Shown one piece after another: positions 1 through 64,000 of a DNA stretch of 64,000 nucleotides. Source of the stretch: Actinomycetes bacterium (GTDB lineage Bacteria; Actinomycetota; Thermoleophilia; RBG-16-64-13). Below the pieces are notes generated by a model. That model saw nothing but the letters and a program-made list of their open reading frames with translations, was not told the origin of the DNA and did not search any database. Location: the NCBI GenBank assembly GCA_024637035.1, contig JAGXFW010000014.1, forward strand, positions 1 to 64,000, in the 5' to 3' direction. Position numbers and translations under genes: made by a program. How positions within the stretch are numbered: the first letter of the stretch is position 1; each line of letters opens with the position of its first letter.

Positions 1-1007
1 ACTTTGCTGTCGCCCTAACCACCCGCTACCCAGCAGGGCAGATAGTAGAAGTCGCTCATCTCGGCTACGGAGGCGGAGATCATGGCGAGTTCAGGCGCGC
101 CCACCGGAGCTGTGGCGTACGTCATGTCGAAGGTGGTGGTGCTGCTGCCATACATGACCGGAGCCCCCGGTCGGGTGGCCTGGGAGAGCACGATGCCGGA
201 AAGCACCTCGGCGTTGTGGGTGACCAGCGATCCGGAGAGGCTGATAGGTCCAGACGCTCCCGCCATGGCCATGGAGAGCACGTTCACCGGAACTTGGTGC
301 CGGGCTCCGTACATGATGGACTCGGTGGAAGCGGTGTGTAGTTGCAGAGGGCTCGTGGGGCACGTGTTCAGCGAGAAGAGGGGGCGCTCACGAAGGCTCT
401 CCCTGCTTCCCGCCACCGCGGAAGCCATCTCAACCAGGAGCTCCACGTGGGCGCCGCTGTTGGCCCCCATGTGGATGTGCTTCGTGGTGTTCCGCATGCA
501 CGTATCGAGCACATAGATATCGTGAGCGTGCTCGGGGGCGCCACCGGGGGTGAGGGCACGCTCATAGGTATTGGTCATGTCCATCGCGTCGCAGAGGCGC
601 GCGCTCTGGGCCAGGTCTTCTAGGGTGGAGTCGCGCAGTTCTCCGCTCTCGGGGTCGACGACCTTGGTGCCCTCGCCGAAGTTGGTGTAGCCCACGACTC
701 GGCCACCCATCAGGTAGTCGCGCTGCCCGTCCCGTGAGGCGAGAAGGATCTTGCCTGGGGCCGATGCGACAGCGTCTTCCACCACGCTCGCCGGGAAACG
801 GACCACGCTCGTGCTGCTATCCACGGTGCAGCCGGCCGCAGAGAGCACCTCGTGGGCCTCTTCACCGGCTACCTTGATCCCCACCTCGGAGAGCACCTCG
901 AGAGTCGCTTGGTGCACCGCTTCGCGGCCTTCTTGACTCAGCAGTTCGAAGCGGAGCATGGGGACTCCGGCGGCGTCGTCGCTCCGCGGCTTGTCTCTGA
1001 AGCTCAT
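1..1007 (-). CDS. mttB: Trimethylamine methyltransferase MttB, pyrrolysine type (cut by window edge)
   Basis: MttB transfers a methyl group from trimethylamine to the Co(I) corrinoid of its partner protein in the cytoplasm. The 330 residues visible before an in-frame TAG run from a typical MttB N-terminus to the motif CWVAGG. Blocks such as LVTHNAEVLSGIVL, YGSSTTTFD and TAPVGAPEL match the pyrrolysine-containing archaeal enzymes as I remember them. After TAG (15-17) the frame continues Gly-Asp-Ser-Lys to the window edge, matching the [Pyl]-S-D-[SA]-K context of MttB. The ATG at 1007 has a strong ribosome site (AAAGGAG, 7 bases upstream). It is the last gene seen of an operon that also holds mtbB and a corrinoid protein. 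Without amber decoding it would be a 330-residue fragment of a protein of roughly 490. The C-terminal third is outside the window. Confidence 0.93.
15..17 (-). other. In-frame amber codon of mttB, predicted pyrrolysine (residue 331)
   Basis: The TAG follows Trp-Val-Ala-Gly-Gly and precedes Gly-Asp-Ser-Lys in the same frame. This is the position of pyrrolysine in archaeal MttB (about residue 334, from memory). Reading it as a stop would remove the active-site residue and the C-terminal third of the barrel. Confidence 0.88.
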
Positions 1008-1108
1008 GTGCGTACTCCTTTCGATCCCGGGACGGCGCCAAGCTCGATCCAGGTTCGCGGGACCCTCAACAGGCCGCAGCGGGACTGGCTATCGGGTCGA
1101 TATCCGGC

Positions 1109-2890
1109 CTAGATGGTAGGTGTGTCAGAAAGCAGCTTGCGAGTGTAGTCGGCTTGAGGGTCCTCCAGCACCTTGTCCACCGTCCCAGCCTCTACGATGC
1201 GCCCCTCGCTCATCACCGCCACCTCTTGCGCGATGCTGCGCACCAAGGCCAGGTTGTGGGTGACGAAGAGCATACTCAGGCCGGTCTCGTGCTGGAGTTG
1301 CGCAAGCAGTTCCACGATCGCGGCCTGCACCGAGACATCGAGCGAAGACGTCACCTCGTCGCATATCAGCACTGTGGGCTCGGCGGCGAGAGCACGGGCG
1401 ATGGCCACGCGTTGACGCTCGCCACCGCTCATCTCGTCTGGATAGCGACGAAGCACCGAAGTGTCCAGCGCCACCTGCTCGAGAGCGAAGGCCACCCGGT
1501 CTTCGGTCTCGCTCTTGCTGAAGTCGAAGAACACACGAAGCGGCTGAGTGAGGATCTGGCGCACCGTCTTCCGCGGGTTCAGAGAACTGTATGGGCTCTG
1601 GAAGATGTATTGGATGGTCTGCCTGGTCGCCCGGTCGCGGCCGCGGGCGTCGCGGGCGAGTTCTTTGTCGCGGTGCTTGATACTCCCCTCGATCTTGAAG
1701 TGATGCAGACCCGCCACGCAGCGGGCGAGGGTCGTCTTGCCGCTGCCGGACTCCCCGACCAGGGCGATGCACCGACGCGTGTGGAGGTGCATCGTCACAT
1801 CGTGCAGGGTCTTCTTCCGGCCGTAGTAGGCGGAGAGCCCGCTCACGGCGATCACGTTCTCGAGCGAGGGGTCGAACTTGACCCGCTCCGCACCCTTGGC
1901 ATCACTCCCCATAGGCTCGGCCCCAACCTCCGCGTGCCGCCAGCACCGAACCTGATGATCCGCACCGGGACCGTCAACAGGCGGGAACTCGCTGAGACAC
2001 CGGTCGATCACCCAATCGCATCGCGGCGCGAACGCGCAGCCTTCCGGGCGACTACCCGGACGAGGTGCGCTTCCGGGGATCCCTTGAAGCGCGCGATTGC
2101 CGGTGAGGTCAGGGATGGCAGCGAGCAGTTTCCGCGAGTATGGGTGCAAGGACCGGGTGAACAGGTCGTTGCGCGAGCCCACCTCGACCAACCGGCCCGC
2201 GTACATCACGGCGATACGATCTGCCAGATTGGCCACCACGGCCAGGTCGTGAGTCACATAGAGGGCGGCGACACCGTACGATTCACTGAGTCCCTTCACC
2301 GTCTCAAGCACGTGCGCTTGCGTCGTCACGTCCAGAGCCGTGGTGGGCTCGTCAAGTACGATCACCTTGGGGCGGCAGGCGAAAGCCATCGCCACTGCGA
2401 CTCGCTGCTGCTGCCCACCCGAGAGCTGGTGCGGATACCGCCTGAGGAACTGCCTGTCTGAAGGAAGCAGCACCTCGGCCATCATCTCTTCGAGCCGTTC
2501 CGTCCGAGCCGAGCCCGAGGCGCCATAGTCGTGTGCCTCGAGGATCTCCATGAGTTGGGTGCCGATGCGGACGGCGGGGTTCAACGACGCGGAGGCGTCC
2601 TGGGGCACGTAGGAGATCAACCCTCCGCGCACTTCCCGGAGTTCTTCCCCCGACAATGCGAGCACGTCCCTGCCCCCGACCAGAACGCGACCGCCGGCGA
2701 TCTTCGCCCCGCGTCTCTGGTGCTTCAGGAGCGCCGTGGCCACGGTGGTCTTGCCGGAGGCGGATTCACCAACAAGGCCGAGCACCTCGCCTTGGCGGAT
2801 CGTGAGCGACACCTCGTCATCGATCAGGATCCCAGACGGCTCGATCACGATCTTGAGGTCTTCGACCGTGAGCACGACTTGGCCGCTCAC
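1109..2890 (-). CDS. Fused dipeptide/quaternary-amine-type ABC transporter ATPase (DppD-DppF fusion)
   Basis: A 593-residue protein with two complete ATP-binding cassettes in one chain. Cassette 1 has Walker A GESASGKTT and signature LSGGQQQR. It is followed by a Cys-containing oligopeptide-transporter tail (about residues 260-340). Cassette 2 has GESGSGKTT and MSGGERQR. It powers the importer formed with the two permeases just upstream. The start is a GTG at 2890 forming a GTGA overlap with the preceding permease and preceded by GGGAGGAG; an in-frame extension upstream has no typical sequence. It ends at TAG, at the normal family C-terminus. DppD and DppF are usually separate proteins; fused forms exist. 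Position inside the methylamine operon suggests uptake of methylated amines or betaines rather than peptides, which is inference. Confidence 0.9.
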   Translation of the reverse strand: MSGQVVLTVEDLKIVIEPSGILIDDEVSLTIRQGEVLGLVGESASGKTTVATALLKHQRRGAKIAGGRVLVGGRDVLALSGEELREVRGGLISYVPQDASASLNPAVRIGTQLMEILEAHDYGASGSARTERLEEMMAEVLLPSDRQFLRRYPHQLSGGQQQRVAVAMAFACRPKVIVLDEPTTALDVTTQAHVLETVKGLSESYGVAALYVTHDLAVVANLADRIAVMYAGRLVEVGSRNDLFTRSLHPYSRKLLAAIPDLTGNRALQGIPGSAPRPGSRPEGCAFAPRCDWVIDRCLSEFPPVDGPGADHQVRCWRHAEVGAEPMGSDAKGAERVKFDPSLENVIAVSGLSAYYGRKKTLHDVTMHLHTRRCIALVGESGSGKTTLARCVAGLHHFKIEGSIKHRDKELARDARGRDRATRQTIQYIFQSPYSSLNPRKTVRQILTQPLRVFFDFSKSETEDRVAFALEQVALDTSVLRRYPDEMSGGERQRVAIARALAAEPTVLICDEVTSSLDVSVQAAIVELLAQLQHETGLSMLFVTHNLALVRSIAQEVAVMSEGRIVEAGTVDKVLEDPQADYTRKLLSDTPTI

Positions 2891-3804
2891 GATTCTCCTC
2901 CCGTCCGCTCGATCCCGATCAGCGCTCTGCCCAGGCCGTCGGCTATGAGGTTGGTGCCGATGGTGAGCACGCCGATGAGCATCACCGGGAGGGCCACCGC
3001 CCACGGTTGCACCGAGACACCGATACGGTTCTCGTTGATCATGAGACCCCAGTCAGCCGCCGGCGGCTGCAGGCCGAAGCCCAGGAATGAAAGGGCGGCG
3101 ATCAGTCCGATCGAGTACGTGAGGCGCAGACCGAATTCCACCAAGAGGGGACTCGTGATGTTGGGGAGGATCTCGGCCACGAGAATTCGCAGCTTGCTCT
3201 CACCGAGCGCCTCGGCCGCCTTGACGAAGTCGCGCTGGGAGATCTCCAGCGCCGCCGCGCGGGTGACTCTGGCGATGCGGGGAGCATGGGACAGTCCGAC
3301 CATCAGGACGATGAGCCAGAGTTTCGGGCCCACGACCGATATCAGTAGTAGGACGAGCACCAGTTGGGGGAAGGCCAGCAATACGTCGAGCGTGCGCATG
3401 ACCGTCTCGTCCACCCAGCGGCGGGCGTAGCCGGCGATGAGCCCGAAGGTGACTCCCCCGAACAGCCCGATGATGGTCGCGGCCAGGGCGAGCGACAGCA
3501 CGGTGCGGCCTCCATACAGAACCCGCGTCAACACATCACGACCCAGGCTGTCCGTGCCGAACAGGGCCGTCCCGCTCGCCTTGGCATACGGAGCCCCGAC
3601 GAACTCGGTGGGAGTGTGAGGCGCGAACACAGGCCCGAGCACCGCCAAGAGCGCGATCACGACCACGATCCCCACTCCGATACGGGTGCGGTTGAAGCTC
3701 CAGGCGTTGCGCAGCGTAGCGACCCACTCGCTACCGGCGCCGCCCCCCGACGCCGAGGCGGGCTCCACCAGGTTGGAGTCGGTGACCTTAGGGAGTTCGC
3801 TCAT
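2887..3804 (-). CDS. ABC transporter permease, DppC type
   Basis: A 305-residue inner-membrane permease of the peptide/nickel family. The N-terminal cytoplasmic tail of about 40 residues is followed by a first membrane segment near residues 40-60, then the DppC-type periplasmic stretch with a GTDSLGRDVLTR motif. The binding-protein-dependent transport domain carries the EAA-like loop EALGESKLRILVAEILPN. It pairs with the DppB-type permease directly upstream (ATGA overlap at 3801-3804) and with the fused ATPase downstream (GTGA overlap). The overlaps predict translational coupling. Substrate cannot be read from the permease; context points to quaternary or methylated amines. Confidence 0.92.
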   Translation of the reverse strand: MSELPKVTDSNLVEPASASGGGAGSEWVATLRNAWSFNRTRIGVGIVVVIALLAVLGPVFAPHTPTEFVGAPYAKASGTALFGTDSLGRDVLTRVLYGGRTVLSLALAATIIGLFGGVTFGLIAGYARRWVDETVMRTLDVLLAFPQLVLVLLLISVVGPKLWLIVLMVGLSHAPRIARVTRAAALEISQRDFVKAAEALGESKLRILVAEILPNITSPLLVEFGLRLTYSIGLIAALSFLGFGLQPPAADWGLMINENRIGVSVQPWAVALPVMLIGVLTIGTNLIADGLGRALIGIERTGGES

Positions 3805-4766
3805 CTCATGCCCGTCCGCAAGCGGGGGCTCACAAGGATTGTCGCGATGTCGGCCACCAGATTCAGCACCACGTAAACCGCGGCGATGAGCAAGACCAAC
3901 GCCTGGATCATCGGCAGATCACGGTTCGCCACCGCATCTACCAGCGACTGGCCGATACCGGGGTAGGCGAAGAGGTACTCCACCACCACGATGCCACCGG
4001 CGAGCCACGCCAGGTTGAGGGCGATCACCTGAAGGGTCGGCGCGATCGCGTTAGGAAGCGCGTGACGCCAGAGCACCAAAGGCCCCTTGAGTCCCTTCAG
4101 CCGCGCCATCATGACGTACTCGCTCTCCAGCACCTCGATCATGGAAGCACGGAGGATCCGGCTGACGTACGGCGCCACCGCCAGCGTAAGGGTGGCGGCA
4201 GGCAGGACGAGGAGGTCCAGCTGGCTCGCGAGAGAGACCCCCGGGTCGATGCGGGAGACCGCGGGCATCCACTTGAACACACTCGTCGCGAAGAGAAGGA
4301 CGAGACCGATGCCCACGACGAACTCAGGAAGAGCGGCGAGCGCCAGGTTCCCGGTCGACACCACCGAGTCGAACTTCGTATCCCTCCAGACGGCGCTCAA
4401 CGAGCCGATGAGGATCGAGAAGGGCACGCTCACAAGAGCTGCAACGAGCACGAGTATGCCCGAGTTCACCACCCGGCTGCTCAGGAGCTTCGTCACCTTC
4501 ACATCCTGCTGTACCAGTGACTCTCCCAGGTCGCCGCGCGCCACTCCGGCGAGCCAGTGGCCATACTGCGCCTGGATCGGTTGGTCGAGGCCGAGCTTGG
4601 CACGCAGCACCTCGAGGCGCTCCGGGGTCGCTTCCCGACCCAGGATCGCCTGAGCCGTATCTGTAGGCAGTGCCTGGGTGGCCCAGAACACGATCACAGA
4701 CACCAGGAACAGGGTGAGGATCCCAAGTCCAAGTCGTATCAGGATGAGCTTCAGAAGTGGTGGCAC
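3801..4766 (-). CDS. ABC transporter permease, DppB type
   Basis: A 321-residue permease of the DppB/OppB family. It has an N-terminal membrane segment (about residues 9-30), the family motif ATPERLEVLRAKLGLDQP, and a permease domain with the cytoplasmic coupling loop around MMARLKGLKG and WRHALPNAIAP. It forms the membrane channel with the DppC-type protein. It starts 84 bases after the binding-protein gene ends; a GC-rich stem-loop lies in that gap and probably sets a lower expression level for the permeases. The assignment is secure at family level; the substrate is unknown. Confidence 0.92.
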   Translation of the reverse strand: MPPLLKLILIRLGLGILTLFLVSVIVFWATQALPTDTAQAILGREATPERLEVLRAKLGLDQPIQAQYGHWLAGVARGDLGESLVQQDVKVTKLLSSRVVNSGILVLVAALVSVPFSILIGSLSAVWRDTKFDSVVSTGNLALAALPEFVVGIGLVLLFATSVFKWMPAVSRIDPGVSLASQLDLLVLPAATLTLAVAPYVSRILRASMIEVLESEYVMMARLKGLKGPLVLWRHALPNAIAPTLQVIALNLAWLAGGIVVVEYLFAYPGIGQSLVDAVANRDLPMIQALVLLIAAVYVVLNLVADIATILVSPRLRTGMR

Positions 4767-4792
4767 GGAGGTGGGCCTCCCAGTTAGAGCCA

Positions 4793-4826
4793 GCCGGAGC
4801 CCCGCCGCCTTCCGCGGGGCTCCGGC
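4793..4826 (-). promoter_or_regulatory. Intra-operon stem-loop between binding protein and permease genes
   Basis: A perfect 13-bp stem (4793-4805 with 4814-4826) and an 8-base loop. There is no T-run after it on the minus strand, so it looks like a partial terminator or mRNA-stabilising hairpin of the kind often found after solute-binding-protein genes, rather than a full terminator. Confidence 0.55.
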
Positions 4827-4849
4827 CGTAGGCGATCGTCGTTCGGATA

Positions 4850-6487
4850 CTAGGCGAGGCTCACGTTGTGGAAGCGGAAGCCGCCGATCGGAATGCCAGA
4901 TTTGTCAGGCGCCAATCCGGTCAGTTTCTCGCTGTGAGCATCGATCTGGTCGTTGAACGCCCAGATGATGTTGCCGCCGCGCTCGTATTCGATGGTGGCG
5001 GCTGCCGTGATGAGTTCGTTCCGCTTGGTCTCGTCGCCGGTACGGAACGCCTCTTCCACCAGCTTGAGCCATTCGGCATCATCCCAGTGCGTCTCGTTCC
5101 ACTGGGCGGTCGGCATCGTGCCGACGGCAGCCTGCGAGAGGTAGTTCCGGGTGTACCAGAAGTCCTGGGAGAACGGCCACGTGAGGTACTGGTCGCCGTA
5201 CATGACGCCCGAATCCACCTTGTTCACCGTCACCGTGACGCCGGCGCCCTTCGCCTGCTCCGCGAAGACCTGCGCCGCGGCCACGACACCGCCGCCGATG
5301 GCGTCGGAGGTGATCAGCTCCACCTGGAGGTTCTCGTATCCGGCCTCTTTCAACAGCGCCTTGGCCTTCTCCAGATCCTGCGCTCGCTGGGGAAGATCCA
5401 CGGGGTACCCGGGGTCGAACGGCGAGTACATGTCGTTCGCCACCCACCCGTATCCAGCATAGGCCTGCTCGACCATCTGCTCGCGGTCTACCATCAGCCT
5501 AAAGGCCTGACGCACCCTCACATCGGAGTACGGCTCGAGATCGATGCGCATACAGAACGGTTGCCACGCACCGGTCTTGGCACGGAGGATCTGGTGACCG
5601 GCCGACGCTTCCACAACCCCCACCTGAGCCCGCGGGAGCTGGGTGATGGCGTGTACGGTGTCGCTGAGGAACGCGTTCACCCGGGCGGCTTCGTCGGCGA
5701 ACTCGATGATCGTGAGATCACTGATGTTCGGCGCACCGCGCCAGAAGCCGTCGAACGCAGTGAAGCTGCACTGCTCACCGGGACGGAACTCGGCCAGCTT
5801 GAAGGCTCCGCAACCGACCGGTTTCGCCGGGTCGTAACCAACGGGGACGATCATGTTGTACCGCATAGCCAGACCTTCGGCGAAGATCGCGTTAGGCTTG
5901 GTCAAACGGAACTCCACGGTGCTGTCGTCGATCTTCACGATGCCGTTCGGCTCGAGGCCGCCCAGGCCGGGAGCCCCCAGAAGGGGATCGGCCGGGTCAA
6001 GGGTGCGCTGGAACGAGAACACCACGTCTTCAGCGGTGACCGGTTTGCCGTCGTGCCACTCAAGACCGGACTTGAGCTTGATCTTCCACACCGACGCGTC
6101 CGCGTTCGGTTCGACCGCCTCGGCCAACCGGTTCTCCAGCCGGAAGTCGGTGTCGAGACCCATGAGGCCGTCGTACAACTGGGTGACGAACGCGTTGTCG
6201 GGCTCGAAAGACGACCGGCCCGGGTCCAGCGTGTCCTTTGCGGAACCGCCGACGATACCCACTCTCAGCGAACCGCCCTTGGTCGCTGCGACGGTCGTCG
6301 TGGTCTCGCCGGCAGCTGTGGTGGCGGTGCCGCCGGCCGTGGTGGTCGTGGTGCTGTCACCGCAGGCAGCGAGCAACGGGCCGAGGGCGAGACCTGCCCC
6401 TGTTGCCCCGACGCCCCTCAGGAACTTGCGCCGAGACATGCGCTCCCTCACGACTATCTCGCCGATCTTCTTCAACTCGTCACTCAT
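4850..6487 (-). CDS. ABC transporter substrate-binding lipoprotein, peptide/nickel family (SBP_bac_5)
   Basis: A 545-residue extracellular binding protein. The N-terminus carries a twin-arginine motif (SRRKFL at about residues 18-23), a hydrophobic stretch and a lipobox LAAC followed by a Thr/Ala-rich linker. This indicates export by Tat and lipid anchoring on the outer face of the membrane. The mature part has the family 5 hallmark: an R-V-G region, then GLEWHDGKPVTAEDVVFSF, then VRQAFRLMVDREQMV. It ends at TAG. It is the first transporter gene after mtbB in the same direction, followed by DppB, DppC and the fused ATPase. The ligand is likely a methylated amine, betaine or related compound, which is inferred from the methyltransferases on both sides. 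Confidence 0.92.
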   Translation of the reverse strand: MSDELKKIGEIVVRERMSRRKFLRGVGATGAGLALGPLLAACGDSTTTTTAGGTATTAAGETTTTVAATKGGSLRVGIVGGSAKDTLDPGRSSFEPDNAFVTQLYDGLMGLDTDFRLENRLAEAVEPNADASVWKIKLKSGLEWHDGKPVTAEDVVFSFQRTLDPADPLLGAPGLGGLEPNGIVKIDDSTVEFRLTKPNAIFAEGLAMRYNMIVPVGYDPAKPVGCGAFKLAEFRPGEQCSFTAFDGFWRGAPNISDLTIIEFADEAARVNAFLSDTVHAITQLPRAQVGVVEASAGHQILRAKTGAWQPFCMRIDLEPYSDVRVRQAFRLMVDREQMVEQAYAGYGWVANDMYSPFDPGYPVDLPQRAQDLEKAKALLKEAGYENLQVELITSDAIGGGVVAAAQVFAEQAKGAGVTVTVNKVDSGVMYGDQYLTWPFSQDFWYTRNYLSQAAVGTMPTAQWNETHWDDAEWLKLVEEAFRTGDETKRNELITAAATIEYERGGNIIWAFNDQIDAHSEKLTGLAPDKSGIPIGGFRFHNVSLA

Positions 6488-6969
6488 GGGACCCCCTCAG
6501 TTTGTTACCCGACTGTTTCCAGGAAGATTGCTGAAAAGCACCTGGACGATCCATCTTGCGCCCATCACATCGGACTCGTCAATGCGGGGCACTCCCCGCG
6601 CGTGTCAAGGCCTCGACGCCCTCCTTTCGAGACACGTGCCCGGCAAAGCGCGCACCAGGGAGTAGCCAAGACGGGATGGCTCAGACGACTCACGCTCAGG
6701 AAACGGCGGGTTGCACGGCGCGTGCGAGCCGACGAGCCCCGAAGCAGAGATCCTCGCAGATGGTCCCTTCATCCCCCCCCCAACGAACAGCCGTCACACA
6801 GGAGTATGCCCGACCCACGGGGCATTCCGTCACGCTGCTGTCGGACAGCCTACCACGTCATGCCCGAACCGCATAGCGCCGTTCGATAATAGGAAACACC
6901 TCCGGGTCTACGCCGCCCTGTCAACCCGCAATCGGGCCCCCTGGGAGCCCGGATTTCAGGCGTTCCCGC
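6488..6969 (-). other. Intergenic region between mtbB and the binding-protein gene
   Basis: About 480 bases with no convincing gene on either strand. Close to the binding-protein start is a ribosome site (GAGGGGG). A small hairpin (6582-6597, 6-bp stem) is visible. A TATTAT hexamer occurs on the minus strand near 6885, but I could not find a well-spaced -35 box. It probably holds the promoter or processing region of the transporter half of the operon. I do not see a B12 riboswitch box. Confidence 0.4.
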
Positions 6970-8373
6970 TCAGCCCGGTCCTATCTTCTCGCGCAGGCGC
7001 ACAACCGATGGGATCGACACCTCGAGCAGCGAAGCGATACGGGCCTTCGCCTCCAGACCGCGCGCCGCCTTCGGCATCGAGGTCAGCACCCCGATGTCGA
7101 GTTCCTCGCGCAGTTCCCTCATGGTCACCTCATCCGACAGCTCGCGTGTGCCTATATGGAGTTTCTCTGCCACATACGCCTTCGCCTCGGGGAGTCGCAT
7201 CTTGCGGTGGAGTTGCATCCTCGCGACCAGATCTCCGGCCGTACGGATGCCCCCCATCCCGGAGGCAAGCGCATGTGAGATGGGCATCCCGTAGGGATCG
7301 CCCGAACCCACCTATAATCCGTCGACGCGACCGATCGTCACCATCGCGACCGATGCCCGCGTGACCATACTTGTGGGCGGGGTCTCGCACATCGGCACGC
7401 CACCCACCCCGATGCCCACGTTCGCGTGGACTGGGATCGTGGCCGCCTCGGAACATGCCTTGACGAAGGTGACCGCGCGGGAGACGTTCCAGGCGGTGGA
7501 TCTGCGGGTGTTCGTATTCACGACCGGGCCGAAGATATGAGCCCCAGCCTTCTCGACCAGCTTGACCTGTTGGTGGGGGTAGAGGCCGGCGAGACGCACC
7601 CCGTCGTACGTCACCTTGCCGTGCATACCGAGCACGAACTCCGCCGCCATGCCCACTTCGATGGAGAGGTCGGTAGTGCGCGCCAACTCTTCCACGGCGT
7701 TGAGGGTGGCGAGGAACTCCGCGTCGCCGGCCGACGCCGTCGTATCGAAGTTGAAACCGTCGGCACCCACCTCGGCCATGCGCTTGCCGACATAGATCAT
7801 GTCGCGAGTGGACGCTTCGGCGGCCTCTTCCTGAGCTGATCGAGCTTCGTCGATCTTGCCCATAGGAAGGAGATCGGCCGGGTTGCCGAACGGACCGTCC
7901 GGGCGTGCGTACAGCGCCAAGTTGGGCATCGCTCCGTAGTACATGGGGATGATGGTGGTGTGCAGCACGCTCTCCATGGCCTGGAGTTCGAGTGCGATGA
8001 TCGGCTTGACCGGCTTGAACGAGTAGTCCGGGTGTCCGACTTCCATCGTATCCATGGCGAATGCCCGCTCGTACACCCTGATCGCCGACTCGCGGCTGAT
8101 GGGCACGCCGACCCCGCTTGAGCTCTGAGCGCCATAGAGCGCGTTCACCGAACCATCGTCGGTCAAGACCACTTCATCGCCCGGCACCACACCCACGATC
8201 TTCCCTTCGAAGGTGAAGAGATCGAGCAGGTAGTCCCGCTCCCCTTCACTGAGGGGTGGGATCTTGCCCCTGTCGGCAGCGTCTTCAGTGCCGGCGAGGA
8301 TATCGGCGCGGATCTCGTCCACGGTCATCTCGACCGCGTGACCGTCGCCCATGCGTGTGTAGACCTTCGTCAT
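6970..8373 (-). CDS. mtbB: Dimethylamine methyltransferase MtbB with in-frame amber (pyrrolysine)
   Basis: MtbB moves a methyl group from dimethylamine to a corrinoid protein. The frame reads 353 residues, TAG at 7312-7314, then 113 residues to TGA, giving 467 residues with pyrrolysine at 354. Archaeal MtbB is also 467 residues with Pyl at 356 (from memory). Before the amber are MtbB blocks such as HPDYSFKPVKPI, GAMPNLALY, GADGFNFDTTA and GVGGVPMCETPP. After it are GDPYGMPISHALASGM, AAGDLVARM-like and MRELREELDIG sequences that belong to the same family. The ATG at 8373 follows GGAGG. The GTG right after the amber has no ribosome site of its own, so an independent second protein is unlikely. 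It sits in one operon with mttB, the corrinoid protein and an ABC importer. Confidence 0.95.
7312..7314 (-). other. In-frame amber codon of mtbB, predicted pyrrolysine (residue 354)
   Basis: The TAG follows Gly-Arg-Val-Asp-Gly-Leu and precedes Val-Gly-Ser-Gly-Asp-Pro with no frame change. Sequence on both sides is MtbB-like and nothing is missing, so the codon is most simply read as an amino acid, as in methanogens. Confidence 0.93.
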
Positions 8374-8517
8374 GGCAGGTATTCCTCCGAAGCAGATTCC
8401 AAAGAGATTCCCCTACGGCTCAGCCTAACACGACGGGATGTTGCGAGCCATGTACGGGTGGACAGAACACTTCCCGGTGCATTCACGGCACTTGTGGCCA
8501 GGCACAAAAGGCGCGGG

Positions 8518-9396
8518 TCAACCCTCCCATGCCCGCACCGCATCGGTAACGCAGCGCAACTGTCGCTCGAACGCCGCCTCCGTCGCCCACGCGACGTGAT
8601 CGGTGACGGCGAGACGACCGTCCGCGAGGAGGCCCCGCACATCTTCGCGTTCGAGCCAGCTGCGGTCGGTCTCCCACGGACCCACGTCGAGTGCCGCTCC
8701 GCCCACCCTGCCGCTGGCAAGCGCGGCGATCAGGGCGTCGTGATCGATCAGGCATGCCCGCGCCGTATTGACGAGCAGGGCGCCGCGGTTCAAGCGGTGG
8801 AACTGCTCGGAACCCAGCACGAGCCCCGCTTCCCCGGGCAGATGGAGCGTGATCACCGACGCCCGCTCCAGCACCTGCTCGAGCGACGCCGTCTCGACGC
8901 TTTCGATGGATCGCCTCGTGACTACCAGCACCTTGCAGCCCATGGCCGTGAGGGCGATGGCGACACGGTGGCCGATGCCCCCGAATCCGACCACTCCAAC
9001 CGTGCGTCCGGACAGCTCCCCACCCAACGCTCCGAGGGCCCCACCTCGGATCTGTCCGCCTCGCAACAGGTGGAGAAGCAGAGCGATGGTGAACTCGGCC
9101 ACAGCCGCGCTTGAGTACTCGCCGGCGTGGGTGACCGCCACACCCCGCTCGGCGCACGCCTCCACGTCGATGTGATCGAGGCCGGCCGTGCGTGAGACCA
9201 CCGTGCGCAAGCGGGGCAGACGGTCGAGTTCGGCGGCGCCCACCGTCGAGCGCACCTCGACTATCGCCATCTCGCAGTCAGAGTGGTCTGCCGCGCTCTC
9301 ATGCAGGGTGCGCGGCTCGAGCCGGACCCTGCTCCGAACGTCGGCCGGGAGGCCCGCCGACTCGCCCGCCGTCACTTCGAACAGCACCAGGCTCAC
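8518..9396 (-). CDS. D-2-hydroxyacid dehydrogenase family protein (copy 1)
   Basis: A 292-residue NAD(P)-dependent oxidoreductase of the D-isomer-specific 2-hydroxyacid dehydrogenase family. The Rossmann motif is GVVGFGGIGHRVA (about residues 135-147). The putative catalytic Arg lies in NTARACLID, the Glu in DVGPWETD and the His in VTDHVAWATEAAF. The GTG start at 9396 is chosen because AGGAG lies upstream and because the paralogue at 17666-18544 begins at the same point (M-S-[LI]-V-[LM]-F-E). It lies between mttB-like and mtbB genes, an unusual place for such an enzyme. The substrate is unknown; a 2-oxoacid or hydroxyacid derived from betaine or amine side chains is a guess. At 292 residues it is slightly shorter than typical family members (about 310-330). 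Confidence 0.85.
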   Translation of the reverse strand: MSLVLFEVTAGESAGLPADVRSRVRLEPRTLHESAADHSDCEMAIVEVRSTVGAAELDRLPRLRTVVSRTAGLDHIDVEACAERGVAVTHAGEYSSAAVAEFTIALLLHLLRGGQIRGGALGALGGELSGRTVGVVGFGGIGHRVAIALTAMGCKVLVVTRRSIESVETASLEQVLERASVITLHLPGEAGLVLGSEQFHRLNRGALLVNTARACLIDHDALIAALASGRVGGAALDVGPWETDRSWLEREDVRGLLADGRLAVTDHVAWATEAAFERQLRCVTDAVRAWEG

Positions 9397-9471
9397 AGGC
9401 CCGACTCCTCTGTCTCGGCCGCGCACCGGATGCGCGCATTCACCGAAGGCACAGCCCCGCCTCCACTTTGG

Positions 9472-10902
9472 TCAGGCGACGTTGAGGTCCGCCCGCGCTT
9501 CCGCGATCACCTCGTCGATCTCGCGCTCGATGTCGTCGGAAAGCGGCTCCACCACGTGAGTGGCGAGGATCTCGGTCACCCGAGCCCGTGCGTGCTGCTG
9601 GATGGTCGGCCGTCCGTCCCTGTCCCAATCACTGTAGTTCCGGCGGTCGGACAGCCGCGGCGTCCACACCTCACCGGCCCTCATGAACTTGCGCGTATGG
9701 TCGAGGGCGAGGAATCCACCTTCGCCCATGACCGCCTCGTGGATCGCCGAGACGCCAAGCGCATCTTCGTCCATGGTGATGCCGCGCATGAACCTGGTGA
9801 CCCACGCCATGATCTCGTCGTCGAGCACGATGAGTTCGGCAGACGTGTGGATCACGTTGTCACCCCCACCCAAAGCGGCCAGGACGTTGGCGCCGGACTG
9901 GACCGCGGGGAGAAGCGTGAGCGCACGCTCGAAGCCGTTCTGATCGTCCATGGCCCGGGCACTCGAGCCGAATGCCGTGACGCTACCGGGGATCTTGTAG
10001 TAGCGCGCCATCTGCGCCGTGGCGACCGACAGTAGCGCGACCTCTGGGTTGCCCCAGATGCTCTGTCCCGTGCGCATGTCCATCACCGTCGGGCGGGGTT
10101 CATAGAGGATCGGCGCTCCCGGGTTGACCACCTGCGCAAGCACGAGCCCGGCCAGGATCTCGGCGTTCTGTTGCACCAGGGAGCCGGCCAAGGACATCGG
10201 GCCGGTAGCTCCCACGATCGGCGCCGGGATCACCCCAAGGGGCACACCCGCGGCAGCCGCCACCATGAGTGCTCGGGTCGAATCCCCCGACAGGGTGAGC
10301 GGGCTCAGCGGGGACACGGAGATCTGCAGCTGAGGACGCGCCACCAGCGCCTCCATGCCGCCGTGGACCGCGGCCGCTATCTTCAGCGAGTAGCGGACCT
10401 CGTCGCCCGACTCCACCGCCACCCTGAGCGGCTTCGTCGTGTTCCTCAGCATCGTGGCCACCCGCACGGGGGTCACTATCTCGGGCTCCACGTCTTTCGG
10501 GGTAGCCGGGGAAGCCATGTGCGTGTTGGGAAGGGCGTCCACAAGCCGGGTGAAGTCGGCCACGTCCTTGACCAGGGCATGGCGTCGTTCCCCGGTCTCG
10601 TGATCGATGACGAACGGGCTCCCGGTGGTAGACAGCGTGTAGAAGCGCCCCGGCACGAGGGGACAATCATGCTCGGGGATGCGGCCGCAGAGCGAGAACT
10701 CCGCCGGACTCGACTCCACCGCCCTGGCGACCAGGTCCGCCGGGAACGTGACACGTTCTCCCCGCACGCCACAGCCGGCCGCTTCGAGACGCTCGCGGGC
10801 ACCGGCGTCTTGGATGAGCATGCCCGTGCGCCCCAGGACTTCCAGCGTGGCCGCGTGGATCGCGTCCAGATCCTCGGGGCTGAGCACCTCTAAGAACTTC
10901 AT
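9472..10902 (-). CDS. MttB-superfamily methyltransferase without in-frame amber
   Basis: A 476-residue cytoplasmic corrinoid methyltransferase of the MttB superfamily. It shares the barrel blocks of MttB (NTTKPLRVAVESGDEVRYSL, GSLVQQNAEILAGLVLAQ, PGAPILYEPRPT) and a C-terminus ending with an acidic helix. Where pyrrolysine would stand it reads AFGSSARAMD with ordinary codons, so it belongs with the non-Pyl members, whose characterised examples use glycine betaine, proline betaine or carnitine. The ATG at 10902 follows AGGGAG; the upstream in-frame extension overlaps the corrinoid gene and is not family-like. Its start is 25 bases after the corrinoid protein gene, the classical pairing of a methyltransferase and its corrinoid partner. 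The substrate is probably a quaternary amine, but cannot be fixed here. Confidence 0.9.
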   Translation of the reverse strand: MKFLEVLSPEDLDAIHAATLEVLGRTGMLIQDAGARERLEAAGCGVRGERVTFPADLVARAVESSPAEFSLCGRIPEHDCPLVPGRFYTLSTTGSPFVIDHETGERRHALVKDVADFTRLVDALPNTHMASPATPKDVEPEIVTPVRVATMLRNTTKPLRVAVESGDEVRYSLKIAAAVHGGMEALVARPQLQISVSPLSPLTLSGDSTRALMVAAAAGVPLGVIPAPIVGATGPMSLAGSLVQQNAEILAGLVLAQVVNPGAPILYEPRPTVMDMRTGQSIWGNPEVALLSVATAQMARYYKIPGSVTAFGSSARAMDDQNGFERALTLLPAVQSGANVLAALGGGDNVIHTSAELIVLDDEIMAWVTRFMRGITMDEDALGVSAIHEAVMGEGGFLALDHTRKFMRAGEVWTPRLSDRRNYSDWDRDGRPTIQQHARARVTEILATHVVEPLSDDIEREIDEVIAEARADLNVA

Positions 10903-10927
10903 GATGCGCACTCCCTTCGTTGCCGTC

Positions 10928-11581
10928 TCAACGGATCCCGGCCAGTTCCCGGGCGACCTCGACCGCGCGGGCGGCGTCGGGCGCAAACCCGTCGGCACCC
11001 ACCCGGTCGGCCCAATCCTGATCGATAGGCGCGCCTCCGAGCAGCACCTTGACCTTCGAACGCAACCCCGCCGCCTCCAACGCCTTGATCACGGCTTCTT
11101 GCTGGTGCACCGTGGTCGTGAGGAGGGCGGACAATCCGAGGAACCCGGCTTCGGTCTCCCGCACCTTCTCCACGAAGACCTCCACGGGCACGTTCACCCC
11201 GAGATCGTCGACGGCGAAACCCGAGGCCTTCAGCATCGCGGCGACGATGTTCTTCCCGATGGAGTGCAGATCGCCGTGCACGGTGCCGAGCACCACCCGC
11301 GCATGTGTGGGCATCTCTTCGCCGGCACCCGTCAAGAGCGGTTGAAGTACCTCGAGCCCGATCTCCATCGATTGCGCACCGCGCACCAGGTCCGGCAGGA
11401 AGTACGAGCCCTTCTGGAACTCCACGCCCACGCTGCGGATGCCTTCGGTCAGGCCTTCGCTCACGATGGTCAGAGCCGGAAGCCCCGCTTCGAGGGCCTT
11501 CTCGGTGAGTGACTTCACCAACGATGGCTCGCCGTCCAGGACCGCCGCACGGATCTCAGCCAGTAACGCTTCTGTATCCAT
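10928..11581 (-). CDS. Methylamine corrinoid protein (MttC/MtbC family)
   Basis: A 217-residue corrinoid carrier. The N-terminal four-helix cap (about residues 1-90, with GVEFQKGSYFLPDLV) is followed by a B12-binding Rossmann domain. The cobalt-ligand motif is D104-L-H106-S-I-G109, with VLLGGAPI near residue 180. It receives methyl groups from the MttB/MtbB-type enzymes of the operon and passes them to a second methyltransferase. It is the first gene of the minus-strand methylamine operon, so the promoter should lie in the 180 bases separating it from the divergent PucR-type regulator. Only one corrinoid gene is visible for three methyltransferases; whether it serves all three is unknown. Confidence 0.93.
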   Translation of the reverse strand: MDTEALLAEIRAAVLDGEPSLVKSLTEKALEAGLPALTIVSEGLTEGIRSVGVEFQKGSYFLPDLVRGAQSMEIGLEVLQPLLTGAGEEMPTHARVVLGTVHGDLHSIGKNIVAAMLKASGFAVDDLGVNVPVEVFVEKVRETEAGFLGLSALLTTTVHQQEAVIKALEAAGLRSKVKVLLGGAPIDQDWADRVGADGFAPDAARAVEVARELAGIR

Positions 11582-11762
11582 CCAAGAAACCCCCTCTGTC
11601 TACCAAGACTCCCGCGTTCTGGGTTCAGAGTAGCACCGGCTGGACCGGTCATCCATGTGGCAAACCCCAGAAGGGCGGGTAGACGAGGGGCCGGTCTTGT
11701 GCCACCATACAAAACTGCCCATGGGACGAACCCCGATACCTTCGGAGGGGAGCAGAACACGC

Positions 11763-13454
11763 GTGACCGTGACAGTCCGCCAAGCACTTCAGACATGGCC
11801 GTTGACCCAGGCGCAGCTGCTTGCCGGGGCGAGGGGCCTCGACAACGAGATATCTTGGACACACATCGTCGAGATATTCGAAGACCCCTACTTCCCATCC
11901 CCCGGGATACTGCTTTGCAGTACGGGCTACGGGTTCAAGGACAACCCGGACCTACAGGCCAGCGTGATGCAGCACGTGGGCGAGGTGGGCATCGCCGCCT
12001 TCCTCATGAAGACCGGCTACGAACTCAAGGAGATACCCGACCGCATGTTGGCCGACGCGGAACGGTTCTCCATCCCCTTCCTCAAGCTCCCCCAGAACAT
12101 CCCATTCGTGGACGTGACGAAAGCGGTGGCCGGCCTTCTACTCGAAAAGGACGCCGAGATCCTGAGGCAAGGGCAGGCGATCCTGCGCCGGCTGATGGAG
12201 GCCCAATTGAGCGGAGGCGGGTTTTCGGCCATAGCTCAGGTCCTCGGTGAATCGCTCTCGTGCTCAGCCTTCATCACCAACCGCAGGGGCGAGATGCTCT
12301 CCACCTACCTAAACCTGTCGCCCAAAGGCTCTGCTCCTCTTCGAACGGACGATGCCGGTGATCCTTCGGTCATCATGCACCTGAAACACTACTCGCAGAA
12401 GATCGGCGCGGCCGCCGGTCTCGACAGGCTCTTCCGACTCAACAAGATCGTCTCCCTCGATTCGGGGCTGGGGACGGGCCAGAAGGCGGCCTTCATCGCT
12501 CCCATCAACTTCGAGAACCGCATGCGCGGTTTCGTCGGGGTGGTGCGTGATCAGCAGATGACCGATCTCGCACTGTGGGCGATCGAGGCGGCCGGGTTGG
12601 TTGCCGCAACCGAGTACCGCACCCTGAGAGTCGAAGAGGTCACCGAACAGCGCTTGGTGGGGAACTTGCTCGACACACTCATCACCCACGACCAGCTCTC
12701 CGACCCGCTGGCATTCCATCGCTTGGCGTCCTGGGGGTACGACGTGAGCATGCCCTGCCGCATCGTGCTCATCGAGATCGAGTTCGAGGGCGGCACGTCG
12801 CGAAAGGAACGGTCGATCGAATACCTGCGGCCTCTGGTGGAGCTCTATTGCCGGAGTTCCGACTACGAGCCCGTGATACGTTTCGTCGGCCCTACTTCCA
12901 TTGCCCTGAAGCAGGTGGCACAGGATGATGAGGCCCGCGAGCGCAAAGATCTCGCGGAGTTCTACCTCCGACTCACCCGCCACCTCCGCACGGCCAAAGT
13001 GTGGGTCGCGGTGGGCCGGCCGGCCCCGCCGCTATCGGGGCTCCGGGCGACCCACGCCGAGGCGACGCGGGCCATGACCATCCTCCGCCGCACGCAGTCG
13101 CAGGGTGGAGCACTCTGCGCCGAGGACCTCGGCCTCGACAACGTGCTCCTCGATCTGGCGACCTCCGACAGAGCGCTCGACTACGCCCGCGGCGTCCTCG
13201 CCCCGCTGCTCGGACCGGAGGGCCTTCGCGGACGGTCGAACCTGCTCTCGACCTTGCAGGCGTACCTCGAGGTGGATGCAGACACGCAGAAGGCAGCGGA
13301 TCGCCTCTTCGTTCACCCGAACACGGTCAGGTACCGGCTCAAGACCATCGAAGAAGTCACGGGCCGCTCTCTTCAGTCGAGCAACGACCGCACCATGTTC
13401 ACCATCGCCCTGCGCCTGCTCGACCTGAGCGACACCTCGGCGGCCGGCGTCTAG
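11763..13454 (+). CDS. PucR-family transcriptional regulator
   Basis: A 563-residue regulator. The N-terminal PucR domain (about residues 1-130) includes the block PSPGILLCSTGYGF. A central GGDEF-like region follows, and the C-terminal PucR helix-turn-helix (about residues 485-550) includes AADRLFVHPNTVRYRLKTIEE. The GTG at 11763 is chosen because it follows GGAGGGGAG and the PucR domain begins right after it; an ATG at 11721 is an alternative. It is transcribed divergently from the corrinoid/methyltransferase operon and is probably its regulator. Family members respond to nitrogen compounds such as purines or proline. It ends at TAG. A hairpin at 13463-13492 separates it from the convergent transporter operon. 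Confidence 0.88.
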   Translation: MTVTVRQALQTWPLTQAQLLAGARGLDNEISWTHIVEIFEDPYFPSPGILLCSTGYGFKDNPDLQASVMQHVGEVGIAAFLMKTGYELKEIPDRMLADAERFSIPFLKLPQNIPFVDVTKAVAGLLLEKDAEILRQGQAILRRLMEAQLSGGGFSAIAQVLGESLSCSAFITNRRGEMLSTYLNLSPKGSAPLRTDDAGDPSVIMHLKHYSQKIGAAAGLDRLFRLNKIVSLDSGLGTGQKAAFIAPINFENRMRGFVGVVRDQQMTDLALWAIEAAGLVAATEYRTLRVEEVTEQRLVGNLLDTLITHDQLSDPLAFHRLASWGYDVSMPCRIVLIEIEFEGGTSRKERSIEYLRPLVELYCRSSDYEPVIRFVGPTSIALKQVAQDDEARERKDLAEFYLRLTRHLRTAKVWVAVGRPAPPLSGLRATHAEATRAMTILRRTQSQGGALCAEDLGLDNVLLDLATSDRALDYARGVLAPLLGPEGLRGRSNLLSTLQAYLEVDADTQKAADRLFVHPNTVRYRLKTIEEVTGRSLQSSNDRTMFTIALRLLDLSDTSAAGV

Positions 13455-13462
13455 GGGACACG

Positions 13463-13492
13463 GGAGCGGTCGGGACTAGGCCCAACCGCTCC
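13463..13492. terminator. Bidirectional hairpin between convergent genes
   Basis: A 12-bp stem with one mismatch (13463-13474 with 13481-13492) and a 6-base loop lies in the 44-base gap between two converging genes. It has no U-tract. The position argues for a terminator. Confidence 0.6.
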
Positions 13493-13498
13493 ATCCCA

Positions 13499-14323
13499 CT
13501 ACCTCTTGGCAGCGTCCACAGCGGTCAGCTGCAAGAGACCTCGCGTTCCCACCAATCGGAGCCCGATGATCACGGCGATAACCGAGATGCCGATGAACAC
13601 CGAGGCGATGGCTGCCACCGCAGGGCTCACCTCATAGCGAAGCGATGTCCAGATGACCACGGGCAGGGTCACCGTGCGCGGAGCGGTGAGGAACAGCGAC
13701 ATCATGAACTCGTTGAACGAGATGACGAACGCGAAGAGCGCACCGGCGGCCACTCCCGGGAGGATGCTCGGAAGCGTCACCAGGAAGAACGTGCGCAACG
13801 GCCCCGCCCCAAGTACCCGGGCGGCTTCTTCCGCCGCTGTATCCGTGCCGGCATACACTGCTCGTATCGCGAGATAGGCGATGGGCGTGCCCCACAATGA
13901 ATGGGCGATCATGACGCCCGGGAACGTCCCGCTTAGCCCTATCCTACTCGCGAACATCAGGAGCCCCACGGCGAGGATGAGTCCGGGCATGAAGAAAGGC
14001 ACCATGACGCCGAAGTTCAGGCCGGTCGCCCGCCTACCCTGGGCTTTCGCCAGACCGAGTGCGGCCGGCGTGGCCAGAAGCAACGACAGCACACTGGATC
14101 CCGCGGCGATGATGAGGCTATGCTGGAAGGGTCCTGTCCAGCGAGAGGCGGTGAAGATCTCTTCATACCAACGGAGCGAGAAATCGAGGCTCGGTTTCGC
14201 CATATATGGTGACGAGCCGAACGACAGCCAGACCACGATGACGAGAGGCGACAGCAAGAAGATCACCGCGATGAGGCCCAGCACGCGGTATGAGAGAGAT
14301 GGTAGCGACCAACGCGGGTTCAC
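13499..14323 (-). CDS. ABC transporter permease, spermidine/putrescine PotC type
   Basis: A 274-residue inner-membrane permease with about six membrane segments. The transport domain has the coupling motif EEAARVLGAGPLRTFFLVTLP (residues near 165-185), typical of PotC/YdcV proteins. It is the last gene of a four-gene importer operon; its start overlaps the end of the PotB-type gene (ATGA-like, 14320-14323). It ends at TAG. Known family substrates are polyamines, but related systems carry betaines, so the ligand here is open. Confidence 0.9.
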   Translation of the reverse strand: MNPRWSLPSLSYRVLGLIAVIFLLSPLVIVVWLSFGSSPYMAKPSLDFSLRWYEEIFTASRWTGPFQHSLIIAAGSSVLSLLLATPAALGLAKAQGRRATGLNFGVMVPFFMPGLILAVGLLMFASRIGLSGTFPGVMIAHSLWGTPIAYLAIRAVYAGTDTAAEEAARVLGAGPLRTFFLVTLPSILPGVAAGALFAFVISFNEFMMSLFLTAPRTVTLPVVIWTSLRYEVSPAVAAIASVFIGISVIAVIIGLRLVGTRGLLQLTAVDAAKR

Positions 14324-15225
14324 GCGACGTTCCTTCTGGCCATGACTCGGGCCACGCTCTGCGCGACGACCAAGACCACCACGATGAGGCTGAACAGTGT
14401 GACGGCCAGCCCCGCGCCTCTCGGCCAGTTGAACGCGGTGAGGAACTGGCTCGAGATTTCCTGAGACACGAACTTACCCGCCGAACTGCCCAGCAGTTGA
14501 GGCGACGCGTACTCTCCCATGGCCCAGACGAAGATCACCGTGGCGGCGGAGGCGATGCCGGGCGCGGAGAGCGGCAGCGTCACGTGGAGGAAGGCTTTCA
14601 AGCGAGAGGCCCCCATGTCTCGTGCACTCTCGACCAGGCTACGGTCGATCCCGGCGAGCACCGCCGCCATGATCAGGATCGAATACGGGAGGGTGATCTG
14701 GACGATCCCGATCACGACACCGAACGTGTTGTACACGACCCGAAGAGGTTCGTCGATCAATCCCAAACTCATGAGACCGTCGTTGAGTGCGCCCCCAGGA
14801 CTGAGGATGATCAACCACCCGTAGATCAGCACCAGGATGTTCGTCCAGAGCGGCACGATGACAGCGAACAGCAGGATCACTTTCAGACGCGGCCCGCATC
14901 GGTTGATCCAGTAGGCCAACGGATAGGCGAGGGCCAAACCCAGCACCGTCACCAGAAGACTCACCCCCAGCGTGTAGCCGAAGATCCTCAGATAGAAGCC
15001 GTCGGTGAGAAGAGTCGTGTAGCTGTCGAGCGTCCACGTGCCCTCTCTGTACGCGCTGCCGGATTCGTGCACCGAGAGGCTGATCCGTCCCATGAACATG
15101 ATAGGTACGATGAAGAAGAGGGCAGTCAGAACTACGGCAGGCAGTGCGAGCCACACCCTGTCAAGTCGGGCCCAGGAGCCGCGTGACGCCCCGCCACGAG
15201 TCTCGGAAGCCGTACCGTCACCCAT
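14320..15225 (-). CDS. ABC transporter permease, spermidine/putrescine PotB type
   Basis: A 301-residue permease. A hydrophilic N-terminus of about 25 residues precedes the first membrane segment; the coupling motif is ESARDMGASRLKAFLHVTLP. It forms the heteromeric channel with the PotC-type protein. Its ATG overlaps the stop of the ATPase gene by one base (TGATG at 15225), indicating coupled translation. The order binding protein, ATPase, PotB, PotC on one transcript is typical of this family, although the binding protein is often last. Confidence 0.9.
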   Translation of the reverse strand: MGDGTASETRGGASRGSWARLDRVWLALPAVVLTALFFIVPIMFMGRISLSVHESGSAYREGTWTLDSYTTLLTDGFYLRIFGYTLGVSLLVTVLGLALAYPLAYWINRCGPRLKVILLFAVIVPLWTNILVLIYGWLIILSPGGALNDGLMSLGLIDEPLRVVYNTFGVVIGIVQITLPYSILIMAAVLAGIDRSLVESARDMGASRLKAFLHVTLPLSAPGIASAATVIFVWAMGEYASPQLLGSSAGKFVSQEISSQFLTAFNWPRGAGLAVTLFSLIVVVLVVAQSVARVMARRNVA

Positions 15226-16352
15226 CAGGCCCTCTCCACCACGATCACATCACGAGCGTCGAACGCGGCGAACACCCGGTCGCCTCGTTCGAACACCGCT
15301 TCGCGCCTCGGCAGGTCCACCAGCAGATCTCCGCCATCTGGCAGGTTTATCACGTACTCGTACGATTCACCCTTGTACGCCCACAGCTTGACCACGCCCT
15401 CGATCACGTTGTCTTTGGTGGGCCGGTCCGCGTGGAGCGTGATCGCCCGCGGCCGTATCATGACGGCGCACTGCTGGCCGACGTCGCCGGAGTGGATCCC
15501 CATCAGGTCGAGTCCACTCTCCGTTCGGACCGTGCACGTCTCGCCGCTGCCGGCCGCGACGGACCCATCGAGTCGGTTCGACTCCCCGATGAAGCCGGCA
15601 ACGAAGGCCGAGGCCGGCCGGTCGTAGACCTCGCTGGGTTCCGCGTCCTGCGCAATGAGGCCCTCGTCCATCACGATGATGCGATCGGACATGGTGAGAG
15701 CCTCCTCCTGATCGTGTGTCACGAACAGCGAGGTGATCCCAAGGTCCACCTGTAGCTCTTTCAACTCAAGCTGCAATTGCTGACGCAGTCGCCTGTCGAG
15801 GTTGGTGAGTGCCTCGTCGAGCAGTAGTATCGCCGGCTCCACCACGATGGCTCGCGCCACAGCGACCCGCTGCCGCTGCCCCCCGGAGAGCTGCGAGGGC
15901 TTCCGCTTCTCGTAGCCCTCAAGCCGCACCCGTCGCATCGCCGTCGCCACACGGTCGTCTATCTCGGCCTTGCTCACGCCCCGCATCTTCAGGCCGAAGG
16001 CCACGTTGTCGTGCACGTTCATGTGCGGGAAGAGCGCGTAGCTCTGGAAGACCATGGCGGTGTTCCGCTTCTCGGGCGGCAGGTGAGTCACGTCGCTGCC
16101 TCGGATGAAGATACGACCGGCCGTGACCTCCTCGAGTCCAGCCACCATCCGCAGTGTCGTGGTCTTGCCACAGCCGCTCGGTCCGAGTATCGACACGAAC
16201 TCGCCCGAAGCGACCGAGAAGTCGATGGAATCCACGGCCACGACCGGGCCGAAGTGCTTACTCAGACCCTGCACCTCGAGGTCGGGGGTAGTGGCGCCCC
16301 CACCGGGGGGCGCCACGCTGTCCTTCATCGGTTGGACCGAGACGTCTGTCAC
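15225..16352 (-). CDS. ABC transporter ATP-binding protein, PotA type
   Basis: A 375-residue ATPase. Walker A is GPSGCGKTT, the signature LSGGQRQR and Walker B ILLLDEAL. A C-terminal TOBE-like domain spans about residues 265-370, the arrangement of PotA/FbpC. The start is a GTG at 16352 within a GTGA overlap with the binding-protein gene, preceded by AAGGAG; the longer in-frame start would overlap the upstream gene further without a ribosome site. A Pro/Gly-rich linker of about 20 residues precedes the ATPase domain. Walker B reads DEAL rather than the usual DEPL, a mild departure. Confidence 0.9.
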   Translation of the reverse strand: MTDVSVQPMKDSVAPPGGGATTPDLEVQGLSKHFGPVVAVDSIDFSVASGEFVSILGPSGCGKTTTLRMVAGLEEVTAGRIFIRGSDVTHLPPEKRNTAMVFQSYALFPHMNVHDNVAFGLKMRGVSKAEIDDRVATAMRRVRLEGYEKRKPSQLSGGQRQRVAVARAIVVEPAILLLDEALTNLDRRLRQQLQLELKELQVDLGITSLFVTHDQEEALTMSDRIIVMDEGLIAQDAEPSEVYDRPASAFVAGFIGESNRLDGSVAAGSGETCTVRTESGLDLMGIHSGDVGQQCAVMIRPRAITLHADRPTKDNVIEGVVKLWAYKGESYEYVINLPDGGDLLVDLPRREAVFERGDRVFAAFDARDVIVVERA

Positions 16353-17524
16353 TGTCCGAGGATCTCCTTCTTCCAACGGCTGTCCCAACTGTCCCAATCC
16401 TGGTAGAAGATGTCCCAGTCGTAGTCATGGAACGCTTCCCAGTCCTCGTTGGACACCGGAGGATGATCGTAGGGTACTCCGTCAGGCAGGGTCACCTTGC
16501 TGTTGGCGATGCCCATCCACTGCCGCGCGCACCACTCTTCCTGGCGGTCGGGCGACGTGATGAAGTTGATGAACGCTTCGCCCAGATCCTGGTGCTTGGT
16601 GCCGCGCACGACGAAGAAGTAGTCGATGTATCCGACCTGACCGTCGGTCGGGATGACCGTGGTGAGGTTGAGGCGCTCGCCCACGTCGCCCATCGCCGAC
16701 TGCGTGGCGTAGTAGTAGCCGGCCGTGAGGTCACCCCGCTCGAGAAGGCCGAAGAACTCTCCACCCGATTCGTACCACTTCAGCATGCTCGGAGCAAGCT
16801 CTTTGGTCTTGGCGAACACCTGGTCGGTGAGAGCAGGGTCGGTGAGAGCTTCGCGCGGGTCCAGACCGAGGGCGTAGATGGCCGGATAGATGCTGTAGTA
16901 GAAGCCTTTGTCGAACGATATCTTGCCCTTGAGCTCGGGCTTGTCCCAGAAGTCGGCCCATTTGGTCAAGTCGGTGCCTGCAGCCGTCACGATGCCGGCA
17001 TACGCGCCGTCGAACGGCACACCGAAGCCATCAGCGGCCGGCTTCTGCGCCAAGAGGGCCGGGAAGGTGTCGGCCATGTTGGGGATGTTCTCCGGGCGGA
17101 TCGGCAGGAAGAGGTTGTCCTCGATGACCGCGTAGTACACCGAGCCATCGCCGATGGTCACGTCGAACGGCGGATCGTCGGCCGGAGCTGCTTTGATCTT
17201 GCTCGGGATCTCGGTCCATACTCCCTGCACCTCGACCTCGGCTCCAGTGATCTCCATGAACGGCTTGGCGAACACCTCGATGAACATCTCGGTATAGGGG
17301 CCGCTCCACGCTGTGGCGATCAGTTTCTCGCCCTTGTACTTGTCGCGGATGTCGGCGTACGGATCCGCTACGGTGGTCTCGGTGGTGACCGGTGCAGCCA
17401 TGGTCTCGGTTGTGGCAGGCGGTGCCGTGGTGGTGGTCGTGTCGCCGCAGCCTGCGAGAGACAGGAGCAGCGTGACGACGATGACGACAGCGAGCACTAG
17501 GCTCACTTTCCTACGAGCAGACAT
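16349..17524 (-). CDS. ABC transporter substrate-binding lipoprotein, spermidine/putrescine PotD type
   Basis: A 391-residue exported lipoprotein. The N-terminal signal ends in a lipobox LAGC at about residue 26, followed by a Thr-rich linker as in the other binding proteins of this window. The mature region resembles PotD/AfuA-type proteins: TAWSGPYTEMF near the start and an ATQSAMGDVGERL block. The C-terminus is rich in Trp, Asp and Tyr, often seen in binding proteins for quaternary ammonium ligands, but I cannot identify the aromatic cage. It leads the operon with the ATPase and two permeases. The ligand could be a polyamine, choline or a betaine. Confidence 0.87.
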   Translation of the reverse strand: MSARRKVSLVLAVVIVVTLLLSLAGCGDTTTTTAPPATTETMAAPVTTETTVADPYADIRDKYKGEKLIATAWSGPYTEMFIEVFAKPFMEITGAEVEVQGVWTEIPSKIKAAPADDPPFDVTIGDGSVYYAVIEDNLFLPIRPENIPNMADTFPALLAQKPAADGFGVPFDGAYAGIVTAAGTDLTKWADFWDKPELKGKISFDKGFYYSIYPAIYALGLDPREALTDPALTDQVFAKTKELAPSMLKWYESGGEFFGLLERGDLTAGYYYATQSAMGDVGERLNLTTVIPTDGQVGYIDYFFVVRGTKHQDLGEAFINFITSPDRQEEWCARQWMGIANSKVTLPDGVPYDHPPVSNEDWEAFHDYDWDIFYQDWDSWDSRWKKEILGQ

Positions 17525-17665
17525 CTCATGACCCCCTGGTGGGAAGACCGAGCGACCCGGAACCTTCGGAGCACTCTGGATACCAACAACGATGGCGCAG
17601 TCGCATATGGACGTGATTCAAGCCGATTGGGACCTCCTCCTTCCCGGTAGATGACTCCGTGCGGT

Positions 17666-18544
17666 TCACTCCGACCACGTGCGGACCGCGTTGGCGACGA
17701 TCTCGATATAGCGGGCGAATGCTTCCTCGGTCGCCCAGGCAAGATGATCGGTGATGACCAGATGGCCTGAGTCACGGAGACGCACCACATCGGGGCGATC
17801 GAGCCACCCAGGGTCGGTCTCCCATGGGCCGACGTCGAGTGCCGCACGCGCGACGTGCCCGTCCTCGATCACCTCGAGCAAAGCATCGTGGTCTACGAGA
17901 GAGGCCCGAGCGGTGTTCACGACAAACGACCCGGACGGCAGCGAGCGAAGCTCCTCGAGACCCAACACTCGCCCTGCCTCACCGGGGAGATGCAGGCTGA
18001 TCACCGAAGACTTCGCAAGGACCTTAGTCAGGCCCAGCTGCTCGAAGCCTTCAACGGGTCGCTGGTCGTACACCAACACCCGGCACCCCAGGCCGCGAAG
18101 CCCCTCGGCGACGCCCTGGCCTATCCGACCCCCACCCAACACCCCCACGGTGCGACCGGCGATCTCTGCGCCGAGGCTGTCGGTGAGACCCTCCGCAATC
18201 TGACGCCCTCGGGCCAAGTGGAAGATGAGGGTCAGCGCGAACTCGGCAACGGCCACCGTGCAGTAGCCGGCGACCGTATCAACGGCTATCCCTCGGGTCT
18301 CGCACTCGGCTAGATCCACGTGGTCGAGGCCGGTGGTGCGCGTCAACAGCGCACGAAGACCGGGGAGCTGATCGAGTTCGGCCGGTCCCACGGAAGAACC
18401 CAGCTCCACGATCGCAAGCGTGCAGTCGGTGTGACGGTGAGCCGCCTCGGCCAGCGTCCCGCTCTCAAGCCGCATGCGGGCCCGCACGTCGGCGGGCAGC
18501 GCGTCGATCTCTGCAGGTGCCGCCTCGAACATGACGATACTCAA
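17666..18544 (-). CDS. D-2-hydroxyacid dehydrogenase family protein (copy 2)
   Basis: A 292-residue paralogue of the protein at 8518-9396 with the same length and layout. The Rossmann motif is GVLGGGRIGQGVA. NTARASLVD supplies the putative catalytic Arg, DVGPWETDPGWL the Glu and ITDHLAWATEEAF the His. The start codon is TTG at 18544, preceded by AAGGGGG; the alignment with copy 1 supports this unusual start. It follows a thiamine-diphosphate enzyme gene and precedes a polyamine/betaine-type importer. The recurrence of the pair transporter plus this dehydrogenase suggests a shared catabolic role, but the substrate is unknown. Confidence 0.85.
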   Translation of the reverse strand: MSIVMFEAAPAEIDALPADVRARMRLESGTLAEAAHRHTDCTLAIVELGSSVGPAELDQLPGLRALLTRTTGLDHVDLAECETRGIAVDTVAGYCTVAVAEFALTLIFHLARGRQIAEGLTDSLGAEIAGRTVGVLGGGRIGQGVAEGLRGLGCRVLVYDQRPVEGFEQLGLTKVLAKSSVISLHLPGEAGRVLGLEELRSLPSGSFVVNTARASLVDHDALLEVIEDGHVARAALDVGPWETDPGWLDRPDVVRLRDSGHLVITDHLAWATEEAFARYIEIVANAVRTWSE

Positions 18545-18598
18545 GCCTGACCCCCTTCGGGCACTCGATCTACCGTACCCGTCTCGGTTGCAGCACGA

Positions 18599-20299
18599 CT
18601 ACTCATAGTCGAGGACCGCACGGTCGACGGGGATGTCGATGAGATACGGCCCGGGCCACGCGGCACGGGCGAGTTCTTCGATCTCACGAGGGCCGTCGGC
18701 GCGGCTGGCCTTCACACCGTATGCCATGCCCAGGGCCACCAGATCGACTTCAGGGTCTTCGATATCGAGCCCGACCGCCGCGGCATCATCTCCGCGGCGC
18801 GAACGCTCGACCCACTTCAGGATGCCGTAGCCGTCGTTCCGGAGTACCGCGAACACCACGGACAGACCGAGGTGCGCCGCAGTCCAGAGCGCCGGCGCCG
18901 CGTACTGCAAGGTGCCGTCGCCGAGGATGGCGAGCACAGGCCGTGACGGGCGGGCGCGAGCGACACCAAGGGCGAAGGCTACTCCCCAACCAAGCCCTCC
19001 TCCCTTGCAGGAGTAGTACTCCGCCACGCCGGTGCGTTCAAGGATCTCCCGCGCATAGCCCTCACCCGTCACCGAGTCGTCCACGACCGCGGCGTCGGCG
19101 GGCAGCGCGGCCAACAGGGCGGCGAGGGCGTCGGGGATCGTGGGTCGCCGCCCCTCCGCGTCGGCGATGACCGCGGCACCCGAGGGTGCCCCTGCCACGA
19201 CGGTTGCCTGCGTCTCCTCGGCCGGGAGGACGCCGATCTGCACCGCGGCCTCAGCGCCGGAGGTCCTCTTCATCGGTCGATCGACCCCGAGGGCGTCCAA
19301 TAGTCCGGAGATGAAGGCCGCCGGGGAGGCCGGCACCTGCACCGTGCGGCACGGGAAGGGACGGAACGCGCGTGGATCGGCGACGACGAGCGTCTGCTCA
19401 GGCGAGAGCGCCGAGACATCTTCGTGGAGCCAGCGCGTGAAGGGCCTCGCCCCGATCACGAGCACCACATCGTGATCCGCGAGCGCGGCCCTCACTCCGG
19501 AAGGCGAGAGAGGAAGGTACCCACGCCACGCCGGATCCGTGAACGGCAGCACCATACGGGCCGCCGCCGGCTCCGCGTACAGCGGTGCGTCGATGGCCGC
19601 GCACAAAGCGGACAACATGTCTTCCGCCCCATCCATGCCCGCTTGGTCGCCGGCGACGACGGCCGGAGAGGCCGCTTGTCGAACCAGGTCGAGCACGTGA
19701 GCGATAGTCTCCGCATCCGCCGGCACGTCCAGCATGACTTCGGCGGGCGGAGTGACCATCACCGGCCCCGCGCCGAACACATCCATGGGCACAGCGAGGA
19801 AGGTGGGCCCAGTGGGGAAGGTGCGAGCGAGATCCCACAATCGAGCGAACTCGGCGGGCACATCCTCGGGGCGCGCCACCTGCACCGCCGACTTGCAGTA
19901 TTGATCGGCCAGCGCCACGAGATCGGCCGACAGGATCGGGTCTTGTGAGAGGTGGCGCGAATCCTGCTGTCCGGCGACCACCACTAGCGGCGTCCCGCCG
20001 CGCTGGGCATTCCCGAGTGCGCACAAGGCGTTGGAAAGACCGGGGCCCGCGTGAACGGTCACCACGGCCGGGGTCCGAGTCACGGCGGCATAGCCATCTG
20101 CCATTCCAACGGCGGCGGGTTCCGTGAGACCCAGGATGAACTCAGGGGACCCGCGATCGGCCAAGGCCTCGATGAGGGCGATCTCGGACGACCCAGGGTT
20201 CCCAAAGATCACGCTTGCGCCACGAGCCTCCATGCTCACCAGAAGAGCCTCGGCCGCCGAAGCACATGACACCGAGTCCGATCTAGTGTGAACAGCCAC
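18599..20299 (-). CDS. Thiamine-diphosphate-dependent decarboxylase/lyase, benzoylformate-decarboxylase-like
   Basis: A 566-residue enzyme of the acetolactate synthase/benzoylformate decarboxylase superfamily. The N-terminal Pyr domain contains the cofactor-activating Glu in LGLTEPAAVGMADGYA (about residue 60) and a His in VTVHAGPGLSNAL. VAGQQDSRHLSQ resembles benzoylformate decarboxylase. The C-terminal PP domain has the Mg/ThDP motif GDGTLQY with the following Asn in LRNDGYGIL. The GTG at 20299 follows GAGGGGGG. It probably decarboxylates a 2-oxoacid or makes a related C-C cleavage; the hydroxyacid dehydrogenase downstream could supply the oxoacid. It ends at TAG. Oxalyl-CoA decarboxylase and 2-hydroxyacyl-CoA lyase are relatives that cannot be excluded. 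Confidence 0.82.
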   Translation of the reverse strand: MAVHTRSDSVSCASAAEALLVSMEARGASVIFGNPGSSEIALIEALADRGSPEFILGLTEPAAVGMADGYAAVTRTPAVVTVHAGPGLSNALCALGNAQRGGTPLVVVAGQQDSRHLSQDPILSADLVALADQYCKSAVQVARPEDVPAEFARLWDLARTFPTGPTFLAVPMDVFGAGPVMVTPPAEVMLDVPADAETIAHVLDLVRQAASPAVVAGDQAGMDGAEDMLSALCAAIDAPLYAEPAAARMVLPFTDPAWRGYLPLSPSGVRAALADHDVVLVIGARPFTRWLHEDVSALSPEQTLVVADPRAFRPFPCRTVQVPASPAAFISGLLDALGVDRPMKRTSGAEAAVQIGVLPAEETQATVVAGAPSGAAVIADAEGRRPTIPDALAALLAALPADAAVVDDSVTGEGYAREILERTGVAEYYSCKGGGLGWGVAFALGVARARPSRPVLAILGDGTLQYAAPALWTAAHLGLSVVFAVLRNDGYGILKWVERSRRGDDAAAVGLDIEDPEVDLVALGMAYGVKASRADGPREIEELARAAWPGPYLIDIPVDRAVLDYE

Positions 20300-20493
20300 C
20301 CCAGTCCCCCCTCAGGCGAGATGAACGCGAATCGAAGCCCCCCTCCGGAACGCTCGCAATCACCCTAACAGCAGCAAGACGGAGTAGTGATGTGCCTGGG
20401 CACAGAAACACCCTGCCTAATCGGCTGCGAAGTTGTAGTCGACACCAACACCGTGAGGAACGTCTTACAGCGGCCGCCCCGGCGATCGATTCG

Positions 20494-20525
20494 GATCCCG
20501 TGGGGGGTTGATCCCGTGGGGGGTT
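20494..20525. repeat. Tandem 16-bp direct repeat
   Basis: GATCCCGTGGGGGGTT occurs twice head to tail (20494-20509, 20510-20525) in the 243-base gap between the AIR-synthase-like gene (ending at 20543) and the decarboxylase gene (starting at 20299). It could be a regulator site or a slippage product. The rest of the gap shows no gene. Confidence 0.8.
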
Positions 20526-20542
20526 CGCATCGCGCCTGAGCT

Positions 20543-21526
20543 TCACCGCACGCGCACCCCGGTGACCGGCTCGAGGCTGTGATCCCACAGGGCAGCAGTC
20601 GATCCGCCGACCCTCATGGAAAGTTCCGACCCCGCGACCACCTCGCCCACGCGTGCACCCGCCAAGCCCACAGCAGCCGCCCGCGACACCACATCCTCCA
20701 CGTCGGAGGGGCGCACGACGAGGAGGAAACCGCACCCGGGATAGGCTCCAAGCCAATCGAGCGCCCCCACTCCCTCAGGGCGCGGGAAGGCAGCCACGTC
20801 GACCAGCGCCCCCACCCCGGAACTCTCGAGCATCATCAGCGCGGTTCCGAGTAGGCCGGGATTGCTGACGTCTTTGCCCGCCACCACCAAGCCCGCCTCA
20901 GCGAGTTCGGGCAGTAGGGCGAGGCGCGCGCACACCTGTTCGGAGGGGCGCCACGATGTGGAATCCCAATTCGGGAATGGATCGTGCCACGCACCCTCCA
21001 CATCGACGACCAGCACCATCGAGTGACCGGGCAACGCACTGCAGCTCGGGATGAGGCGCGCCGCTGCGCCCAGTATCGCCACCGACAACGCCTTCCCCGG
21101 GCCATCCGGGTGCAGATGACCTCCGACCATAGGGATAGCGAAGTGCTTGGATCCGAACGCCAGCCCCCGGGCGACTTCTTCACGCCACAAGGAGTCCCCG
21201 CCGCCGAGGACGTTCACCATGGCCAGGGGGCGGCCCCCCATGGCGGCGATATCGTTGGCGTTGACAAGAACCCCGCAGTACCCGGCCCAGAACGGGTCTT
21301 CGAGCAGTTCCGTCGCAAGCCCATCAGCCGCCAGCAGCAGGTGGGTGTCTCCGAACGGGATAGGAGCCGCGTCCTCACCGAAGGCGACAGGCCACCCGTC
21401 GGGCACGAAGCCGGCGGACAGAGTCTCGACGACTGCCCCGATCGGCTGTTTCCGAGCGAGTGCGATCGAGTCGCTCAGAAGTCTGCGCACCTCCTCCGCG
21501 GAGGGCGGATCGCCCGTTGGTCTCAT
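20543..21526 (-). CDS. AIR-synthase-related protein (NitF/sll0787-like)
   Basis: A 327-residue protein of the PurM/ThiL/SelD superfamily, whose members use ATP to make acyl-phosphate or imidate intermediates. The N-terminal ATP-binding half has FGEDAAPIPFGD, the metal-binding segment VNANDIAAMGGRPLAMVNVL and GGHLHPDG; the C-terminal half has a GKDVSNPGLLGT motif. Together with the GNAT and the radical SAM gene upstream it matches the order of the Nit1C (MSMEG_0567/0568, sll0787) cluster as I recall it, which is linked to nitrilase and cyanide use. The nitrilase gene is not in this window. The ATG at 21526 lies in an ATGA overlap with a micro-ORF created by a tandem duplication. Confidence 0.75.
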   Translation of the reverse strand: MRPTGDPPSAEEVRRLLSDSIALARKQPIGAVVETLSAGFVPDGWPVAFGEDAAPIPFGDTHLLLAADGLATELLEDPFWAGYCGVLVNANDIAAMGGRPLAMVNVLGGGDSLWREEVARGLAFGSKHFAIPMVGGHLHPDGPGKALSVAILGAAARLIPSCSALPGHSMVLVVDVEGAWHDPFPNWDSTSWRPSEQVCARLALLPELAEAGLVVAGKDVSNPGLLGTALMMLESSGVGALVDVAAFPRPEGVGALDWLGAYPGCGFLLVVRPSDVEDVVSRAAAVGLAGARVGEVVAGSELSMRVGGSTAALWDHSLEPVTGVRVR

Positions 21527-21582
21527 GACGCCCTCGCCCCCTGCTCGCGCGAACTCATGACGCCCTCGCCCCCCGCTCGCGC
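21522..21582. repeat. 32-bp-period tandem duplication at the GNAT/AIR gene junction
   Basis: Two 29-base copies (21522-21550 and 21554-21582) differ at one base and are offset by 32 bases. Each contains the end of the GNAT gene and an ATGA. The first ATGA (ATG at 21558) opens an 11-codon frame that ends at 21523 with the same residues as the GNAT C-terminus (GARAS) and overlaps the true start of the AIR-synthase-like gene by ATGA. The duplication thus inserted a micro-ORF into a formerly direct coupling. Confidence 0.85.
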
Positions 21583-22022
21583 AATCTCACGTCGGGAGCT
21601 TTCATCAGCACGTGCGGCACCCCGGCGACGCCCTCCGTGGTCACAACGGTGACCCAGCCGAGCCGGTGGAAGAACCGCTCGTTGCGCACCTGCACCACGG
21701 CCAGGAACACCTGCGCTCCGCGCAGCGCCGCCTCACGCACGGCGTGTCTCACCAGCTCGAACCCGGCGGCCCCGCGATTGTCCGAACGCACCGCGAGCCG
21801 TCCGCCCACCCAGACGCCGGCGTCTCGTTCGTAGAGGCGCACGGTGCCAACGACCACCCCGTCGCACACGGCCACCAGGTGGACTGCCGAATGATCGTGC
21901 TCGTCCTGGTCGCAGTCGGCGAAGAGCTGCTGTTCGCCGCAAAAGACCTCACGCCTGATCGCGAAGGCTGCCTCCAGCTCCTCATGCCTGGCGGTGCGGA
22001 CCTCGAGGGCCACGGCGCTCAC
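21555..22022 (-). CDS. GNAT-family N-acetyltransferase (NitE/MSMEG_0567-like)
   Basis: A 155-residue GNAT protein. The conserved acetyl-CoA-binding core reads GGRLAVRSDNRGAAGFELVRHAV (middle of the protein; the R-x2-G-x-[GA] pyrophosphate loop is R-G-A-A-G here). FFHRLGW is the typical beta4-alpha4 ending. The FAIRREVFCGEQQLF block near the N-terminus is characteristic of the branch found in Nit1C clusters, from memory. The GTG start at 22022 forms a GTGA overlap with the radical SAM gene; the upstream in-frame extension lies inside that gene. Its acyl acceptor is unknown. Confidence 0.78.
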   Translation of the reverse strand: MSAVALEVRTARHEELEAAFAIRREVFCGEQQLFADCDQDEHDHSAVHLVAVCDGVVVGTVRLYERDAGVWVGGRLAVRSDNRGAAGFELVRHAVREAALRGAQVFLAVVQVRNERFFHRLGWVTVVTTEGVAGVPHVLMKAPDVRLRERGARAS

Positions 22023-23227
22023 ACCCCCGCGCCGTCGACAGCGACCGCAACAGGACGCACAGCCCCGAACTCCCCACAGACACCGCCGTCCGTGATCACC
22101 AACGGCTGGGACTCCCACTCAGGCAGAGCGGAACAGGCGGTACAGCGGCCGCAACCCGCCTTGATCCGCGACTGCGACAGGCCCGCAGCCCTCAATGCTC
22201 CGGCCGCCGCGGCGTATGCCTGCCTCATCAGATCCGCCGACGGGGTGGGATGGTGCTCCAAGAGCGATCCCGGCACCGGGCGGAAGGGCACGACGTGCGG
22301 GAACACACCCAACTCGGCCACCCTGCGCAAGCGACGCGCGGTGAGGCCGGGGTGCTCACCCAGTCCCATGATCACGTACGTGCTGACCTGACCGCGCCCG
22401 AACACCGCTACCGCCTGACGCCACGACTCCACATAGCCCCTCCATCCGATCTCGGCCTTGGTCGGCGCCACCCAGGCCAAAGTCCGCGGGTCCAGGCTCT
22501 CGATGTGCAGGCCGACGGTATCCACGCCCGCGGATCGCAATACCTCGAACGCAGCGGGATCACGCGGCGGCCTGAGCTGCACTCCCACCGGGAGATCGAC
22601 CGACTCCTTGAGAGCCCGCGTGCACGACGCTAGATGGGCCAGTTCCTCGCCCCCGTCCTCGGTGCAGCCGGTGGTCAGCACCACGTGAGACGCGAGCCCC
22701 CGAGCAGCGGCCACAGAGGCCACCTCGACCAGTTGCTCGGCGCTCTTGCGCGCGACGGTGCGACCGTCGCGCAAGCTCGCGCCGATCGCGCAGAAGCGAC
22801 AGGCACGAGCGGTACTCCAGAACACGCACGTCTGGATCACCGTGGACGCCAGACAATCGCCGCCGTGTATCAGCGCGACGTGCCCATAGCTGACGCCGTC
22901 ACTGGTGACCATATCCGCGAAAGGATCAGCGGGCAGGACGTCGACCGAAAACGGGCCGCGACCATGCCCATGCAGGACGGTTCCACCGGCGCCGACCACA
23001 AGGCGATACGCGGCCTGGGCCCCTCGGACCACGGGCACCGAGACCACCCTTCCGTCCACCAAGAGCGTGAGCCCCTGAGCCGGTCCGGCTCCTCCTCTGC
23101 GTATGGCAGGCGGAGCGGCGCCCGCGGGGTCGCCGGACCCGAGTTCGAGGCCCTGTTGCCCAGATTCGACGAAGACCCCACTGCTCTGCAGTTCCTCTTT
23201 CAGCAGGCGCCACTCAGCCGCGAACAT
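22019..23227 (-). CDS. Radical SAM protein (NitD/MSMEG_0568-like) with unusual CX8CX2C motif
   Basis: A 402-residue radical SAM enzyme. The likely cluster-binding cysteines are in TCVFWSTARACRFCAIG, a CX8CX2C arrangement rather than CX3CX2C. The barrel includes TTGCTEDGG and VGVQLRPP, and GLHIESLD further on. A second cysteine set near the C-terminus (AGCGRCTACS) could hold an auxiliary cluster. The layout resembles the MSMEG_0568 family of Nit1C clusters. It is coupled to the amidotransferase-like gene upstream (TGATG at 23227) and to the GNAT gene downstream (GTGA). The reaction is unknown; oxidative modification of a nitrogenous small molecule for the nearby acetyl- and ATP-dependent enzymes is a guess. 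Confidence 0.8.
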   Translation of the reverse strand: MFAAEWRLLKEELQSSGVFVESGQQGLELGSGDPAGAAPPAIRRGGAGPAQGLTLLVDGRVVSVPVVRGAQAAYRLVVGAGGTVLHGHGRGPFSVDVLPADPFADMVTSDGVSYGHVALIHGGDCLASTVIQTCVFWSTARACRFCAIGASLRDGRTVARKSAEQLVEVASVAAARGLASHVVLTTGCTEDGGEELAHLASCTRALKESVDLPVGVQLRPPRDPAAFEVLRSAGVDTVGLHIESLDPRTLAWVAPTKAEIGWRGYVESWRQAVAVFGRGQVSTYVIMGLGEHPGLTARRLRRVAELGVFPHVVPFRPVPGSLLEHHPTPSADLMRQAYAAAAGALRAAGLSQSRIKAGCGRCTACSALPEWESQPLVITDGGVCGEFGAVRPVAVAVDGAGV

Positions 23228-24462
23228 CAGCCCGCCTCCCGAAGAGAGCGGCCGCGAGAAAGATCAGCCTGCACGCCCCTGAAGTAACCGTTCAAGAACA
23301 GTGCTGCCATGCTGCTCAATTCTGGGAAGAGCACCGATGCGACGTCCCGCCCCTCGATGGGATCCGCGAGGCAGCCCTTGAGCCGGCGAAGCAGGGCACC
23401 CACGCATGCGGCGGATTCCTCGAGCCGCGTCACCTCCCCGGGTCGATAGAGCCCCACGATGTCGCTCCCCCGCGCGCCATGGGGCAGGCGTCGCCACACG
23501 GCATCGAGGAACTCAGGGATCTTCCCCGGATCGTAGTACTTGTGGCCGAGCAGCCAGATTGCAGATGACGATTCGAGCGAGAAGGCCACGATCCTCGCTT
23601 CACCCACCAGAGCCCGGAAGGCACCGTCGAGCAGATGCGGGGCCGGCTCCACCGCCGACTCCCGTGTGCCCGAACCTCGAGGCGACTCCCGCTCGATGAG
23701 GCGGCCCAGCATCGCGTTCGCTCGGGGGAAACCAGGATGCTCGAGGTGGGGTGCGAAGGCGCACAGCGTGCCCGAGCCCCTCCTCCTGGTGAAGCCCGCG
23801 GAGCCGCCGACGAGCATGCGGGAAGCCAAGGTCTCGTCTACCAAGAACAAGGTGTCCGGGCAGAAGGAATCGAAGCGGGCCAACTCGACCTCGTTCGACG
23901 AGAGGACCATCGGAGGGCCGCCGTACAGGGGAGCGTCGACGAGCTCCTCCGAGCCGCCAAGGTCCGTATCGCACACCGCGAAGCGCACGCGCTCCCTCAC
24001 CGGGTGCAACGCGTACCGGCCACCGTAGGCCGTGGCGGCCTTCTGTGGCAGCGCGCGGATCGGCGGCAGGTGATGGACGATGTTGTCGGCAGTGACATCC
24101 GTGAACGTGAAGGGCTCAAGGGGTTCGTACTCTATGCGCATGATCAGGTACGCTCCGGCACAGAACCCTACGTACAGTCCGCCCTCGTCGACGAACTGCC
24201 CGATGGCCGCAGCGCCCTCCGCTCCCATGCCGAGCGCCATGGCGACCGGATCGCCGCCACCCACGGCGAACGCGTCCACGGAGTCGAGGGCCCCGGTCCT
24301 CACCGCCGATTCGTCGAACACGGCCACACGCGAGAACCCCAGCCGTTCCAAGCAGTCGACCAACCACGTCCACGAGTGCGACGCCCCCGCACCGCCGTAC
24401 ACCCCCACGCCGAGGTCGGCGAGTCGTACTTCAGCGGTGCGCCGCTCAGTACGACGAGCCAC
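23227..24462 (-). CDS. Class I glutamine-amidotransferase-like protein (BPL_N-type)
   Basis: A 411-residue protein whose first half resembles the biotin-protein-ligase N-terminal (BPL_N) amidotransferase-like fold. It begins with LGVGVYGGAGASHSW, continues with a DAFAVGGGDP loop, and has the nucleophile-elbow-like GLYVGFCAGAYLIM, with Cys in the position of the GATase nucleophile. The second half (about residues 250-411) is not one I recognise; it contains GHKYYDPGKIPEFLDAVW and an all-helical C-terminus. The GTG start at 24462 follows GAGGGG. It is tightly coupled to the radical SAM gene. It could supply ammonia or hydrolyse an amide, but a glutaminase partner is not obvious. Confidence 0.65.
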   Translation of the reverse strand: MARRTERRTAEVRLADLGVGVYGGAGASHSWTWLVDCLERLGFSRVAVFDESAVRTGALDSVDAFAVGGGDPVAMALGMGAEGAAAIGQFVDEGGLYVGFCAGAYLIMRIEYEPLEPFTFTDVTADNIVHHLPPIRALPQKAATAYGGRYALHPVRERVRFAVCDTDLGGSEELVDAPLYGGPPMVLSSNEVELARFDSFCPDTLFLVDETLASRMLVGGSAGFTRRRGSGTLCAFAPHLEHPGFPRANAMLGRLIERESPRGSGTRESAVEPAPHLLDGAFRALVGEARIVAFSLESSSAIWLLGHKYYDPGKIPEFLDAVWRRLPHGARGSDIVGLYRPGEVTRLEESAACVGALLRRLKGCLADPIEGRDVASVLFPELSSMAALFLNGYFRGVQADLSRGRSLREAG

Positions 24463-24465
24463 GTG

Positions 24466-25824
24466 TCACCCCTCGACCGGCGCTTCCGAGGGCGCCGCCG
24501 AGGGCGCCGCAGAGGGCGCCTCGACTTCGGTCGGCACCTCAACGGCGCCTTCGCCATCGGCCTGCGCCGCAGCCGCGACATCCACGCTCGTGCCGCCTAT
24601 CGCCGCGGACACCAGTTCCGTGAGATCCATCATCCGCAGGGCGGAACCCGCACCTGTCATGCCCACCTGCAGCCCTTGGTAGCAGAAGGGACACGTCGAG
24701 ACGAGAGCCTCGGCGCCGGTAGCCTCCGCTTCCTTGATGCGGGCGTGCGAGATACTGCCCTGAAGGCCGGGGTACGCGGCCTTGACGCCGCCCCCCGCGC
24801 CGCAACACCGGCTGTTCTCCTTGATGCGCTCCATCTCCCTGAACTCGAGGCCCGGGATCTGACCGAGCACCTTCCGCGGGGCCTCGAACACCCCGGCGTG
24901 CCGTCCGAAGTGACACGGGTCGTGATAGGTCACCACCAGCGGCACCTCGGTGTCGAGCGTGAGGGCGCCCTCCTCCAAGAGCCGCAGCAGGTACTGCGAC
25001 ACGTGGAGCACTTCGAAATCGAGCTCGCCCACCTTCGGGTAGTCCCGGCCGATGGTCTTGAAGCACCCGGAGCATGAGGTGACGAGCGTCTTGATGCCCA
25101 GCCCGTTGAACTGCTCGATGTTCTCCTTCGCCCGCTCTTCGAAGCGGTCGAGCATCCCCACCCGACGCATGGTGCTGCCGCAACAGCGTTCAGCCTGACC
25201 GAGGATGGAGAAGTCGATGCCCGCCTTCTGGAGCACCTTCGTGGTGTTGATCGCGACCTGCTTGAGGTTCATGTCGAACGACGCGGTGCACCCCACGAAC
25301 AGAAGCACTTCCGACGTGCCCGGGGCAGCCGTCGCCACCTTCGCGATCTCGGCGTTCTTGCCCTTGGCGGCGCGGACAGCCCACCTATCGCGCGAACTGC
25401 GGGGTTGCTGCCAGGGGTTGTCGTACTCGGCGATGTTCCGGTAGAGGGCCTCGTGCGGAGGCAACGGCCCTTCCCCGGCGGCGGCGAACACCGCACGCAC
25501 GCTCTCCCACAGGTCCATGGTGTCGATACCTGTGGGGCACACGAAGTGGCACTGGCCGCAGGTGGTGCACTGATAGAGGTCTTCCTTGAGTCGGGCGAAC
25601 TCGTCGTCGGACAGCGGAGGTCCGGAGACCAAGCGCGAGAGAAGACCGCCTTCGCCGCCGCGAAGCCGACGCAACGACCGCGACCTGCCTCTGGGCGTCA
25701 CCTCCTCGCGCTGCTCGATCTCGTAGACGGGGCACCAGTTCGTGCACTCGCCGCAGCGCACGCACGCGTCGAGTTCCAGACCCTGCTTCCAGCTCAGGAT
25801 CGACCAATCCATGTCGCGGGTCAT
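24466..25824 (-). CDS. HdrD-like iron-sulfur protein (heterodisulfide-reductase type)
   Basis: A 452-residue cytoplasmic iron-sulfur protein. Two 4Fe-4S motifs lie in the N-terminal part (CVRCGECTNWCPVYE near residue 18, CTTCGQCHFVCPTG near 85). Two CCG domains follow: VGCTASFDM with CCGSTMRRVG and TSCSGCF, then HDPCHFGRHAG with CCGAGGGVK and CPFCYQ. This is the architecture of HdrD, GlpC and DsrK. The last 25 residues are an acidic Ala/Pro/Ser/Glu tail. It is coupled by ATGA to a membrane cytochrome b gene, giving an HdrDE-like pair that would exchange electrons between a cytoplasmic thiol/disulfide or other donor and the quinone pool. The real heterodisulfide substrate is unknown; CoM/CoB need not apply. 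Confidence 0.85.
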   Translation of the reverse strand: MTRDMDWSILSWKQGLELDACVRCGECTNWCPVYEIEQREEVTPRGRSRSLRRLRGGEGGLLSRLVSGPPLSDDEFARLKEDLYQCTTCGQCHFVCPTGIDTMDLWESVRAVFAAAGEGPLPPHEALYRNIAEYDNPWQQPRSSRDRWAVRAAKGKNAEIAKVATAAPGTSEVLLFVGCTASFDMNLKQVAINTTKVLQKAGIDFSILGQAERCCGSTMRRVGMLDRFEERAKENIEQFNGLGIKTLVTSCSGCFKTIGRDYPKVGELDFEVLHVSQYLLRLLEEGALTLDTEVPLVVTYHDPCHFGRHAGVFEAPRKVLGQIPGLEFREMERIKENSRCCGAGGGVKAAYPGLQGSISHARIKEAEATGAEALVSTCPFCYQGLQVGMTGAGSALRMMDLTELVSAAIGGTSVDVAAAAQADGEGAVEVPTEVEAPSAAPSAAPSEAPVEG

Positions 25825-26573
25825 ATCGCCTCGCTTCTCTCGCGTGCCGTCGCCGCCGCGAGCGACATCTCGATCGGCGCGGTGAGCATGTGCACCATCT
25901 TGCTGTACGGGATGTACGCAAGGAACGCCAACGACGCCAGGCCATGCACATAGAAGAGGGTCATCGGGCTCTCCACCCCGGGGAGGTCGGCCACCCACGT
26001 GAACGCCGCGCCCGCGAATGCCCATTCGGCTGCCGGCTGCGCGCCTCCGGCAAGCCTGACGCCCTCCGCGGCAAAGCCCGTGAGTGAGACGCCGAGTAGG
26101 AACCATAGAGCGACTGCGTCATCAGCCAGGGTCTCGAGCTGGGCCGTGCGCACCACGTACCGCCTGATCAAGGCGACCACGATCCCGGCGAGCAGCACCA
26201 GCCCCCACACGTCGCCCCACACGTTGAGCAGCGCGTGACCGTCAGACCCCTCGAAGAAGACGGCGACCGAACTTCCCGCGGGTACGAACCAGTCGAGCAC
26301 CATCAGCAACAGACTCTCCACGAAGAGCAGAACGAACCCCCAGAAGATGGCCATGTGCATGGCCCAACGTACGAGACTCTGGCGCCGGATCGTGCTTTGG
26401 AACAGCACCCGCGAGACGACGGCGCGAGCCAGAGCGCCCCGGTCGAGAGCGGAATGCCACGAGGGAGCCTTCCCCTGTCGCCAGATCATCACGCGGGCGG
26501 CCACGCCCACTGCCATGACGATGAGGGCCACCGTGGCCAGAGTGTAGAAGAGGATCGAATGCGTGTAACCCAC
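25821..26573 (-). CDS. HdrE/NarI-like membrane cytochrome b subunit
   Basis: A 250-residue integral membrane protein with five predicted segments (starting near residues 6, 72, 122, 165 and 210). Histidines in WHSALDRGA and in RWAMHMAIFWGF are candidate heme ligands, as in NarI/HdrE. The GTG at 26573 follows AGGAGG. It overlaps the HdrD-like gene by ATGA and is therefore its probable membrane anchor, linking it to menaquinone. The assignment is at family level; DsrM and GlcF-associated anchors look similar. Confidence 0.78.
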   Translation of the reverse strand: MGYTHSILFYTLATVALIVMAVGVAARVMIWRQGKAPSWHSALDRGALARAVVSRVLFQSTIRRQSLVRWAMHMAIFWGFVLLFVESLLLMVLDWFVPAGSSVAVFFEGSDGHALLNVWGDVWGLVLLAGIVVALIRRYVVRTAQLETLADDAVALWFLLGVSLTGFAAEGVRLAGGAQPAAEWAFAGAAFTWVADLPGVESPMTLFYVHGLASLAFLAYIPYSKMVHMLTAPIEMSLAAATARERSEAI

Positions 26574-26582
26574 GTCGCCTCC

Positions 26583-27848
26583 TCAGACCACACGCGGGGA
26601 CAACACCCCGGTCACAGCCGCTGTCACATCGGAAAACCCCTCGGCATCCAGAGTCATCCCTGTCCCCAGCCGGACGGCTTCCAGCAGATCCTCCAGGCCG
26701 GGCGAGTCGCTCGCAGCCAGGAACGCGGGGCAGACCCCGAGCACGTAGCCGGCGCGCGTCCGCTCATCGGGACCGCCGGGCGTGACCTCCTGGGCGATCG
26801 TCGCCGCAGGGTCTGCGTCCACAGCGGCGAGGCCGTCGGCGGCCGTGGTCGTGCCGGCGGCAACTGCCCGAGCGGCGGCGGTCATCGGGTGCAACCCGCG
26901 CCGAGCGACGCCCTCGAACAGGCGTCCGGCTTCCTCGGGTGAGAACCCGCCCCGGAACAGGGCGAGTACAGCCTCCGCGTCCGTGAGCAAACACCCGGGC
27001 TCCGCCACGTCGGTCGAAGCCATCTCCTGGGCCGGTTCGTTGTATTTGACATAGGTGAAGCACCGGCAGGGGCACGAGAAGCACCCCTTGCTTCTATGAA
27101 CGGCCGGCGCGAGCCACTCCTCGCAGGCGGCCGCGTCGGGGGCTCCGCCCAACAGTCCCTGGATCACGTTCGCGGGTAGCCCGGCGGATGTCACGGCCTC
27201 GCCCATGGCCAGCGAATGTTCGAACAGGTCTTCCGCCTCTTCGGCATCGAGGATCCCCAAGCCCCGCATGGCCACGGCTTTGACGTTCTTCGCGCCGAGA
27301 GCGGCGCCGAACCCGTGCGCGTCGGCGGTGCCCCAGTAGTTGGCCACCAGCTGCGCCGCGGGCGCTCCGTGCTCGCCCGCCGGACCCACGGCCAACACTT
27401 GGATAACCTCGTCGCCCTTGGCTGTCTTGATAGCGTCGCTCGTCTGCCAAGTATCGAGTCCCCACAACTGCGAGGCGTCCTCGAGAGCCGCGATGCCGTC
27501 GTGGAGCCAGAGGTACACCGGTGAGGGCGATTCCCCCACGATCACCACGGCGTCGAAGCCCGAGTACTTCAACTCGCTCCCCATGAACAGGGTGAGCGGG
27601 CTGTGCAGCGGGACCCCGTCCTCGCCGAGTCGGCTGATCACGCCCAAGGAAGCCCCCGGGGTCAGTGTGCCGGTGAGCGGCCCGGTGGCCAGCACGACGG
27701 GGTCACGGTCGGCGTAATCGGCGAGAAGGCGTTCGGCAAGGGCAACGCCGCCGATGACCTCTTCCACCAGATCGTCGGCGAAGGATCCTGCGTTCGTCGT
27801 GCCCGCCGTGAGGTCTACCATGAGTATGTGTTCCGCATAGAGATACAT
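26583..27848 (-). CDS. Shortened aldehyde:ferredoxin oxidoreductase (tungsten, AOR family)
   Basis: A 421-residue AOR-family protein; standard AORs are about 600-650. The N-terminal domain follows AOR (VDLTAGTTNAG, ATGPLTGTLTPG, GSELKYSGFDAVVI, FGAALGAKNVKAVAMRG). The 4Fe-4S ligands C256-x2-C259-x3-C263 are present with an extra C261, and the distal ligand is probably C373 in YVLGVCPAF. About 180 residues of domains 2 and 3 are missing between and after these. The ATG at 27848 lies one base after the ferredoxin gene. The pair with the ferredoxin and HdrDE-like genes implies aldehyde or carboxylate redox chemistry linked to the membrane. Whether the shortened protein still holds a tungstopterin is uncertain. 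Confidence 0.78.
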   Translation of the reverse strand: MYLYAEHILMVDLTAGTTNAGSFADDLVEEVIGGVALAERLLADYADRDPVVLATGPLTGTLTPGASLGVISRLGEDGVPLHSPLTLFMGSELKYSGFDAVVIVGESPSPVYLWLHDGIAALEDASQLWGLDTWQTSDAIKTAKGDEVIQVLAVGPAGEHGAPAAQLVANYWGTADAHGFGAALGAKNVKAVAMRGLGILDAEEAEDLFEHSLAMGEAVTSAGLPANVIQGLLGGAPDAAACEEWLAPAVHRSKGCFSCPCRCFTYVKYNEPAQEMASTDVAEPGCLLTDAEAVLALFRGGFSPEEAGRLFEGVARRGLHPMTAAARAVAAGTTTAADGLAAVDADPAATIAQEVTPGGPDERTRAGYVLGVCPAFLAASDSPGLEDLLEAVRLGTGMTLDAEGFSDVTAAVTGVLSPRVV

Positions 27849-27849
27849 G

Positions 27850-28197
27850 TCAGGCCTCCTCTGCCACACGGATCGCCCCAGCCATGCACGCCCGCGCGCA
27901 TGGAGCGGGATCGCACCCATCGCACGGGGGCCGCAAGAGGATGGGCTTGCCACCTGGTGAACTGTCCTCCACCGGTTCGCCCTGTCTGCGCACCTGAACC
28001 CCATCGGGTCGCGCCGCCACGAGATCGTCTTCGGTCTTGTACAGCAGACCGAAGTAGTTGTTCTTCTCCTCGGCACGGTAGAGCAGGATGCTCGACGACG
28101 TGACCGTGTAGCCCTCGTCGCGGTAGTGCCCGCAGGCTATCTCGCACCGACCGCACCCGTTGCAGAGGAGAGGGTCGATCTGCAGGTGAGTCGTCAT
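27850..28197 (-). CDS. Small 4Fe-4S ferredoxin-type electron carrier
   Basis: A 115-residue protein with cysteine groups CNGCGRCEIACG near the N-terminus and CDGCDPAPCARACMAGAI near the C-terminus, i.e. a HycB/AorA-like di-cluster ferredoxin with a 60-residue insert between the groups. The ATG at 28197 forms an ATGA overlap with the arginase-like gene. Directly upstream of the AOR-like gene, it should be its electron-transfer subunit. Confidence 0.85.
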   Translation of the reverse strand: MTTHLQIDPLLCNGCGRCEIACGHYRDEGYTVTSSSILLYRAEEKNNYFGLLYKTEDDLVAARPDGVQVRRQGEPVEDSSPGGKPILLRPPCDGCDPAPCARACMAGAIRVAEEA

Positions 28198-29465
28198 CGG
28201 GGAACCTCCCAATCGGAGTGAGCGGACGCAAATAGGGGGGACGGTGTGAGGGTGCGCAGGAGGCGCCGAAGGAGCCGGGCGGCAAGAAGGACGCCGGGAT
28301 CAACCGCGACCCCGCCCAATCGCTCCATGCTTCGCACGTCGAACTCCATGAGGTCGACGCCGACCAGACGCGCCTTCGATAGCACTCCGGCGGCCGTTTC
28401 CTCGATCAAGCGCTCGAGCGTCGCCGCGTCCAACCCGGTGCGGTCGCGGAACCGCACCGCCCGCGTGGCGACGTTCGCCCCCACGTCGAGGTCGATCGAG
28501 ACGTACACGTGGCCGGCCTTCGAGCCGGACAGCGCCCACGCAACCCTGGCGGGGTTGGTAGCGATCTCGTCTCGGGTGAGCACCGTGACGCCCCGCTTGC
28601 GCAGGGCGGAGTAGGCAGCCACATACTCCTGGATCCGGGAGTCGTCGATCTTGCGGGCCCGGCTGGGCGGAGTGTCTGCCACGCCCACCAGATAGAGGTT
28701 GCGAGGATCGACCGTGCCCTCGTCGATCAGGTGGTGAAGGAAGGTACTCGCGTTGTACGAGTCGGGCCGATCGCGAAGTAGCGGGTCGGCGGCATCGTAC
28801 CTCGACCCCGGGTTCGTCTCCGCGTCGTAGTGCACGGCGCCCGCTGTCGCCGTGGTCGGGATGGCGTCGGTGTGGGCGTCGAGCACGATCACGGCAAGGT
28901 CTTCCGCGCCGTGGCGCCGCGAGAGAGCGCGCAACACGCCTCCGGTGAGCGAGTGGTCCACCCCCACCATGACGGGCACGGCAGGCAGGACGGTGCTCTC
29001 GACGAACGCCTCGACCGCTTCGGCCAGACGGAGGCAGCCTCCGTCATCGACGAACCGGGCGAACGCCGTTTCCGCGATCGCCTCCCGGTGTTCCGGTCCC
29101 GGCGTAGGCGACAGCCAGGCCCATTCCCCTGGCGCTGCGGTCCGGTCGACCGCGATCGAAGCACCTCCGATGACAGGCCCAGGGCCTCTGGCGGCAGCAC
29201 CTCCGGCGGCAGGCGCTTGCCCATGGGAGGCTGCTGCTCCTTGGGCGGCCGCTACCCCTTCGGCGGCCCCGACTCCCGCAGCAGCCGCGAGAGCACCGAG
29301 CAGATCCACCGGGTCCCTGCCGGCATCGATCCAGGCATGCTTCGAACGTACGGCCGCGGTCCGCTCGTCGGGGTCGGCCATGGCACCGAACAACACGGCG
29401 ACAGGCGATTTCGCTCCCTGCCCGGAGCCGGTGCCGGGCGGCTTCTCAGCGAGAGAAGAAGTCAT
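28194..29465 (-). CDS. Arginase/agmatinase-fold (ureohydrolase) family protein
   Basis: A 423-residue protein with the binuclear-manganese motifs of the ureohydrolase family. GVDHSLTGG supplies the first His, VLDAHTDA the D-x-H-x-D group and VSIDLDVGAN the final D-x-D. The family consensus after the last motif is D-P, here V-G. The N-terminal 110 residues carry a Gly/Ala-rich segment absent from typical agmatinases (about 300 residues). It could hydrolyse a guanidino compound or an amide such as formylglutamate. Its place between a methyltransferase fusion and an AOR module is unusual and suggests a specialised substrate. The start was taken at the ATG at 29465, which overlaps the upstream gene by 20 bases. 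Confidence 0.75.
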   Translation of the reverse strand: MTSSLAEKPPGTGSGQGAKSPVAVLFGAMADPDERTAAVRSKHAWIDAGRDPVDLLGALAAAAGVGAAEGVAAAQGAAASHGQAPAAGGAAARGPGPVIGGASIAVDRTAAPGEWAWLSPTPGPEHREAIAETAFARFVDDGGCLRLAEAVEAFVESTVLPAVPVMVGVDHSLTGGVLRALSRRHGAEDLAVIVLDAHTDAIPTTATAGAVHYDAETNPGSRYDAADPLLRDRPDSYNASTFLHHLIDEGTVDPRNLYLVGVADTPPSRARKIDDSRIQEYVAAYSALRKRGVTVLTRDEIATNPARVAWALSGSKAGHVYVSIDLDVGANVATRAVRFRDRTGLDAATLERLIEETAAGVLSKARLVGVDLMEFDVRSMERLGGVAVDPGVLLAARLLRRLLRTLTPSPLFASAHSDWEVPR

Positions 29466-31815
29466 CCCTCGCCTTCCGAAGCTGCCGCACGTTCTCGAGC
29501 GGTGACCGCGGCGCGATGCCGCAACCCGGCGTCAAGAAATGCGTTCCCGCCTCGAGCGCCGCGATCGATTCATCGTAGACTTCCTCGGGCGTCCCCATGA
29601 ACATGGTGGTGGCCGTTGCCACGTTGCCGAACACGGCAACACCCGCCCGCTCGGCGACCTCCACCGCGTACTTCATGTCGGCCTTCTCCTCGATGCTGAT
29701 ACCGGCCACGCCGGTATCGCACATGAGTGGCACGATCTTGTCCGTGTTCGCGCAGATGTGCAGAACCAGCGGGCCGTCGACGGCGGCCGCTACCTCCGTG
29801 ATCACGGGCTTCACGAACCGCTCCCACGAGCGCGGGCTCATCAGCGCGGGGCCCGATGACGGCTCGGCCATCACGAAGTAGTCGGCGCCTTGAGCGAACG
29901 CCCACTTGATCACGTCGATCATCGCATTCTTCGTGACCTCGAGCACCTGCTGCACCTTCTCCGGCTCCTTGGCCGTCCACCTCATGAACTGTTCGGTGCC
30001 GACCAGGTTGGCGGCGCAGGTGAACGGTCCCTCGGTCTCCCCGTAGACGGCGTATTCCTCGCCCACCCGATCCTTGAGTATGCGGAACTGCTCCTCGAAC
30101 ATGGGGAAGCGGCCGCGGGTGAGGAAGTCGGCGGGGTAATCGAGGGCATCCAGGCCCTCCGCGAGCGGGTGGCCCTTGATCGAGTACTGCATGTCGATCC
30201 TTGGCTCTCCGAGGGCACAGCCGAAGGCCTCACTCATGGGCACGATGTCCCAGCCCATCGCCTTGACCCACTCGAACCCGGCGTGCTCGACGCCGGCGAG
30301 CGCCAGCGTGGCCATGGCCACCGGGTCGGTGTCGGCGAGCGGCCGCGCGGCGCCACAGGCCTCCATCAGATCGACCATGCCATAGGTGGTAGTACATCCC
30401 ACCGGGGTCTTGTCCACCGCCCGGCCGGCCAATCGCTCGAGGACACGTTCCTTCGGCTTCATGGTTCTGCCTCCCTTCGAAACCTTGCCGAGACCCGATT
30501 CACCCGCCAGGGCTTCGTCGATCAACTCCGTCAGGTCGCGCACCGGCGTGCCGTGGCCCACCCGTTTCGCTCCCTCACCCAGGTTGTTGCGACAGAACGG
30601 ACAGATGGTGACCATCTCCTGCGCGCCGGTCTCCTCACCCTCCGCGATGCGCTTGGCCGCGTTCTTCGTGGCCCACTCGCCGAAGCCGGTCATCACCCCG
30701 CCGCCGCCGCCGCAGCAGTAGGAGTTGGCGCGAATGCGCACCATCTCGCGCAGTTCGACGCCGGGGATCGCCTCGAGAAGAGCGCGAGGAGCGTCATACA
30801 CGCATTCGGCGTCGTCCTGCCCCAGGTAGGCGCCCGGGTACTGGGTCGAGCCGTCTTCGTCGACGGAGAAGGCAGCCATGTGCCGCCCGGTGTGACACGG
30901 GTCGTGGTAGGTGACTACCCGGGGTTCGACGGCCTGAAGGTCGAGGTCGCCTTCCTGCAGCAGGCGATGGAAGTAGTCCACCACGTGCACCACCTCGATG
31001 CCTTCCATGGCCTCCTCGTAGCCGACGGCGAGGGCGTAGTCCTTGTGCAAGGCGCGGAAGCAACCCGCGCACGAGGTGACGATCGTCTCCACTCCCTGGT
31101 CGCGGTGCAGTCGCTGGAACGTCTCGAGGTTCGCCTCGGCAAGGCGCTTGAAGGTGTCCACCTCGCCCAGGCGCATGGCCGTGGAACCGCAGCAGAGTTC
31201 GTCCTCGCCGAGGATGCCGAAGTCTATGCCGAGCTTGTTGAACACGGAGGCCGTCGCGGTGGGCATGACCCGGCCCGCCTGGTTATAGGCGCCCGTGCAG
31301 CCGACGAAGTAGAGGATCGGGGCCGCTTCCTTCTGGATATCCTTGATCGGCTTGGACCCCTTGCGGAATGCGCGGGTCCAGTCGGTCCTCACCCTGCGGG
31401 GCCCTTGGTACGGATTGCTGTACGTGGCGATCGACTGCGCGATGATCTTGTGGCTCGGGAGTGGTCCCACCCCTTGCTCGACCGCCCGCCTGCGCATCGC
31501 CTCGATCATCTCGATGATCACCGGCTTGTGGTCGAGTTGACACTGGTTCTGGCACCCGCCGCAGAGGGTGCACTTGTAGATTGCGTCCACGAGGTCTTGA
31601 TCGAGCTCGAGTTCGCCGGTCAGGATGCCGCGGGCGAAAGCGATCTTGCCCTTGGAGGCCATGTAGCCTTCGAACCCGAACTCCGTGCCGGCGGGGCAGA
31701 TGTCGGCGTTCGTGGCCGGCGGTCCGTAGTCGTAGGCGGTCTTGCAGGTGCCGCACGCGGTGCAACGCCACACCGAGTGCTCCAGTTCTTCCAGTGTCGG
31801 AATGTTCCAGTCCAT
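29446..31815 (-). CDS. Fusion of HdrD-like iron-sulfur protein and MtaA/MtbA-type zinc methyltransferase
   Basis: A 789-residue two-part protein. Residues 1-440 are HdrD-like: CTACGTCKTAYDYGP and CTLCGGCQNQC, then CCG domains with VGCTGAYNQ, CCGSTAMRLG, TSCAGCF, HDPCHTGRH, CCGGGGGVM and CPFC. Residues 452-789 form a uroporphyrinogen-decarboxylase-fold methyltransferase of the MtaA/MtbA type. The zinc ligands are H686-x-C688 and C765, with 76 residues between the cysteines, the same spacing as His237, Cys239 and Cys316 of MtaA (from memory). The ATG at 31815 follows GGAGG. No stop separates the two halves, yet a complete ribosome site and ATG precede the second half. It should take methyl groups from a corrinoid protein; the acceptor thiol or pterin is unknown. 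Confidence 0.85.
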   Translation of the reverse strand: MDWNIPTLEELEHSVWRCTACGTCKTAYDYGPPATNADICPAGTEFGFEGYMASKGKIAFARGILTGELELDQDLVDAIYKCTLCGGCQNQCQLDHKPVIIEMIEAMRRRAVEQGVGPLPSHKIIAQSIATYSNPYQGPRRVRTDWTRAFRKGSKPIKDIQKEAAPILYFVGCTGAYNQAGRVMPTATASVFNKLGIDFGILGEDELCCGSTAMRLGEVDTFKRLAEANLETFQRLHRDQGVETIVTSCAGCFRALHKDYALAVGYEEAMEGIEVVHVVDYFHRLLQEGDLDLQAVEPRVVTYHDPCHTGRHMAAFSVDEDGSTQYPGAYLGQDDAECVYDAPRALLEAIPGVELREMVRIRANSYCCGGGGGVMTGFGEWATKNAAKRIAEGEETGAQEMVTICPFCRNNLGEGAKRVGHGTPVRDLTELIDEALAGESGLGKVSKGGRTMKPKERVLERLAGRAVDKTPVGCTTTYGMVDLMEACGAARPLADTDPVAMATLALAGVEHAGFEWVKAMGWDIVPMSEAFGCALGEPRIDMQYSIKGHPLAEGLDALDYPADFLTRGRFPMFEEQFRILKDRVGEEYAVYGETEGPFTCAANLVGTEQFMRWTAKEPEKVQQVLEVTKNAMIDVIKWAFAQGADYFVMAEPSSGPALMSPRSWERFVKPVITEVAAAVDGPLVLHICANTDKIVPLMCDTGVAGISIEEKADMKYAVEVAERAGVAVFGNVATATTMFMGTPEEVYDESIAALEAGTHFLTPGCGIAPRSPLENVRQLRKARDDFFSR
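30460..30475 (-). promoter_or_regulatory. Internal ribosome site and ATG for the methyltransferase half
   Basis: GAAGGGAGG on the minus strand stands 6 bases before an in-frame ATG (30462) exactly where the MtaA/MtbA-like domain begins. The 338-residue product from this ATG would have the normal length of a free methyltransferase. It may allow both a fused and a separate protein to be made. Confidence 0.65.
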
Positions 31816-31866
31816 CGTCCCTCCAAGCGCCGGGGTCCCCCCGACGGTCACGGTCGGCTGCCTCCG

Positions 31867-33309
31867 TCAGATCCCGAGCTTGCCGGGGTTCATGATGTCG
31901 TTCGGGTCGAGCAGGTGCTTGACCCGTTTCAGCAGATCCAGATAGCCGGGATGCACCCGCTTGTTGATCTCTATGGCGAAATCCACGGGCGGCTTGTACG
32001 GGATACCGCCGTGCTCGAGGTCCACCTTCAGGCACTCGACGATCGCGTGCCGGGCGTTCTCGATGGCTTCCGGCGTCTCCTTGCTGAAGGGGATCATCGC
32101 CCGGAGCATGCCGTAGTGGACGCCCCGATACATGCTCATGCGCACCGCGGGCGACAGGTTGTGATCGATGAGGATGCGCTTCCAATCCGTGTACACCGGC
32201 GCCCACTTCTTGGCGGGCGTGAACGTGCCCGGCCACGAGATACCGGCGCCCCCTTCCTTGCAGTAGTTCTTGGTGGAGCCGACGATCTGGCTGGGCAGTT
32301 CCGTGCGTGCCCGAAGGGCTTCCTCGGGGTACTCGGTGACCTTGAGCGACGTGCCCTTGGCCTGTTCCTCGTCGACAACCATCTGCCAGATCTCTTCCTT
32401 CGCCTCGCGCTCCTTCTCGGTCCACGAGGTGGTGTTCGCGAAACTGAAGAACTCGGGCGCCCCATCCGGCTTCGGCCGATAGGGCGAGGGGATCGGCACC
32501 TGCGAGAGCCACCAGGAGACAGCGGTGAGATCGTCGCAGATCTCGTACTTGCTGAGGTTGAGCATGTAGGAGTACATGTCGTGCACGTCGGCGCACGACA
32601 CGGTGAACACTTTCAGCAGCGGCGGGGTCGGGTGTACGCCGATGCCCAGCTTGGTGATGACGCCGCTGGAGCCGAGCCAACCTTTGAACAGGCCGTCGAG
32701 TTGCGGGAGTGGTAGGAGACTGTGCCAAGCTTCCCCGTTGATAGCGCACGACCCCACACGCACCAGCTCGCCGGTGGGGAGGACCACCTCCATGCTGGTG
32801 ATCTCCTGGCTGTTCAGACCGTAGCGGGCGTTGAGGCCCCCGATGCCGTGCGAGATGGCACATGAAGCCACCGAGGCCGACGGAGGGCCCACCGGCCAGC
32901 CGAAGCGCAGATCGAACACCTGGAGCGCCTCGGCCAGCATGGCGTGGGTGACCCCTGGCTCGATGACCGCGTAGTGCGCCTCGTCGTCGATCTCGATGAT
33001 GCGGTTCATGCGCTTCAGATCCATGAGGATCCCGCCGCGCTCGGGGATGCACAGGCCGCCGATGTTCGTGCCGGCGGTGTAGGGCACAACCGGGATCTTC
33101 TCGCGGTTCGCGAGCCGCATGATCGCTTGGATCTGCTCGACGGTGGTCGGCATGACCACGAAGTCGGGCAGTTTCGGCAACACGAACGACATGTCGTACG
33201 AGTATGCGTAGCGCACGTGTTTGGCAGAACTCGCGCTCGCTTCGCCCACTATTTCTCTGAGCTCATCGATGATCGACGTGCCGTCGATGGTGTCGACGGG
33301 GCTGGTCAT
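31867..33309 (-). CDS. FAD-linked oxidase (GlcD/4-cresol dehydrogenase family)
   Basis: A 480-residue flavoprotein of the PCMH/VAO superfamily. The FAD-binding half includes VVPYTAGTNIGGLCIPERGG (a pyrophosphate loop) and ASVASCAISHGIGGLNARYG. The C-terminal half ends with the family hallmark LDPNDIMNPGKLG. In GlcDF and related enzymes such a protein oxidises 2-hydroxyacids and passes electrons to a CCG iron-sulfur partner; the next gene, 51 bases away, encodes exactly such a partner (the HdrD-like half of the fusion). It begins the long redox operon; its promoter should lie in the 140 bases up to 33450. Substrate unknown. Confidence 0.85.
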   Translation of the reverse strand: MTSPVDTIDGTSIIDELREIVGEASASSAKHVRYAYSYDMSFVLPKLPDFVVMPTTVEQIQAIMRLANREKIPVVPYTAGTNIGGLCIPERGGILMDLKRMNRIIEIDDEAHYAVIEPGVTHAMLAEALQVFDLRFGWPVGPPSASVASCAISHGIGGLNARYGLNSQEITSMEVVLPTGELVRVGSCAINGEAWHSLLPLPQLDGLFKGWLGSSGVITKLGIGVHPTPPLLKVFTVSCADVHDMYSYMLNLSKYEICDDLTAVSWWLSQVPIPSPYRPKPDGAPEFFSFANTTSWTEKEREAKEEIWQMVVDEEQAKGTSLKVTEYPEEALRARTELPSQIVGSTKNYCKEGGAGISWPGTFTPAKKWAPVYTDWKRILIDHNLSPAVRMSMYRGVHYGMLRAMIPFSKETPEAIENARHAIVECLKVDLEHGGIPYKPPVDFAIEINKRVHPGYLDLLKRVKHLLDPNDIMNPGKLGI

Positions 33310-33450
33310 GTGATCCCCCCTCTGGAATCGTCCGTCTGCCTCCGAGGAACACCTGTATGTAGTCCCTCGGCAAGCACCCTACAACCATCATGGGCGTGAC
33401 GCCATGTCCGAACCAGACTAAAACGCTCCGCCCTACTCAACCGCTTAAGA

Positions 33451-35736
33451 CTATTCCGTGGACCTCTCCACCCCACCTCGCCGCAACCGTCGCTCGGCGG
33501 CGAGTGCCCGGGTGGCAAGATGCGCCTCGAAACGCAGGTCGGGGTCCGCCAAGTCTAGGTCGATGATGCTCCCGACTCGATCGAGACGATACTTCAGGGT
33601 GCTCAGATGTATGTTCAGGGTTCGAGATGTCTCGATCTTGTTGCAGGCTGAATCCAGATAGGCGCTCAGCGTATGCACGAGGTCTGACCTGTGCGCGGCA
33701 TCGTATTCGACGAGGCTCCCGAGTCGTGTCTGCACGAAGCGCGACAGGCGTCCAGGGTCCGCCGGATCGTAGAGGACCCCCAAGACTCCCAGTTCGTCGT
33801 AGGCGATGAACACGAGGCCGGGGGCGGCCCCTTGCGCAGCACGCAAGCAGGCAAGGGCCTCGTCATGACTCCGACGGAGATCGCCGGGCCGCTGGACCGC
33901 GGCCCCCAAGCCGGCGCGCACCGAAACGCCGGGGAGGTAGGCTCGCAGCCGGCCTCGAAGCGCGTGCTCAAGGCCCTGGCGGAAGTCGGAAGCCTCGCCC
34001 TCCCCGGCCGGTCCGCGGACGAGGGCCACGACGCGGTCGCCCTTGGTGCTCGTGAGCGCCTCCACCTGAACGGAGGCCAAAGCTCGACGCACGCTCGAGA
34101 ACACGTCGTGACGAGCCCGGCTCCCATCGTCCACCGCTGTGCCGTGTGCCGTCGAGACGGAAGAGGCGTCTGCGAGTTCCACCAGGAGCACGGAGTGGGC
34201 GCTGCCAAGGTCGTGCCCCAGGTGCCGGGAACGACGCGCGGCTGACTGGACCGTATCGGCGTCCTCGGAGAGAAGGTCGTCGAGGATGTCCCCCCGCAGC
34301 CGCTGCTCGACTTCAGCCTCTACGCGCAGACGCATCATCCTGAGGGCGACGACGACCGCCGCCCGCTCGATGACCCGCAGATCGTAGATATCCAGCGAGC
34401 GACCGCTCTGGACCACGAGCACGTGCCCGAGGAGCTCCTCTCCCGACCAGACCGGGGCGACCGCTTGCTGCGGATCGTGATCCATGTCGGCTGGGAGCGA
34501 CACGATGGTCGGTGCCACCACCGCCGACGGTGCCCCGGGCAGGGAATCCGCGCTCTCGGGAGGGTGACACGCAAGGAGGTTGCCATAGGAGTCGTAGAGC
34601 GCGGTGGGATTCTCGACGAGGCCATGAAGGGCCTCGGCGATGGCACCATAGTCGCCGTCGCGGAGCACGATTGCGCTGAGGCGGTCGTGCACCTCCACCT
34701 CGCGGCGCTCCTGCTCGTAGAGCTGGGAGTTGGCGATAGCGATCGCCGCCTGGTCGGCCATCCCCTGCAGCAACCTCGCGTCGCGCTCCGTGAAGTGGGC
34801 AGGGCGGCGGTCGGCCGCGTACAGCACGCCGGTCACCCGGTCGGCGATGAGCATCGGCACCGCGACGATCGCCTTCACGCCCTCGCTGATCACCATCTCG
34901 CGGATGTCCGGGCGTGTTTCGTGCTCGAATCCGACGTAGTCCTCGATGAGCACCGGGCGACGCTCCTGTGCGACCATCCCCCCCACCCCGACGCCGAAGT
35001 CCATCTTCATGCGATCACGCCAATATGGGCTGATGCCATGCGTCATGCGCATGCGCAACTCACGCTGTGCCCGATCGGCAAGGGCGACGTACGAGATCTC
35101 GACCCCAAGAAGCTCCGCTGACTTGCGGCAGATGAGCGCCAGCACCCGGTCGAGGCTGCCCAGTGCGGAGATCTCCTTCATGATCTCGTGAAGGGCGCCG
35201 ATCTCGTTCTCGCGCGCTTCCACATGGCCGGCCGCGACCCCGGCCGCATCGATGACAGCCTCCGCCGCGCCGCCGAGCATCCCGAGGAGCCGTCGAGCTT
35301 CGGGGCCGAGATCGGCGGATCGCTCTTCACCGGCGAACACGAACCCCCGACCGCCCAAGCGCCCGGCGAGAGGCACGATGACGTACGAGGTCGCCCCAGT
35401 GGCCGAGGCCAGCGATCCACCCAGTGCCTCGAGAAACGGGCCGACCGATCCGTCAGTGGCCGTCTCCGCGACCGCCTCGCCGACGATCCCGTCGCTTCCG
35501 ACGCCACCATCGAGGGCTTCGAGCAGCTCCCGGACCTGCACGACCCCGACGGGGTCGAGACCGGCGTCGGCGATGATGAGCCACCGGGCCACGGGCGCCG
35601 CAAGGGGAGACCCTTCGGATGCCTGGAACCCAAGGATCACGGAATCGCAACCGATCAACGCGGCGGCTCGGTCGACGAGGGACCGCAGACCCTCGACGTC
35701 CCGACTGGTATCCCCCGCACTCGGGCTAGTCGACAT
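33451..35736 (-). CDS. GAF-domain PucR-type transcriptional regulator
   Basis: A 761-residue cytoplasmic regulator. A GAF domain spans about residues 190-350 (DFGVGVGGMVAQERRPVLIEDYVG), and a second sensory region follows. The C-terminal PucR helix-turn-helix is near residues 680-750 (TSRTLNIHLSTLKYRLDRV). The N-terminal 180 residues look like another degenerate GAF or PAS domain. The ATG at 35736 follows GGGGAG. It lies upstream of and reads towards the redox operon, so it may control it, and its ligand may be a small catabolite. It ends at TAG. Confidence 0.85.
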   Translation of the reverse strand: MSTSPSAGDTSRDVEGLRSLVDRAAALIGCDSVILGFQASEGSPLAAPVARWLIIADAGLDPVGVVQVRELLEALDGGVGSDGIVGEAVAETATDGSVGPFLEALGGSLASATGATSYVIVPLAGRLGGRGFVFAGEERSADLGPEARRLLGMLGGAAEAVIDAAGVAAGHVEARENEIGALHEIMKEISALGSLDRVLALICRKSAELLGVEISYVALADRAQRELRMRMTHGISPYWRDRMKMDFGVGVGGMVAQERRPVLIEDYVGFEHETRPDIREMVISEGVKAIVAVPMLIADRVTGVLYAADRRPAHFTERDARLLQGMADQAAIAIANSQLYEQERREVEVHDRLSAIVLRDGDYGAIAEALHGLVENPTALYDSYGNLLACHPPESADSLPGAPSAVVAPTIVSLPADMDHDPQQAVAPVWSGEELLGHVLVVQSGRSLDIYDLRVIERAAVVVALRMMRLRVEAEVEQRLRGDILDDLLSEDADTVQSAARRSRHLGHDLGSAHSVLLVELADASSVSTAHGTAVDDGSRARHDVFSSVRRALASVQVEALTSTKGDRVVALVRGPAGEGEASDFRQGLEHALRGRLRAYLPGVSVRAGLGAAVQRPGDLRRSHDEALACLRAAQGAAPGLVFIAYDELGVLGVLYDPADPGRLSRFVQTRLGSLVEYDAAHRSDLVHTLSAYLDSACNKIETSRTLNIHLSTLKYRLDRVGSIIDLDLADPDLRFEAHLATRALAAERRLRRGGVERSTE

Positions 35737-35784
35737 GTCTCCCCGCTTCCAGTCCCGTCTCACGCTCGTGAGCCGGGCTGTCCC

Positions 35785-36606
35785 CTACTTCCGGGGGGTC
35801 GCCCCCACCCAACAAGCCGTCTCGCACCGGCGGCAGTAGCGCACGAGCGTCCCCGGCTCGCCGTCGTCCCCGCGCACGATGCTCTCGTGTCCGGCGACAT
35901 CCGTCTGCATCTGCTCCTCGCATAGATCCCGGGCATAAGCGCCTTCCCGCCCGGGCAAGTCCTCGAGACCGTACTCTTCCTGGGTCCGAACGATCCGGGC
36001 CATCGCCGACTGCGGGCATGCGGCTCGGCACGGCATATCGCAGCCGTCGCACGGATCGAAGTCCGTGGGGCCCGTGGACTCCAGCTCGACGTCGACAGCG
36101 AGACAGCGAAGCCGCACGCGTGGCCCATACTCGGGCGTGACGAGGATGTTGTTGTGGCCGATGCACCCCAACCCGGCGAGCACGGCAGCGTCTTTGAGGA
36201 AGATGCCGCCCTTCTCGATGTGGTATGGCAGGACGCGGGCGGGGATGCCGTGCTCGGCTGCCAACCATGCCGCCAGCTCCGCGCCCGCGTCGATGAGCAG
36301 GCGGTTGCCCTCCGTCCCTCCCGAGAGACCGTCCCGCCACCAATCGAGGTGCGGTGCCTCTTCGGGATGGCGCACGGCGATGACGATCACCGACCGCGCC
36401 TTGTCCGGCCAGTCGATCTGGCCATGTACCCGCCCCAGAGCCATCGTGGACCCCACGCCCGAGTACTCTTCGAGGAGACCGAAGATGCGATGCGACGGGG
36501 ACTCGCGCAAGTCGTCGATGCGCGCCACGCCGGCGAGGTGGGCGCCGCGCTCGAGGGCCGCCCGAACGATCTCCTGGCTCAGAGCAGCATTCTCGGCCGC
36601 GCTCAT
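35785..36606 (-). CDS. Epoxyqueuosine-reductase-like (QueG-like) iron-sulfur protein
   Basis: A 273-residue protein resembling the cobalamin-dependent QueG/reductive-dehalogenase family. Recognisable pieces are HIEKGGIFLKDAAVLAGLGCIGHNN (central) and CDGCDMPCRAACPQSA (a CX2CX3CX3CP cluster motif), then CRRCETACWVGA near the end. True QueG has about 370 residues and two full ferredoxin motifs, so this is a short relative with an altered second motif. The start ATG at 36606 overlaps the CoA-transferase gene by ATGA. A role in reducing a corrinoid, as RamA does for methyltransferases, is conceivable but unproven. It ends at TAG. Confidence 0.7.
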   Translation of the reverse strand: MSAAENAALSQEIVRAALERGAHLAGVARIDDLRESPSHRIFGLLEEYSGVGSTMALGRVHGQIDWPDKARSVIVIAVRHPEEAPHLDWWRDGLSGGTEGNRLLIDAGAELAAWLAAEHGIPARVLPYHIEKGGIFLKDAAVLAGLGCIGHNNILVTPEYGPRVRLRCLAVDVELESTGPTDFDPCDGCDMPCRAACPQSAMARIVRTQEEYGLEDLPGREGAYARDLCEEQMQTDVAGHESIVRGDDGEPGTLVRYCRRCETACWVGATPRK

Positions 36607-38237
36607 TCGAAGCCGTCCCGCAGGCCCATCGGGCCCTCTTGGAATATGCGCGAGTCCATCAGAGCAGGCGCCGACAGCATGATCGGCGAGAACGCCATGT
36701 GCGGCACGATGTCCCGCTCGACCTCGACGCCCGGTGCCACTTCCAGCAACACGAGTCCCTCCCTTGTCAGCTCGAAAACGCAGCGCTCGGTCACGTAGAG
36801 CACCCGCTGCCCCTTGCGGGCGGCGTAACGGCCGCTGAACGTGATCTGCTCCACTTCTTCCACGAACTTCCGCACCCGACCTTCCCGCAGGATGCGGACT
36901 GCGCCCCCTTCGAACGAGAGCTCGAGGCCACCCGTGGTGAAGCTGCCCAGGAACACCACGCTCTTCGCGCACTGTGTGATGTCGATGAAGCCGCCCGAAC
37001 CGGTGATCTTCGGGCCGTAGCGGCTCACGTTCACGTTGCCGTCGGAGTCGGTCTCGGCGAGGCCCATGAAGCCGATGTCGAGTCCACCCCCGTGATAGAA
37101 GTCGAACTGAGAAGGTTGGTCGATTATCGCCGCGGGGTTCCTGCCTGTGCCGAAGTCCCACGCGCCGGCGGGCAGTCCGCCGACGATCCCCGATTCCGTG
37201 GTCAGCGTGACGAGATCGAAGATACCCTCTTCGGCCGCCACGAGGGCGATGCTCTCCGGCACACCCATGCCGAGATTCACCACGTTGCCTCGCCGAAGCT
37301 CGAGCGCAGCCCGGCGGGCCATCACCAGGCGCTCGTCAAGGCTGGCGGTCGGACCTACCGACACGGGGATCCTGATCTCGGCGCTCAGGGACGGGTCGTA
37401 GTCGTGGCCGAAGGTCTGCACGTGGTTCTCGGGAGCCGCCACGACCACCGCGTCGACGAGGATACCGGGCACCACGACGTGCTTGGGGTTCAGAGTGCCC
37501 CGCTCGACGACCCGCTCCACCTGAGCGATCACGATGCCGCCCGAGTTCTTGGCTGCCATCGCCTGAGCCCGCACCTCGAGGAACAGCGCCTCACGCTCCA
37601 TGGTCAGATTGCCGTCGACGTCGGCGGTCGTGCACCTCACGATGGCCACGTCGATGGGGAATGTCCGGTAAGCGAGGAACTCCTCACCATCGAACTCGAT
37701 GACCTCCACCAAGTCCTCGGTGGTGACTTCGTTCAGTTTTCCGCCGCCGTTCCTGGGGTCGGCGAACGTGCCCAGCCCCACGAACGAGATCGTGCGCGGC
37801 CGGTGCGACGCGATGTCGCGGAACATGTCGCAGATCACTCCCTGCGGCAAGTTGTAGGCCTGCACCTTGTTGTCGGCCACGAGCGAACAGATGGTGGGCG
37901 CGGTGCCGAAATGCCCGGCTATCACCTTCTTGAGCAGGCCCTCATGCCCGAAGCGGTTGAGCCCTCTCGTGCCGAAGTCGCCTTGGCCGGCGGGATAGAA
38001 CAGGGTGAGGTCGCGGGGGTGCCCCTCGCTGAGGAAACGTTCCTCCACGGCAATGGCCACTTCCTCGGCGAACACGCTGCCGAAGAAGCCGCTCGTGGTC
38101 ACAGTGACGCCGTCGTCGATGAGCCGGGCCGCCTCCCACGCCGAGATCACCTTGCCCGGGCCGCGGCCCCGGGTTTCCGTGGTAGCCGCGGCAGCCCCGG
38201 AACGAGCGGCCCGCTCGGGCCTAGCCGGATAGCCCAT
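36603..38237 (-). CDS. Acyl-CoA:carboxylate CoA-transferase, fused alpha/beta (YdiF type)
   Basis: A 544-residue family I CoA-transferase carrying both halves in one chain. It begins with VISAWEAARLIDDGVTVTTSGFFG; the beta half contains the catalytic Glu in TLTTESGIVGG, followed by the CoA-binding region FMGLAETDSDGNVN. Such enzymes exchange CoA between acetoacetyl-CoA, propionyl-CoA or acetyl-CoA and free acids via a glutamyl-CoA intermediate. The ATG at 38237 follows GTGGAGG; a GTG at 38252 would be the longer alternative. It is the third gene of a set with thiolase and SDR, which together can interconvert acetyl-CoA, acetoacetate and 3-hydroxybutyrate. Confidence 0.9.
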   Translation of the reverse strand: MGYPARPERAARSGAAAATTETRGRGPGKVISAWEAARLIDDGVTVTTSGFFGSVFAEEVAIAVEERFLSEGHPRDLTLFYPAGQGDFGTRGLNRFGHEGLLKKVIAGHFGTAPTICSLVADNKVQAYNLPQGVICDMFRDIASHRPRTISFVGLGTFADPRNGGGKLNEVTTEDLVEVIEFDGEEFLAYRTFPIDVAIVRCTTADVDGNLTMEREALFLEVRAQAMAAKNSGGIVIAQVERVVERGTLNPKHVVVPGILVDAVVVAAPENHVQTFGHDYDPSLSAEIRIPVSVGPTASLDERLVMARRAALELRRGNVVNLGMGVPESIALVAAEEGIFDLVTLTTESGIVGGLPAGAWDFGTGRNPAAIIDQPSQFDFYHGGGLDIGFMGLAETDSDGNVNVSRYGPKITGSGGFIDITQCAKSVVFLGSFTTGGLELSFEGGAVRILREGRVRKFVEEVEQITFSGRYAARKGQRVLYVTERCVFELTREGLVLLEVAPGVEVERDIVPHMAFSPIMLSAPALMDSRIFQEGPMGLRDGFE

Positions 38238-38252
38238 GTCCCGATCCTCCAC

Positions 38253-39043
<791 letters not shown>

Positions 39044-39044
<1 letters not shown>

Positions 39045-40294
39045 CACAGTGCCTCCAATGCCAGCGCGAGAGACACGCCGCCGCCGCCACAAAGCGTGGC
39101 CAATCCCAGCGAGACATCCCGGCGGCGCATCTCGTGAAGCAGGGTCACGAGGACACGGGCGCCGGTCGCCCCCACCGGGTGTCCCAGCCCGATGCCCGAG
39201 CCGTTCACGTTCGTGATCTCGCGGTCGAGCCCCAGTTCTCGTTCGACCGCGATGTATTGAGCCGCGAAGGCCTCGTTCACCTCGATCAACCCGAAATCGC
39301 CAAGACTCATCCCGCTCCGGGTCAAGAGGTCGTGGACCGCGGGCACGGGCGACAAGCCCATGACCGAGGGGTGGCACCCCCCGCGCCCCGTCGCACGCAC
39401 CCGGGCGAGCGGGGTCAATCCCAGGCTGGCGGCCTTGTCGGCCGCCATGATCACGAGGGCGGCGGCCCCATCGTTGATGCCGCTCGAGTTGCCCGCGGTC
39501 ACCGTGCCGGTCTTCGGAACGAACGCGGGGGCGAGGGACGCGAGCTTCTCGAGGGTGATACCCGGGCGGAAGTGCTCGTCCCGAGCGAATGCGATCGGGT
39601 CCTTCCCCCGCCGGTTGACCGTCACCGGCACGATCTCCTCAGCGAAGGACCCGTCGTTCGTGGCCCGCTCCACCGAGTGATGGCTGCGGAGGGCGAGTTC
39701 GTCCATCTCCTCGCGGGTGATGCCATGATGCTGCGCAACGAACTCAGCCGTCAGTCCCATGATGTAGGGCCGGCCCACATGATCCTTGAGCGGAGACACC
39801 GTGGCGTCCACCGGGCCGTCCTCAGGATGCGGGAAGTAGTACGACCCGCAGTGAAGCCCGTGGATGAGGTCGTCGACCAGCGGCTGATCCTGCATCCGCG
39901 CTCCCCAGCGCGTGCTCGGCAACGTGTACGGCACGTTCGACATGGCCTCCACGCCACCGGCGAGGATCACGTCCGCCATACCCGCTTGGATCATCGCCAT
40001 GCCCGATACCACGGCCTCCATGCCCGAGAGGCACACACGGTTGATGGTGACCGCGGGCGTCGCCTCGGGCAGCCCCGCCACCAGCGCCGCCACCCGGGCG
40101 ACGTTGCAGGCGTCGATCGGCTCGAACACGCACCCGAAGCGGATGTCGTCGATCTCGGCCGGGTCGATGCCCGCCCGGGTCACGGCGCCGGTCATGACCG
40201 TGCTCGCCAGAGTCACCGCGTCCGAGTCCTTGAGTGTCCCGCCGAACGCGCCGATCGCCGTTCTGCAGGCGGACACAACCACCACATCTCTCAC
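39044..40294 (-). CDS. Thiolase / acetyl-CoA C-acetyltransferase
   Basis: A 416-residue thiolase. The first active-site Cys is in NRVCLSGMEAV (about residue 89), the His in GLGHPVGATGARV and the second Cys in LCGGGGVSLAL at the C-terminus. It condenses two acetyl-CoA or cleaves acetoacetyl-CoA. The GTG at 40294 is preceded by GGGAGGGGGG; the in-frame extension to 40333 has no family similarity. It heads the operon thiolase-SDR-CoA-transferase-QueG-like. It is 47 bases from the XRE-cupin regulator gene, which reads in the same direction just upstream. Confidence 0.9.
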
Positions 40295-40340
40295 TGAGAT
40301 ACCCCCCTCCCGTACCACCCGACGAGCCCGCACGACCTGC

Positions 40341-40898
40341 TCACGAACTGAACACTACGATGAGACACTCCGCATCCTCTTCGCTGATGGGCAACGAGCG
40401 ATGAGCGATCCCGGAATCGAAGTAGACGCTGTCGCCTTCGTTCATGACGAACTCATCGTCTCCGTGGTAGAAACGCAGAGAACCCTTCTGCACGACCAGA
40501 AGCTCCTCACCCGGGTGGTGGAAGTCTGGAGTCTTGGTGGTGTCGGCAGGGATCCTCAACACGTACGCATCCATGTGCCTGCCCGGGAATCGGTCCACCA
40601 GCGTTTCATAGGAGTAGCCGAACGGCGTGCCGTTCATCGCCATCGGCGTGCGTTCATCCTTCCGCACCAGAGTGCACACGGCAGGATCATCGTTCTCGCC
40701 GAACAACACGCTCATGCTCACGTTCAGCGCCTTGGCGATGTTCACCAGGGTCGCCACGGGAGGAGCTTTGGGCGAGTTCTCGACCTTCGACAGGTAGCCT
40801 TTGGTCATGCCACATATGGCGGCCAGTCTGGTGAGAGAGAGCCCCCGTTCGCCGCGCAGTCTCCTGATGTTGGAACCGATCTCAGATTCGTCGAGCAC
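40341..40898 (-). CDS. XRE-family regulator with cupin sensor domain
   Basis: A 185-residue regulator. An N-terminal XRE helix-turn-helix (about residues 5-62, LAAICGMTKGYLSKVEN) is followed by a cupin domain (about 105-185, with HHPGEELLVVQKGSLRFY and GDSVYFDSGIAHRS). The GTG start at 40898 is chosen because the XRE domain starts right after it; a longer in-frame extension is Cys/Arg-rich and unlike the family. Such regulators sense small organic ligands. It lies directly upstream of the thiolase operon in the same orientation, so it may be cotranscribed and may control this set. Confidence 0.85.
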   Translation of the reverse strand: MLDESEIGSNIRRLRGERGLSLTRLAAICGMTKGYLSKVENSPKAPPVATLVNIAKALNVSMSVLFGENDDPAVCTLVRKDERTPMAMNGTPFGYSYETLVDRFPGRHMDAYVLRIPADTTKTPDFHHPGEELLVVQKGSLRFYHGDDEFVMNEGDSVYFDSGIAHRSLPISEEDAECLIVVFSS

Positions 40899-41058
40899 GG
40901 AACCGCCCTTCGCTGTCGAGAGGACTGGACGGAGGCTAGCAGCCGGGGATCGACGAACGCTTGGGCCCCCGCAACAAAGACACCGATCACACCGTTTCCC
41001 AGCTGGAAACATCATAGCAGCGGCACCGACGGTGTCAAACCCTCAGCCGATCGTCGGT

Positions 41059-41505
41059 CTAGTCCGCGACGAGCACCGTGCCGTCTGAGCGAACGTGCAC
41101 GTGGTCGCCCGACCTGACGGCCTCGAGGAACTCGGCACCGAGCCGGTCGACAGTCACGATGCGGCGGCCCGACCAGATGTCGCTCACCACGAGTCCCCCA
41201 GCGGCGAGCGGGTCGATATGCTCCGAGAACAACACGGCGGCCGGCGCGTTCCCCAACGTCACCAGACGCAGCCATACGGCTCCGCTCGACGTCGAGCCCG
41301 TGGTCTTTGGCACACACAGGATCTTCCCGGCAAGGTCTATCTCATGAAGATCGGTGTTTCCGCTGTCCGAACAGACGGCCGACCCAGAAGGCACGTGGAT
41401 GCTGCTGAAGAAGCTTGCATACGTGTTGAAACCCCGCCGACTGACCGCGGCTTCCCCCTCGACGTCACCCGCAAGGACCGGCCGACCCTGCCATGTGCGC
41501 GCCAC
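41059..41505 (-). CDS. Aconitase X small (swivel) subunit, DUF126
   Basis: A 148-residue swivel-domain protein. Signature blocks include GKILCVPKTTGSTSSGAVWL (the GS-TSS loop of AcnX small subunits). It pairs with the large subunit encoded just upstream to form a dehydratase. Its GTG start immediately follows the TAG of the large subunit in the same frame; GAGGGG precedes it at 9 bases, so initiation is possible. It ends at TAG. Type I AcnX proteins are single chains, so this arrangement looks intermediate between split and fused forms. Confidence 0.87.
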   Translation of the reverse strand: MARTWQGRPVLAGDVEGEAAVSRRGFNTYASFFSSIHVPSGSAVCSDSGNTDLHEIDLAGKILCVPKTTGSTSSGAVWLRLVTLGNAPAAVLFSEHIDPLAAGGLVVSDIWSGRRIVTVDRLGAEFLEAVRSGDHVHVRSDGTVLVAD

Positions 41506-42804
41506 CTAGACGCGCCCCTCGACCACGATCCGCACGATCTCTTCGTCGCGGAAGTACCGCGCATGGGTGTACGTGCGCAGCTTGCTCGAATTCGTGATGA
41601 TCCTCTCCCCGGCCGAAAGGTCGTCGTCGAAGAGCTGCATGGCGCACGCAGGGCTGACCCTCACCCCCGCCTCGCGCAGACGACCGGCCGATGCCGTGCT
41701 CTCTTCGAACGCCCGCAGCACTCCCGGGGCCGCGGCCAGCGTCGTCGGCACCCGCACCCGTCCGAGGTCGTGCTCGTCAAGTCGCACAAGAATGGCTTCG
41801 GCCCACCAACCCAGCTGCTCGAGGCTCAGATGCGGGCACCCCACGAAGCACTTCTGCGGGGCCGCACCCACATCACCCCACGGAACGGGGAAGCCCGCTT
41901 CGATCCCGTGGAGGATCTGGTCGTCGACGCGATACGTGTCATGCTCGTCGAGCAACACGCCCTCGCCCTCGTCGAGGGCCTCTGGCGTGATGCCGTGCAC
42001 GTGATAGAGCCCCACCGCTCCCGAGGCTGCGGCGGCCGCGCCCATCTCGTGAAGGTAGTCGAGCGTCGACCGCTCCCCCACGGGTGCCAACCAGCGATCG
42101 AGGCCCGTGATGAGGGGCACGTCGGCGGCGACGTGCCGGCCGATCGCCGCCCCAAGTAGTTGGGGGGAGGGCAGGGACCCTGTCGCCACCTCGATATGGC
42201 GGGAGGCCTTGCGGCCTTCGTCGGTGAGCAGACCCGTGAGTGGCACCCTCCCCACGATGTTGCACAGCAGGTCCATGATCGCCCCGTTCCGGTTGGAGCG
42301 GGCGCCGAGGACCGAGTTGGCGAACGCCACACACGCCGATTCTGACCACGCGAGGATATCGCCGCGGCCCGGGACATTGCCCACCTGCGGAAGATACGGC
42401 GTGCAGGTGCAGGCATCCGGCGCCGACAGACCGAGACTCGACATGCGCTCCATATGGACCGCCTGAGCCTCGTACATGCCCTCCAGTTTCCGCATCTGGT
42501 CGGGTCTGAGGAACCAGTTGTCGAAGTCGAGGGGTGGAAGGGGATCGAGCGTGAAGGGCCGGCTCGTCGTGAGGCCGGCCTCGACCAATTCGTCGAGCAT
42601 CGTCATCGAAGGAGCGATACCGGGCAGCGCGCAGGTGATCACGAAGTGTCCGTTGCCGGTGATCTCTACGAGCCTCTCCGCTGAGAGTGCTTCCGCGTAC
42701 CCCACCACGGTCCGCATGATCCGTTCGAGGACCGGCCCGCGTCCTCCCTCGAGCATGGCGCGTTCGTCGGAGGTGAGTTCCAGGGTGGATGCCGCGAATG
42801 CCAC
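41506..42804 (-). CDS. Aconitase X catalytic (large) subunit
   Basis: A 432-residue aconitase X (DUF521) protein. The N-terminus ELTSDERAMLEGGRGP, the block NSVLGARSNRNGAIMDLLCNIVGRVPLTG, the cysteines in CTCTPYLP and in FVGCPH, and the C-terminal ITNSSKLRTYTHARYF are typical. Characterised members dehydrate cis-3-hydroxy-L-proline in bacteria or phosphomevalonate in archaea, with an iron-sulfur cluster. The adjacent branched-chain-type ABC importer favours an amino-acid role such as hydroxyproline or a related compound, by inference. The GTG at 42804 has a weak ribosome site; it starts 10 bases after the livF-like gene ends. It ends with TAG, directly followed in frame by the small subunit. 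Confidence 0.88.
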   Translation of the reverse strand: MAFAASTLELTSDERAMLEGGRGPVLERIMRTVVGYAEALSAERLVEITGNGHFVITCALPGIAPSMTMLDELVEAGLTTSRPFTLDPLPPLDFDNWFLRPDQMRKLEGMYEAQAVHMERMSSLGLSAPDACTCTPYLPQVGNVPGRGDILAWSESACVAFANSVLGARSNRNGAIMDLLCNIVGRVPLTGLLTDEGRKASRHIEVATGSLPSPQLLGAAIGRHVAADVPLITGLDRWLAPVGERSTLDYLHEMGAAAAASGAVGLYHVHGITPEALDEGEGVLLDEHDTYRVDDQILHGIEAGFPVPWGDVGAAPQKCFVGCPHLSLEQLGWWAEAILVRLDEHDLGRVRVPTTLAAAPGVLRAFEESTASAGRLREAGVRVSPACAMQLFDDDLSAGERIITNSSKLRTYTHARYFRDEEIVRIVVEGRV

Positions 42805-42814
42805 GGCTAGTGGA

Positions 42815-43540
42815 TCAGGCTCCGCCCAAGTACGCCTCGCGCACCTGCGGATTCGTCAGCAGTGCTTGAGCATTGTCGGAGAGCACGATCGAGCCGGTCT
42901 CGATCACGTAGCCGCGATGCGAGATCTCCAGCGCCACGTTCGCGTTCTGCTCCACCAGCAGGATGGTGGTGCCTTGGGAGTTGATCTCCTTGATGATCTC
43001 GAAGATCTTCTCCACGAGCATCGGAGCCAGACCCATCGAGGGCTCGTCGAGCATGAGGAGCTTCGGCTGCGCCATGAGGGCACGACCGATGGCCAGCATC
43101 TGCTGCTCGCCCCCCGAGAGCGTTCCGCCCGCCTGCGTGCGTCGCTCCCACAGAAGAGGGAAGAGGGCGAACACCCTTTCGTAGTCGGCGGTGAGGTCCT
43201 GCTTGGGTCGAGAGAAGGCACCCATCGCCAGGTTCTCCTTCACCGTCATGCGCGGGAAGATCTTGCGTCCTTCGGGTGACTGCGAGAGGCCGAGCGTCAC
43301 GGTCTGGTAGGGCGGCACTTTCAGAAGATCGGTGCCCTGATAGAAGATGGACCCCGAACGCGGTCGAAGTAGCCCCGAGATCGTGTTCAGGGTGGTGCTC
43401 TTCCCGGCGCCGTTCGCGCCGATCAGGGTCACGATCTCTCCCTTCTCGATCTCGAGGGTGACCCCCTTGAGGGCGTGGATGTTGCCGTAGAACACCTGGA
43501 TATCATCCACGCGCAGCATCGGCTCGCCGGGGGTAGCCAT
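42815..43540 (-). CDS. Branched-chain amino acid-type ABC transporter ATPase (LivF family)
   Basis: A 241-residue ATPase. Walker A is GANGAGKSTT, signature LSGGEQQML and Walker B LLMLDEPSMGLAPM. It is the second ATPase of a five-component importer. The ATG at 43540 overlaps the stop of the LivG-like gene by one base (TGATG); a GTG at 43543 directly precedes it. LivF-type subunits lack the LivG-specific insertion, as here. Confidence 0.92.
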   Translation of the reverse strand: MATPGEPMLRVDDIQVFYGNIHALKGVTLEIEKGEIVTLIGANGAGKSTTLNTISGLLRPRSGSIFYQGTDLLKVPPYQTVTLGLSQSPEGRKIFPRMTVKENLAMGAFSRPKQDLTADYERVFALFPLLWERRTQAGGTLSGGEQQMLAIGRALMAQPKLLMLDEPSMGLAPMLVEKIFEIIKEINSQGTTILLVEQNANVALEISHRGYVIETGSIVLSDNAQALLTNPQVREAYLGGA

Positions 43541-44373
43541 CACGCGCTCTTGCCCAGGTAGGCTTCGATGACCTTCGGGTCGCTGCGCACCTCGCTGGGA
43601 GTGCCTTCGGCGATCTTCTCGCCATGATCCAGAACGACCACGCGATCGCAGATGCCCATGACCATGCGCATGTCGTGCTCGATGAGCACGATGGTGAGAC
43701 CTTCGTCGCGGATCTTCCGCACCAATCCGACCAGGGACTGTGTCTCCTGCGGGTTCATTCCAGCCGCCGGCTCGTCGAGGAAGAGGAGCTTGGGGTCGGT
43801 CGCAAGGGCGCGCGCTATCTCCAGACGTCGCTGAGAGCCGTACGGCAGGTTACGCGAGACCTCACCGGCGGCCGCCCCCAGACCCATGTATTCGAGCAGC
43901 GCGATCGAGCGTGCCCTGGCTTCCCGCTCCTCGGCCAAGGCTCCCCGTGTGCGAAGCACCACACCGAACGGGCCGGTCTTCGTACGGCAGTGCCGGCCCA
44001 CCATGACGTTCTCGAGCGCCGTCATCTCGGCGAACAGGCGGATGTTCTGGAACGTCCGGGCGATTCCCATGCTGGTGATCTTCGAGGGACGCGCGTGATG
44101 GATCACGCGTCCGTCGAACTCCACTTCGCCCGACGTGGCTTCGTAGACACCGGTCACAACGTTGAACAGCGTCGTCTTCCCCGCCCCGTTCGGCCCGATC
44201 AGACCCAGGATCTCTCCCCGCGCGACCTGGAAGTCCACGGAGTTGACCGCCACGAGACCGCCGAACGTCTTGGTGAGTCTCCTCGTTTCGAGCAGAAGCC
44301 CGGCAGAACTCTGTCCCTCAGGCCGGGACGGACTCTGCACGGCGGACCCCATCTCCCCGATCGTCTCAGCCAC
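43540..44373 (-). CDS. Branched-chain amino acid-type ABC transporter ATPase (LivG family)
   Basis: A 277-residue ATPase. Walker A is GPNGAGKTT; the Q-loop segment [19 protein letters not shown] and [13 protein letters not shown] are LivG hallmarks. The C-terminal region ends EAYLGKSA. The N-terminal 25 residues are an extension. The GTG at 44373 is preceded by AAGGAGG at 7 bases and overlaps the LivM-like gene by 8 bases. It powers the importer with the LivF-like protein. Confidence 0.92.
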
Positions 44374-45457
44374 CCTGCACCTCCTTCGGCACAGGCGGAG
44401 CGGGGCTTCCCGGCTTCATCTCGAGTGACACCCGGCGGGAGCCCAGCAGGCCTTTCGGTCGAAAGACCATCAACGTCACCAACACGATACCCATCAGCAT
44501 GCCCCGCACTTCAGGGTGATCCTGCACGAACTCGAAATCGCGCAGCCACTCGAGCAACGTCATCCAGATGATGGCTCCCAGAGCCGGACCGGCAACGTTA
44601 CCCATGCCGCCCAACACCACGAGGCTGAGCACGGTGATCGATTCCATCAGCTTGAAGTTGCTCGGATGGATGAAGTTCAAGTAGTGACCGAGGAAGGCCC
44701 CCATCGTTCCGGCGAAGAACCCCCCCGACGCGTACGCGAGCAACTTGTACCGGGACGTGTGGATGCCCATGGCTTCGGCGGCGACCTCGTCTTCGCGGAT
44801 CGCCGTCCATGCCCGTCCGATGCGAGACCGTACCATGCGCGAGATCACGAACAGGGAGACTATGGCCATGAAGAGGGCGAGGTAGTAGAAGCGGAAGGCC
44901 GTGTTGAAATCGAAGCCGAAGATGCTGGGTTTCGGTATCCCCGAGATGCCGGAAGGCCCACGGGTGAGCCCTACCCAGTTGTTGGCGACGATACGGATGA
45001 TCTCGTGGAAACCGAGCGTCATGATGGCCAGGTAGTCGCCACGCAGACGCAGGGTGGGATAACCGAGGATAGCTCCGGCGATCGCGGCCACGACTCCGCC
45101 CAGGAGCAGGTTCATCCAGACCATCCACCAGACCGAATCGAGCTCGATACCCCACTTGTTCCGCACCACCTGCACCATGACGACAGCCGTGAAATATCCG
45201 CCGATAGCGTAGAAGGCGACGTAGCCCAGGTCGAGCAATCCGGTGAAGCCCACCACGATGTTCAGGCCCGAGGCGAGCACCACATAGATGAACACGATGG
45301 TGAAGAGCGTGAGCCAGCGGTTCGACTGCAGCATGAAGGGCAGGGTGACCGCGAAGACAAGCAACGCCCCGATGATCGCCCGCTGCACGGCCGTCGAGCC
45401 GCCGCCCGCGAGAGCGGCGGCGAGCGGGTTCATCTTCGTTTTGAACTGGTCGGGCAT
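44366..45457 (-). CDS. Branched-chain amino acid-type ABC permease (LivM family)
   Basis: A 363-residue permease with about nine to ten membrane segments. Family motifs include [20 protein letters not shown] (residues near 70-90) and the coupling region [18 protein letters not shown]. The C-terminus carries a cytoplasmic tail ending in a Pro-rich segment. The ATG at 45457 follows AGAAGG and is one base after the LivH-like stop. Confidence 0.92.
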
Positions 45458-45458
45458 G

Positions 45459-46394
45459 TCAGGCCTTCTCCGACACCGTCGAACCAAGGAGGCCCGAAGG
45501 CTTGAACGACAGGAGCAGGATGAGGATCACGAAAGCGAACGCATCCCGGTACTGGGAACCCATGGGGAGATAGGCCGACGCCAAAGACTCGATCATCCCG
45601 AGTACCAACCCGCCGAGGAAGGCACCGGGTATGTTGCCGATGCCACCAAGAACGGCGGCGATGAACGCCTTCAGCCCCGGGAAGAACCCCATATCGGGGC
45701 GGGCGAAATGGTACACCGCACCGTAGAGGCCGCCCGCCAGGGCGCCCATGGCCGAACCGATGATGAACGTGATGGCGATCACTCGGTTGACGTTCACCCC
45801 CATGAGGGCCGACGTCTGCTTGTCTTGAGCTGAGGCCCGCATGGCCCTCCCAACCCGCGTGCGCTGCACGAACAGGTTGAGTGCCACCATGGCGACAACG
45901 GTGATGAACACCACGAACAGTTGGAGATACGTGACCTGCGCACCCCCGATGGTGAGCGACTTCGCCAATCCCGCTTCCGTGAAGATCGGTACGTCGGGGA
46001 AGAACACCTGCTTCGAGCCGAAGATGGCCTGCGAGAAGTTCATGAGGAAGATAGACATACCGATCGCGGATATCAGTGCCGCGAGGCGGGGGGCGTTCCG
46101 CAAAGGGCGATAGGCGAGGCGTTCGATGGTTACCCCCATCGCCGCCACCGCCACCATCGCGATGGGCACGGCGAGGAAGAAGCTGAGGCCAGGCATCGGG
46201 ACCGGCCGCCCAAAGAGCGTGATGGTGTCGACCATCATGGCGATCGAGATGAAGGTGCCGAACATGAAGAGCTCGCCGAAGGCGAAGTTGATCAGCTCGA
46301 TGATGCCGTACACCATCGTGTAGCCGACGGCGATCAAAGCATACAGACAGCCGAGCATGAGCCCGTTCATCAACTGCTGAGCCAGTTGTTCCAT
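45459..46394 (-). CDS. Branched-chain amino acid-type ABC permease (LivH family)
   Basis: A 311-residue permease beginning LAQQLMNGLMLGCLYALIA and carrying the LivH coupling region TRVGRAMRASAQDKQTSALM. It forms the channel with the LivM-like protein. The binding-protein gene lies upstream, separated by 228 bases that include a strong terminator, so the permease/ATPase genes are expressed by readthrough or from their own promoter. Confidence 0.92.
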   Translation of the reverse strand: MEQLAQQLMNGLMLGCLYALIAVGYTMVYGIIELINFAFGELFMFGTFISIAMMVDTITLFGRPVPMPGLSFFLAVPIAMVAVAAMGVTIERLAYRPLRNAPRLAALISAIGMSIFLMNFSQAIFGSKQVFFPDVPIFTEAGLAKSLTIGGAQVTYLQLFVVFITVVAMVALNLFVQRTRVGRAMRASAQDKQTSALMGVNVNRVIAITFIIGSAMGALAGGLYGAVYHFARPDMGFFPGLKAFIAAVLGGIGNIPGAFLGGLVLGMIESLASAYLPMGSQYRDAFAFVILILLLSFKPSGLLGSTVSEKA

Positions 46395-46543
46395 CGGCCT
46401 CCCACTGCACGACCGGATCGACTTGGGCGACTCCCCCGCGTGCCCGCCCGAGGGTCGAGCATGTTACCAGTACCCTATCCTAGTCGCAAGCAAGACGCCG
46501 AATCGCCTGTCAGACGCCATCCGCGGTCCGTGAGTCCGCCTCG

Positions 46544-46589
46544 AAAAACACGTGTGGCGGCTGGGGTGGATCACCCCAGCCGCCACACG
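46544..46589 (-). terminator. Rho-independent terminator after the binding-protein gene
   Basis: A perfect 18-bp GC-rich stem (46551-46568 with 46572-46589), a 3-base loop and, on the minus strand, GTGTTTTT-like T-run (46544-46548). It follows the livK-like stop by about 34 bases and precedes the permease genes, which would make the binding protein the most abundant product. Confidence 0.9.
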
Positions 46590-46622
46590 ACACTCCCGGA
46601 CTCGTGTCCGAAAGAAACGCGA

Positions 46623-47834
46623 CTACATGGCGGGCTGCACCGGAGCGGTGGCGAGCGCGCCGTCCTTCACGATCACGATGTTGAGCGGCTTGAGCACATC
46701 GCCGTTCTCGTCGAACGTGATGGCGCCGGTGATGCCTTCGTAGGTGCCCATCGTGCCCAATGTCTCGTTGATCGCGGCGCGATCGTTCGAGCCGGCCATC
46801 TCAGCGGCCGTAGCGACCATCATCACGACGTCGTAGGCGGAGGCTGCGAACCAATCGGGGTTCGCGCCCGCGAACTTGGCATGGTACGCGTCCACGAACT
46901 TCACGACAGCGGGATCGGTCTTGCTGTAGTCGAAGAAGGTGGAGACCAGCATGCCCTCGACCGCTGCGCCACCCAGGGTGGCGAGTTCATCGGAGGCGTA
47001 GCCGTCGGAGCCGAGCCACGTCACCGTGATACCAAGTTCGGCGGCCTGCTGGACGATCTTCGAGCCCTCAGGGTAGTAGCCGGAGAGGAAGATCAGTTCC
47101 GGGGCAGCCTGCTTGATCTTGGTGAGCTGCGCCTTGAACTCGGCGTCGCCCGCGGTGTACTGCTCGCGCCCCACGACTTCACCGCCGGCAGCCTTGAATG
47201 CGGCCTCGTACGTGTCGGCAAGACCACGGCCGTAGTCGCCGTCGTCGTACATGATGGCGATCTTCTTGAAGCCAAGATCTTCCAACGTGTACTTGGCGAG
47301 CCCCTCACCTTGAACAGCGTCGGTCATGCAGATACGCCAGATGAAGTCACCGAGCGCACTGATGTCCGGGTTCGTGGCCGAAGGCGAGATCATGGGAAGG
47401 CCGATCTCTTCGTATTTCGGGCCTGCGGCCAGGGTGGCGCCGCTGAACATATGACCGTTCACGAAGAGTATTTCGGCATCATCGATGAACTTCTGAGCCA
47501 CGAGCACGGCTTCCTTCGGGTCGCCGAGGTCGTCGCCGCTCTCGTACGAGACTTCCCCGCCGTTCACGCCACCCTTGGTACTCAGTTCCTCGACGGCGAT
47601 ATCGGCACCGGCGGTGTGCGACGCACCGTACGTGGCGTACTGACCAGTCATGGGACCAGCGAGACCGAACTTGAACGGCACAGCCATACCGGCCGTCGTC
47701 TCGGTCGTACCCGCGGTGGTCTCGGTGGCGCCGGCGGTGGTCGTGGTCGTGCTGTCGCCGCAGCCGGCAAGGCCGACCGCGAACGCCGCGAGCGCGACAA
47801 CGAGCAACACTGCTAGAACCCTGAAACCTTTCAT
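46623..47834 (-). CDS. Branched-chain amino acid-type ABC substrate-binding lipoprotein (LivK family)
   Basis: A 403-residue exported lipoprotein. The signal ends in the lipobox LAGC (about residue 25), followed by a Thr/Ala linker. The mature part has the type I periplasmic-binding features GLAGPMTGQYATYG, VNGHMFSGATLA, IMYDDGDYGRG and GSDGYASDELA. The ATG at 47834 follows GGAGGGAG. Its ligand may be a branched-chain or modified amino acid; the next catabolic genes after the transporter (aconitase X) hint at hydroxyproline-like compounds, which is inference. It ends at TAG and is followed by a terminator. Confidence 0.93.
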   Translation of the reverse strand: MKGFRVLAVLLVVALAAFAVGLAGCGDSTTTTTAGATETTAGTTETTAGMAVPFKFGLAGPMTGQYATYGASHTAGADIAVEELSTKGGVNGGEVSYESGDDLGDPKEAVLVAQKFIDDAEILFVNGHMFSGATLAAGPKYEEIGLPMISPSATNPDISALGDFIWRICMTDAVQGEGLAKYTLEDLGFKKIAIMYDDGDYGRGLADTYEAAFKAAGGEVVGREQYTAGDAEFKAQLTKIKQAAPELIFLSGYYPEGSKIVQQAAELGITVTWLGSDGYASDELATLGGAAVEGMLVSTFFDYSKTDPAVVKFVDAYHAKFAGANPDWFAASAYDVVMMVATAAEMAGSNDRAAINETLGTMGTYEGITGAITFDENGDVLKPLNIVIVKDGALATAPVQPAM

Positions 47835-47965
47835 TCGTCTCCCTCCATAGAGATACATCATCCCCGCCACCGGGCACGCCCGGGCACGGCGGGCGAGCCT
47901 GCCCAGACATCGTCTCGGCGCGACCCACAATCTTGGAGTGTATCGAGATGTCCTCGACTAGGCAA

Positions 47966-48010
47966 GCGCCCCAGTTGCCTCACCGTTTCTACGTGAGGCA
48001 ACTGGGGCGC
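47966..48010. repeat. Perfect 18-bp inverted repeat with 9-base loop
   Basis: 47966-47983 pairs with 47993-48010. It lies in the 301-base non-coding stretch between the livK-like start (47834) and the tRNA-Leu gene (48136). No T-run follows on either strand, so a terminator is less likely than an operator or a structured RNA element. The rest of the stretch presumably holds the livK and tRNA promoters; I could not identify their boxes. Confidence 0.75.
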
Positions 48011-48135
48011 CGACCCCGGGCCAAGGCAAGCACGGGAGCCGAATCAAACCCCGCGACACGGGCTGACGTGCGCGGTCCGCTCGACTATAATGGGTGGCCG
48101 ACTCAGCTCTCGGAACACGAGCGCCGAGTCGAACG

Positions 48136-48221
48136 GCCGAAGTGGCGGAACTGGCAGACGCGCTGGACTCAAACTCCAGTGAGGTTCACACCTCGTGCGG
48201 GTTCGATTCCCGCCTTCGGCA
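48136..48221 (+). tRNA. tRNA-Leu (anticodon CAA)
   Basis: An 86-base class II tRNA. Acceptor arms GCCGAAG/CTTCGGC pair fully, the anticodon stem is CTGGA/TCCAG around the loop CTCAAAC (anticodon CAA, codon UUG), and a long variable arm (GAGGT/ACCTC) is present. The T arm contains GGTTCGATTCC. The discriminator base is A and CCA is not encoded. Confidence 0.96.
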
Positions 48222-48236
48222 CTGACTCGAGGCACG

Positions 48237-50327
48237 GTGCTCTCCACCGTGCGGGTCCGGCACTCGTGCGTAGGACGCCCGCGCACGAAGGAGGCTCCCG
48301 GTGACGAATCGCACGTCTTGTTCTCGCGCTTGCTGACCGGGCTGCGGCTGAGTGGGTCGCGAGTCATCATCGCGGCTCTCGCCCTCACTCCCATACTGCT
48401 GTCTTTCGCGCATGGCGGCTACTTCGCCGGCACTTGGCTCTCGCTGGCCGTCCTGCTGGGGGCCATACTGCTCGTCTTGCGGGTGGGCGGGGGGCCTCGC
48501 TTGGCCGGGTTCCGAGACCGCATCCCTCGTGCGTCCCTGGCACCTCTCGCCCTCCTTGCGGCTCTTGCCGTCTGGACGTTGGGCTCCGCCCTCTGGGCCA
48601 CCGACACAGCCTCCGCTCTTTCGGAGGGGACACGGACCCTGCTCTATGTCCTTCTTGCGGCATTCGCCTTCTGTGTGGTCCGAAATCGCGACGACGCCCG
48701 CTTCTTCATGATCGTGTATTCCCTCGGCAGCGGTCTGGTGGCCCTCATCACCATGGTCTCCGTCGCAGTGAGTTCTTCACCCGAGAGCTACTTCCGCTTC
48801 TTCAAGCTCAACGAACCGGTGGGGTACTACAACGCTGAGGCGACCTACTTCCTCATGCCGGCGCTGTTGGCCGTGCACCTGGCCTCGAGGAAGAGCACCG
48901 CACCCCTGCTTCGCCCTCTCTTGTTCTCAGCCGGGGTCTCCTCACTCATGATGGCCGTGCTCACGCAGAGTCGGGGGGCGTTCTGGGCCTTCCTAGCCGC
49001 GCTGCTCGCATACTTCGTACTCGTCCCTGGGCGGCCACGTGCGCTACTCTGGTGGGCCACCGCCCTCGGTCTGGTGATCATGGCATTCGACAGACTCAAC
49101 GGGCCTCAATTAGTGCTACGCGCCTACGACCTGCCGGCTTTGCCTACCAGTGTCAGCACCGCGAGTTGGGCATTCGGGATGGCCGTCGTGATATCCCTGA
49201 TCTTCTCGACGACACTTACGATGATCGACCTGCGCGTACGATTGCGCGCACGCGGCGTTTGGGTGTCGCGGGGCATCGCGGTCGCGGTTGTGGCCGCGCT
49301 GATCATACTGGGCATCGTCCGCTTCCCTGGGCTGCTCGACCCGATGGACACGGTCAGCGATGCGTGGGGGCAGTTCAAGGGGTCTTCCGCATCCGTATCC
49401 ACGTCCAAAGTGCGTATCCTCGACCTGAACGGCAGCGAACGCTACGAACTCTGGCAGGTGGCATGGCGCACCTTTGAGGACTCCCCAGCAGTGGGGATCG
49501 GCGCCGATAACTACTCGATCGCCTGGAACATGAACCGCTCATCCGCGCACGACGTGCGCCAGCCGCACAACCTCTATCTGCGTCTCTTGGCGGAACTCGG
49601 GTTGCCCGGCCTGCTGCTGCTCTTCGCAGCCGGAGTCGCCACTCTCGTCGCCTCACTTCGCCCGCTGAGCGGACCCAAGCGCGCATACCGAGGGGCGATC
49701 GTAGCGGGCATCGTGGCCGCCTGTGTCCAATTCATCGTGCACGCCGCGGGTGACTGGGTGTGGCACATGCCCGCGGTTGGAGGAGCGTTCTTCCTACTCG
49801 TCGGCGTTCTCCTTGGCGTTTCGGCGGGCGAGAGCCCGAAGGTCGCACCCACGCCGCCGGGTGCGCGAGACACGAAGGGTGTCGCCACTCCCGGAGAGCG
49901 CCGTCACCCCGCACCACTGACGCTCTTGGCCGTCGCGAGCGTCGTTCTCGTAGCGCTCGCGGCACCACAAGCGGTGGCTGAACGATTCGACGCGCGGGCT
50001 ACGTCACTTCTTGCTCAGAATGAGACCCATCTCGCGAAACAAGCCGCCGCCTGGGCGGCACGCGCGAATCCCTTCAGCGGGAAGCCACTCGTGCTTCAGG
50101 CAAGAGCCCTGGCCGCCGAAGGCGACTACACGCGCTCGGAGGCATCCTTCCTCGCGGCGACACAGAAGAATCCGGCGGACTGGCACACTTACCTGCTCTG
50201 GGGCGACACGGTCAGAGCCGACGGAGGCGACCCGAGGATGCTCTACGAGACGGCCCGCGCACTGAACCCCCAGAACCCCGGTGTCAGAGAACGCCTGGAG
50301 ATCGAACTGCCCGGCGATCCCGGCTAG
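48237..50327 (+). CDS. O-antigen-ligase-like membrane protein with C-terminal TPR region
   Basis: A protein of about 696 residues with roughly 11 membrane segments in its first 500 residues and a Wzy/WaaL-type loop containing VGIGADNYS and RQPHNLYLRLLAELG. The last 120 residues are a tetratricopeptide-like region (AAAWAARANPFSGKP, EASFLAATQKNPADW). It probably polymerises or ligates an exopolysaccharide on the outer face of the membrane. The start is uncertain: the frame is open from inside the tRNA. A GTG at 48237 (after GAGG) is used here. The best ribosome site (AAGGAGG) serves a GTG at 48301 in another frame that stops after 11 codons. It ends at TAG. Confidence 0.75.
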   Translation: MLSTVRVRHSCVGRPRTKEAPGDESHVLFSRLLTGLRLSGSRVIIAALALTPILLSFAHGGYFAGTWLSLAVLLGAILLVLRVGGGPRLAGFRDRIPRASLAPLALLAALAVWTLGSALWATDTASALSEGTRTLLYVLLAAFAFCVVRNRDDARFFMIVYSLGSGLVALITMVSVAVSSSPESYFRFFKLNEPVGYYNAEATYFLMPALLAVHLASRKSTAPLLRPLLFSAGVSSLMMAVLTQSRGAFWAFLAALLAYFVLVPGRPRALLWWATALGLVIMAFDRLNGPQLVLRAYDLPALPTSVSTASWAFGMAVVISLIFSTTLTMIDLRVRLRARGVWVSRGIAVAVVAALIILGIVRFPGLLDPMDTVSDAWGQFKGSSASVSTSKVRILDLNGSERYELWQVAWRTFEDSPAVGIGADNYSIAWNMNRSSAHDVRQPHNLYLRLLAELGLPGLLLLFAAGVATLVASLRPLSGPKRAYRGAIVAGIVAACVQFIVHAAGDWVWHMPAVGGAFFLLVGVLLGVSAGESPKVAPTPPGARDTKGVATPGERRHPAPLTLLAVASVVLVALAAPQAVAERFDARATSLLAQNETHLAKQAAAWAARANPFSGKPLVLQARALAAEGDYTRSEASFLAATQKNPADWHTYLLWGDTVRADGGDPRMLYETARALNPQNPGVRERLEIELPGDPG

Positions 50328-50351
50328 ACGACGGGCCCCTCATACACACGC

Positions 50352-50384
50352 GAACGGCCGGCCGTTGAACACGGCCGGCCGTTC
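50352..50384. terminator. GC-rich hairpin between convergent genes
   Basis: A perfect 14-bp stem (50352-50365 with 50371-50384) and a 5-base loop in the 82-base gap between two converging genes. No U-tract is present. The position supports a bidirectional terminator. Confidence 0.65.
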
Positions 50385-50409
50385 GAAGTCACAACTCTCT
50401 CAGCTCAGA

Positions 50410-50781
50410 TCAGGGCTCTTCGCGGCGCCCCCGCCGGAGCATCACGCCCAGACCCACGAGCACCACTCCGCCACCGAAGATCATGAGCATCTGCGCACCG
50501 GTGAAGGGGAATACACTGCGGTCCGATGCATTGACGTAGCTCTTCAGCCGGTCGAGTACATCCGGATCGCCGTACTGGGCGAGCACGGGATCAGAGAACA
50601 CGGCCTCGATCTCCGCCCGAGTATAGTCGCCGTCGAGTTTCCCATCCGCGGCGTAATCGTCATAGATCTCCTGGGGGGTCGCCGCCAGAGCGATCCCAGA
50701 CATCATGAAGGCGATCAAGAACGCCAGCACCAAACCAAGCCCCAGCCTCTTCGCCCATATCCGATCTACACGTACCATCAT
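50410..50781 (-). CDS. Small secreted protein with LPxTG-like C-terminal sorting signal
   Basis: A 123-residue protein. A signal peptide of about 33 residues (cleavage near ALAAT) is followed by a short acidic domain and then FPFTGAQ, a hydrophobic segment of about 18 residues and the charged tail RRGRREEP. This is the layout of a sortase substrate, with Phe in place of the first Leu. The mature middle is only about 55 residues and not recognisable. Two adjacent ATGs (50781, 50778) follow GGGAGG. It may alternatively be a simple single-pass membrane protein. Confidence 0.6.
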   Translation of the reverse strand: MMVRVDRIWAKRLGLGLVLAFLIAFMMSGIALAATPQEIYDDYAADGKLDGDYTRAEIEAVFSDPVLAQYGDPDVLDRLKSYVNASDRSVFPFTGAQMLMIFGGGVVLVGLGVMLRRGRREEP

Positions 50782-50931
50782 CAACCTCCCCGGCTCAGCA
50801 ACACGAAAGATGCCGTACTAACGACAGCACCGACGTCTAATCCCATATCCCTACAGCTTCCCCTCAGCAAAGGCGTTTCCTCTGACTGAGAGGGTTACTA
50901 CATAGACGATACTACCCAAGACCCGCGGGAG

Positions 50932-52122
50932 TCAATCAGTCAGCGAGCGCGTGCCGGCCCAACCAGAAAGTACCTGACGGTACAAACTGACAAGCGCCTC
51001 CGCATTCGCCCGCAGCGAATACCCCGCCAGGACCGTCTGTCTGTTGCGTGCTCCCATGTGCCCGGCCCGCTCCGTATGGGCGAGCATCGCCATCACACCG
51101 TCGGCGAGGGCCACAGGATCGCGCCGTGGGACGAGAACCCCTCCGGCCCCGCCACCCAGGAGTTCTCGCACCGACCCCACGTCGGTCGAGACCACGGGAA
51201 GACCAGACGCCATCGCCTCGAGGAGGGCAAGTGGCAGGCCTTCCCACGCGGACGGCAGGACAAGCGCATCGAGCGACCTCATGACCTCGGGCACGTCGGC
51301 GCGCTCTCCCGCGAACTTCACCGATCCTCTCACGCCCCGATCCGAAGCCTCGGCCTCCAGTTCGCCCCGCTGCGACCCGTCTCCGACCACGACGAAACCA
51401 GCCGCGACGTTCCGTGACTCCAAGATCGCGGCGGCCGCGAGCAGATTCGACACGTCCTTCGCCGGTTCCAGACGACCGACGCAGCCGAACACCGGCCGCT
51501 CGTCGTGGAATCCCCAGCGCCGCCAAGGACGCATGCGATCCCGCGACACCGGGTGGAAGCGTTCGGCGTCGACCCCATTCGGTATCACCCTGACCTTCTG
51601 TGGCGACACGACTCCGGATTGCGACATGATGACCGCGACCTCGCGCCCGACGCACACGTCCGCCGACGTGAGGCAGTCGGTGGCCTTGAGGGCTTCGTAC
51701 TCCCAGCGATGTTCGAAGCGTCCGGTGTGGATAGAAGATATCTCGGCCTGCGTCCATGGCGTCAGCGTGGACAGCCGCCCCAACAGGTTGGCATGCACGA
51801 GATGCGTGTGCACCACGTCGGCCCGAAAGGCCCGAAGGTGCCGACCCAGGGCCAATAGACCGCGAGGATCGTACTTCACGGCCATATCGCACGAGCCGAC
51901 AGGGTATCCCGCGTCCCGCATTCTCAGGCCCACCGGGCCTAAGGGTCGCAGGCTCACCGCAAACGGGTCGACCCGGGGCACGAGGTGAGGCATCAGACGC
52001 TCGAGCATGATCTCGGCCCCACCCGTATCAAGAGACGTGATCAGGAACAGTACCCGCATCCGCTCTCCAGGGAAGTCGGAAGCAGGCTGAGCGATGCATG
52101 ACGACACGTGATCCGAGGTCAT
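50932..52122 (-). CDS. Glycosyltransferase family 4 protein
   Basis: A 396-residue GT-B glycosyltransferase. The N-terminal half begins with RVLFLITSLDTGGAE, and the donor-binding half holds VIPNGVDAERF, GCVGRLEPAKD and the EX7E-type motif around SAWEGLPLALLEAMASG. It adds a sugar to the growing exopolysaccharide or lipid-linked repeat on the cytoplasmic side. Two starts are possible: ATG 52122 after GGGAG and ATG 52059 after GGAGAG, right at the fold's first strand. I annotate the longer one. Confidence 0.88.
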   Translation of the reverse strand: MTSDHVSSCIAQPASDFPGERMRVLFLITSLDTGGAEIMLERLMPHLVPRVDPFAVSLRPLGPVGLRMRDAGYPVGSCDMAVKYDPRGLLALGRHLRAFRADVVHTHLVHANLLGRLSTLTPWTQAEISSIHTGRFEHRWEYEALKATDCLTSADVCVGREVAVIMSQSGVVSPQKVRVIPNGVDAERFHPVSRDRMRPWRRWGFHDERPVFGCVGRLEPAKDVSNLLAAAAILESRNVAAGFVVVGDGSQRGELEAEASDRGVRGSVKFAGERADVPEVMRSLDALVLPSAWEGLPLALLEAMASGLPVVSTDVGSVRELLGGGAGGVLVPRRDPVALADGVMAMLAHTERAGHMGARNRQTVLAGYSLRANAEALVSLYRQVLSGWAGTRSLTD

Positions 52123-52146
52123 ATCCGACTCCCATCGGAAACGGAA

Positions 52147-52170
52147 GCGGGGCCCCTCTCGGAACCCCGC
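52147..52170 (-). terminator. Imperfect hairpin downstream of the glycosidase-like gene
   Basis: GCGGGG/CCCCGC arms (52147-52152 and 52165-52170) with a partly paired interior lie about 35 bases after the stop of the gene at 52204. The sequence after it on the minus strand is pyrimidine-rich (CTTCCGTTTCC). A weak terminator is the simplest reading. Confidence 0.4.
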
Positions 52171-52203
52171 GCTTGAGTCGAGCAGTCCCTATCGCCCCGG
52201 ATT

Positions 52204-54051
52204 CTACTCCAGGTAGAGCACCCCGGTCGAGAACACCGATGTCGCCCCCGCGCTGTTCCGATACGTGGCGCCCGAGATGGCTGCCTTGGTCTTGCGCTGG
52301 CCGGCGGAGATCGTGCGCACGGTGACGGCCGTACCGGCGACGTTCCCCACGTTGTCGTAAGCGATCGCGACGAGCTGATGTTCACCCATCTTCTCGGTAC
52401 GCGCGTCCCACACGAAAGCGAAAGGCGCGGTCCTGTCAGCCCCCAACATGCGGCCGTTCGCAATGAGTTCCACTTTCAGGATCCCCGAGAGGGCCGTCGC
52501 CTTGACTTCGACTGCCACCAACCCACGAACGATCGCTCCGTCCGTGGGCTTGAGGAATTCGATCACCGGGAGCCGCTCGACCCTGTAGGAGCTCGTGCCA
52601 GTGGTGGTCGTGGTCGGGGCGACCGCGGTGGTGGTCGTCGGCGCCACGGTGGTCGTCGTCGGAGCCACGGTGGTCGTCGTCGGAGCCACGGTGGTCGTCG
52701 TCGGCGCCACGGTGGTCGTAGTCGGGGCGGCCGTGGTGGTCGTCGTAGTCGGGGCGGCCGTGGTGGTCGTCGTCGGCGCCACGGTGGTCGTGGTCGTCGG
52801 CGCGGCCGTGGTGGTCGTCGTCGGCGCCGCCACCTTGGTCAGGATGGATGCGCTGTTCGGACCGAGCGTCACCGACGTGCGAGCGACTCCCCTGTCGTCA
52901 ACGACGCCGCTCACCGGAACGGTACGCGTCACGCTGTTGGACGGGTTGACCAGAACCAGACTATTGGCGAACTCGCGCGTGTAGACGCCGTCCTGCCGGA
53001 CCGAGTATGTACCGAGAGGCGCCCCGAGATCGCGGGCCCACTCGTTCGACCACGCGGGCGTCGAGTATGCCGTGGGACCCGACTCCAAGTAGTAGAGGGA
53101 ACCCCTTCCGGCCGCGAGAAGATACGTAGCGTAGGCATACATCTCGGAGCGTGTGTCGCCCACCGCGGCGTGGCTCACGAAGATGGAGAGCTTGCCCAGT
53201 CGCTCGGACGCCTCGACCTCGCGTAGCTGGTTCCGCCACCAGTCCTCCGCCGACTTGAAGTTGACATTCGGGTCCATGCCGGAATGCACGAACTGCTCAT
53301 CCATCAGCCCGTCGGAGATCGAGAGCCAATCCTCCCAGAGGGTGTCGAACCACAGATGATCTACGAGATTACCCACCAGGAGCAGGTTGTTGCCCCCGGC
53401 CTTCGTCTTGCCGTAGGCATGTTGCAGGAACCCGCGCACCGCGGCCTGGAGGGCGGCGTTGTCCGGATAGCGGCTCAGCGAGCGATTGAGTTCCCCGTAC
53501 TTGCGCGTGTACAGGTCGTCGGCGAAGATCCCGTCGAAGCCAAGGGCCTTCGCGCGGTCGATGGACATCGTGGCCCAGTAGTCCCTCCAGGCCTGGTTGC
53601 CCCAGTCCATGACGTAGAAGTCGGTGCCGGCGTAGTACTGAAAGGTTATCCGGTTCCCCGAGGCGTCCTTGAGGAACCAGTCGGGATGGTTCACATCGAT
53701 GTTCTCGCCGGTGCGGAATCCGCCCACGGTCGACGCGTTGTCATCGGAACGGAGGAACATGGAGTTCTTGTAGAGGAGTACCTTGACGCCGGGGTTCGCG
53801 GCCTTGAGAGAACTGATCTGTCCGGCGTTCCACTCGTTCAGGACCACGACCGGGTATCGGGAAGCCGCTTGATTCGTATCGCCCACTTGGAAGAGCCCTG
53901 CGATCCGTGGGACACTGCCGTTCGCGGCCTTGGCCGCAGGTGCGGACACACCGAGCACCAGGCACATCGCTACCAATACCGCCCCTAAGAGCGACCCCAC
54001 TCGCAAGCTTCCCGAACTACGTGCTTCTCGGATGACCGCCATCTGCAACAT
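52204..54051 (-). CDS. Secreted glycoside-hydrolase-like protein with Thr-Pro linker and Ig-like domain
   Basis: A 615-residue exported protein. A signal peptide (about residues 1-42, ending APAAKA) precedes a putative TIM-barrel domain (about 45-400) like the hypothetical glycosyl hydrolase 15 family. It holds VVLNEWNAGQI, HPDWFLKDASGN, FYVMDWGNQAWRDYW and GFDGIFADDLY; the two acidic residues of the last motif are candidate catalytic groups. A Thr/Pro/Ala/Val linker (about 408-484) leads to a C-terminal Ig-like domain (about 495-590). It probably cuts or modifies a polysaccharide at the cell surface. The ATG at 54051 follows AGGAGAGG, just after a predicted cyclic-di-GMP riboswitch. It ends at TAG. 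Confidence 0.78.
   Translation of the reverse strand: MLQMAVIREARSSGSLRVGSLLGAVLVAMCLVLGVSAPAAKAANGSVPRIAGLFQVGDTNQAASRYPVVVLNEWNAGQISSLKAANPGVKVLLYKNSMFLRSDDNASTVGGFRTGENIDVNHPDWFLKDASGNRITFQYYAGTDFYVMDWGNQAWRDYWATMSIDRAKALGFDGIFADDLYTRKYGELNRSLSRYPDNAALQAAVRGFLQHAYGKTKAGGNNLLLVGNLVDHLWFDTLWEDWLSISDGLMDEQFVHSGMDPNVNFKSAEDWWRNQLREVEASERLGKLSIFVSHAAVGDTRSEMYAYATYLLAAGRGSLYYLESGPTAYSTPAWSNEWARDLGAPLGTYSVRQDGVYTREFANSLVLVNPSNSVTRTVPVSGVVDDRGVARTSVTLGPNSASILTKVAAPTTTTTAAPTTTTTVAPTTTTTAAPTTTTTTAAPTTTTVAPTTTTVAPTTTTVAPTTTTVAPTTTTAVAPTTTTTGTSSYRVERLPVIEFLKPTDGAIVRGLVAVEVKATALSGILKVELIANGRMLGADRTAPFAFVWDARTEKMGEHQLVAIAYDNVGNVAGTAVTVRTISAGQRKTKAAISGATYRNSAGATSVFSTGVLYLE
52601..52829. repeat. Short tandem repeat coding for the Thr-Pro linker
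   Basis: Units of 15-21 bases built on GGTGGTCGTCGTCGGCGCCAC-like sequence (plus strand) recur about a dozen times. They code for repeats of A/V-P-T-T-T-T in the linker of the glycosidase-like protein. Such tracts are prone to length change. Confidence 0.85.
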
Positions 54052-54060
54052 ACCTCTCCT

Positions 54061-54142
54061 TCGGTAGTCCGGCCACCTGAATCGATCTCAGGTCCGTGAC
54101 TTTGCGACCCCACCTCGCGATGGGTTTGCCATTTTCGGGACA
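54061..54142 (-). promoter_or_regulatory. Predicted cyclic-di-GMP-I (GEMM) riboswitch
   Basis: Reading the minus strand, the leader contains in order GGCAAACC, GCGA, GTGGGGTCGCAAAGTCACGG, a stem (ACCTGA...TCAGGT) and GGCCGGACTACCGA, the conserved elements of the GEMM class I aptamer as I know them. The ribosome site AGGAGAGG starts right after the last stem, so ligand binding could control access to it. The 220 bases beyond (54143-54362) show no gene; they should hold the two divergent promoters. Confidence 0.82.
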
Positions 54143-54362
54143 GGCCCGGCGATGCCGGATCTCCCTTTCTTCTACTCCAACGGGTATCGACAGAAAGGGA
54201 AACGGACTTTACGGTAAGTAGAAAGAAACTGGAGGCCGCGCCATTGAACGAAGGAGGAAACCGTCGGCTACTTCGAGAAGGCCGTGGCGCCCGAGGCTCG
54301 AGGAGTCGCACGAACCTCTAACAGATGGGTCATGCCGAGCACAGCCCTACCCGTGGTGCCGT

Positions 54363-55535
54363 ATGGCGTGCTACGGTCTTGACGTGACCTCAGCGCCTCA
54401 CACTCTCAAGATACTCGAGGTCGTGCAGCCCGAATCGGGGGGCGCGGCCGTCCACGTGGCCAATCTGTCCGCTCACCTCGTGCAGCGCGGGCACGAGGTC
54501 ACGGTGGCGGGACCGCCCGCTTCCATCCTTGCCTCCCCCAGCATGCGCGACTACACGTACCGCGTCCTGCCTACCCTCGTCCGGGAACCCGATCCGGCCA
54601 ACGACTTCGGTGCGCTCAAAGACCTGATCGTCCTGCTGCGGTCGAACGAATGGGACGTGGTGCACTTCCACAGTTCGAAGGCGGGGTTCCTGGGTAGGAT
54701 CGCCGCCGTTCTGTCTCGTACCAGAGCGGCAGTAGTGTACACACCCCACTGCTTCGCCTTCTTGACGGACATGGGGTCCGCCCGCACCGGCGCCTATCGA
54801 GTGCTGGAACGAGTGGCGGGGCGCATCGGCGACACGATCCTGGTGAGCAGATGGGAGTACATGGGCGGATGGGAGGCGTCTGTGCTTCGCCGTAGGAGAG
54901 CCTGGGTGATCCCGAACGGCGTCGACATCGAGGATATTGCCACGAAGACCCACGTCCAGTCGCCCGACCACCGGCACCACCCGGATTCTCGGATCGAAGG
55001 CCCCACCATCGGGACGGTCACACGCCTCCAGCACGCGAAGGGGGTCGACGTGTTCTTGGAGATGGCCGCCATGCTCCGGGAACGAGTCCGCGATGCACGT
55101 TTCGTGGTAGTAGGAGACGGTCCGGACGAGGAGGCGCTCCGCTCCCAAGCCGAGCGCCTGGGTCTCTCGGCTGCGTGCGAGTTCGCGGGCCGTTCGAGCG
55201 ACGTTCCCGGATACCTTGCCCGATTCGACGTGTTCGTGCTGAGTTCGCGGTATGAGTCTCACCCGCTCGCTCTGCTCGAGGCCATGGCGGCGGGAGTGCC
55301 GGTGGTGGCCACCGCTGTGGGGGGTGTGCCGGAGATCGTCAGGGACGGCGTCGATGGCGTGCTCGTGCCCCCGAAGGATCCTGCGGCGGCGGCGAGTGCC
55401 GTTCAAGGTCTGCTGACCGACCGCGACACGGCCTCGCGACTCGCATCGTCAGCTAGAAGACGATACGAGCGCGCCTTCACCCCCGGCCCCTCCGTTCGGG
55501 AGACCGAGCATGTCTACCTGAGGCTCACATCGTAG
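54363..55535 (+). CDS. Glycosyltransferase family 4 protein
   Basis: A 390-residue GT-B glycosyltransferase. The first strand LKILEVVQPESGGAAVHVANL is followed by the acceptor half; the donor half has VIPNGVDIEDI, GTVTRLQHAKGVD and SSRYESHPLALLEAMAAG. It probably adds one sugar to a lipid-linked exopolysaccharide precursor. No good ribosome site is visible before ATG 54363 or GTG 54384, so the start is open within 21 bases. Its 3' end overlaps the convergent O-antigen-ligase-like gene by 22 bases. It ends at TAG. Confidence 0.88.
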   Translation: MACYGLDVTSAPHTLKILEVVQPESGGAAVHVANLSAHLVQRGHEVTVAGPPASILASPSMRDYTYRVLPTLVREPDPANDFGALKDLIVLLRSNEWDVVHFHSSKAGFLGRIAAVLSRTRAAVVYTPHCFAFLTDMGSARTGAYRVLERVAGRIGDTILVSRWEYMGGWEASVLRRRRAWVIPNGVDIEDIATKTHVQSPDHRHHPDSRIEGPTIGTVTRLQHAKGVDVFLEMAAMLRERVRDARFVVVGDGPDEEALRSQAERLGLSAACEFAGRSSDVPGYLARFDVFVLSSRYESHPLALLEAMAAGVPVVATAVGGVPEIVRDGVDGVLVPPKDPAAAASAVQGLLTDRDTASRLASSARRRYERAFTPGPSVRETEHVYLRLTS

Positions 55536-56980
55536 CCCTGGATCGGTCTCGAGACGGGGATCACGGTATGCGGATCCGCCTCCGTCCCCACATCGTGCGC
55601 GGCGAGGCCCCGTCCCTCCGACTTCCTGATACGACGTAGGCCGGATATAAGACCGATCACGATCCAGAGCGGAGCGAAATACTGCTCCGTAAGGAACAGG
55701 CCGGCGACGCAGAGCGTCACGAGAGCCGTGGACACTCCCGCTGCCAGGAGTCGCGCCAGCACGTCGTCGCTGGATGCCGCGACAACGGAGCCGCGATCCG
55801 GCCCACGCGCTGAGGCGGCTCGCTCGCTCGCGACCAGCTGGATCGCCATCCAGAGCGCCACCCCGAGAAGTGCGAGGAAAGCGAGTAGCCCGAGCACCCC
55901 CATCTCGGCGCCCACCTCCAGGTACATGTTGTGGGCGACGTTGTGGGCCTCGCCACCCTCGTTCCCCAACAACTCAGCGCCGCCGTACGCTCTGTAGAGC
56001 ACTCCATAGTTGCCCACTCCCACGCCCAGAACGGGGTTGTCGGTCATCATGTGCAACGCGATCCGCCATCTGTCGAAGCGATCCGAGACGTTCACGCCCC
56101 CCCACGCCTGCTTCATCTCCACCGCCAGCGCGACACGCTGGGGGTCCACCGAGTAGATCGCGGCCACGGTTACGACGGCAACCACGAGCGCCGAGACCAG
56201 GTAGCGCGGCCGGACCCGCCCGAGCATGATCCCCCAGACCACTCCGAACGTGGCGCCCACCGCGGCGCCGCGTGAAAGGGTCGCGGCTACCCCTCCGACG
56301 ATAACGCCCAGGAGGGCAAGGTGCAGCCACCGAGCCGCCCCTGTCTTTGCCACGACGATGTAGAAACTCAGTGCCGCCGCCATGCATAGAGCGAACGCCA
56401 AGTCGTTAGGGTCGCCGAGCGGCCCCTGCGCCAGATTCTCCCCCCCGAAGAAGAACATCCACAACCCTCCGGCGGCCGCCGCGGCGCCCGCTAGCACCAG
56501 AACCACCACGATCCGGTACGCATCTCTCACGGTATGCACGTGGTCGGCCACCACGATCGCTAAGCCGAAGAACATGGCGTAGCGCAGGAAGAACGACAGA
56601 CCCACGCTTGCGTCGGTGGCCACGGCCAAGCTCCCAAGGGTCACGCCCAAGAACAGCATCATGGCGACCTCTACCGGCCCCGTGAGCGCGGTCGCGCCGC
56701 GGTCTGTGAGGCGCCGGACAGCCCAACTCCCAATGACAAGCACGCCCATCAGCTTGAGCGCCGAAGGAAGACCAGGCACAGAGGGCAACCAGTCTTCGAA
56801 GAACGTGAAGACCAGCAACGCGTAGAGGGCGAACCGGGAGTTGAGGGCGAACAGACTGACAAGCGCGACCGCAACGAGACCCAGGACGAAGTAACCCGGA
56901 CCAAGGAAGGCCAGGTAGCCGGCCAGGAGCGCGCACGCGACCGCAGCCGGGAACACCAAAAAGCGGAAGGCCTGGGTCAC
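55514..56980 (-). CDS. O-antigen ligase/polymerase-like membrane protein (Wzy/WaaL family)
   Basis: A 488-residue membrane protein with about 11 predicted segments. The large outer loop holds NPVLGVGVGNYG and AHNVAHNMYLEVGAEMGVLG, the family's active-site region (HN followed by G-x-x-G). It likely polymerises repeat units of the surface polysaccharide. The ATG at 56980 overlaps the upstream glycosyltransferase gene by ATGA. It is the second such protein in the window, distinct from the one at 48237, which carries a TPR tail. It ends at TAG. Confidence 0.88.
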   Translation of the reverse strand: MTQAFRFLVFPAAVACALLAGYLAFLGPGYFVLGLVAVALVSLFALNSRFALYALLVFTFFEDWLPSVPGLPSALKLMGVLVIGSWAVRRLTDRGATALTGPVEVAMMLFLGVTLGSLAVATDASVGLSFFLRYAMFFGLAIVVADHVHTVRDAYRIVVVLVLAGAAAAAGGLWMFFFGGENLAQGPLGDPNDLAFALCMAAALSFYIVVAKTGAARWLHLALLGVIVGGVAATLSRGAAVGATFGVVWGIMLGRVRPRYLVSALVVAVVTVAAIYSVDPQRVALAVEMKQAWGGVNVSDRFDRWRIALHMMTDNPVLGVGVGNYGVLYRAYGGAELLGNEGGEAHNVAHNMYLEVGAEMGVLGLLAFLALLGVALWMAIQLVASERAASARGPDRGSVVAASSDDVLARLLAAGVSTALVTLCVAGLFLTEQYFAPLWIVIGLISGLRRIRKSEGRGLAAHDVGTEADPHTVIPVSRPIQGYDVSLR

Positions 56981-58179
56981 GTGTCGGGCCGCTCCCCGAC
57001 GGCCGACAGCGGATCGAGATCCAGCGCGGAGCCCAACTCACGCTCGAGCACGTCTACGCGGGCCGACCAGTCGTGAGGGTGGGCGCGCGCGAGGCGGGCT
57101 TCGATGAGGGCCGGATCGTCAGCCGTGGCCAACTCACGATCGAGCGTCGCAACGAAAGCCTCGACTCCCCCGGCCACAGAGAACACGCCCGGCTCCGCGT
57201 CGATGTGGCGCGCCTCAGGGACCGGCGTCGACACGACGGCCCGACCGGCGCTCAGGTACTGCCAGAGTTTCGCCGGGTTTGCGCTCGCCCCGGCCGACGA
57301 GAGCTTCCAGGGCAGGATGGCCACATCGAACGCGGCGACGAACTCCGGCAGCCTTTCATATGGCTGGGCTCCGAGAAGGTGGACGTTGCCCAGGTCGTGC
57401 AGGGGCCCGACATCGGTCTGCGCCGGCCCCACGAGCACGAAGGACACTCCGGGCCTGACACGAGCCACGCTCTCCAGGAGTCCTACGTCGAAGAAGTCGT
57501 GCAGCACGCCTGAGAAGCCCACGATCGGCCTGGGCATACCCTCGAGCTCCCTCGGAGCCGGGCGGGCCATCGCATCCGCGAACAGTCGGGTATCGGCTCC
57601 GTTCGGCAGGTAGACCATCCGCCGAGCAAGCGGGCCGAAACCTCCGGCAAGCCTCGAACTGACTGCGAAACACACGTCCGAACGCCGAGTCAACTCGTCC
57701 ATCTCGCCCGCGCTCAACCGACGCTCGGCCTCGGTGACGCCCGGCCAGGAGGCGTAGTCGTCCGCCAAGTCGAACGCGATGACTTGGCAGCCCACTGAAT
57801 CGAGCACGCGCACTGCAGAAGGGAGAAGGCACAGACAGGCGGACGGCCCGATGACCTGCTCCCGCACCACCCTGGACACGAAGCGACCGGTGATGCGTGC
57901 CGCCACACGGCGTGCCGCCGTCGACTGATTCGACAACGGCGGCACGAGAGGCGGCCGCGCTACAGTCACCCCTTCACGCGGTTGCCACACTCGTGAGAGC
58001 GGCTGCGCGAGCCGGGCTCGATCGCGACGCAGGGCCGTTCCGTAGGACATCGGGGCCTCCACATACAGCACGTGGTGGCCGCGGTCGGCGAGACCTTCCG
58101 CGAACTGGTGAGACCGGTGACGCAGCCCCACCCACGGTACGTGCTCCAAGAACACGACATCGAACGGCCGCGCGCTCAT
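56977..58179 (-). CDS. Glycosyltransferase (GT-B fold)
   Basis: A 400-residue glycosyltransferase. The start FDVVFLEHVPWVGLRHRSHQ and the VYLPNGADTRLF, IVGFSGVLHDFFD and ANPAKLWQYLSAGRAVVST blocks resemble the TuaH/teichuronic-acid and GT4-like group. The usual E-x7-E is replaced by a KLWQYLSAG segment, as in that subgroup. The ATG at 58179 overlaps the upstream glycosyltransferase gene by ATGA, and the gene overlaps the polymerase gene in the same way, so three genes are translationally coupled. Confidence 0.83.
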   Translation of the reverse strand: MSARPFDVVFLEHVPWVGLRHRSHQFAEGLADRGHHVLYVEAPMSYGTALRRDRARLAQPLSRVWQPREGVTVARPPLVPPLSNQSTAARRVAARITGRFVSRVVREQVIGPSACLCLLPSAVRVLDSVGCQVIAFDLADDYASWPGVTEAERRLSAGEMDELTRRSDVCFAVSSRLAGGFGPLARRMVYLPNGADTRLFADAMARPAPRELEGMPRPIVGFSGVLHDFFDVGLLESVARVRPGVSFVLVGPAQTDVGPLHDLGNVHLLGAQPYERLPEFVAAFDVAILPWKLSSAGASANPAKLWQYLSAGRAVVSTPVPEARHIDAEPGVFSVAGGVEAFVATLDRELATADDPALIEARLARAHPHDWSARVDVLERELGSALDLDPLSAVGERPDT

Positions 58180-59408
58180 GCGGTGGGCTCCCACTCGACC
58201 TGTCCCCCGCCGCGCGAACGCCCCACGATCCCTCCGTAGAAGGCGAGCGTATCCCGCGCGATGACGTCCCACGAAAGCCGCTCTGCCGTCCGCGCCGCCC
58301 CCAGACTGAGCGTCGCCCTGTCCTCGATGGCGAATAGACGTACGAGGGCACGGGCGAGGTCCTGGGGATCCCCGGCATCCGAGAGCAGCCCGTTGTACCC
58401 CGGGCGCACCTGCTCGGGGATGCTGCCGACTCGAGTCGCCACCACCGGTTGGGCGAACGAGAAGGCAAGAGGCACCACCCCGCTGGTGTAGCACGTTCGA
58501 TAGGGCGCCACCACAGCGTCCGCGGCGGTGAGATAGTCTTCTAGGGCTTCGTCATCGGCGTACCCTGCGAACAAGTGGAGTCTCGAACCCGCCGCTTCGA
58601 CCAGCGCGGCCACATGTGCCTGGGCGTCGGCCGCCACGGAGCCGGCGACGACGATATCCACATCGGGAGGCAGACCGTTCGACAGTGCGTGTCGCCAGGC
58701 TAAGGCCAACAGGTCCAGGCCCTTGTAGGGCCGCACGTATCCGAAGAACAGGAGCAACCGTCGATCGACGGGCAGGCCGCGCGCCCGGCGGGCCTCGATG
58801 CGGTCGCGTCCCGGGCTTTTCCGAAAGAAGGAGTAGTCACCATGCGGGATCACGCCGACATCGCCTCGCAAACCGAACTCCCTCTCCAGGTCGGCCACCA
58901 CGAAGCGCGAGTGGGCGATAAGACCGGCGACGGAACGGTACGAGCTGCGCCACGCGTTCCGAGAACGCTCGGGATCCTCGTACGGCAGCACCTCATGAAC
59001 GGTCGCGACGACCGGCGGGCCACCGATAGCGGTCGACGCACGGATGAGCATCGACTGCAGGCGGGGACTCACGTGACCCTGTACGTGCACTATCTCCGGA
59101 CGCACGGCGTGGGTGAGCGCGACGAGCCTTCCAAGGTTCTCCCAGTTGGTCAGACGTGCACGCAACCGACGGGAGCGGCTGATGTCGGGCACGATCCACG
59201 CGGGCCGATACGTCGCGTGGAGATCGAAGGAGCGCGGCATCTCGATGAGTTCGTACGGCGAAGACGTCAACAGGTGGACGCGCGCTCGGCGGCCGAGCGC
59301 CTGACACAGGTTGTACGCGTAGTGCGCCATCCCTCCCGCGCCGGAGGTCTCGACCATGAGGATAGAAGGGCGGCGCGCGCCGTCGGGAGTAGTGTGCCGG
59401 TGGCTCAT
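58176..59408 (-). CDS. Glycosyltransferase family 4 protein
   Basis: A 410-residue GT-B glycosyltransferase. SILMVETSGAGGMAHYAYNLC begins the acceptor half. The donor half has VIPHGDYSFFR, LLFFGYVRPYKGLDLL and APYRTCYTSGVVPLAFSFAQPVV. The ATG at 59408 follows AGAGAGG; the long in-frame extension upstream is antisense to another gene and not family-like. The short gap to the divergent gene at 59498 has a TATAAT on the plus strand (59415-59420), a possible promoter element for it. It is the first gene of a three-gene coupled set. Confidence 0.88.
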   Translation of the reverse strand: MSHRHTTPDGARRPSILMVETSGAGGMAHYAYNLCQALGRRARVHLLTSSPYELIEMPRSFDLHATYRPAWIVPDISRSRRLRARLTNWENLGRLVALTHAVRPEIVHVQGHVSPRLQSMLIRASTAIGGPPVVATVHEVLPYEDPERSRNAWRSSYRSVAGLIAHSRFVVADLEREFGLRGDVGVIPHGDYSFFRKSPGRDRIEARRARGLPVDRRLLLFFGYVRPYKGLDLLALAWRHALSNGLPPDVDIVVAGSVAADAQAHVAALVEAAGSRLHLFAGYADDEALEDYLTAADAVVAPYRTCYTSGVVPLAFSFAQPVVATRVGSIPEQVRPGYNGLLSDAGDPQDLARALVRLFAIEDRATLSLGAARTAERLSWDVIARDTLAFYGGIVGRSRGGGQVEWEPTA

Positions 59409-59497
59409 CCTCTCTATAATAGCCAAGCCACACGGCAAGCGGTACGTGACGTGCGTCAGGGGAGGCGTTAACGCTGGACAACGATGGCGGGCGTACC

Positions 59498-60688
59498 ATG
59501 TTGAAACATGATCACGGAGCGGCCGCGACGGTCGTGATGTACACCGATGCCACCGGCTTCGGAGGCGCCGAGTTGCACATGGCCTCACTCGCCGCGACTC
59601 TGTGCGCCACCCCGTACCGCCCCATCGCCCTACTCCACCCCGGGGCGACCGACTCCAGACTCTTCGAGCTTCTTGAACGCGACGGCATTCCACTTGTGGC
59701 GACGGCTCGCCCCTCCGACAAGGCGGATCTCGGTGCATGGCTCGGCCTCCGGCATGAGCTCGCCACTCTCGCGACCGCGGGGGAACGGATACTGCTGCAC
59801 TGTCACCAAGCGACCCCCTACTCCAACCACTTGGCCATAGCGGCGGCGTGGTCGCTCCGAATACCGGTCGTGTGCACAGACCACGGATACTACCCGCCGG
59901 GCACACATCTGCTGAAGACGCGTCGAGCCATCATGAACGCGATGATGGCCCAGGACATCACCGTGTCGCGGGCGGTCGCCGACTCTCTGGTTCGCGACGT
60001 CGGGCAATGCCGCGACAAGATCGTCACCATCTACAACGGCCTAGAGCGCACTGCCGACTCGACAGATGGCGGCGCTCATCGCGCCGCCGCCCGGGCCCGC
60101 ACGCGGGCGGCTCTCGGCATCCCCCAGGATGCCGCCGTCGTCGGCACGGTCGGACGACAGTCTCAGGAGAAGAACCTCCCCGCACTGATCGACGCGGTCG
60201 CGGCCCTCGGCCCGACCGCCGGCGACGTGCTGCTCGTGCTCTGCGGAGAGGGCGACGAGCAGATGCGGGCCGCCCTACGCGCCCGCGGCGACGATACGGG
60301 GCTCGGGGATCGACTTCTCCTCCCCGGACGCCTTGAAGATCTGCAAGGAGTCCTGGCCGCACTCGACGTGTTCGCGCTGCCCTCGCTCACCGAGGGGATG
60401 CCGCTCTCGCTCATGGAGGCCATGGCGGCGGGCGTACCTTCCGTCGCGACTGCGGTGGGAGGGGTGCCTGAACTGGTGCGCGACGGAGAGAGCGGGCTGC
60501 TCGTGGCTGAGCCTTCCGACATCGCCGGCATCGCGGCAGCGATCGCCCGGCTTCTCGCCGATCCAGCACTTGGTGCCGATATTGCACGCAGCGCGGCTCG
60601 CACGGTGAAGAGCCGCTTCAGCTCCGAGCGCATGATCGAAAGGACCCTACTGACGTACGACCATGTCATCCGAAGGAGCAGCGCATGA
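59498..60688 (+). CDS. Glycosyltransferase family 4 protein
   Basis: A 396-residue GT-B glycosyltransferase. The N-terminal half has YTDATGFGGAELHMASL and HQATPYSNHLAI; the donor half has IYNGLERTADS, GTVGRQSQEKNL and PSLTEGMPLSLMEAMAAG. It heads a plus-strand operon with an epimerase (ATGA overlap at 60685), a nucleotidyltransferase, an aminotransferase and a flippase. This set builds, activates and exports an amino- or deoxysugar-containing repeat unit. Confidence 0.9.
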   Translation: MLKHDHGAAATVVMYTDATGFGGAELHMASLAATLCATPYRPIALLHPGATDSRLFELLERDGIPLVATARPSDKADLGAWLGLRHELATLATAGERILLHCHQATPYSNHLAIAAAWSLRIPVVCTDHGYYPPGTHLLKTRRAIMNAMMAQDITVSRAVADSLVRDVGQCRDKIVTIYNGLERTADSTDGGAHRAAARARTRAALGIPQDAAVVGTVGRQSQEKNLPALIDAVAALGPTAGDVLLVLCGEGDEQMRAALRARGDDTGLGDRLLLPGRLEDLQGVLAALDVFALPSLTEGMPLSLMEAMAAGVPSVATAVGGVPELVRDGESGLLVAEPSDIAGIAAAIARLLADPALGADIARSAARTVKSRFSSERMIERTLLTYDHVIRRSSA

Positions 60689-61704
60689 CAACAGTGCTGG
60701 TGACCGGAGCCGCGGGCTACATCGGCTCCGTCCTGACCCGACGCCTCCTCGCCTCCCAGTTCGAGGTCGTGGGGCTCGACAGCCTCCGCTATGGCGGCGA
60801 GGCCCTCCTGGGCGTGCTGGGCGAACCCGGGTTCCGCCTCATCACCGGTGACGTGCGGGACCCTGCAGTCGTCGACCGAGCCCTCGAAGGGGTGGATGCG
60901 GTGGTTCACTTCGCCGCCCTGGTGGGCGATCCAGTGTGTACTCGCCACCCGGGCGATGCGGTAGCCGTGAACGTGGACGCGTCGAAAGCGCTCTACACAC
61001 GCTGCAACGAACGTGGCGTGGGCCGCTTCGTCTTCGCCTCGACGTGCTCGAACTACGGGAAGATGGAGGGGGAAGATCTCGTTGATGAGACATCGGAGCT
61101 TCGCCCGATATCGCTCTACGCCGAGACCAAGGTGGCGGTCGAGCGACATCTACTGCAGGAGTCGGCCACGGCCTCGTGCAGCCCGACCGTGCTCCGATTC
61201 GCTACCGCCTATGGCCTGTCGCCCCGCATGCGCTTCGACCTCACCGTGAACGAGTTCACGCGGGAACTCTCCCTCGGGAGGACGCTGGCGGTCTACGGCG
61301 CGCAGTTCTGGCGACCCTACTGCCACGTGCGCGACCTGGCCGCGGCCGCGCACGCGGTGCTCGACGCCGACGAGGGCACCACGGCGCATCAGGTGTACAA
61401 CGTCGGCCTCACCACCGAGAACTACACGAAACAGATGCTCGTTGACCTGATGCGCGAGACGATCCCGGACGCCACGATCGAATACGTGCACCGAGACGAG
61501 GATCCCCGCGACTACCGGGTGGACTTCACCAAGATCAGCACGCTGCTTGGATTCCAACCTCAACTCAAGGTGCTCGATGGCATCGTCGAGATGCATCGCG
61601 TCGTCTCGGAGGGGTTCCTCGCCGATGTCGACGGTCCCCGATACACGAACACGCCCGACCTCCCCGCACCCGACCTCACCGCACCCGACGCGACCGCGCC
61701 GTGA
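60685..61704 (+). CDS. NAD-dependent sugar epimerase/dehydratase
   Basis: A 339-residue extended SDR. The NAD motif is VTGAAGYIGSVLTRR; the catalytic Tyr-x3-Lys is in PISLYAETKVAVE, and the upstream Ser/Thr is in FASTCSNYGKM. It acts on a nucleotide sugar, as a UDP-glucose 4-epimerase or similar. The C-terminal 20 residues form a Pro/Asp/Ala-rich tail with repeated [LT]-[PT]-APD units. The ATG at 60685 overlaps the preceding gene by four bases. Confidence 0.9.
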   Translation: MTTVLVTGAAGYIGSVLTRRLLASQFEVVGLDSLRYGGEALLGVLGEPGFRLITGDVRDPAVVDRALEGVDAVVHFAALVGDPVCTRHPGDAVAVNVDASKALYTRCNERGVGRFVFASTCSNYGKMEGEDLVDETSELRPISLYAETKVAVERHLLQESATASCSPTVLRFATAYGLSPRMRFDLTVNEFTRELSLGRTLAVYGAQFWRPYCHVRDLAAAAHAVLDADEGTTAHQVYNVGLTTENYTKQMLVDLMRETIPDATIEYVHRDEDPRDYRVDFTKISTLLGFQPQLKVLDGIVEMHRVVSEGFLADVDGPRYTNTPDLPAPDLTAPDATAP

Positions 61705-61732
61705 TGGAACGCCCCGGAGATAGGAACTCGTC

Positions 61733-62518
61733 ATGACTCTTCCCCTCGACCCCGACAGGCAAGAGCTGGGGCCCGCGTCCGGCTTGCGCACGATCATCCT
61801 GGCGGGTGGACGCGGCACGCGACTCCGCCCGTTCACGGTGAACTTCCCGAAGCCGCTCGTGCCCCTGGGCGACGTCCCGGTGGTGGAGGTGCTGATGCGG
61901 CGTCTGATCGCCTTCGGTCTCACCGACATCACACTGACGCTCGGTCATCTGGCGGAGCTGATCAAAGCCTACTTCATGAACCGGACCGAACTCACGGCTC
62001 TGATGGACCTGCAGTACATCGAAGAATCCTCACCCACGGGCACCGCCGGCTCCCTGGCCTGCGTGCCGCATCTCGACGACACGTTCCTGGTGCTGAACGG
62101 AGACCTGCTCACCGACATCGACTTCCATCGACTCGTAGCGTCCCATAGGGAGAGCGGAGCGATCCTCACCATCGCCTCGCACACGCGCCACGTGAAGGTC
62201 GACCTAGGCGTGCTTCGATTCGACGGTTCCCGGCGTCTCACCGCGTACGTAGAGAAGCCCGAGACCACCTACGACGTGAGCATGGGTATCTACGTCTACG
62301 AGCCGGCGGTGCTCGAATACATAGAGCCCGGGTCATACCTCGACTTCCCCGACTTGGTCACCCGGCTGATCGAAGCCGGTGAGATGGTGTGCGCCTTTCC
62401 CGCCGGGGACACGCTCTGGCTCGACATCGGACGGCCCGACGACTACGCCAGAGCCCAGGAACTCTTCACCGCCGCCCGCTCCGGCACGCCGGACCATGAT
62501 CGGATCGAGAATGTCTGA
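61733..62518 (+). CDS. Sugar-phosphate nucleotidyltransferase
   Basis: A 261-residue NTP-transferase. The signature LAGGRGTRLRPFT with the Lys of FPKPLVPLG lies at about residues 23-42. LNGDLLTDIDF holds the metal-binding Asp, and LDIGRPDDYARAQELF closes the domain. It couples a sugar-1-phosphate to NTP (glucose-, mannose- or heptose-type). It lacks the C-terminal hexapeptide domain of longer relatives. Its end overlaps the aminotransferase gene by 8 bases. Confidence 0.9.
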   Translation: MTLPLDPDRQELGPASGLRTIILAGGRGTRLRPFTVNFPKPLVPLGDVPVVEVLMRRLIAFGLTDITLTLGHLAELIKAYFMNRTELTALMDLQYIEESSPTGTAGSLACVPHLDDTFLVLNGDLLTDIDFHRLVASHRESGAILTIASHTRHVKVDLGVLRFDGSRRLTAYVEKPETTYDVSMGIYVYEPAVLEYIEPGSYLDFPDLVTRLIEAGEMVCAFPAGDTLWLDIGRPDDYARAQELFTAARSGTPDHDRIENV

Positions 62519-63674
62519 GTGGCGCGTACCGCTGAGCGATCTGGCCTACGACCACCGAGAAGGGGAAGCGGCCGCGCGGGTCATCAGATCTCGGTGGCTT
62601 TCGATGGGTCCTGAGGTAGCCGCGTTCGAGGCGGAGTTCGCCGAGTTCCTGGGTGTTCGCCACGCGTTCGCGGTGGCGAGCGGCACGGCCGCGCTGCACC
62701 TGGCTCTCTTGAGCACGGGTATCGGCCCGGGAGACGAGGTGATCCAGCCGGCCGTCAACTTCGTCGCCGCCGCCAACATGACCACGTTGGTGGGAGCGCA
62801 GCCCGTGTTCGCCGATATCGTCGCGCTGGCCGAGCCGACCATCGACCCCGCGCACGTGGAGAGGCTGCTCACACCCCGCACGCGCGCTCTTGTGGTCATG
62901 CACTATGGCGGCCACCTGTGCCGCATGGCCGAACTTGCCGCTCTCTGCCGTGAGAGAGACCTCGTTCTCATCGAAGACGCACCGCACGCCCTTGGCGCGA
63001 GATACCTCGACCCGGCCGGCAGGACCCCACACGGGCGCCATGCCGGTGCCCTCGGCGACGTCGGGTGCTTCAGCTTCTTCAGCAACAAGAATCTGGCCAC
63101 CGGCGAGGGCGGCATGATCGTCACCGACCGGGACGACCTCGCTGAGCGCATCCGGCTGCTGCGCTCTCACGGCATGACCACCCTCACCTGGGATCGACAT
63201 CAAGGGCGGGCCCACTCGTACGACGTGGTCGCCCACGGCTTCAACTACCGTTTCGACGAGATGCGGGCCGCCATCGGGAGGGTTCAGTTGGAGAAGCTGC
63301 CGGCCGGTAACACGCGGCGGGAAGCTCTCGTCCGCGAGTACTGGCGATCACTGGCAGAAGTGCCGGGGCTCATCCTCCCGTTCCACGGCCGTCCAGGGGA
63401 ATCCGCGCACCACATCATGGTCGCCGTGGCCCCGTCGGCAGATGAACGCCGCACTATCGTGGAGCACTTGATCACCCAACGTATCCAGACAAGTCTGCAC
63501 TACCCGTGCATACCCGACTTCACCGGCTTCGCGCAGACCGGAGACGATCGCCTGCCTCTGAGCCGGGAGTTCGCCTCACGCACGATCACACTCCCGCTCT
63601 ACCCTGATCTTCCTCAACCGGCGCTTCGCACGGTCTGTGAGGAGATGGCTGCCGCTCTGGAGCGTGTGAGCTGA
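62511..63674 (+). CDS. DegT/DnrJ/EryC1/StrS-family PLP aminotransferase
   Basis: A 387-residue PLP enzyme of sugar aminotransferase type. The cofactor-binding parts are VASGTAALHLALL, IEDAPHALGARY (the Asp binding the pyridine nitrogen) and the Schiff-base Lys in FSFFSNKNLATGEGG. The arginine-containing GFNYRFDEMRAAIG follows. It aminates a keto-sugar nucleotide. The ATG at 62511 overlaps the previous gene by eight bases; the longer in-frame start is not family-like. It ends with TGA in a CTGA overlap with the flippase frame. Confidence 0.92.
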   Translation: MSEWRVPLSDLAYDHREGEAAARVIRSRWLSMGPEVAAFEAEFAEFLGVRHAFAVASGTAALHLALLSTGIGPGDEVIQPAVNFVAAANMTTLVGAQPVFADIVALAEPTIDPAHVERLLTPRTRALVVMHYGGHLCRMAELAALCRERDLVLIEDAPHALGARYLDPAGRTPHGRHAGALGDVGCFSFFSNKNLATGEGGMIVTDRDDLAERIRLLRSHGMTTLTWDRHQGRAHSYDVVAHGFNYRFDEMRAAIGRVQLEKLPAGNTRREALVREYWRSLAEVPGLILPFHGRPGESAHHIMVAVAPSADERRTIVEHLITQRIQTSLHYPCIPDFTGFAQTGDDRLPLSREFASRTITLPLYPDLPQPALRTVCEEMAAALERVS

Positions 63675-64000
63675 GTCCTCCCAGTCGAGAGGGCGCTGCG
63701 GCCCGGGGAACCGGGCTCATCTTCCGGAACGTGGTGGCCAACTACGCGGGCACCATCAGCATCCTGCTCATGGCTTTCTTCCTGACTCCGTTCCTGGTGA
63801 GCAGGTTGGGGAACGTGCAGTTCGGCCTCTGGGCGATCATCGGTGGCGTGATGGCCTACGGCAGCCTATTCGACCTCGGCGTATCCGCCGCCGTGGTCAA
63901 GTACGTAGGAGAGCACTCCGACCTCGACGACGTGCCCGGCGTGGAGAAGGTGATCCAGAGTTCGTTGGCCGTCTACCTCGCGATCGGAGCCGCCGTGCTC
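63671..64000 (+). CDS. Wzx-type polysaccharide flippase (start uncertain, cut by window edge)
   Basis: The frame from 63671 encodes FRNVVANYAGTISILLMAFF, then LVSRLGNVQFGLWAI and LGVSAAVVKYV, a typical start of the MATE/Wzx family that flips lipid-linked repeat units. No ATG, GTG or TTG is in frame between the preceding in-frame stop and Val at 63731. A CTG at 63671 gives a CTGA overlap with the aminotransferase stop and has GGAG eight bases upstream. This matches the coupling style of the window. A GTG at 63731 would cut the first helix. About 110 residues are visible. Confidence 0.75.
   Translation, partial: MSPPSREGAAARGTGLIFRNVVANYAGTISILLMAFFLTPFLVSRLGNVQFGLWAIIGGVMAYGSLFDLGVSAAVVKYVGEHSDLDDVPGVEKVIQSSLAVYLAIGAAVL

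Follow-up and report, generated by a model that had tools for sequence, protein, structure and literature searches.

The closest described counterparts of the gene studied here are Methanosarcina MtbB and the Pfam family PF09505, with which it shares a full-length domain, one UAG at the pyrrolysine position and a PYLIS_2 region following it. Unlike the Methanosarcina enzyme, it belongs to an actinobacterium with four paralogues in one genome, and the copy described here sits in a gene island that also encodes a non-Pyl MttB homologue, a corrinoid protein and ABC transporters. The pyl systems of Desulfitobacterium, Acetohalobium and Bilophila resemble the present one in the split PylSn and PylSc, in pylB and pylC, and in a tRNA-Pyl(CUA) encoded near methylamine methyltransferase genes. 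They differ from it in two respects, since the genus studied here appears to have no pylD and the tRNA of the host's family has U73 as its discriminator base.

Pyrrolysine in Actinobacteria is already known. Of the 81 bacterial PylRS genes counted in a review, two are actinobacterial (PMC11764691), and expression of Pyl-type mtbB and mttB in Actinobacteriota MAGs from Stordalen Mire has been published (PMC10805028). These MAGs belong to the same phylum and have the same mttB and mtbB truncated at TAG, transcribed there; the passages concerned leave aside pyl biosynthesis genes, pylD, stop-codon use and an RNA element. An earlier note on this DNA had called genetically encoded pyrrolysine rarely reported in actinobacteria, which is a fair description given the count of two in 81, although the Stordalen Mire report means that the present case is not a first. 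The Sifarchaeia (Asgard) system is alike in combining high UAG stop use with pyrrolysine decoding and raises the same question of discrimination, but it is archaeal and has complete pylBCD (PMC9723677). A review finds no established signal or factor that would direct a UAG toward pyrrolysine or toward stop, and describes PYLIS elements as little conserved (PMC9499178). Three points look new here: an apparently pylD-less genus, a quantified dual use of TAG as stop and sense codon, and covariation evidence for a PYLIS-type hairpin.

The mtbB gene and its surroundings

The window, by which we mean the whole stretch of 64,000 nucleotides analyzed, is contig C30 of a 3.57-Mb, 100%-complete MAG. The gene is defined by the following features.

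6970-8373, minus strand: mtbB, predicted dimethylamine--corrinoid methyltransferase, 467 aa with UAG read as pyrrolysine
7312-7314, minus strand: UAG codon 354, the predicted pyrrolysine position, in the same column in aligned MtbB and at the start of the PYLIS_2 match
8384-8388, minus strand: GGAGG, mtbB ribosome-binding site identified from sequence

Read from 8373 to 6970 with TAG as a sense codon, the frame gives 467 residues with a single TAG, at codon 354, and ends in TGA; as separate ORFs, its halves comprise 353 aa before the TAG and 113 aa after it. The earlier note placed the gene correctly, leaving its strand unstated, and was also right that it is intact apart from this codon: the read-through protein matches Pfam Dimeth_Pyl (PF09505) end to end (669 bits, E 3e-201, residues 4-462 on positions 3-462 of a 463-position profile). 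UAG354 shares one column with 28 aligned MtbB proteins, which do not include archaeal MtbB; a search of plasmids for MtbB, as a source of archaeal sequences, gave no match. MtbB is carried by 21 of the 399 genomes of the class, in two families, and the PF09505 matches listed for the class contain exactly one TAG each, except for one fragment that ends before that position.

A reading of the TAG as a true stop, which would make this a pseudogene or two genes with the downstream part a relic, gains from TAG being common as a stop in the host genome. Several observations argue against it. The orthologue in the sister species (G070) keeps the TAG, and similarity ends at the stop codon. In frame, this comparison gives a dN/dS of 0.03 for the part preceding the TAG and 0.25 for the part following it, versus 1.3 and 1.8 for the other two frames of the downstream part, which, as judged from these alignments, is under purifying selection in frame. 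The TAG is conserved across the class with the same two flanks, and pyl genes are present. Inspection of the sequence found no ribosome site near upstream of the GTG that directly follows the TAG, as the earlier note had said, versus the good site, GGAGG, that precedes the start ATG. We regard a true stop as highly improbable, and decoding of UAG354 as a pyrrolysine-type residue as very likely.

An AlphaFold2 model of the read-through protein, built with 28 read-through homologues, has a confidently predicted, barrel-like fold (pLDDT 91.5). It places residue 354 on the strand that occupies model positions 351-354 (Met1 is absent from the model, whose residue 353 therefore corresponds to codon 354). 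Its matches among solved structures are generic barrels only, including B12-dependent methionine synthase and betaine-homocysteine methyltransferase.

The other genes around mtbB in the window are as follows.

15-1007, minus strand: mttB, trimethylamine methyltransferase, up to its in-frame TAG (15-17), the rest lying beyond the contig start
1109-6487, minus strand: oligopeptide/nickel-type ABC transporter genes beside mtbB, with a family-library run covering the solute-binding protein
8518-9396, minus strand: NAD-dependent 2-hydroxyacid dehydrogenase-like protein, found in the genus only among the genomes searched
9472-10911, minus strand: MttB-superfamily methyltransferase without TAG, non-Pyl, quaternary-amine type
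10928-11581, minus strand: cognate corrinoid protein (MtgC/MtbC-like)
11655-13454, plus strand: PucR-type regulator, divergent from the methyltransferase genes
13499-17524, minus strand: PotABCD-like (polyamine/betaine-type) ABC transporter genes, with a family match for the ATPase only
17666-18544, minus strand: second genus-specific 2-hydroxyacid dehydrogenase-like protein

The island around mtbB holds a non-Pyl MttB, a corrinoid protein, a PucR regulator, two ABC transporters, two dehydrogenases and a TPP enzyme. This content suggests that it may import a larger methylated amine and demethylate it stepwise, releasing dimethylamine. Elsewhere in the window, a single 801-aa ORF (29446-31851) joins a TfrB/Hdr-like iron-sulfur part to an MtaA-type methylcobamide methyltransferase, and a c-di-GMP-I-GGC riboswitch aptamer lies at 54059-54139 on the minus strand (67.7 bits).

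Pyrrolysine genes and TAG stops in the host genome

The earlier note had proposed a search for pylT, pylS and pylBCD elsewhere in the genome. The same genome contains tRNA-Pyl(CUA), PylSn, PylSc, PylB and PylC in one cluster on contig C33; of the genes sought, pylD is missing. All four proteins score above curated cut-offs (PylSn 101 bits, PylSc 292, PylB 445, PylC 331). PylSc keeps the RPMLAPNLYYLL, MLN, VYG and PWAG motifs around the known Pyl pocket, and the tRNA (L009:6677-6748) has a CTA anticodon and an encoded CCA. The cluster adjoins mtbC, an mtbB, an MtaA/MtbA-type methyltransferase, a TMAO/amine-type permease and mtmB, the last with one in-frame TAG (719 bits). The named relatives of the host MAG are Thermoleophilia/Actinomycetota MAGs, and together with the pyl cluster they support the proposal of genetically encoded pyrrolysine in an actinobacterium.

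Nine methylamine methyltransferase genes of the host genome have an in-frame TAG: four mtbB, four mttB and one mtmB. Non-Pyl MttB and MtmB homologues are also present. The mttB at 15-1007, a second Pyl gene of the window that the earlier note did not mention, reads ...CWVAGG*GDSK across its TAG and has one TAG inside. Contigs C30 and C28 both begin inside mttB a few codons beyond the TAG (TAG at bases 15-17, gene 15-1007), and repeated mttB 3' parts probably broke the assembly at these two starts.

Some further observations concern the pyl systems of the class. In the host's family (L009 and its relatives L068, L071, L073 and L075), tRNA-Pyl has U73 (...CUCCUCCA), and in the other family of the class it has G73, the base described as conserved in tRNA-Pyl (PMC11764691). 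The U73 family may supply new orthogonal pairs. In G076 (C1:102754-104109, L073), PylSn appears frame-shifted relative to PylSc, through either a sequencing error or a real shift; a fused PylSn-PylSc was discarded for this genome, as both proteins begin in the ORF but PylSn continues in another frame for its second half. We also rejected, as a conserved arrangement, an MtbC-MtbB-MtbA fusion that TAG read-through would produce on C33, since G070 does not keep MtbC and MtbB spaced in frame. In G084 (C191:759-2159), an MttB above the TIGR02369 cut-off has no internal stop and lies beside a TAG-bearing MttB, a possible case of replacement of pyrrolysine by a sense codon.

By a simple codon-score gene caller applied to a 400-kb sample, TAG ends 33.7% of 371 called genes in the host genome. 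The share is 40.8 and 40.6% in two Pyl-less relatives and 44.7 and 26.5% in two Pyl-encoding ones, and second (back-up) stops are not enriched after TAG-ended genes. TAG is at most slightly depleted as a stop in the host genome, and reading every TAG as pyrrolysine would lengthen many proteins. As roughly one gene in three ends in TAG as an ordinary stop, decoding would be conditional or context-dependent. In several Pyl genes a single reading frame contains both an internal sense TAG and a terminal stop TAG (L009:7858-7860; the mtmB end, G000 C33:457779).

Apparent absence of pylD from the genus

A search with TIGR03911 (PylD) at 1e-5 came up empty for both species of the genus, namely the host genome and its only congener, G070. 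The hunt was widened to TIGR03911 at E up to 10 and to a profile of 12 PylD proteins from the class; the latter scored at most 27 bits in the host genome, over a Rossmann stretch, versus 372 and 362 bits in relatives from the host's family. A PylD under another name was considered and rejected, because only short Rossmann stretches matched and these are present in Pyl-less genomes too. The relatives G004, G076 and G080 keep pylD, and in relatives it directly follows pylC. In both genomes of the genus, other genes follow pylC, with no pylD remnant, and the assemblies are unbroken through that place.

From these searches, pylD appears to be absent from the genus, in the MAGs of both species examined. 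It might instead be present in the organisms and missing from both assemblies, which are MAGs in 34 and about 110 contigs. However, the two MAGs are 100% and 99% complete, each runs on without a break from pylC into a downstream flank that has different genes and no remnant, and it is unlikely that assembly lost the same gene twice independently. We consider such an assembly loss quite improbable. A search of the literature, with most subscription journals outside it, found no mention of a pyl system without pylD.

Methyl transfer by the MtbB family is thought to need the electrophilic imine made by the PylD step. The persistence of pylB and pylC without pylD in both species might mean that UAG is decoded not as canonical pyrrolysine but as some different residue, such as 3-methylornithyl-lysine (which PylC makes) or a cyclised variant. 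Against this stand the conserved PylSc pocket, the presumed requirement for the imine and the retention of the codon in nine enzymes, and we judge a noncanonical residue unlikely. Since pylB and pylC are retained and the PylSc pocket residues are conserved, the simplest reading is that the last oxidation of pyrrolysine would be carried out by another enzyme. A pyl cluster without pylD predicts an undiscovered last-step enzyme or else a modified residue.

The two 2-hydroxyacid dehydrogenases near mtbB, which are 54% identical paralogues confined, among the genomes searched, to the two pylD-less genomes, were considered as stand-ins for PylD and set aside. The predicted structure shows an ordinary D-2-hydroxyacid dehydrogenase fold, PylD does not figure in its list of the 50 best matches, and one copy in G070 has an internal deletion. 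Their role as stand-ins remains a weak idea.

An RNA hairpin after the mtbB UAG

Three RNA features lie downstream of UAG354.

7215-7314, minus strand: match to Rfam RF02509 PYLIS_2 (mtbB), 100 nt from the UAG
7224-7241, minus strand: covarying hairpin 5'-CGGCCGG AGAU CUGGUCG, 74-91 nt after the U of UAG
7234-7236, minus strand: GGA glycine codon (+26), invariant in 66 mtbB, whose A is the first loop base

The PYLIS_2 match begins exactly at UAG354 and covers the whole 100-nt model (81.7 bits, E 2.8e-18, gathering threshold 36). Its 3' helix is the hairpin at +74 to +91, with the same AGAY loop, which spans 18 nt and has a 7-bp stem in 29 aligned mtbB. Compared with RF02509 as given, this helix gains synonymous-site covariation here, whereas the 5' helix is poorly supported, with 76% of cells paired and some pairs mostly broken.

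In the 29 aligned mtbB, two pairs of the hairpin have a third codon position as each partner and show compensatory variation. Among 20 new distinct sequences held out, these pairs were kept in 37 of 40 wobble-wobble cells, versus a mean of 23 and a maximum of 32 of 40 in 5,000 shuffles. Across the whole gene in 66 sequences, which represent about 21 lineages with less than 60% identity at third positions, the pair +75/+90 has the greatest excess pairing of all 77,073 third-third pairs tested. Relatedness is largely controlled in this ranking because all columns share one tree. The much less variable pair +78/+87 ranks 180th in the same set. The glycine codon at the loop is GGA in all 66 mtbB; GGA accounts for 13% of glycine codons across the genome, and its share does not exceed 12% at any of 17 other invariant glycine codons of mtbB. 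These patterns show a constraint at the RNA level.

PYLIS was helpful but not essential in published tests, according to a passage that summarizes earlier work (PMC3639795). The hairpin could instead serve mRNA stability, processing or internal initiation. Its position, 74-91 nt beyond the UAG, is well past a ribosome paused there, and its GGAG, some 14-15 nt ahead of a conserved Met codon, looks like the core of a Shine-Dalgarno site. This spacing is long for initiation, however, a Shine-Dalgarno role leaves the covariation of the stem unexplained, and the same hairpin is the 3' helix of the PYLIS_2 family. We give a function other than decoding nearly an even chance.

Our proposed explanation is that the genome's own tRNA-Pyl(CUA), charged by the split PylSn/PylSc, would decode UAG354 and so yield a full-length MtbB whose last barrel strand bears a pyrrolysine-type residue, and that this enzyme would move a methyl group from dimethylamine to a corrinoid protein. 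Residue 354 would be authentic pyrrolysine, its final oxidation being performed by an enzyme other than PylD because pylD is absent from the genus. Correct decoding would depend on methylamine induction and/or mRNA context, with the mtbB hairpin and a conserved mttB stretch favoring UAG decoding in those mRNAs; induction by methylamines has been reported for Acetohalobium, as cited in a passage of PMC9723677. We hold this account to be highly probable, with an MtbB whose UAG354 is read by the genome's own tRNA-Pyl at its core; the substitute for PylD and the conditional, hairpin-aided decoding are its inferred parts. More tentatively, and with rather less than even confidence, we suggest that pyrrolysine is completed by an enzyme unrelated to PylD and that, since TAG still serves as a normal stop, each kind of gene has its own mRNA signal to mark its sense UAG: in mtbB the AGAY-loop hairpin, and in mttB the separate GCG-UUG-GCA stretch. 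If so, pyrrolysine decoding would be partly signal-directed, as selenocysteine decoding is. The clade combines abundant TAG stops, numerous pyrrolysine genes and a hairpin kept by compensatory synonymous changes, and the hairpin gives a precise construct for testing the steering of UAG.

The mttB stretch is a nine-base synonymous invariance located 66-74 nt after the UAG (e.g., L210, L198-L222). At codons +22 to +24, GCG is found in 24/24, TTG in 23/24 and GCA in 24/24 sequences from two families; the stretch uses rare codons, TTG making up 12% of Leu codons and GCA 8% of Ala codons. A candidate mttB hairpin at +58 to +76 was rejected because it is not kept in the other family, and the invariant codons alone remain.

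Follow-up and report, generated by a model that had tools for sequence, protein, structure and literature searches.

A nitrilase-free anaerobic relative of the Nit1C radical SAM, GNAT and AIR trio, linked to AOR-like, glutaminase-fold and Hdr-type genes

The window (the whole 64,000-nucleotide stretch of DNA that was analyzed) carries genes for a radical SAM protein, a GNAT and an AIR-synthase-like (AIR) protein that resemble three genes of the Nit1C cluster. Comparison of gene neighborhoods and gene content shows this trio to be linked, in predicted operons, to a ferredoxin, a compact aldehyde:ferredoxin oxidoreductase-like (AOR-like) protein, a protein of predicted glutaminase fold and an HdrD/cytochrome-b pair; the linkage crosses phyla, and the genes co-occur. 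The window cluster is a nitrilase-free anaerobic relative of Nit1C, not Nit1C itself. Since the trio recurs without nitrilase in unrelated anaerobes, together with the AOR-like, glutaminase and electron-transfer set, its role is probably independent of nitrilase. The explanation preferred here, held at somewhat less than an even chance, is that the trio forms the tail of a dedicated anaerobic operon, works without nitrilase and yields a nitrogen-containing product that serves the AOR-like/Hdr system.

Eleven tightly spaced genes run on the minus strand from position 33309 down to 20543, with gaps of -20 to +28 bases (Table 1), and this run links the trio to the Hdr and AOR genes, as the sequence-only reading had claimed. 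The BPL_N-type gene and the trio make up the tail; the other members encode GlcD, Hdr, MtaA, arginase-fold, ferredoxin, compact AOR and cytochrome-b proteins. The start of the HdrD-like gene was inferred inside the open reading frame 24466-26106, and the real start of the GNAT gene is probably near 22025. The HdrD-like/cytochrome-b pair reached no curated cut-off. The GlcD-like protein is 75-81% identical to the products of Desulfobacterota locus genes. In alignment, the arginase-fold hydrolase retains the metal-ligand motifs, and the customary acidic substrate residue is apparently substituted. The HdrD/GlcF-like and MtaA/CmuA-type halves of the fusion protein are two separate genes in locus L175. 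The ThDP enzyme gene follows downstream after a gap of 243 bases and is a possible member of the operon.

Table 1. Features of the window, with the evidence for each assignment
Position	Strand	Feature	Evidence
9472-11581		MttB and corrinoid genes	
18599..20299	-	ThDP enzyme (benzoylformate decarboxylase-like)	NF005485 290 bits, under cut-off 493
20543..21526	-	AIR-synthase-like ATP enzyme (PurL/PurM/HypE/SelD/ThiL superfamily)	TIGR04049, TIGR03267, AIRS and AIRS_C
21555..22118	-	GNAT acyltransferase, MSMEG_0567/Sll0786 type	TIGR04045
22019..23227	-	Radical SAM protein, MSMEG_0568 type	TIGR04043
23227..24462	-	BPL_N-type protein, predicted class I glutaminase fold with additional C-terminal domain	PF09825, triad, predicted structure
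24466..25818	-	HdrD-like iron-sulfur protein, two CCG domains; TfrB/LdhH/DsrK-like	PF02754, Fer4_8
25821..26573	-	Membrane cytochrome b (NarI/DsrM/QmoC-like)	PF02665 43.3 bits
26583..27848	-	Compact aldehyde:ferredoxin oxidoreductase-like protein, about 420 residues, start inferred	PF02730 144.4 bits
27850..28212	-	Small ferredoxin-type protein, invariably beside AOR-like gene	Fer4_6, neighborhoods
28194..29465	-	Arginase-fold hydrolase	PF00491 73.3 bits
29446..31851	-	HdrD/GlcF-like and MtaA/CmuA-type methyltransferase fusion	TIGR01463 253.9 bits (cut-off 235.4), CCG domains
31867..33309	-	GlcD-like FAD 2-hydroxyacid oxidase, first gene of the operon	PF01565, PF02913

In searches with curated NCBIfam profiles, two of the three trio proteins exceed their cut-offs, the radical SAM protein with 325.1 bits for TIGR04043 (cut-off 303.7) and the GNAT with 124.3 bits for TIGR04045 (cut-off 68.45). 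The AIR protein, in which AIRS and AIRS_C domains were matched, scores best with TIGR04049 (302.8 bits, slightly below the cut-off of 321.3) and next with TIGR03267, methanogenesis marker 2 (276.4 bits, below the cut-off of 365); it stands intermediate to the sll0787 and methanogenesis marker 2 families. Its closest solved relatives are PurL, ThiL and SelD, with PurL the best. HypE was ruled out, as the protein lacks the HypE C-terminal Cys and HypE is absent among its profile matches, and SelD was ruled out by a score far under cut-off. The radical SAM protein has a Cx8Cx2C core and a C-terminal CxxCxxC, a second cysteine cluster. The genes follow one another as radical SAM, GNAT, AIR, just as in the reference clusters L071 and L072 and in Nit1C genes 3-5 (PMC1199592). 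The sequence-only reading had placed the three genes in this order, and all four genes, the BPL_N-type one included, lie at the coordinates it gave; assignment to unrelated families, the outcome it had named as telling against it, was not found.

The complete Nit1C cluster comprises NitB-NitH, i.e., MSMEG_0572, the Nit6803 nitrilase, radical SAM, GNAT, AIR, MSMEG_0570 and MSMEG_0569. The window trio is homologous to its counterparts there and identical in order, whereas the window cluster is joined to AOR, glutaminase and Hdr genes, its AIR protein scores below cut-off, and its radical SAM core differs from the Cx9Cx2C found in 10 of 10 Nit1C proteins compared. No nitrilase of the Nit1C type was detected by model search in the whole window genome: the four CN_hydrolase genes all lie on contigs other than the window's, and none of them resembles the Nit1C nitrilase (best 39.1 bits against a cut-off of 502.6), so its presence elsewhere in the genome was rejected. 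The MSMEG_0572/Sll0783 (ORF1) protein had no match in the window's genome, and the MSMEG_0569 flavin oxidoreductase and MSMEG_0570 copies of L071 had no blastp match in the window gene set at 1e-4. Strict Nit1C membership therefore fails, for want of the nitrilase, of MSMEG_0572 and of an AIR score above cut-off. In the best radical SAM tree the window protein lies outside Nit1C (support 100/98 for Nit1C plus the amidohydrolase type, 99/92 for the window plus L119), although the AU test does not reject its inclusion in the Nit1C clade (p 0.156). Both canonical clusters and an amidohydrolase type, in which an amidohydrolase occupies the usual nitrilase position, are present in the window's class; the ~208-residue protein of the amidohydrolase type was rejected as an equivalent of the flavodoxin-like protein of the anaerobic clusters. 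Genomes sampled from the window's own family had neither the canonical nor the amidohydrolase type, and an intact Nit1C cluster in close relatives was rejected as a source.

The BPL_N-type protein matches PF09825 with 27.4 bits (cut-off 24.2). On its structure model (pLDDT 91.5) it is a class I glutaminase-fold protein of the PdxT/HisH/PurQ kind with a Cys-His-Glu triad: residues 16-264 match PdxT with Z 21.8 (rmsd 2.2 over 183 residues), the model matches HisH with Z about 19 and PurQ chain 3d54_D with Z 19.1, and the candidate residues C101, H239 and E241 are invariant across 28 relatives. The earlier claim that an amidotransferase-like protein leads the set holds for the linkage. It does not hold for the grouping with the trio, as the gene partners the AOR/ferredoxin pair in almost every locus that was read far enough, whether or not the trio is present; the protein is hence counted as a companion of AOR and ferredoxin rather than as part of the trio module. 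In most loci it adjoins the AOR-like gene rather than the AIR gene, so any ammonia that it releases may go elsewhere than to the AIR protein.

The glutaminase family was found in anaerobes of the Desulfobacterota, Actinomycetota, Syntrophomonadaceae and Thermoplasmata. The radical SAM protein is present in 25 of 32 genomes with the family, the AIR protein in 26 of 28 and the GNAT in 14 of 28; one Thermoplasmata genome has the AIR protein and lacks the radical SAM protein. Within one order (194 genomes), all 10 strong radical SAM proteins fall within the 12 glutaminase-bearing genomes (Fisher p 4e-15; 1e-10 after five previously known genomes were dropped). At least 13 further genomes carry the radical SAM and glutaminase genes on a single contig. 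Apart from the window, Actinomycetota mostly have the radical SAM gene unlinked, and they lack the GNAT. Recurrence in other anaerobes and co-occurrence at the genome level reject the linkage of trio and AOR as a local accident, and the word "variant" used in the earlier reading is apt, since the same trio/AOR/glutaminase linkage recurs. In the anaerobic clusters L082 and L087 the AIR proteins favor TIGR03267 over the Nit1C model.

The AOR-like protein matches the AFOR_N domain (PF02730) and the AOR fold (Z 34.2 against 1aor, rmsd 2.6 over 400 of 605 residues), with AFOR_C at 15.7 against a cut-off of 27. Its CxxCxxxC motif is kept in the window protein and absent from all Desulfobacterota members aligned; with the [4Fe-4S] cysteines absent there, the protein may be no redox enzyme in that phylum.

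The earlier proposal of a pathway for a nitrogenous C1 or cyanide-like compound was not sustained: a Nit1C nitrilase scored above cut-off in none of the 32 genomes with the glutaminase family, and the associated genes point elsewhere. Corrinoid methyltransferase parts, the MMSDH-type aldehyde dehydrogenase, the 2-hydroxyacid oxidase, the arginase-fold hydrolase and the SsuA/NMT1-type transporter suggest either the breakdown of some larger organic compound, which may carry methyl groups, or a function tied to a cofactor. In the preferred explanation, the glutaminase-fold protein would free ammonia from glutamine, and the AIR protein would couple ATP-driven carbonyl activation to nitrogen uptake, as in PurQ-PurL; its lack of a HypE-type C-terminal Cys and its relation to PurL were counted in favor. 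Counted against the explanation were the position of the glutaminase gene beside the AOR-like rather than the AIR gene, the unlinked radical SAM gene and missing GNAT of the other Actinomycetota, the loss of the [4Fe-4S] cysteines in the Desulfobacterota AOR-like proteins, and the Thermoplasmata genome that has AIR without radical SAM. The radical SAM enzyme, with its second cysteine cluster, would make a C-C, C-S or C-N change, and the GNAT, where present, would acylate the product, a putative nitrogen-containing cofactor or activated intermediate. The AOR-like/Hdr system would then oxidize an organic substrate, in this operon probably a methylated one, with electrons passing via HdrD and cytochrome b to the quinone pool. 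The Nit1C nitrilase would be an addition in one lineage, not the purpose of the trio. A broader proposal, considered rather improbable, is that radical SAM and AIR (GNAT optional) plus the triad glutaminase make up a unit that synthesizes a nitrogen-containing cofactor not described before, and that anaerobes from several phyla use this cofactor in a compact redox system resembling tungsten enzymes; Nit1C would be an offshoot that added a nitrilase.

An alternative, judged to have a modest chance, is that the trio, glutaminase-like and arginase-fold proteins are consecutive steps in the degradation of one methylated nitrogen compound, in which corrinoid and MtaA proteins demethylate, the arginase-fold protein removes nitrogen, and GlcD/Hdr and aldehyde dehydrogenase oxidize the remainder. 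Desulfobacterales loci carry GlcD, a GlcF-like Hdr, MtaA, the arginase-fold protein, the MMSDH-type aldehyde dehydrogenase and the trio in a single run; locus L177 has corrinoid protein, MtrH/MtgA-like and AcsV-like activator genes beside the trio; several loci have the SsuA/NMT1-type ABC transporter between Hdr and trio; and the window has its own MttB and corrinoid genes. (A 505-residue gene in L078/L175 was rejected as a methyltransferase; it appears to encode a multi-spanning membrane protein without Pfam or NCBIfam match.) However, the AOR/glutaminase set of Actinomycetota has other neighbors (methylmalonyl-CoA mutase, enoyl-CoA hydratase, HdrA) while radical SAM and AIR stay, which fits a shared service role better. 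That the trio instead matures the AOR-like enzyme, through changes to its pterin cofactor or to the polypeptide, is unlikely; even where the genes lie apart, the AOR-like/glutaminase pair co-occurs tightly with radical SAM and AIR, and the AOR-like enzyme is an unusual, compact protein that in many cases has no iron-sulfur cysteines, but the trio is also found in Nit1C clusters lacking AOR, and canonical AORs are not known to require such genes. True Nit1C function, i.e., cyanide or nitrile assimilation with another hydrolase in place of the nitrilase, is very improbable, since the identical trio order and the amidohydrolase-type cluster in the window's class are set against a genome without Nit1C nitrilase or MSMEG_0572, no nitrilase homologue near 34 loci, and the different radical SAM core.

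No chemistry was known for the Nit1C radical SAM, GNAT and AIR proteins in 2005 (PMC1199592), a 2024 paper credits the nitrilase for Nit1C cyanide use, and the literature searched yielded neither demonstrated chemistry for the three proteins nor a description of the anaerobic trio/AOR/glutaminase cluster. A nitrilase-free relative with a fixed anaerobic partner set suggests an independent function for the trio, and the cultured anaerobe Desulfatitalea alkaliphila offers a place to seek it. The comparison also exposes an undescribed pair, the compact AOR-like protein and its dedicated glutaminase-fold partner, in several anaerobic phyla.

Among other known systems, PurQ-PurL is similar in the glutaminase fold with Cys-His-Glu triad and in an AIR-synthase-fold partner, but the sequence families differ, the window glutaminase has its additional C-terminal domain, and its partnership with the AIR protein is a putative one. 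Methanogenesis marker 2 differs in that the window AIR protein falls under its curated cut-off. The AOR family (AOR, BamB) shares the fold, whereas the window-type protein has about 420 residues against 600 and many relatives have lost the iron-sulfur cysteines. HdrDE/DsrMK-type membrane modules likewise place a CCG-domain Fe-S protein beside a NarI-type cytochrome b; in the window operon, the partner enzyme is AOR-like.

The trio of radical SAM, GNAT and AIR-synthase-like genes and the BPL_N-type gene upstream are present on the minus strand at the coordinates given in the sequence-only reading. They belong to a run of 11 genes, from GlcD to AIR, separated by -20 to +28 bases; a ThDP enzyme gene comes next, 243 bases beyond AIR. 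In profile searches the radical SAM (TIGR04043) and GNAT proteins score over the curated cut-offs of the Nit1C (cyanide/nitrile-linked) families. The AIR protein has the Nit1C model as its top match, yet scores 18.5 bits under the cut-off, and methanogenesis marker 2 ranks second. PF09825 in the upstream protein scores barely above the gathering threshold. The window holds no nitrilase, as had been claimed; none of the four CN_hydrolases of the genome, all on other contigs, is of the Nit1C type, and MSMEG_0572 has no match in this genome.

Coordinates of the features discussed (L-numbers are loci from other genomes)
Feature	Source	Positions	Strand
D-2-hydroxyacid dehydrogenase	window	8518-9426	
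MttB/transporter set	window	9472-17524	
D-2-hydroxyacid dehydrogenase	window	17666-18544	
11-gene run	window	20543-33309	
AIR-synthase-like	window	20543-21526	-
GNAT	window	21555-22118	-
Radical SAM	window	22019-23227	-
Glutaminase-fold (BPL_N-type)	window	23227-24462	-
AOR-like	window	26583-27848	
Arginase-fold	window	28194-29465	
Hdr/MtaA	window	29446-31851	
GlcD	window	31867-33309	
505-residue membrane protein	L078	2327-3844	
505-residue membrane protein	L175	7217-8734	
Amidohydrolase-type cluster	L055	7451-13527	
Amidohydrolase-type cluster	L056	7538-13497	

The predicted model of the upstream protein (pLDDT 91.5) matches PdxT (Z 21.8, 2.2 A, 183 residues), HisH and PurQ. The triad expected for the class I glutaminase fold (C101, H239, E241) is invariant in 28 sequences; beyond the fold, the C-terminal ~145 residues are an additional part. 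Searching the phylum, and scanning globally with the protein's alignment, yielded 34 loci with relatives, almost all from anaerobe lineages (Desulfobacteraceae and other Deltaproteobacteria, Syntrophobacteria, Actinomycetota including Ca. Geothermincola, Syntrophomonadaceae, and Thermoplasmata). Nearly all loci of sufficient length carry genes for a small ferredoxin and an AOR-like protein directly ahead of the glutaminase.

A TIGR04043 protein (E 1e-30 or better) was found in 25 of the 32 glutaminase genomes, 18 over the curated cut-off, and a TIGR04048 nitrilase over cut-off in none. AIR occurs in 26 and GNAT in 14 of the 28 examined for them; GNAT, absent from Actinomycetota whose radical SAM is unlinked, is the dispensable member. 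Within one order (194 genomes) the glutaminase is present in 12 and a radical SAM of high score (298 bits or more) in 10, all within the 12 (Fisher p 4e-15, or 1e-10 without five genomes known positive beforehand; shared ancestry inflates these values). Two further matches there, at 142 and 120 bits, are taken as another subfamily. The co-occurrence also extends across phyla.

The trio, glutaminase and AOR/Hdr genes are linked. Radical SAM and glutaminase share a contig in at least 13 genomes besides the window's, 5-12 kb apart in G863 and G792. The whole or a large part of one run (AOR, glutaminase, cytochrome b, HdrD, (SsuA/NMT1 ABC transporter), (flavodoxin-like), radical SAM, GNAT, AIR) is found in L077/L176, L081/L177, L082, L087, L083, L092 and L167. 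In L172-L175, from Desulfatitalea alkaliphila and its relatives, GlcD, GlcF-like Hdr, permease, MtaA, arginase-fold and aldehyde dehydrogenase genes precede the trio, which closes the run; the AOR/glutaminase set lies on the same contig. Both half-clusters, AOR/glutaminase and GlcD/MtaA, are merged into one operon in the window. Between Actinomycetota and Desulfobacterota (L077-L079, L109, L175) GlcD is 75-81% and Hdr/MtaA 62-68% alike, far more than their neighbours (30-50%), which suggests recent horizontal transfer. The multi-spanning 505-residue membrane protein encoded between the GlcF-like Hdr and MtaA genes in L078 and L175 has no Pfam or NCBIfam match and is perhaps a substrate permease.

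The fold of the AOR-like protein is that of AOR (Z 34.2 against 1aor, 400 of 605 residues), but its chain is ~180 residues shorter. It belongs to a compact AOR-like family of ~420 residues that also occurs in L077, L079, L081, L090 and L092. The [4Fe-4S] cluster cysteines are kept in the window and other Actinomycetota and missing in the Desulfobacterota aligned. The arginase-fold protein retains the metal-binding motifs DHS, DAHTD and SIDLD. In arginases an acidic residue binds guanidinium; since VRFRDRTGL apparently replaces it here, the substrate may not be a guanidine. VRFRxxxGL is conserved in the family next to MtaA (window, L172, L174, L175). The MtaA/CmuA-type, corrinoid, MttB, MtrH/MtgA-like and corrinoid-activator genes that these loci contain or have nearby suggest that the substrate is methylated. 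A neighbouring set in the window comprises a non-pyrrolysine MttB-type methyltransferase, a corrinoid protein, a PucR regulator and a PotABCD-like ABC transporter, flanked by two D-2-hydroxyacid dehydrogenases (54% identical).

By analogy with PurQ-PurL, the glutaminase would supply ammonia to the AIR-fold enzyme, and radical SAM and GNAT would finish a nitrogen-containing product serving the AOR-like/Hdr system. That the trio enzymes are instead steps of the catabolic pathway itself is a less probable, though serious, alternative; the two differ in outcome when substrates change. A cyanide role is unlikely because the nitrilase is missing throughout.

In the radical SAM tree, Nit1C and amidohydrolase-type proteins form a single clade (support 100/98). 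The window protein lies outside it, adjoining L119 of Syntrophomonadaceae (99/92) amid anaerobic proteins, a placement favoured but not proved, since the AU test does not reject inclusion in the Nit1C clade (p 0.156). The tree is unrooted and therefore does not decide between nitrilase gain and loss. Cx9Cx2C is the core motif of 10/10 Nit1C proteins; the window protein shares Cx8Cx2C with 22/22 anaerobic and 13/13 amidohydrolase-type proteins. Unlinked actinomycetotal relatives (L158-L166, clade support 96/90) have a shortened Cx6Cx2C spacing in 6/9.

Both annotated reference Nit1C clusters (Burkholderia anthina, Agrobacterium vitis) contain MSMEG_0572, nitrilase, radical SAM, GNAT, AIR, glycosyltransferase, MSMEG_0570 and MSMEG_0569. 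Of 299 genomes sampled from the window's class, 22, including the window's own, carry a TIGR04043 protein; no other sampled member of the window's family does. Some of the other positive genomes carry MSMEG_0572, MSMEG_0570 and MSMEG_0569, with a nitrilase-type protein of weak similarity in two checked cases; in others an amidohydrolase takes the nitrilase's usual place, together with MSMEG_0572 and a ~208-residue protein. In the latter, Nit1C-type clusters (L049-L059), the amidohydrolase is an Amidohydro_2 protein and the ~208-residue protein has no Pfam match; an AllG-like gene lies downstream in L055. The observation made from sequence is confirmed and its interpretation upheld in part: the Nit1C-related, nitrilase-free variant stands, whereas a pathway for a cyanide-like or nitrogenous C1 compound is not supported. 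No description of such an anaerobic variant was found in the literature searched. The window cluster is clearly related to Nit1C, lies outside it by Nit1C's defining parts, and is a widespread, nitrilase-free anaerobic variant of it.

What the first reader, a model, noticed from the sequence alone, without database searches (positions are those of the whole stretch)
29446..31815. HdrD-MtaA fusion: heterodisulfide-reductase module joined to a corrinoid-dependent zinc methyltransferase
One frame joins an HdrD-like protein to a complete MtaA/MtbA-type methyltransferase with zinc ligands at the same spacing as MtaA. In methanogens these two act on opposite sides of the thiol CoM. The fusion suggests methyl transfer directly tied to thiol/disulfide redox chemistry, perhaps a bacterial CoM-like cofactor. 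I know of no described protein of this kind.
Basis: partly seen in the sequence, partly recalled or inferred. Interest (0 to 1): 0.85.

Follow-up and report, generated by a model that had tools for sequence, protein, structure and literature searches.

The report
Two neighbouring genes merged in-frame
One open reading frame really does join an iron-sulfur (HdrD-like) electron-transfer protein to a zinc methyltransferase (MtaA type), but in all 15 related gene clusters found the two are separate genes, so this looks like a recent, lineage-specific merger (or a one-base sequence error) within a conserved, still uncharacterised methyl-metabolism cluster rather than a new coupled enzyme.

Summary
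In detail: 29446-31815(-) is one uninterrupted frame, aa 1-440 a two-ferredoxin/two-CCG HdrD-like protein, aa 452-787 a full MtaA with the H-x-C...C zinc site at MtaA spacing. Fifteen Desulfobacterota clusters hold ~65%-identical homologues of both halves, all as separate genes, normally with a transporter in between. No second fusion was found in 399 genomes of the class, 396 of the phylum or 60 relatives. The MtaA half keeps its own GGAGG ribosome-binding site and ATG inside the frame; the 13-residue linker is predicted disordered; one extra G in a GGG run would end the first gene where its homologues end. Best reading: two operon genes that became contiguous and in-frame after loss of the intervening transporter. 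The HdrD-like half is the partner of the FAD oxidase encoded just upstream. It carries all ten HdrB/HdrD-type CCG cysteines (E. coli GlcF and GlpC do not), so thiol/disulfide chemistry stays possible. No ComA homologue was found; acetyl-CoA synthase and an MtrH-type methyltransferase are present, which favours folate. The conserved cluster is more interesting than the fusion.

The parts
30496..31815 (-). HdrD-like half (aa 1-440): two [4Fe-4S] ferredoxin sites (C18,21,24,40; C82,85,88,92) and two CCG sites (C173,208,209,249,252; C307,367,368,405,408)
30463..30501 (-). 13-residue linker ESGLGKVSKGGRT, predicted disordered (pLDDT below 50 at 438-450); homologous HdrD proteins end within a few residues of its start
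30470..30474 (-). GGAGG ribosome-binding site 7 nt upstream of the MtaA ATG, inside the open frame
30503..30505 (-). GGG run where one more G would give the HdrD half the ending ...DEALAG-stop, the place homologues stop
29446..30462 (-). MtaA half (aa 452-789) with zinc ligands H686, C688, C765
31867..33309 (-). FAD_binding_4 oxidase (GlcD / p-cresol methylhydroxylase / D-lactate dehydrogenase superfamily), 71-82% identical to the gene directly upstream of HdrD in Desulfobacterota; presumed redox partner of the HdrD half
28194..29465 (-). arginase (ureohydrolase) family gene; follows MtaA in most related clusters
27850..28212 (-). small Fer4 ferredoxin-like gene, conserved in the related clusters (divergent strand there)
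26583..27905 (-). AFOR_N (aldehyde ferredoxin oxidoreductase N-terminal domain) protein, conserved in the related clusters
23227..24462 (-). BPL_N domain gene, conserved in the related clusters
22019..23227 (-). MSMEG_0568-family radical SAM protein; also downstream in L054 and L061
20543..21526 (-). AIR synthase-like protein (sll0787 family); also in L054 and L061

Best explanation
This is part of a conserved catabolic gene cluster (FAD oxidase, HdrD-like Fe-S protein, transporter, MtaA, arginase-like protein, ferredoxin, AFOR_N) shared with Desulfobacterota and probably acquired by horizontal transfer. In this genome the transporter between the HdrD-like gene and mtaA is gone, the two genes abut, and the stop codon of the first is lost, so the frame runs through a short disordered linker into MtaA, which keeps its own ribosome-binding site and ATG. 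The cell would make a read-through fusion and probably free MtaA as well. Each half is expected to work as it does in the separate proteins. The HdrD-like half takes electrons from the upstream FAD enzyme, which oxidises a small hydroxy-acid- or alcohol-like substrate. The MtaA half moves a methyl group between a thiol/thioether sulfur bound at zinc and a corrinoid protein, the carbon ending on folate and in the acetyl-CoA pathway. Shown: the frame, domains, metal ligands, the separate genes elsewhere, the internal SD/ATG, presence of MtrH and acetyl-CoA synthase. Inferred: transporter loss as the cause, independent action, free MtaA synthesis, substrates, direction of methyl transfer.
For: Separate genes in 12 loci plus 3 more genomes, always HdrD upstream and MtaA 0.4-5.7 kb downstream. 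L053 shows the transporter loss part-way: MtaA lies 427 bp after HdrD, with only the last 56 codons of LivF left between them and HdrD still ending in TAA. Internal GGAGG-7nt-ATG, as good as nearly any start in the window. Linker pLDDT below 50 beside a well-folded MtaA half. FAD gene directly upstream of HdrD in all 12 clusters that hold both. His-Cys-Cys zinc set, which PMC10418091 ties to S/Se methyl transfer. In L071 the same MtaA sits in a full corrinoid system with MtrH, a second URO-D protein, corrinoid protein and RACo activator. CdhC and MtrH present in this genome, ComA not found.
Against: Only one sequence of this junction is at hand, without reads or transcripts. The coding-potential score of the linker is low but within the normal range (about the 18th percentile), so it does not prove a former intergenic origin. 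The substrate and methyl acceptor are unknown. If the fused protein were highly expressed and free MtaA absent, tethering could matter.
Confidence: 0.72

Rival explanations
1. Sequence or assembly error: a one-base deletion in the GGG run hides the true stop, and the organism has two ordinary genes about 33 nt apart.
For: One extra G gives ...DEALAG-stop, matching homologue ends such as ...DMALPD-stop and ...DRALPGK-stop; MtaA keeps its own SD and ATG. All homologues are separate.
Against: Frame analysis of the main coding strand over about 46 kb shows no other clear frameshift signature, and the full-length MttB copies in the genome have intact frames apart from pyrrolysine TAGs, so the indel error rate is low; G3/G4 runs are easy to sequence.
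Confidence: 0.16
2. A purposeful bifunctional enzyme: the HdrD half reduces or forms a disulfide of the same thiol that the zinc MtaA half methylates or demethylates.
For: All ten CCG cysteines of the disulfide-active HdrB type are present and conserved, unlike EtfD (PMC13083937) or E. coli GlcF/GlpC. The closest named family of the HdrD half is TfrB, the CoM/CoB thiol:fumarate reductase subunit. The MtaA zinc site is of the sulfur type. Both genes share the cluster.
Against: Never fused elsewhere; internal SD and ATG retained; disordered linker; no ComA homologue; HdrD's constant partner is the FAD oxidase, and other clusters (L071, L072, L082) carry the same MtaA with no HdrD or FAD gene in the stretch held.
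Confidence: 0.1

Closest known systems
MtaA / MtbA (methylcobamide:CoM methyltransferase, 4ay7) and bacterial SCMT-like proteins (Mlps, PMC10418091)
   Same: Full-length URO-D fold aligned end to end with 4ay7 (E=2e-69), His-Cys-Cys zinc site
   Different: Bacterial; no ComA found in the genome; in a cluster with FAD oxidase, HdrD-like and arginase-like genes; fails the strict MtaA equivalog cut-off (307 of 400 bits)
HdrD / HdrB / TfrB CCG proteins
   Same: Two ferredoxin-type sites and two complete CCG sites (ten cysteines)
   Different: Paired with a GlcD-like FAD protein rather than HdrE or HdrA; below every curated cut-off (TfrB 167 of 385, HdrB 44 of 345)
GlcDEF / GlpABC / EtfD oxidoreductases
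   Same: FAD-linked oxidase next to a CCG Fe-S protein; electron-transfer role
   Different: GlcF, GlpC and EtfD each lack one or more of the ten CCG cysteines that are present here
type 1 mlp gene clusters (Kountz and Balskus, PMC10418091)
   Same: URO-D sulfur/selenium methyltransferases with corrinoid protein and reductive activase in anaerobes
   Different: These clusters add FAD oxidase, HdrD-like, arginase-like, AFOR_N and MMSDH-type aldehyde dehydrogenase genes; Mlp subclass not tested

Membership tests
MtaA/CmuA methyltransferase family | Scores above the family model over full length | tested here: met
   TIGR01463 254 bits vs 235.4 cut-off; PRK06252 291 vs 244
MtaA/CmuA methyltransferase family | His-x-Cys...Cys zinc ligands | tested here: met
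   H686, C688, C765; motifs conserved in all 20 MtaA rows
MtaA equivalog (CoM methyltransferase proper) | Above the equivalog cut-off | tested here: not met
   NF040654 307 of 400 bits
MtaA equivalog (CoM methyltransferase proper) | Coenzyme M is the methyl acceptor | tested here: inconclusive
   No ComA homologue (PF02679) found in the genome; other CoM routes not searched, acceptor not assayable here
HdrD/HdrB disulfide reductase | Two complete CCG sites (C..CC..CxxC, ten cysteines) | tested here: met
   C173,208,209,249,252 and C307,367,368,405,408; invariant in 13/13; GlcF and GlpC fail the same test
HdrD/HdrB disulfide reductase | Above the curated Hdr or TfrB cut-off | tested here: not met
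   TfrB 167.5 of 385, HdrB 43.9 of 345 bits
HdrD/HdrB disulfide reductase | Heterodisulfide reductase activity | not testable with these tools
   needs an assay
GlcDF-type FAD/Fe-S oxidoreductase | Adjacent FAD_binding_4 partner gene | tested here: met
   window 31867-33309 and directly upstream of HdrD in the related clusters
Conserved fused HdrD-MtaA family | Fused architecture in independent genomes | tested here: not met
   0 of 15 homologous clusters; none in 399 class, 396 phylum or 60 relative genomes

The most novel reading that the evidence does not exclude
The fused protein is real and selected: the HdrD half reduces a disulfide of a small thiol other than CoM, with electrons from the upstream FAD oxidase, and hands the thiol to the zinc site of the tethered MtaA for methyl exchange with a corrinoid protein; that is, a bacterial thiol/disulfide-coupled methyl-transfer cycle whose parts also occur as separate proteins in Desulfobacterota.
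Probability: 0.07. Interest if true: 0.8.

Novelty: new variant of a known kind. Interest (0 to 1): 0.36.

Why it matters
The fusion itself is probably an accident of gene order and shows how operon neighbours become joined. The value lies in the cluster: an FAD oxidase, a disulfide-type HdrD-like protein and a sulfur-type zinc methyltransferase are encoded together in at least 15 Desulfobacterota and in one genome of another lineage (FAD protein 71-82% identical), with no described function found in the literature searched. Finding its substrate would place an unrecognised methyl-sulfur or methylated-compound pathway in anaerobes.

Tried and rejected
Fusion as a conserved family: rejected, no second case. 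Chance frame: rejected, both halves are 58-69% identical to real proteins. HdrD half as a plain GlcF: weakened by the ten-cysteine test. MttB as the dedicated upstream methyltransferase of the cluster: unlikely, 12 of 17 genomes with the cluster or its MtaA have no MttB match. ComA: not found. Codon-usage test of the linker: not decisive. Multiple alignment A1 misplaced the C-terminal part of the HdrD rows, so the model is weak there and at the N-terminus; HdrD conservation was taken from a separate alignment. Literature searches for an HdrD-MtaA fusion or this cluster gave nothing matching. The benzene 'Magic' cluster (PMC13101534) also pairs GlcD-like and Hdr-like proteins, but its Hdr-like protein lacks conserved cysteines in two motifs and nothing shows it to be the same cluster.

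Full report
OBSERVATION. The frame 29446-31851 on the minus strand is open throughout; the likely start is ATG 31815, giving 789 aa. Pfam places Fer4_8 at 17-93, two CCG domains (first 167-256), and URO-D at 454-784. NCBIfam places the second half in the MtaA/CmuA subfamily above its cut-off, and the only PDB relative at E<=1e-5 is the methylcobalamin:CoM methyltransferase 4ay7 (E=2e-69). The zinc ligands are H686, C688 and C765.

IS THE FUSION A FAMILY? In the window's own genome and 60 relatives no other frame matched both halves, nor in 399 genomes of the class or 396 of the phylum. A scan of one genome per species returned 33 loci, nearly all titled as Desulfobacterota or deltaproteobacterial MAGs, 58-69% identical. 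Twelve hold both halves, always as two genes, HdrD first and MtaA 427-5666 bp later. Three more genomes of one Desulfobacterota family show the same.

HOW THE JOIN AROSE. In the separate-gene clusters an MFS or a LIV-type ABC transporter usually lies between HdrD and MtaA. In L053 only the last 56 codons of LivF remain there, HdrD still ends in TAA, and MtaA follows 427 bp later: the loss of the transporter caught part-way. In the window the gap is gone. The MtaA half starts at an ATG preceded by GGAGG at 7 nt, one of the better starts in the window. Homologous HdrD proteins end within a few residues of the DLxELIDxAL motif; here the frame continues ESGLGKVSKGGRT-M. One more G in the GGG run at 30503-30505 would restore a stop right after DEALAG. 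Whether that is a real mutation or an error cannot be settled without reads. A frame analysis of the main coding strand over about 46 kb shows no other clear frameshift signature, so I favour a real change (roughly 5:1, a judgement). AlphaFold2 gives a well-folded MtaA half, a partly modelled HdrD half and a linker with pLDDT below 50 at residues 438-450: no sign of a built joint, although the alignment was weak for the HdrD half.

WHAT THE HALVES DO. The HdrD-like gene lies directly after an FAD_binding_4 oxidase in the related clusters. The window's FAD protein is 71-82% identical to those and resembles D-lactate dehydrogenase and, over nearly its full length, p-cresol methylhydroxylase. That argues for a GlcD/GlcF-like oxidoreductase pair. 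But the CCG sites are complete: all ten cysteines are present in 13 of 13 proteins. E. coli GlcF lacks two of them and GlpC one; mycobacterial EtfD lacks one and completes a cluster with histidine, which its authors call non-catalytic (PMC13083937). So the site is of the HdrB/HdrD type and disulfide chemistry cannot be excluded. The curated scores for HdrB and TfrB are nonetheless far below cut-off.

The MtaA half has the His-Cys-Cys zinc set that PMC10418091 assigns to sulfur/selenium substrates. In other Desulfobacterota the same MtaA sits with MtrH-like, second URO-D, corrinoid, RACo activator and DUF6951 genes (L071), and in L066 directly before a corrinoid protein. It is thus one methyltransferase of a corrinoid system; the methyl group probably ends on folate, because this genome has an MtrH-family protein and acetyl-CoA synthase and no ComA homologue was found. 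Use of MtaA-type enzymes with folate in acetogens is from my own knowledge and was not checked here.

PATHWAY. The clusters also carry an aldehyde dehydrogenase that scores above the methylmalonate-semialdehyde dehydrogenase cut-off (one such gene lies elsewhere in this genome), an arginase-family protein, and in L054 and L061 the radical SAM and AIR-synthase-like genes seen at 20.5-23.2 kb of the window. I infer import of a small methylated compound, removal of its methyl group through corrinoid, and oxidation of the carbon skeleton by FAD/HdrD and the aldehyde dehydrogenase. The substrate is not known.

VERDICT. Real frame, correctly described domains, unsupported leap from frame to mechanism. 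Most likely a lineage-specific merger of operon neighbours; next most likely a one-base error; least likely a dedicated coupled enzyme.

Noticed in passing
window 7312-8373(-) and 15-1007(-); L116 (G000 contig C33): Pyrrolysine system in this genome: MtbB and MttB frames stop at TAG about where pyrrolysine sits, and the genome has PylS, a tRNA-Pyl (CUA) and a radical SAM gene that looks like PylB, next to another MtaA-like gene. Sixteen MttB-family matches in all.
   Followed up: partly
window 24466-26573(-): A second ten-cysteine HdrD-like protein directly follows a NarI/DsrM-type cytochrome b gene: a better candidate for an HdrDE-like membrane complex than the finding itself, and a possible quinone outlet for its electrons.
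   Followed up: partly
L071 2698-10178, also L067, L069, L072-L075, L082: Desulfobacterota corrinoid cluster with a second URO-D protein, corrinoid protein and the finding's MtaA, and in L071 also MtrH-like, RACo activator, DUF6951 and arginase-like genes; substrate unknown.
   Followed up: partly
window 20543-24462(-): MSMEG_0568-type radical SAM, MSMEG_0567-type GNAT, sll0787-type AIR synthase-like and BPL_N genes in a row, shared in part with the Desulfobacterota clusters.
   Followed up: no
L053 9321-9804: Remnant of LivF (last 56 codons) between HdrD and MtaA, an intermediate stage of transporter loss.
   Followed up: yes
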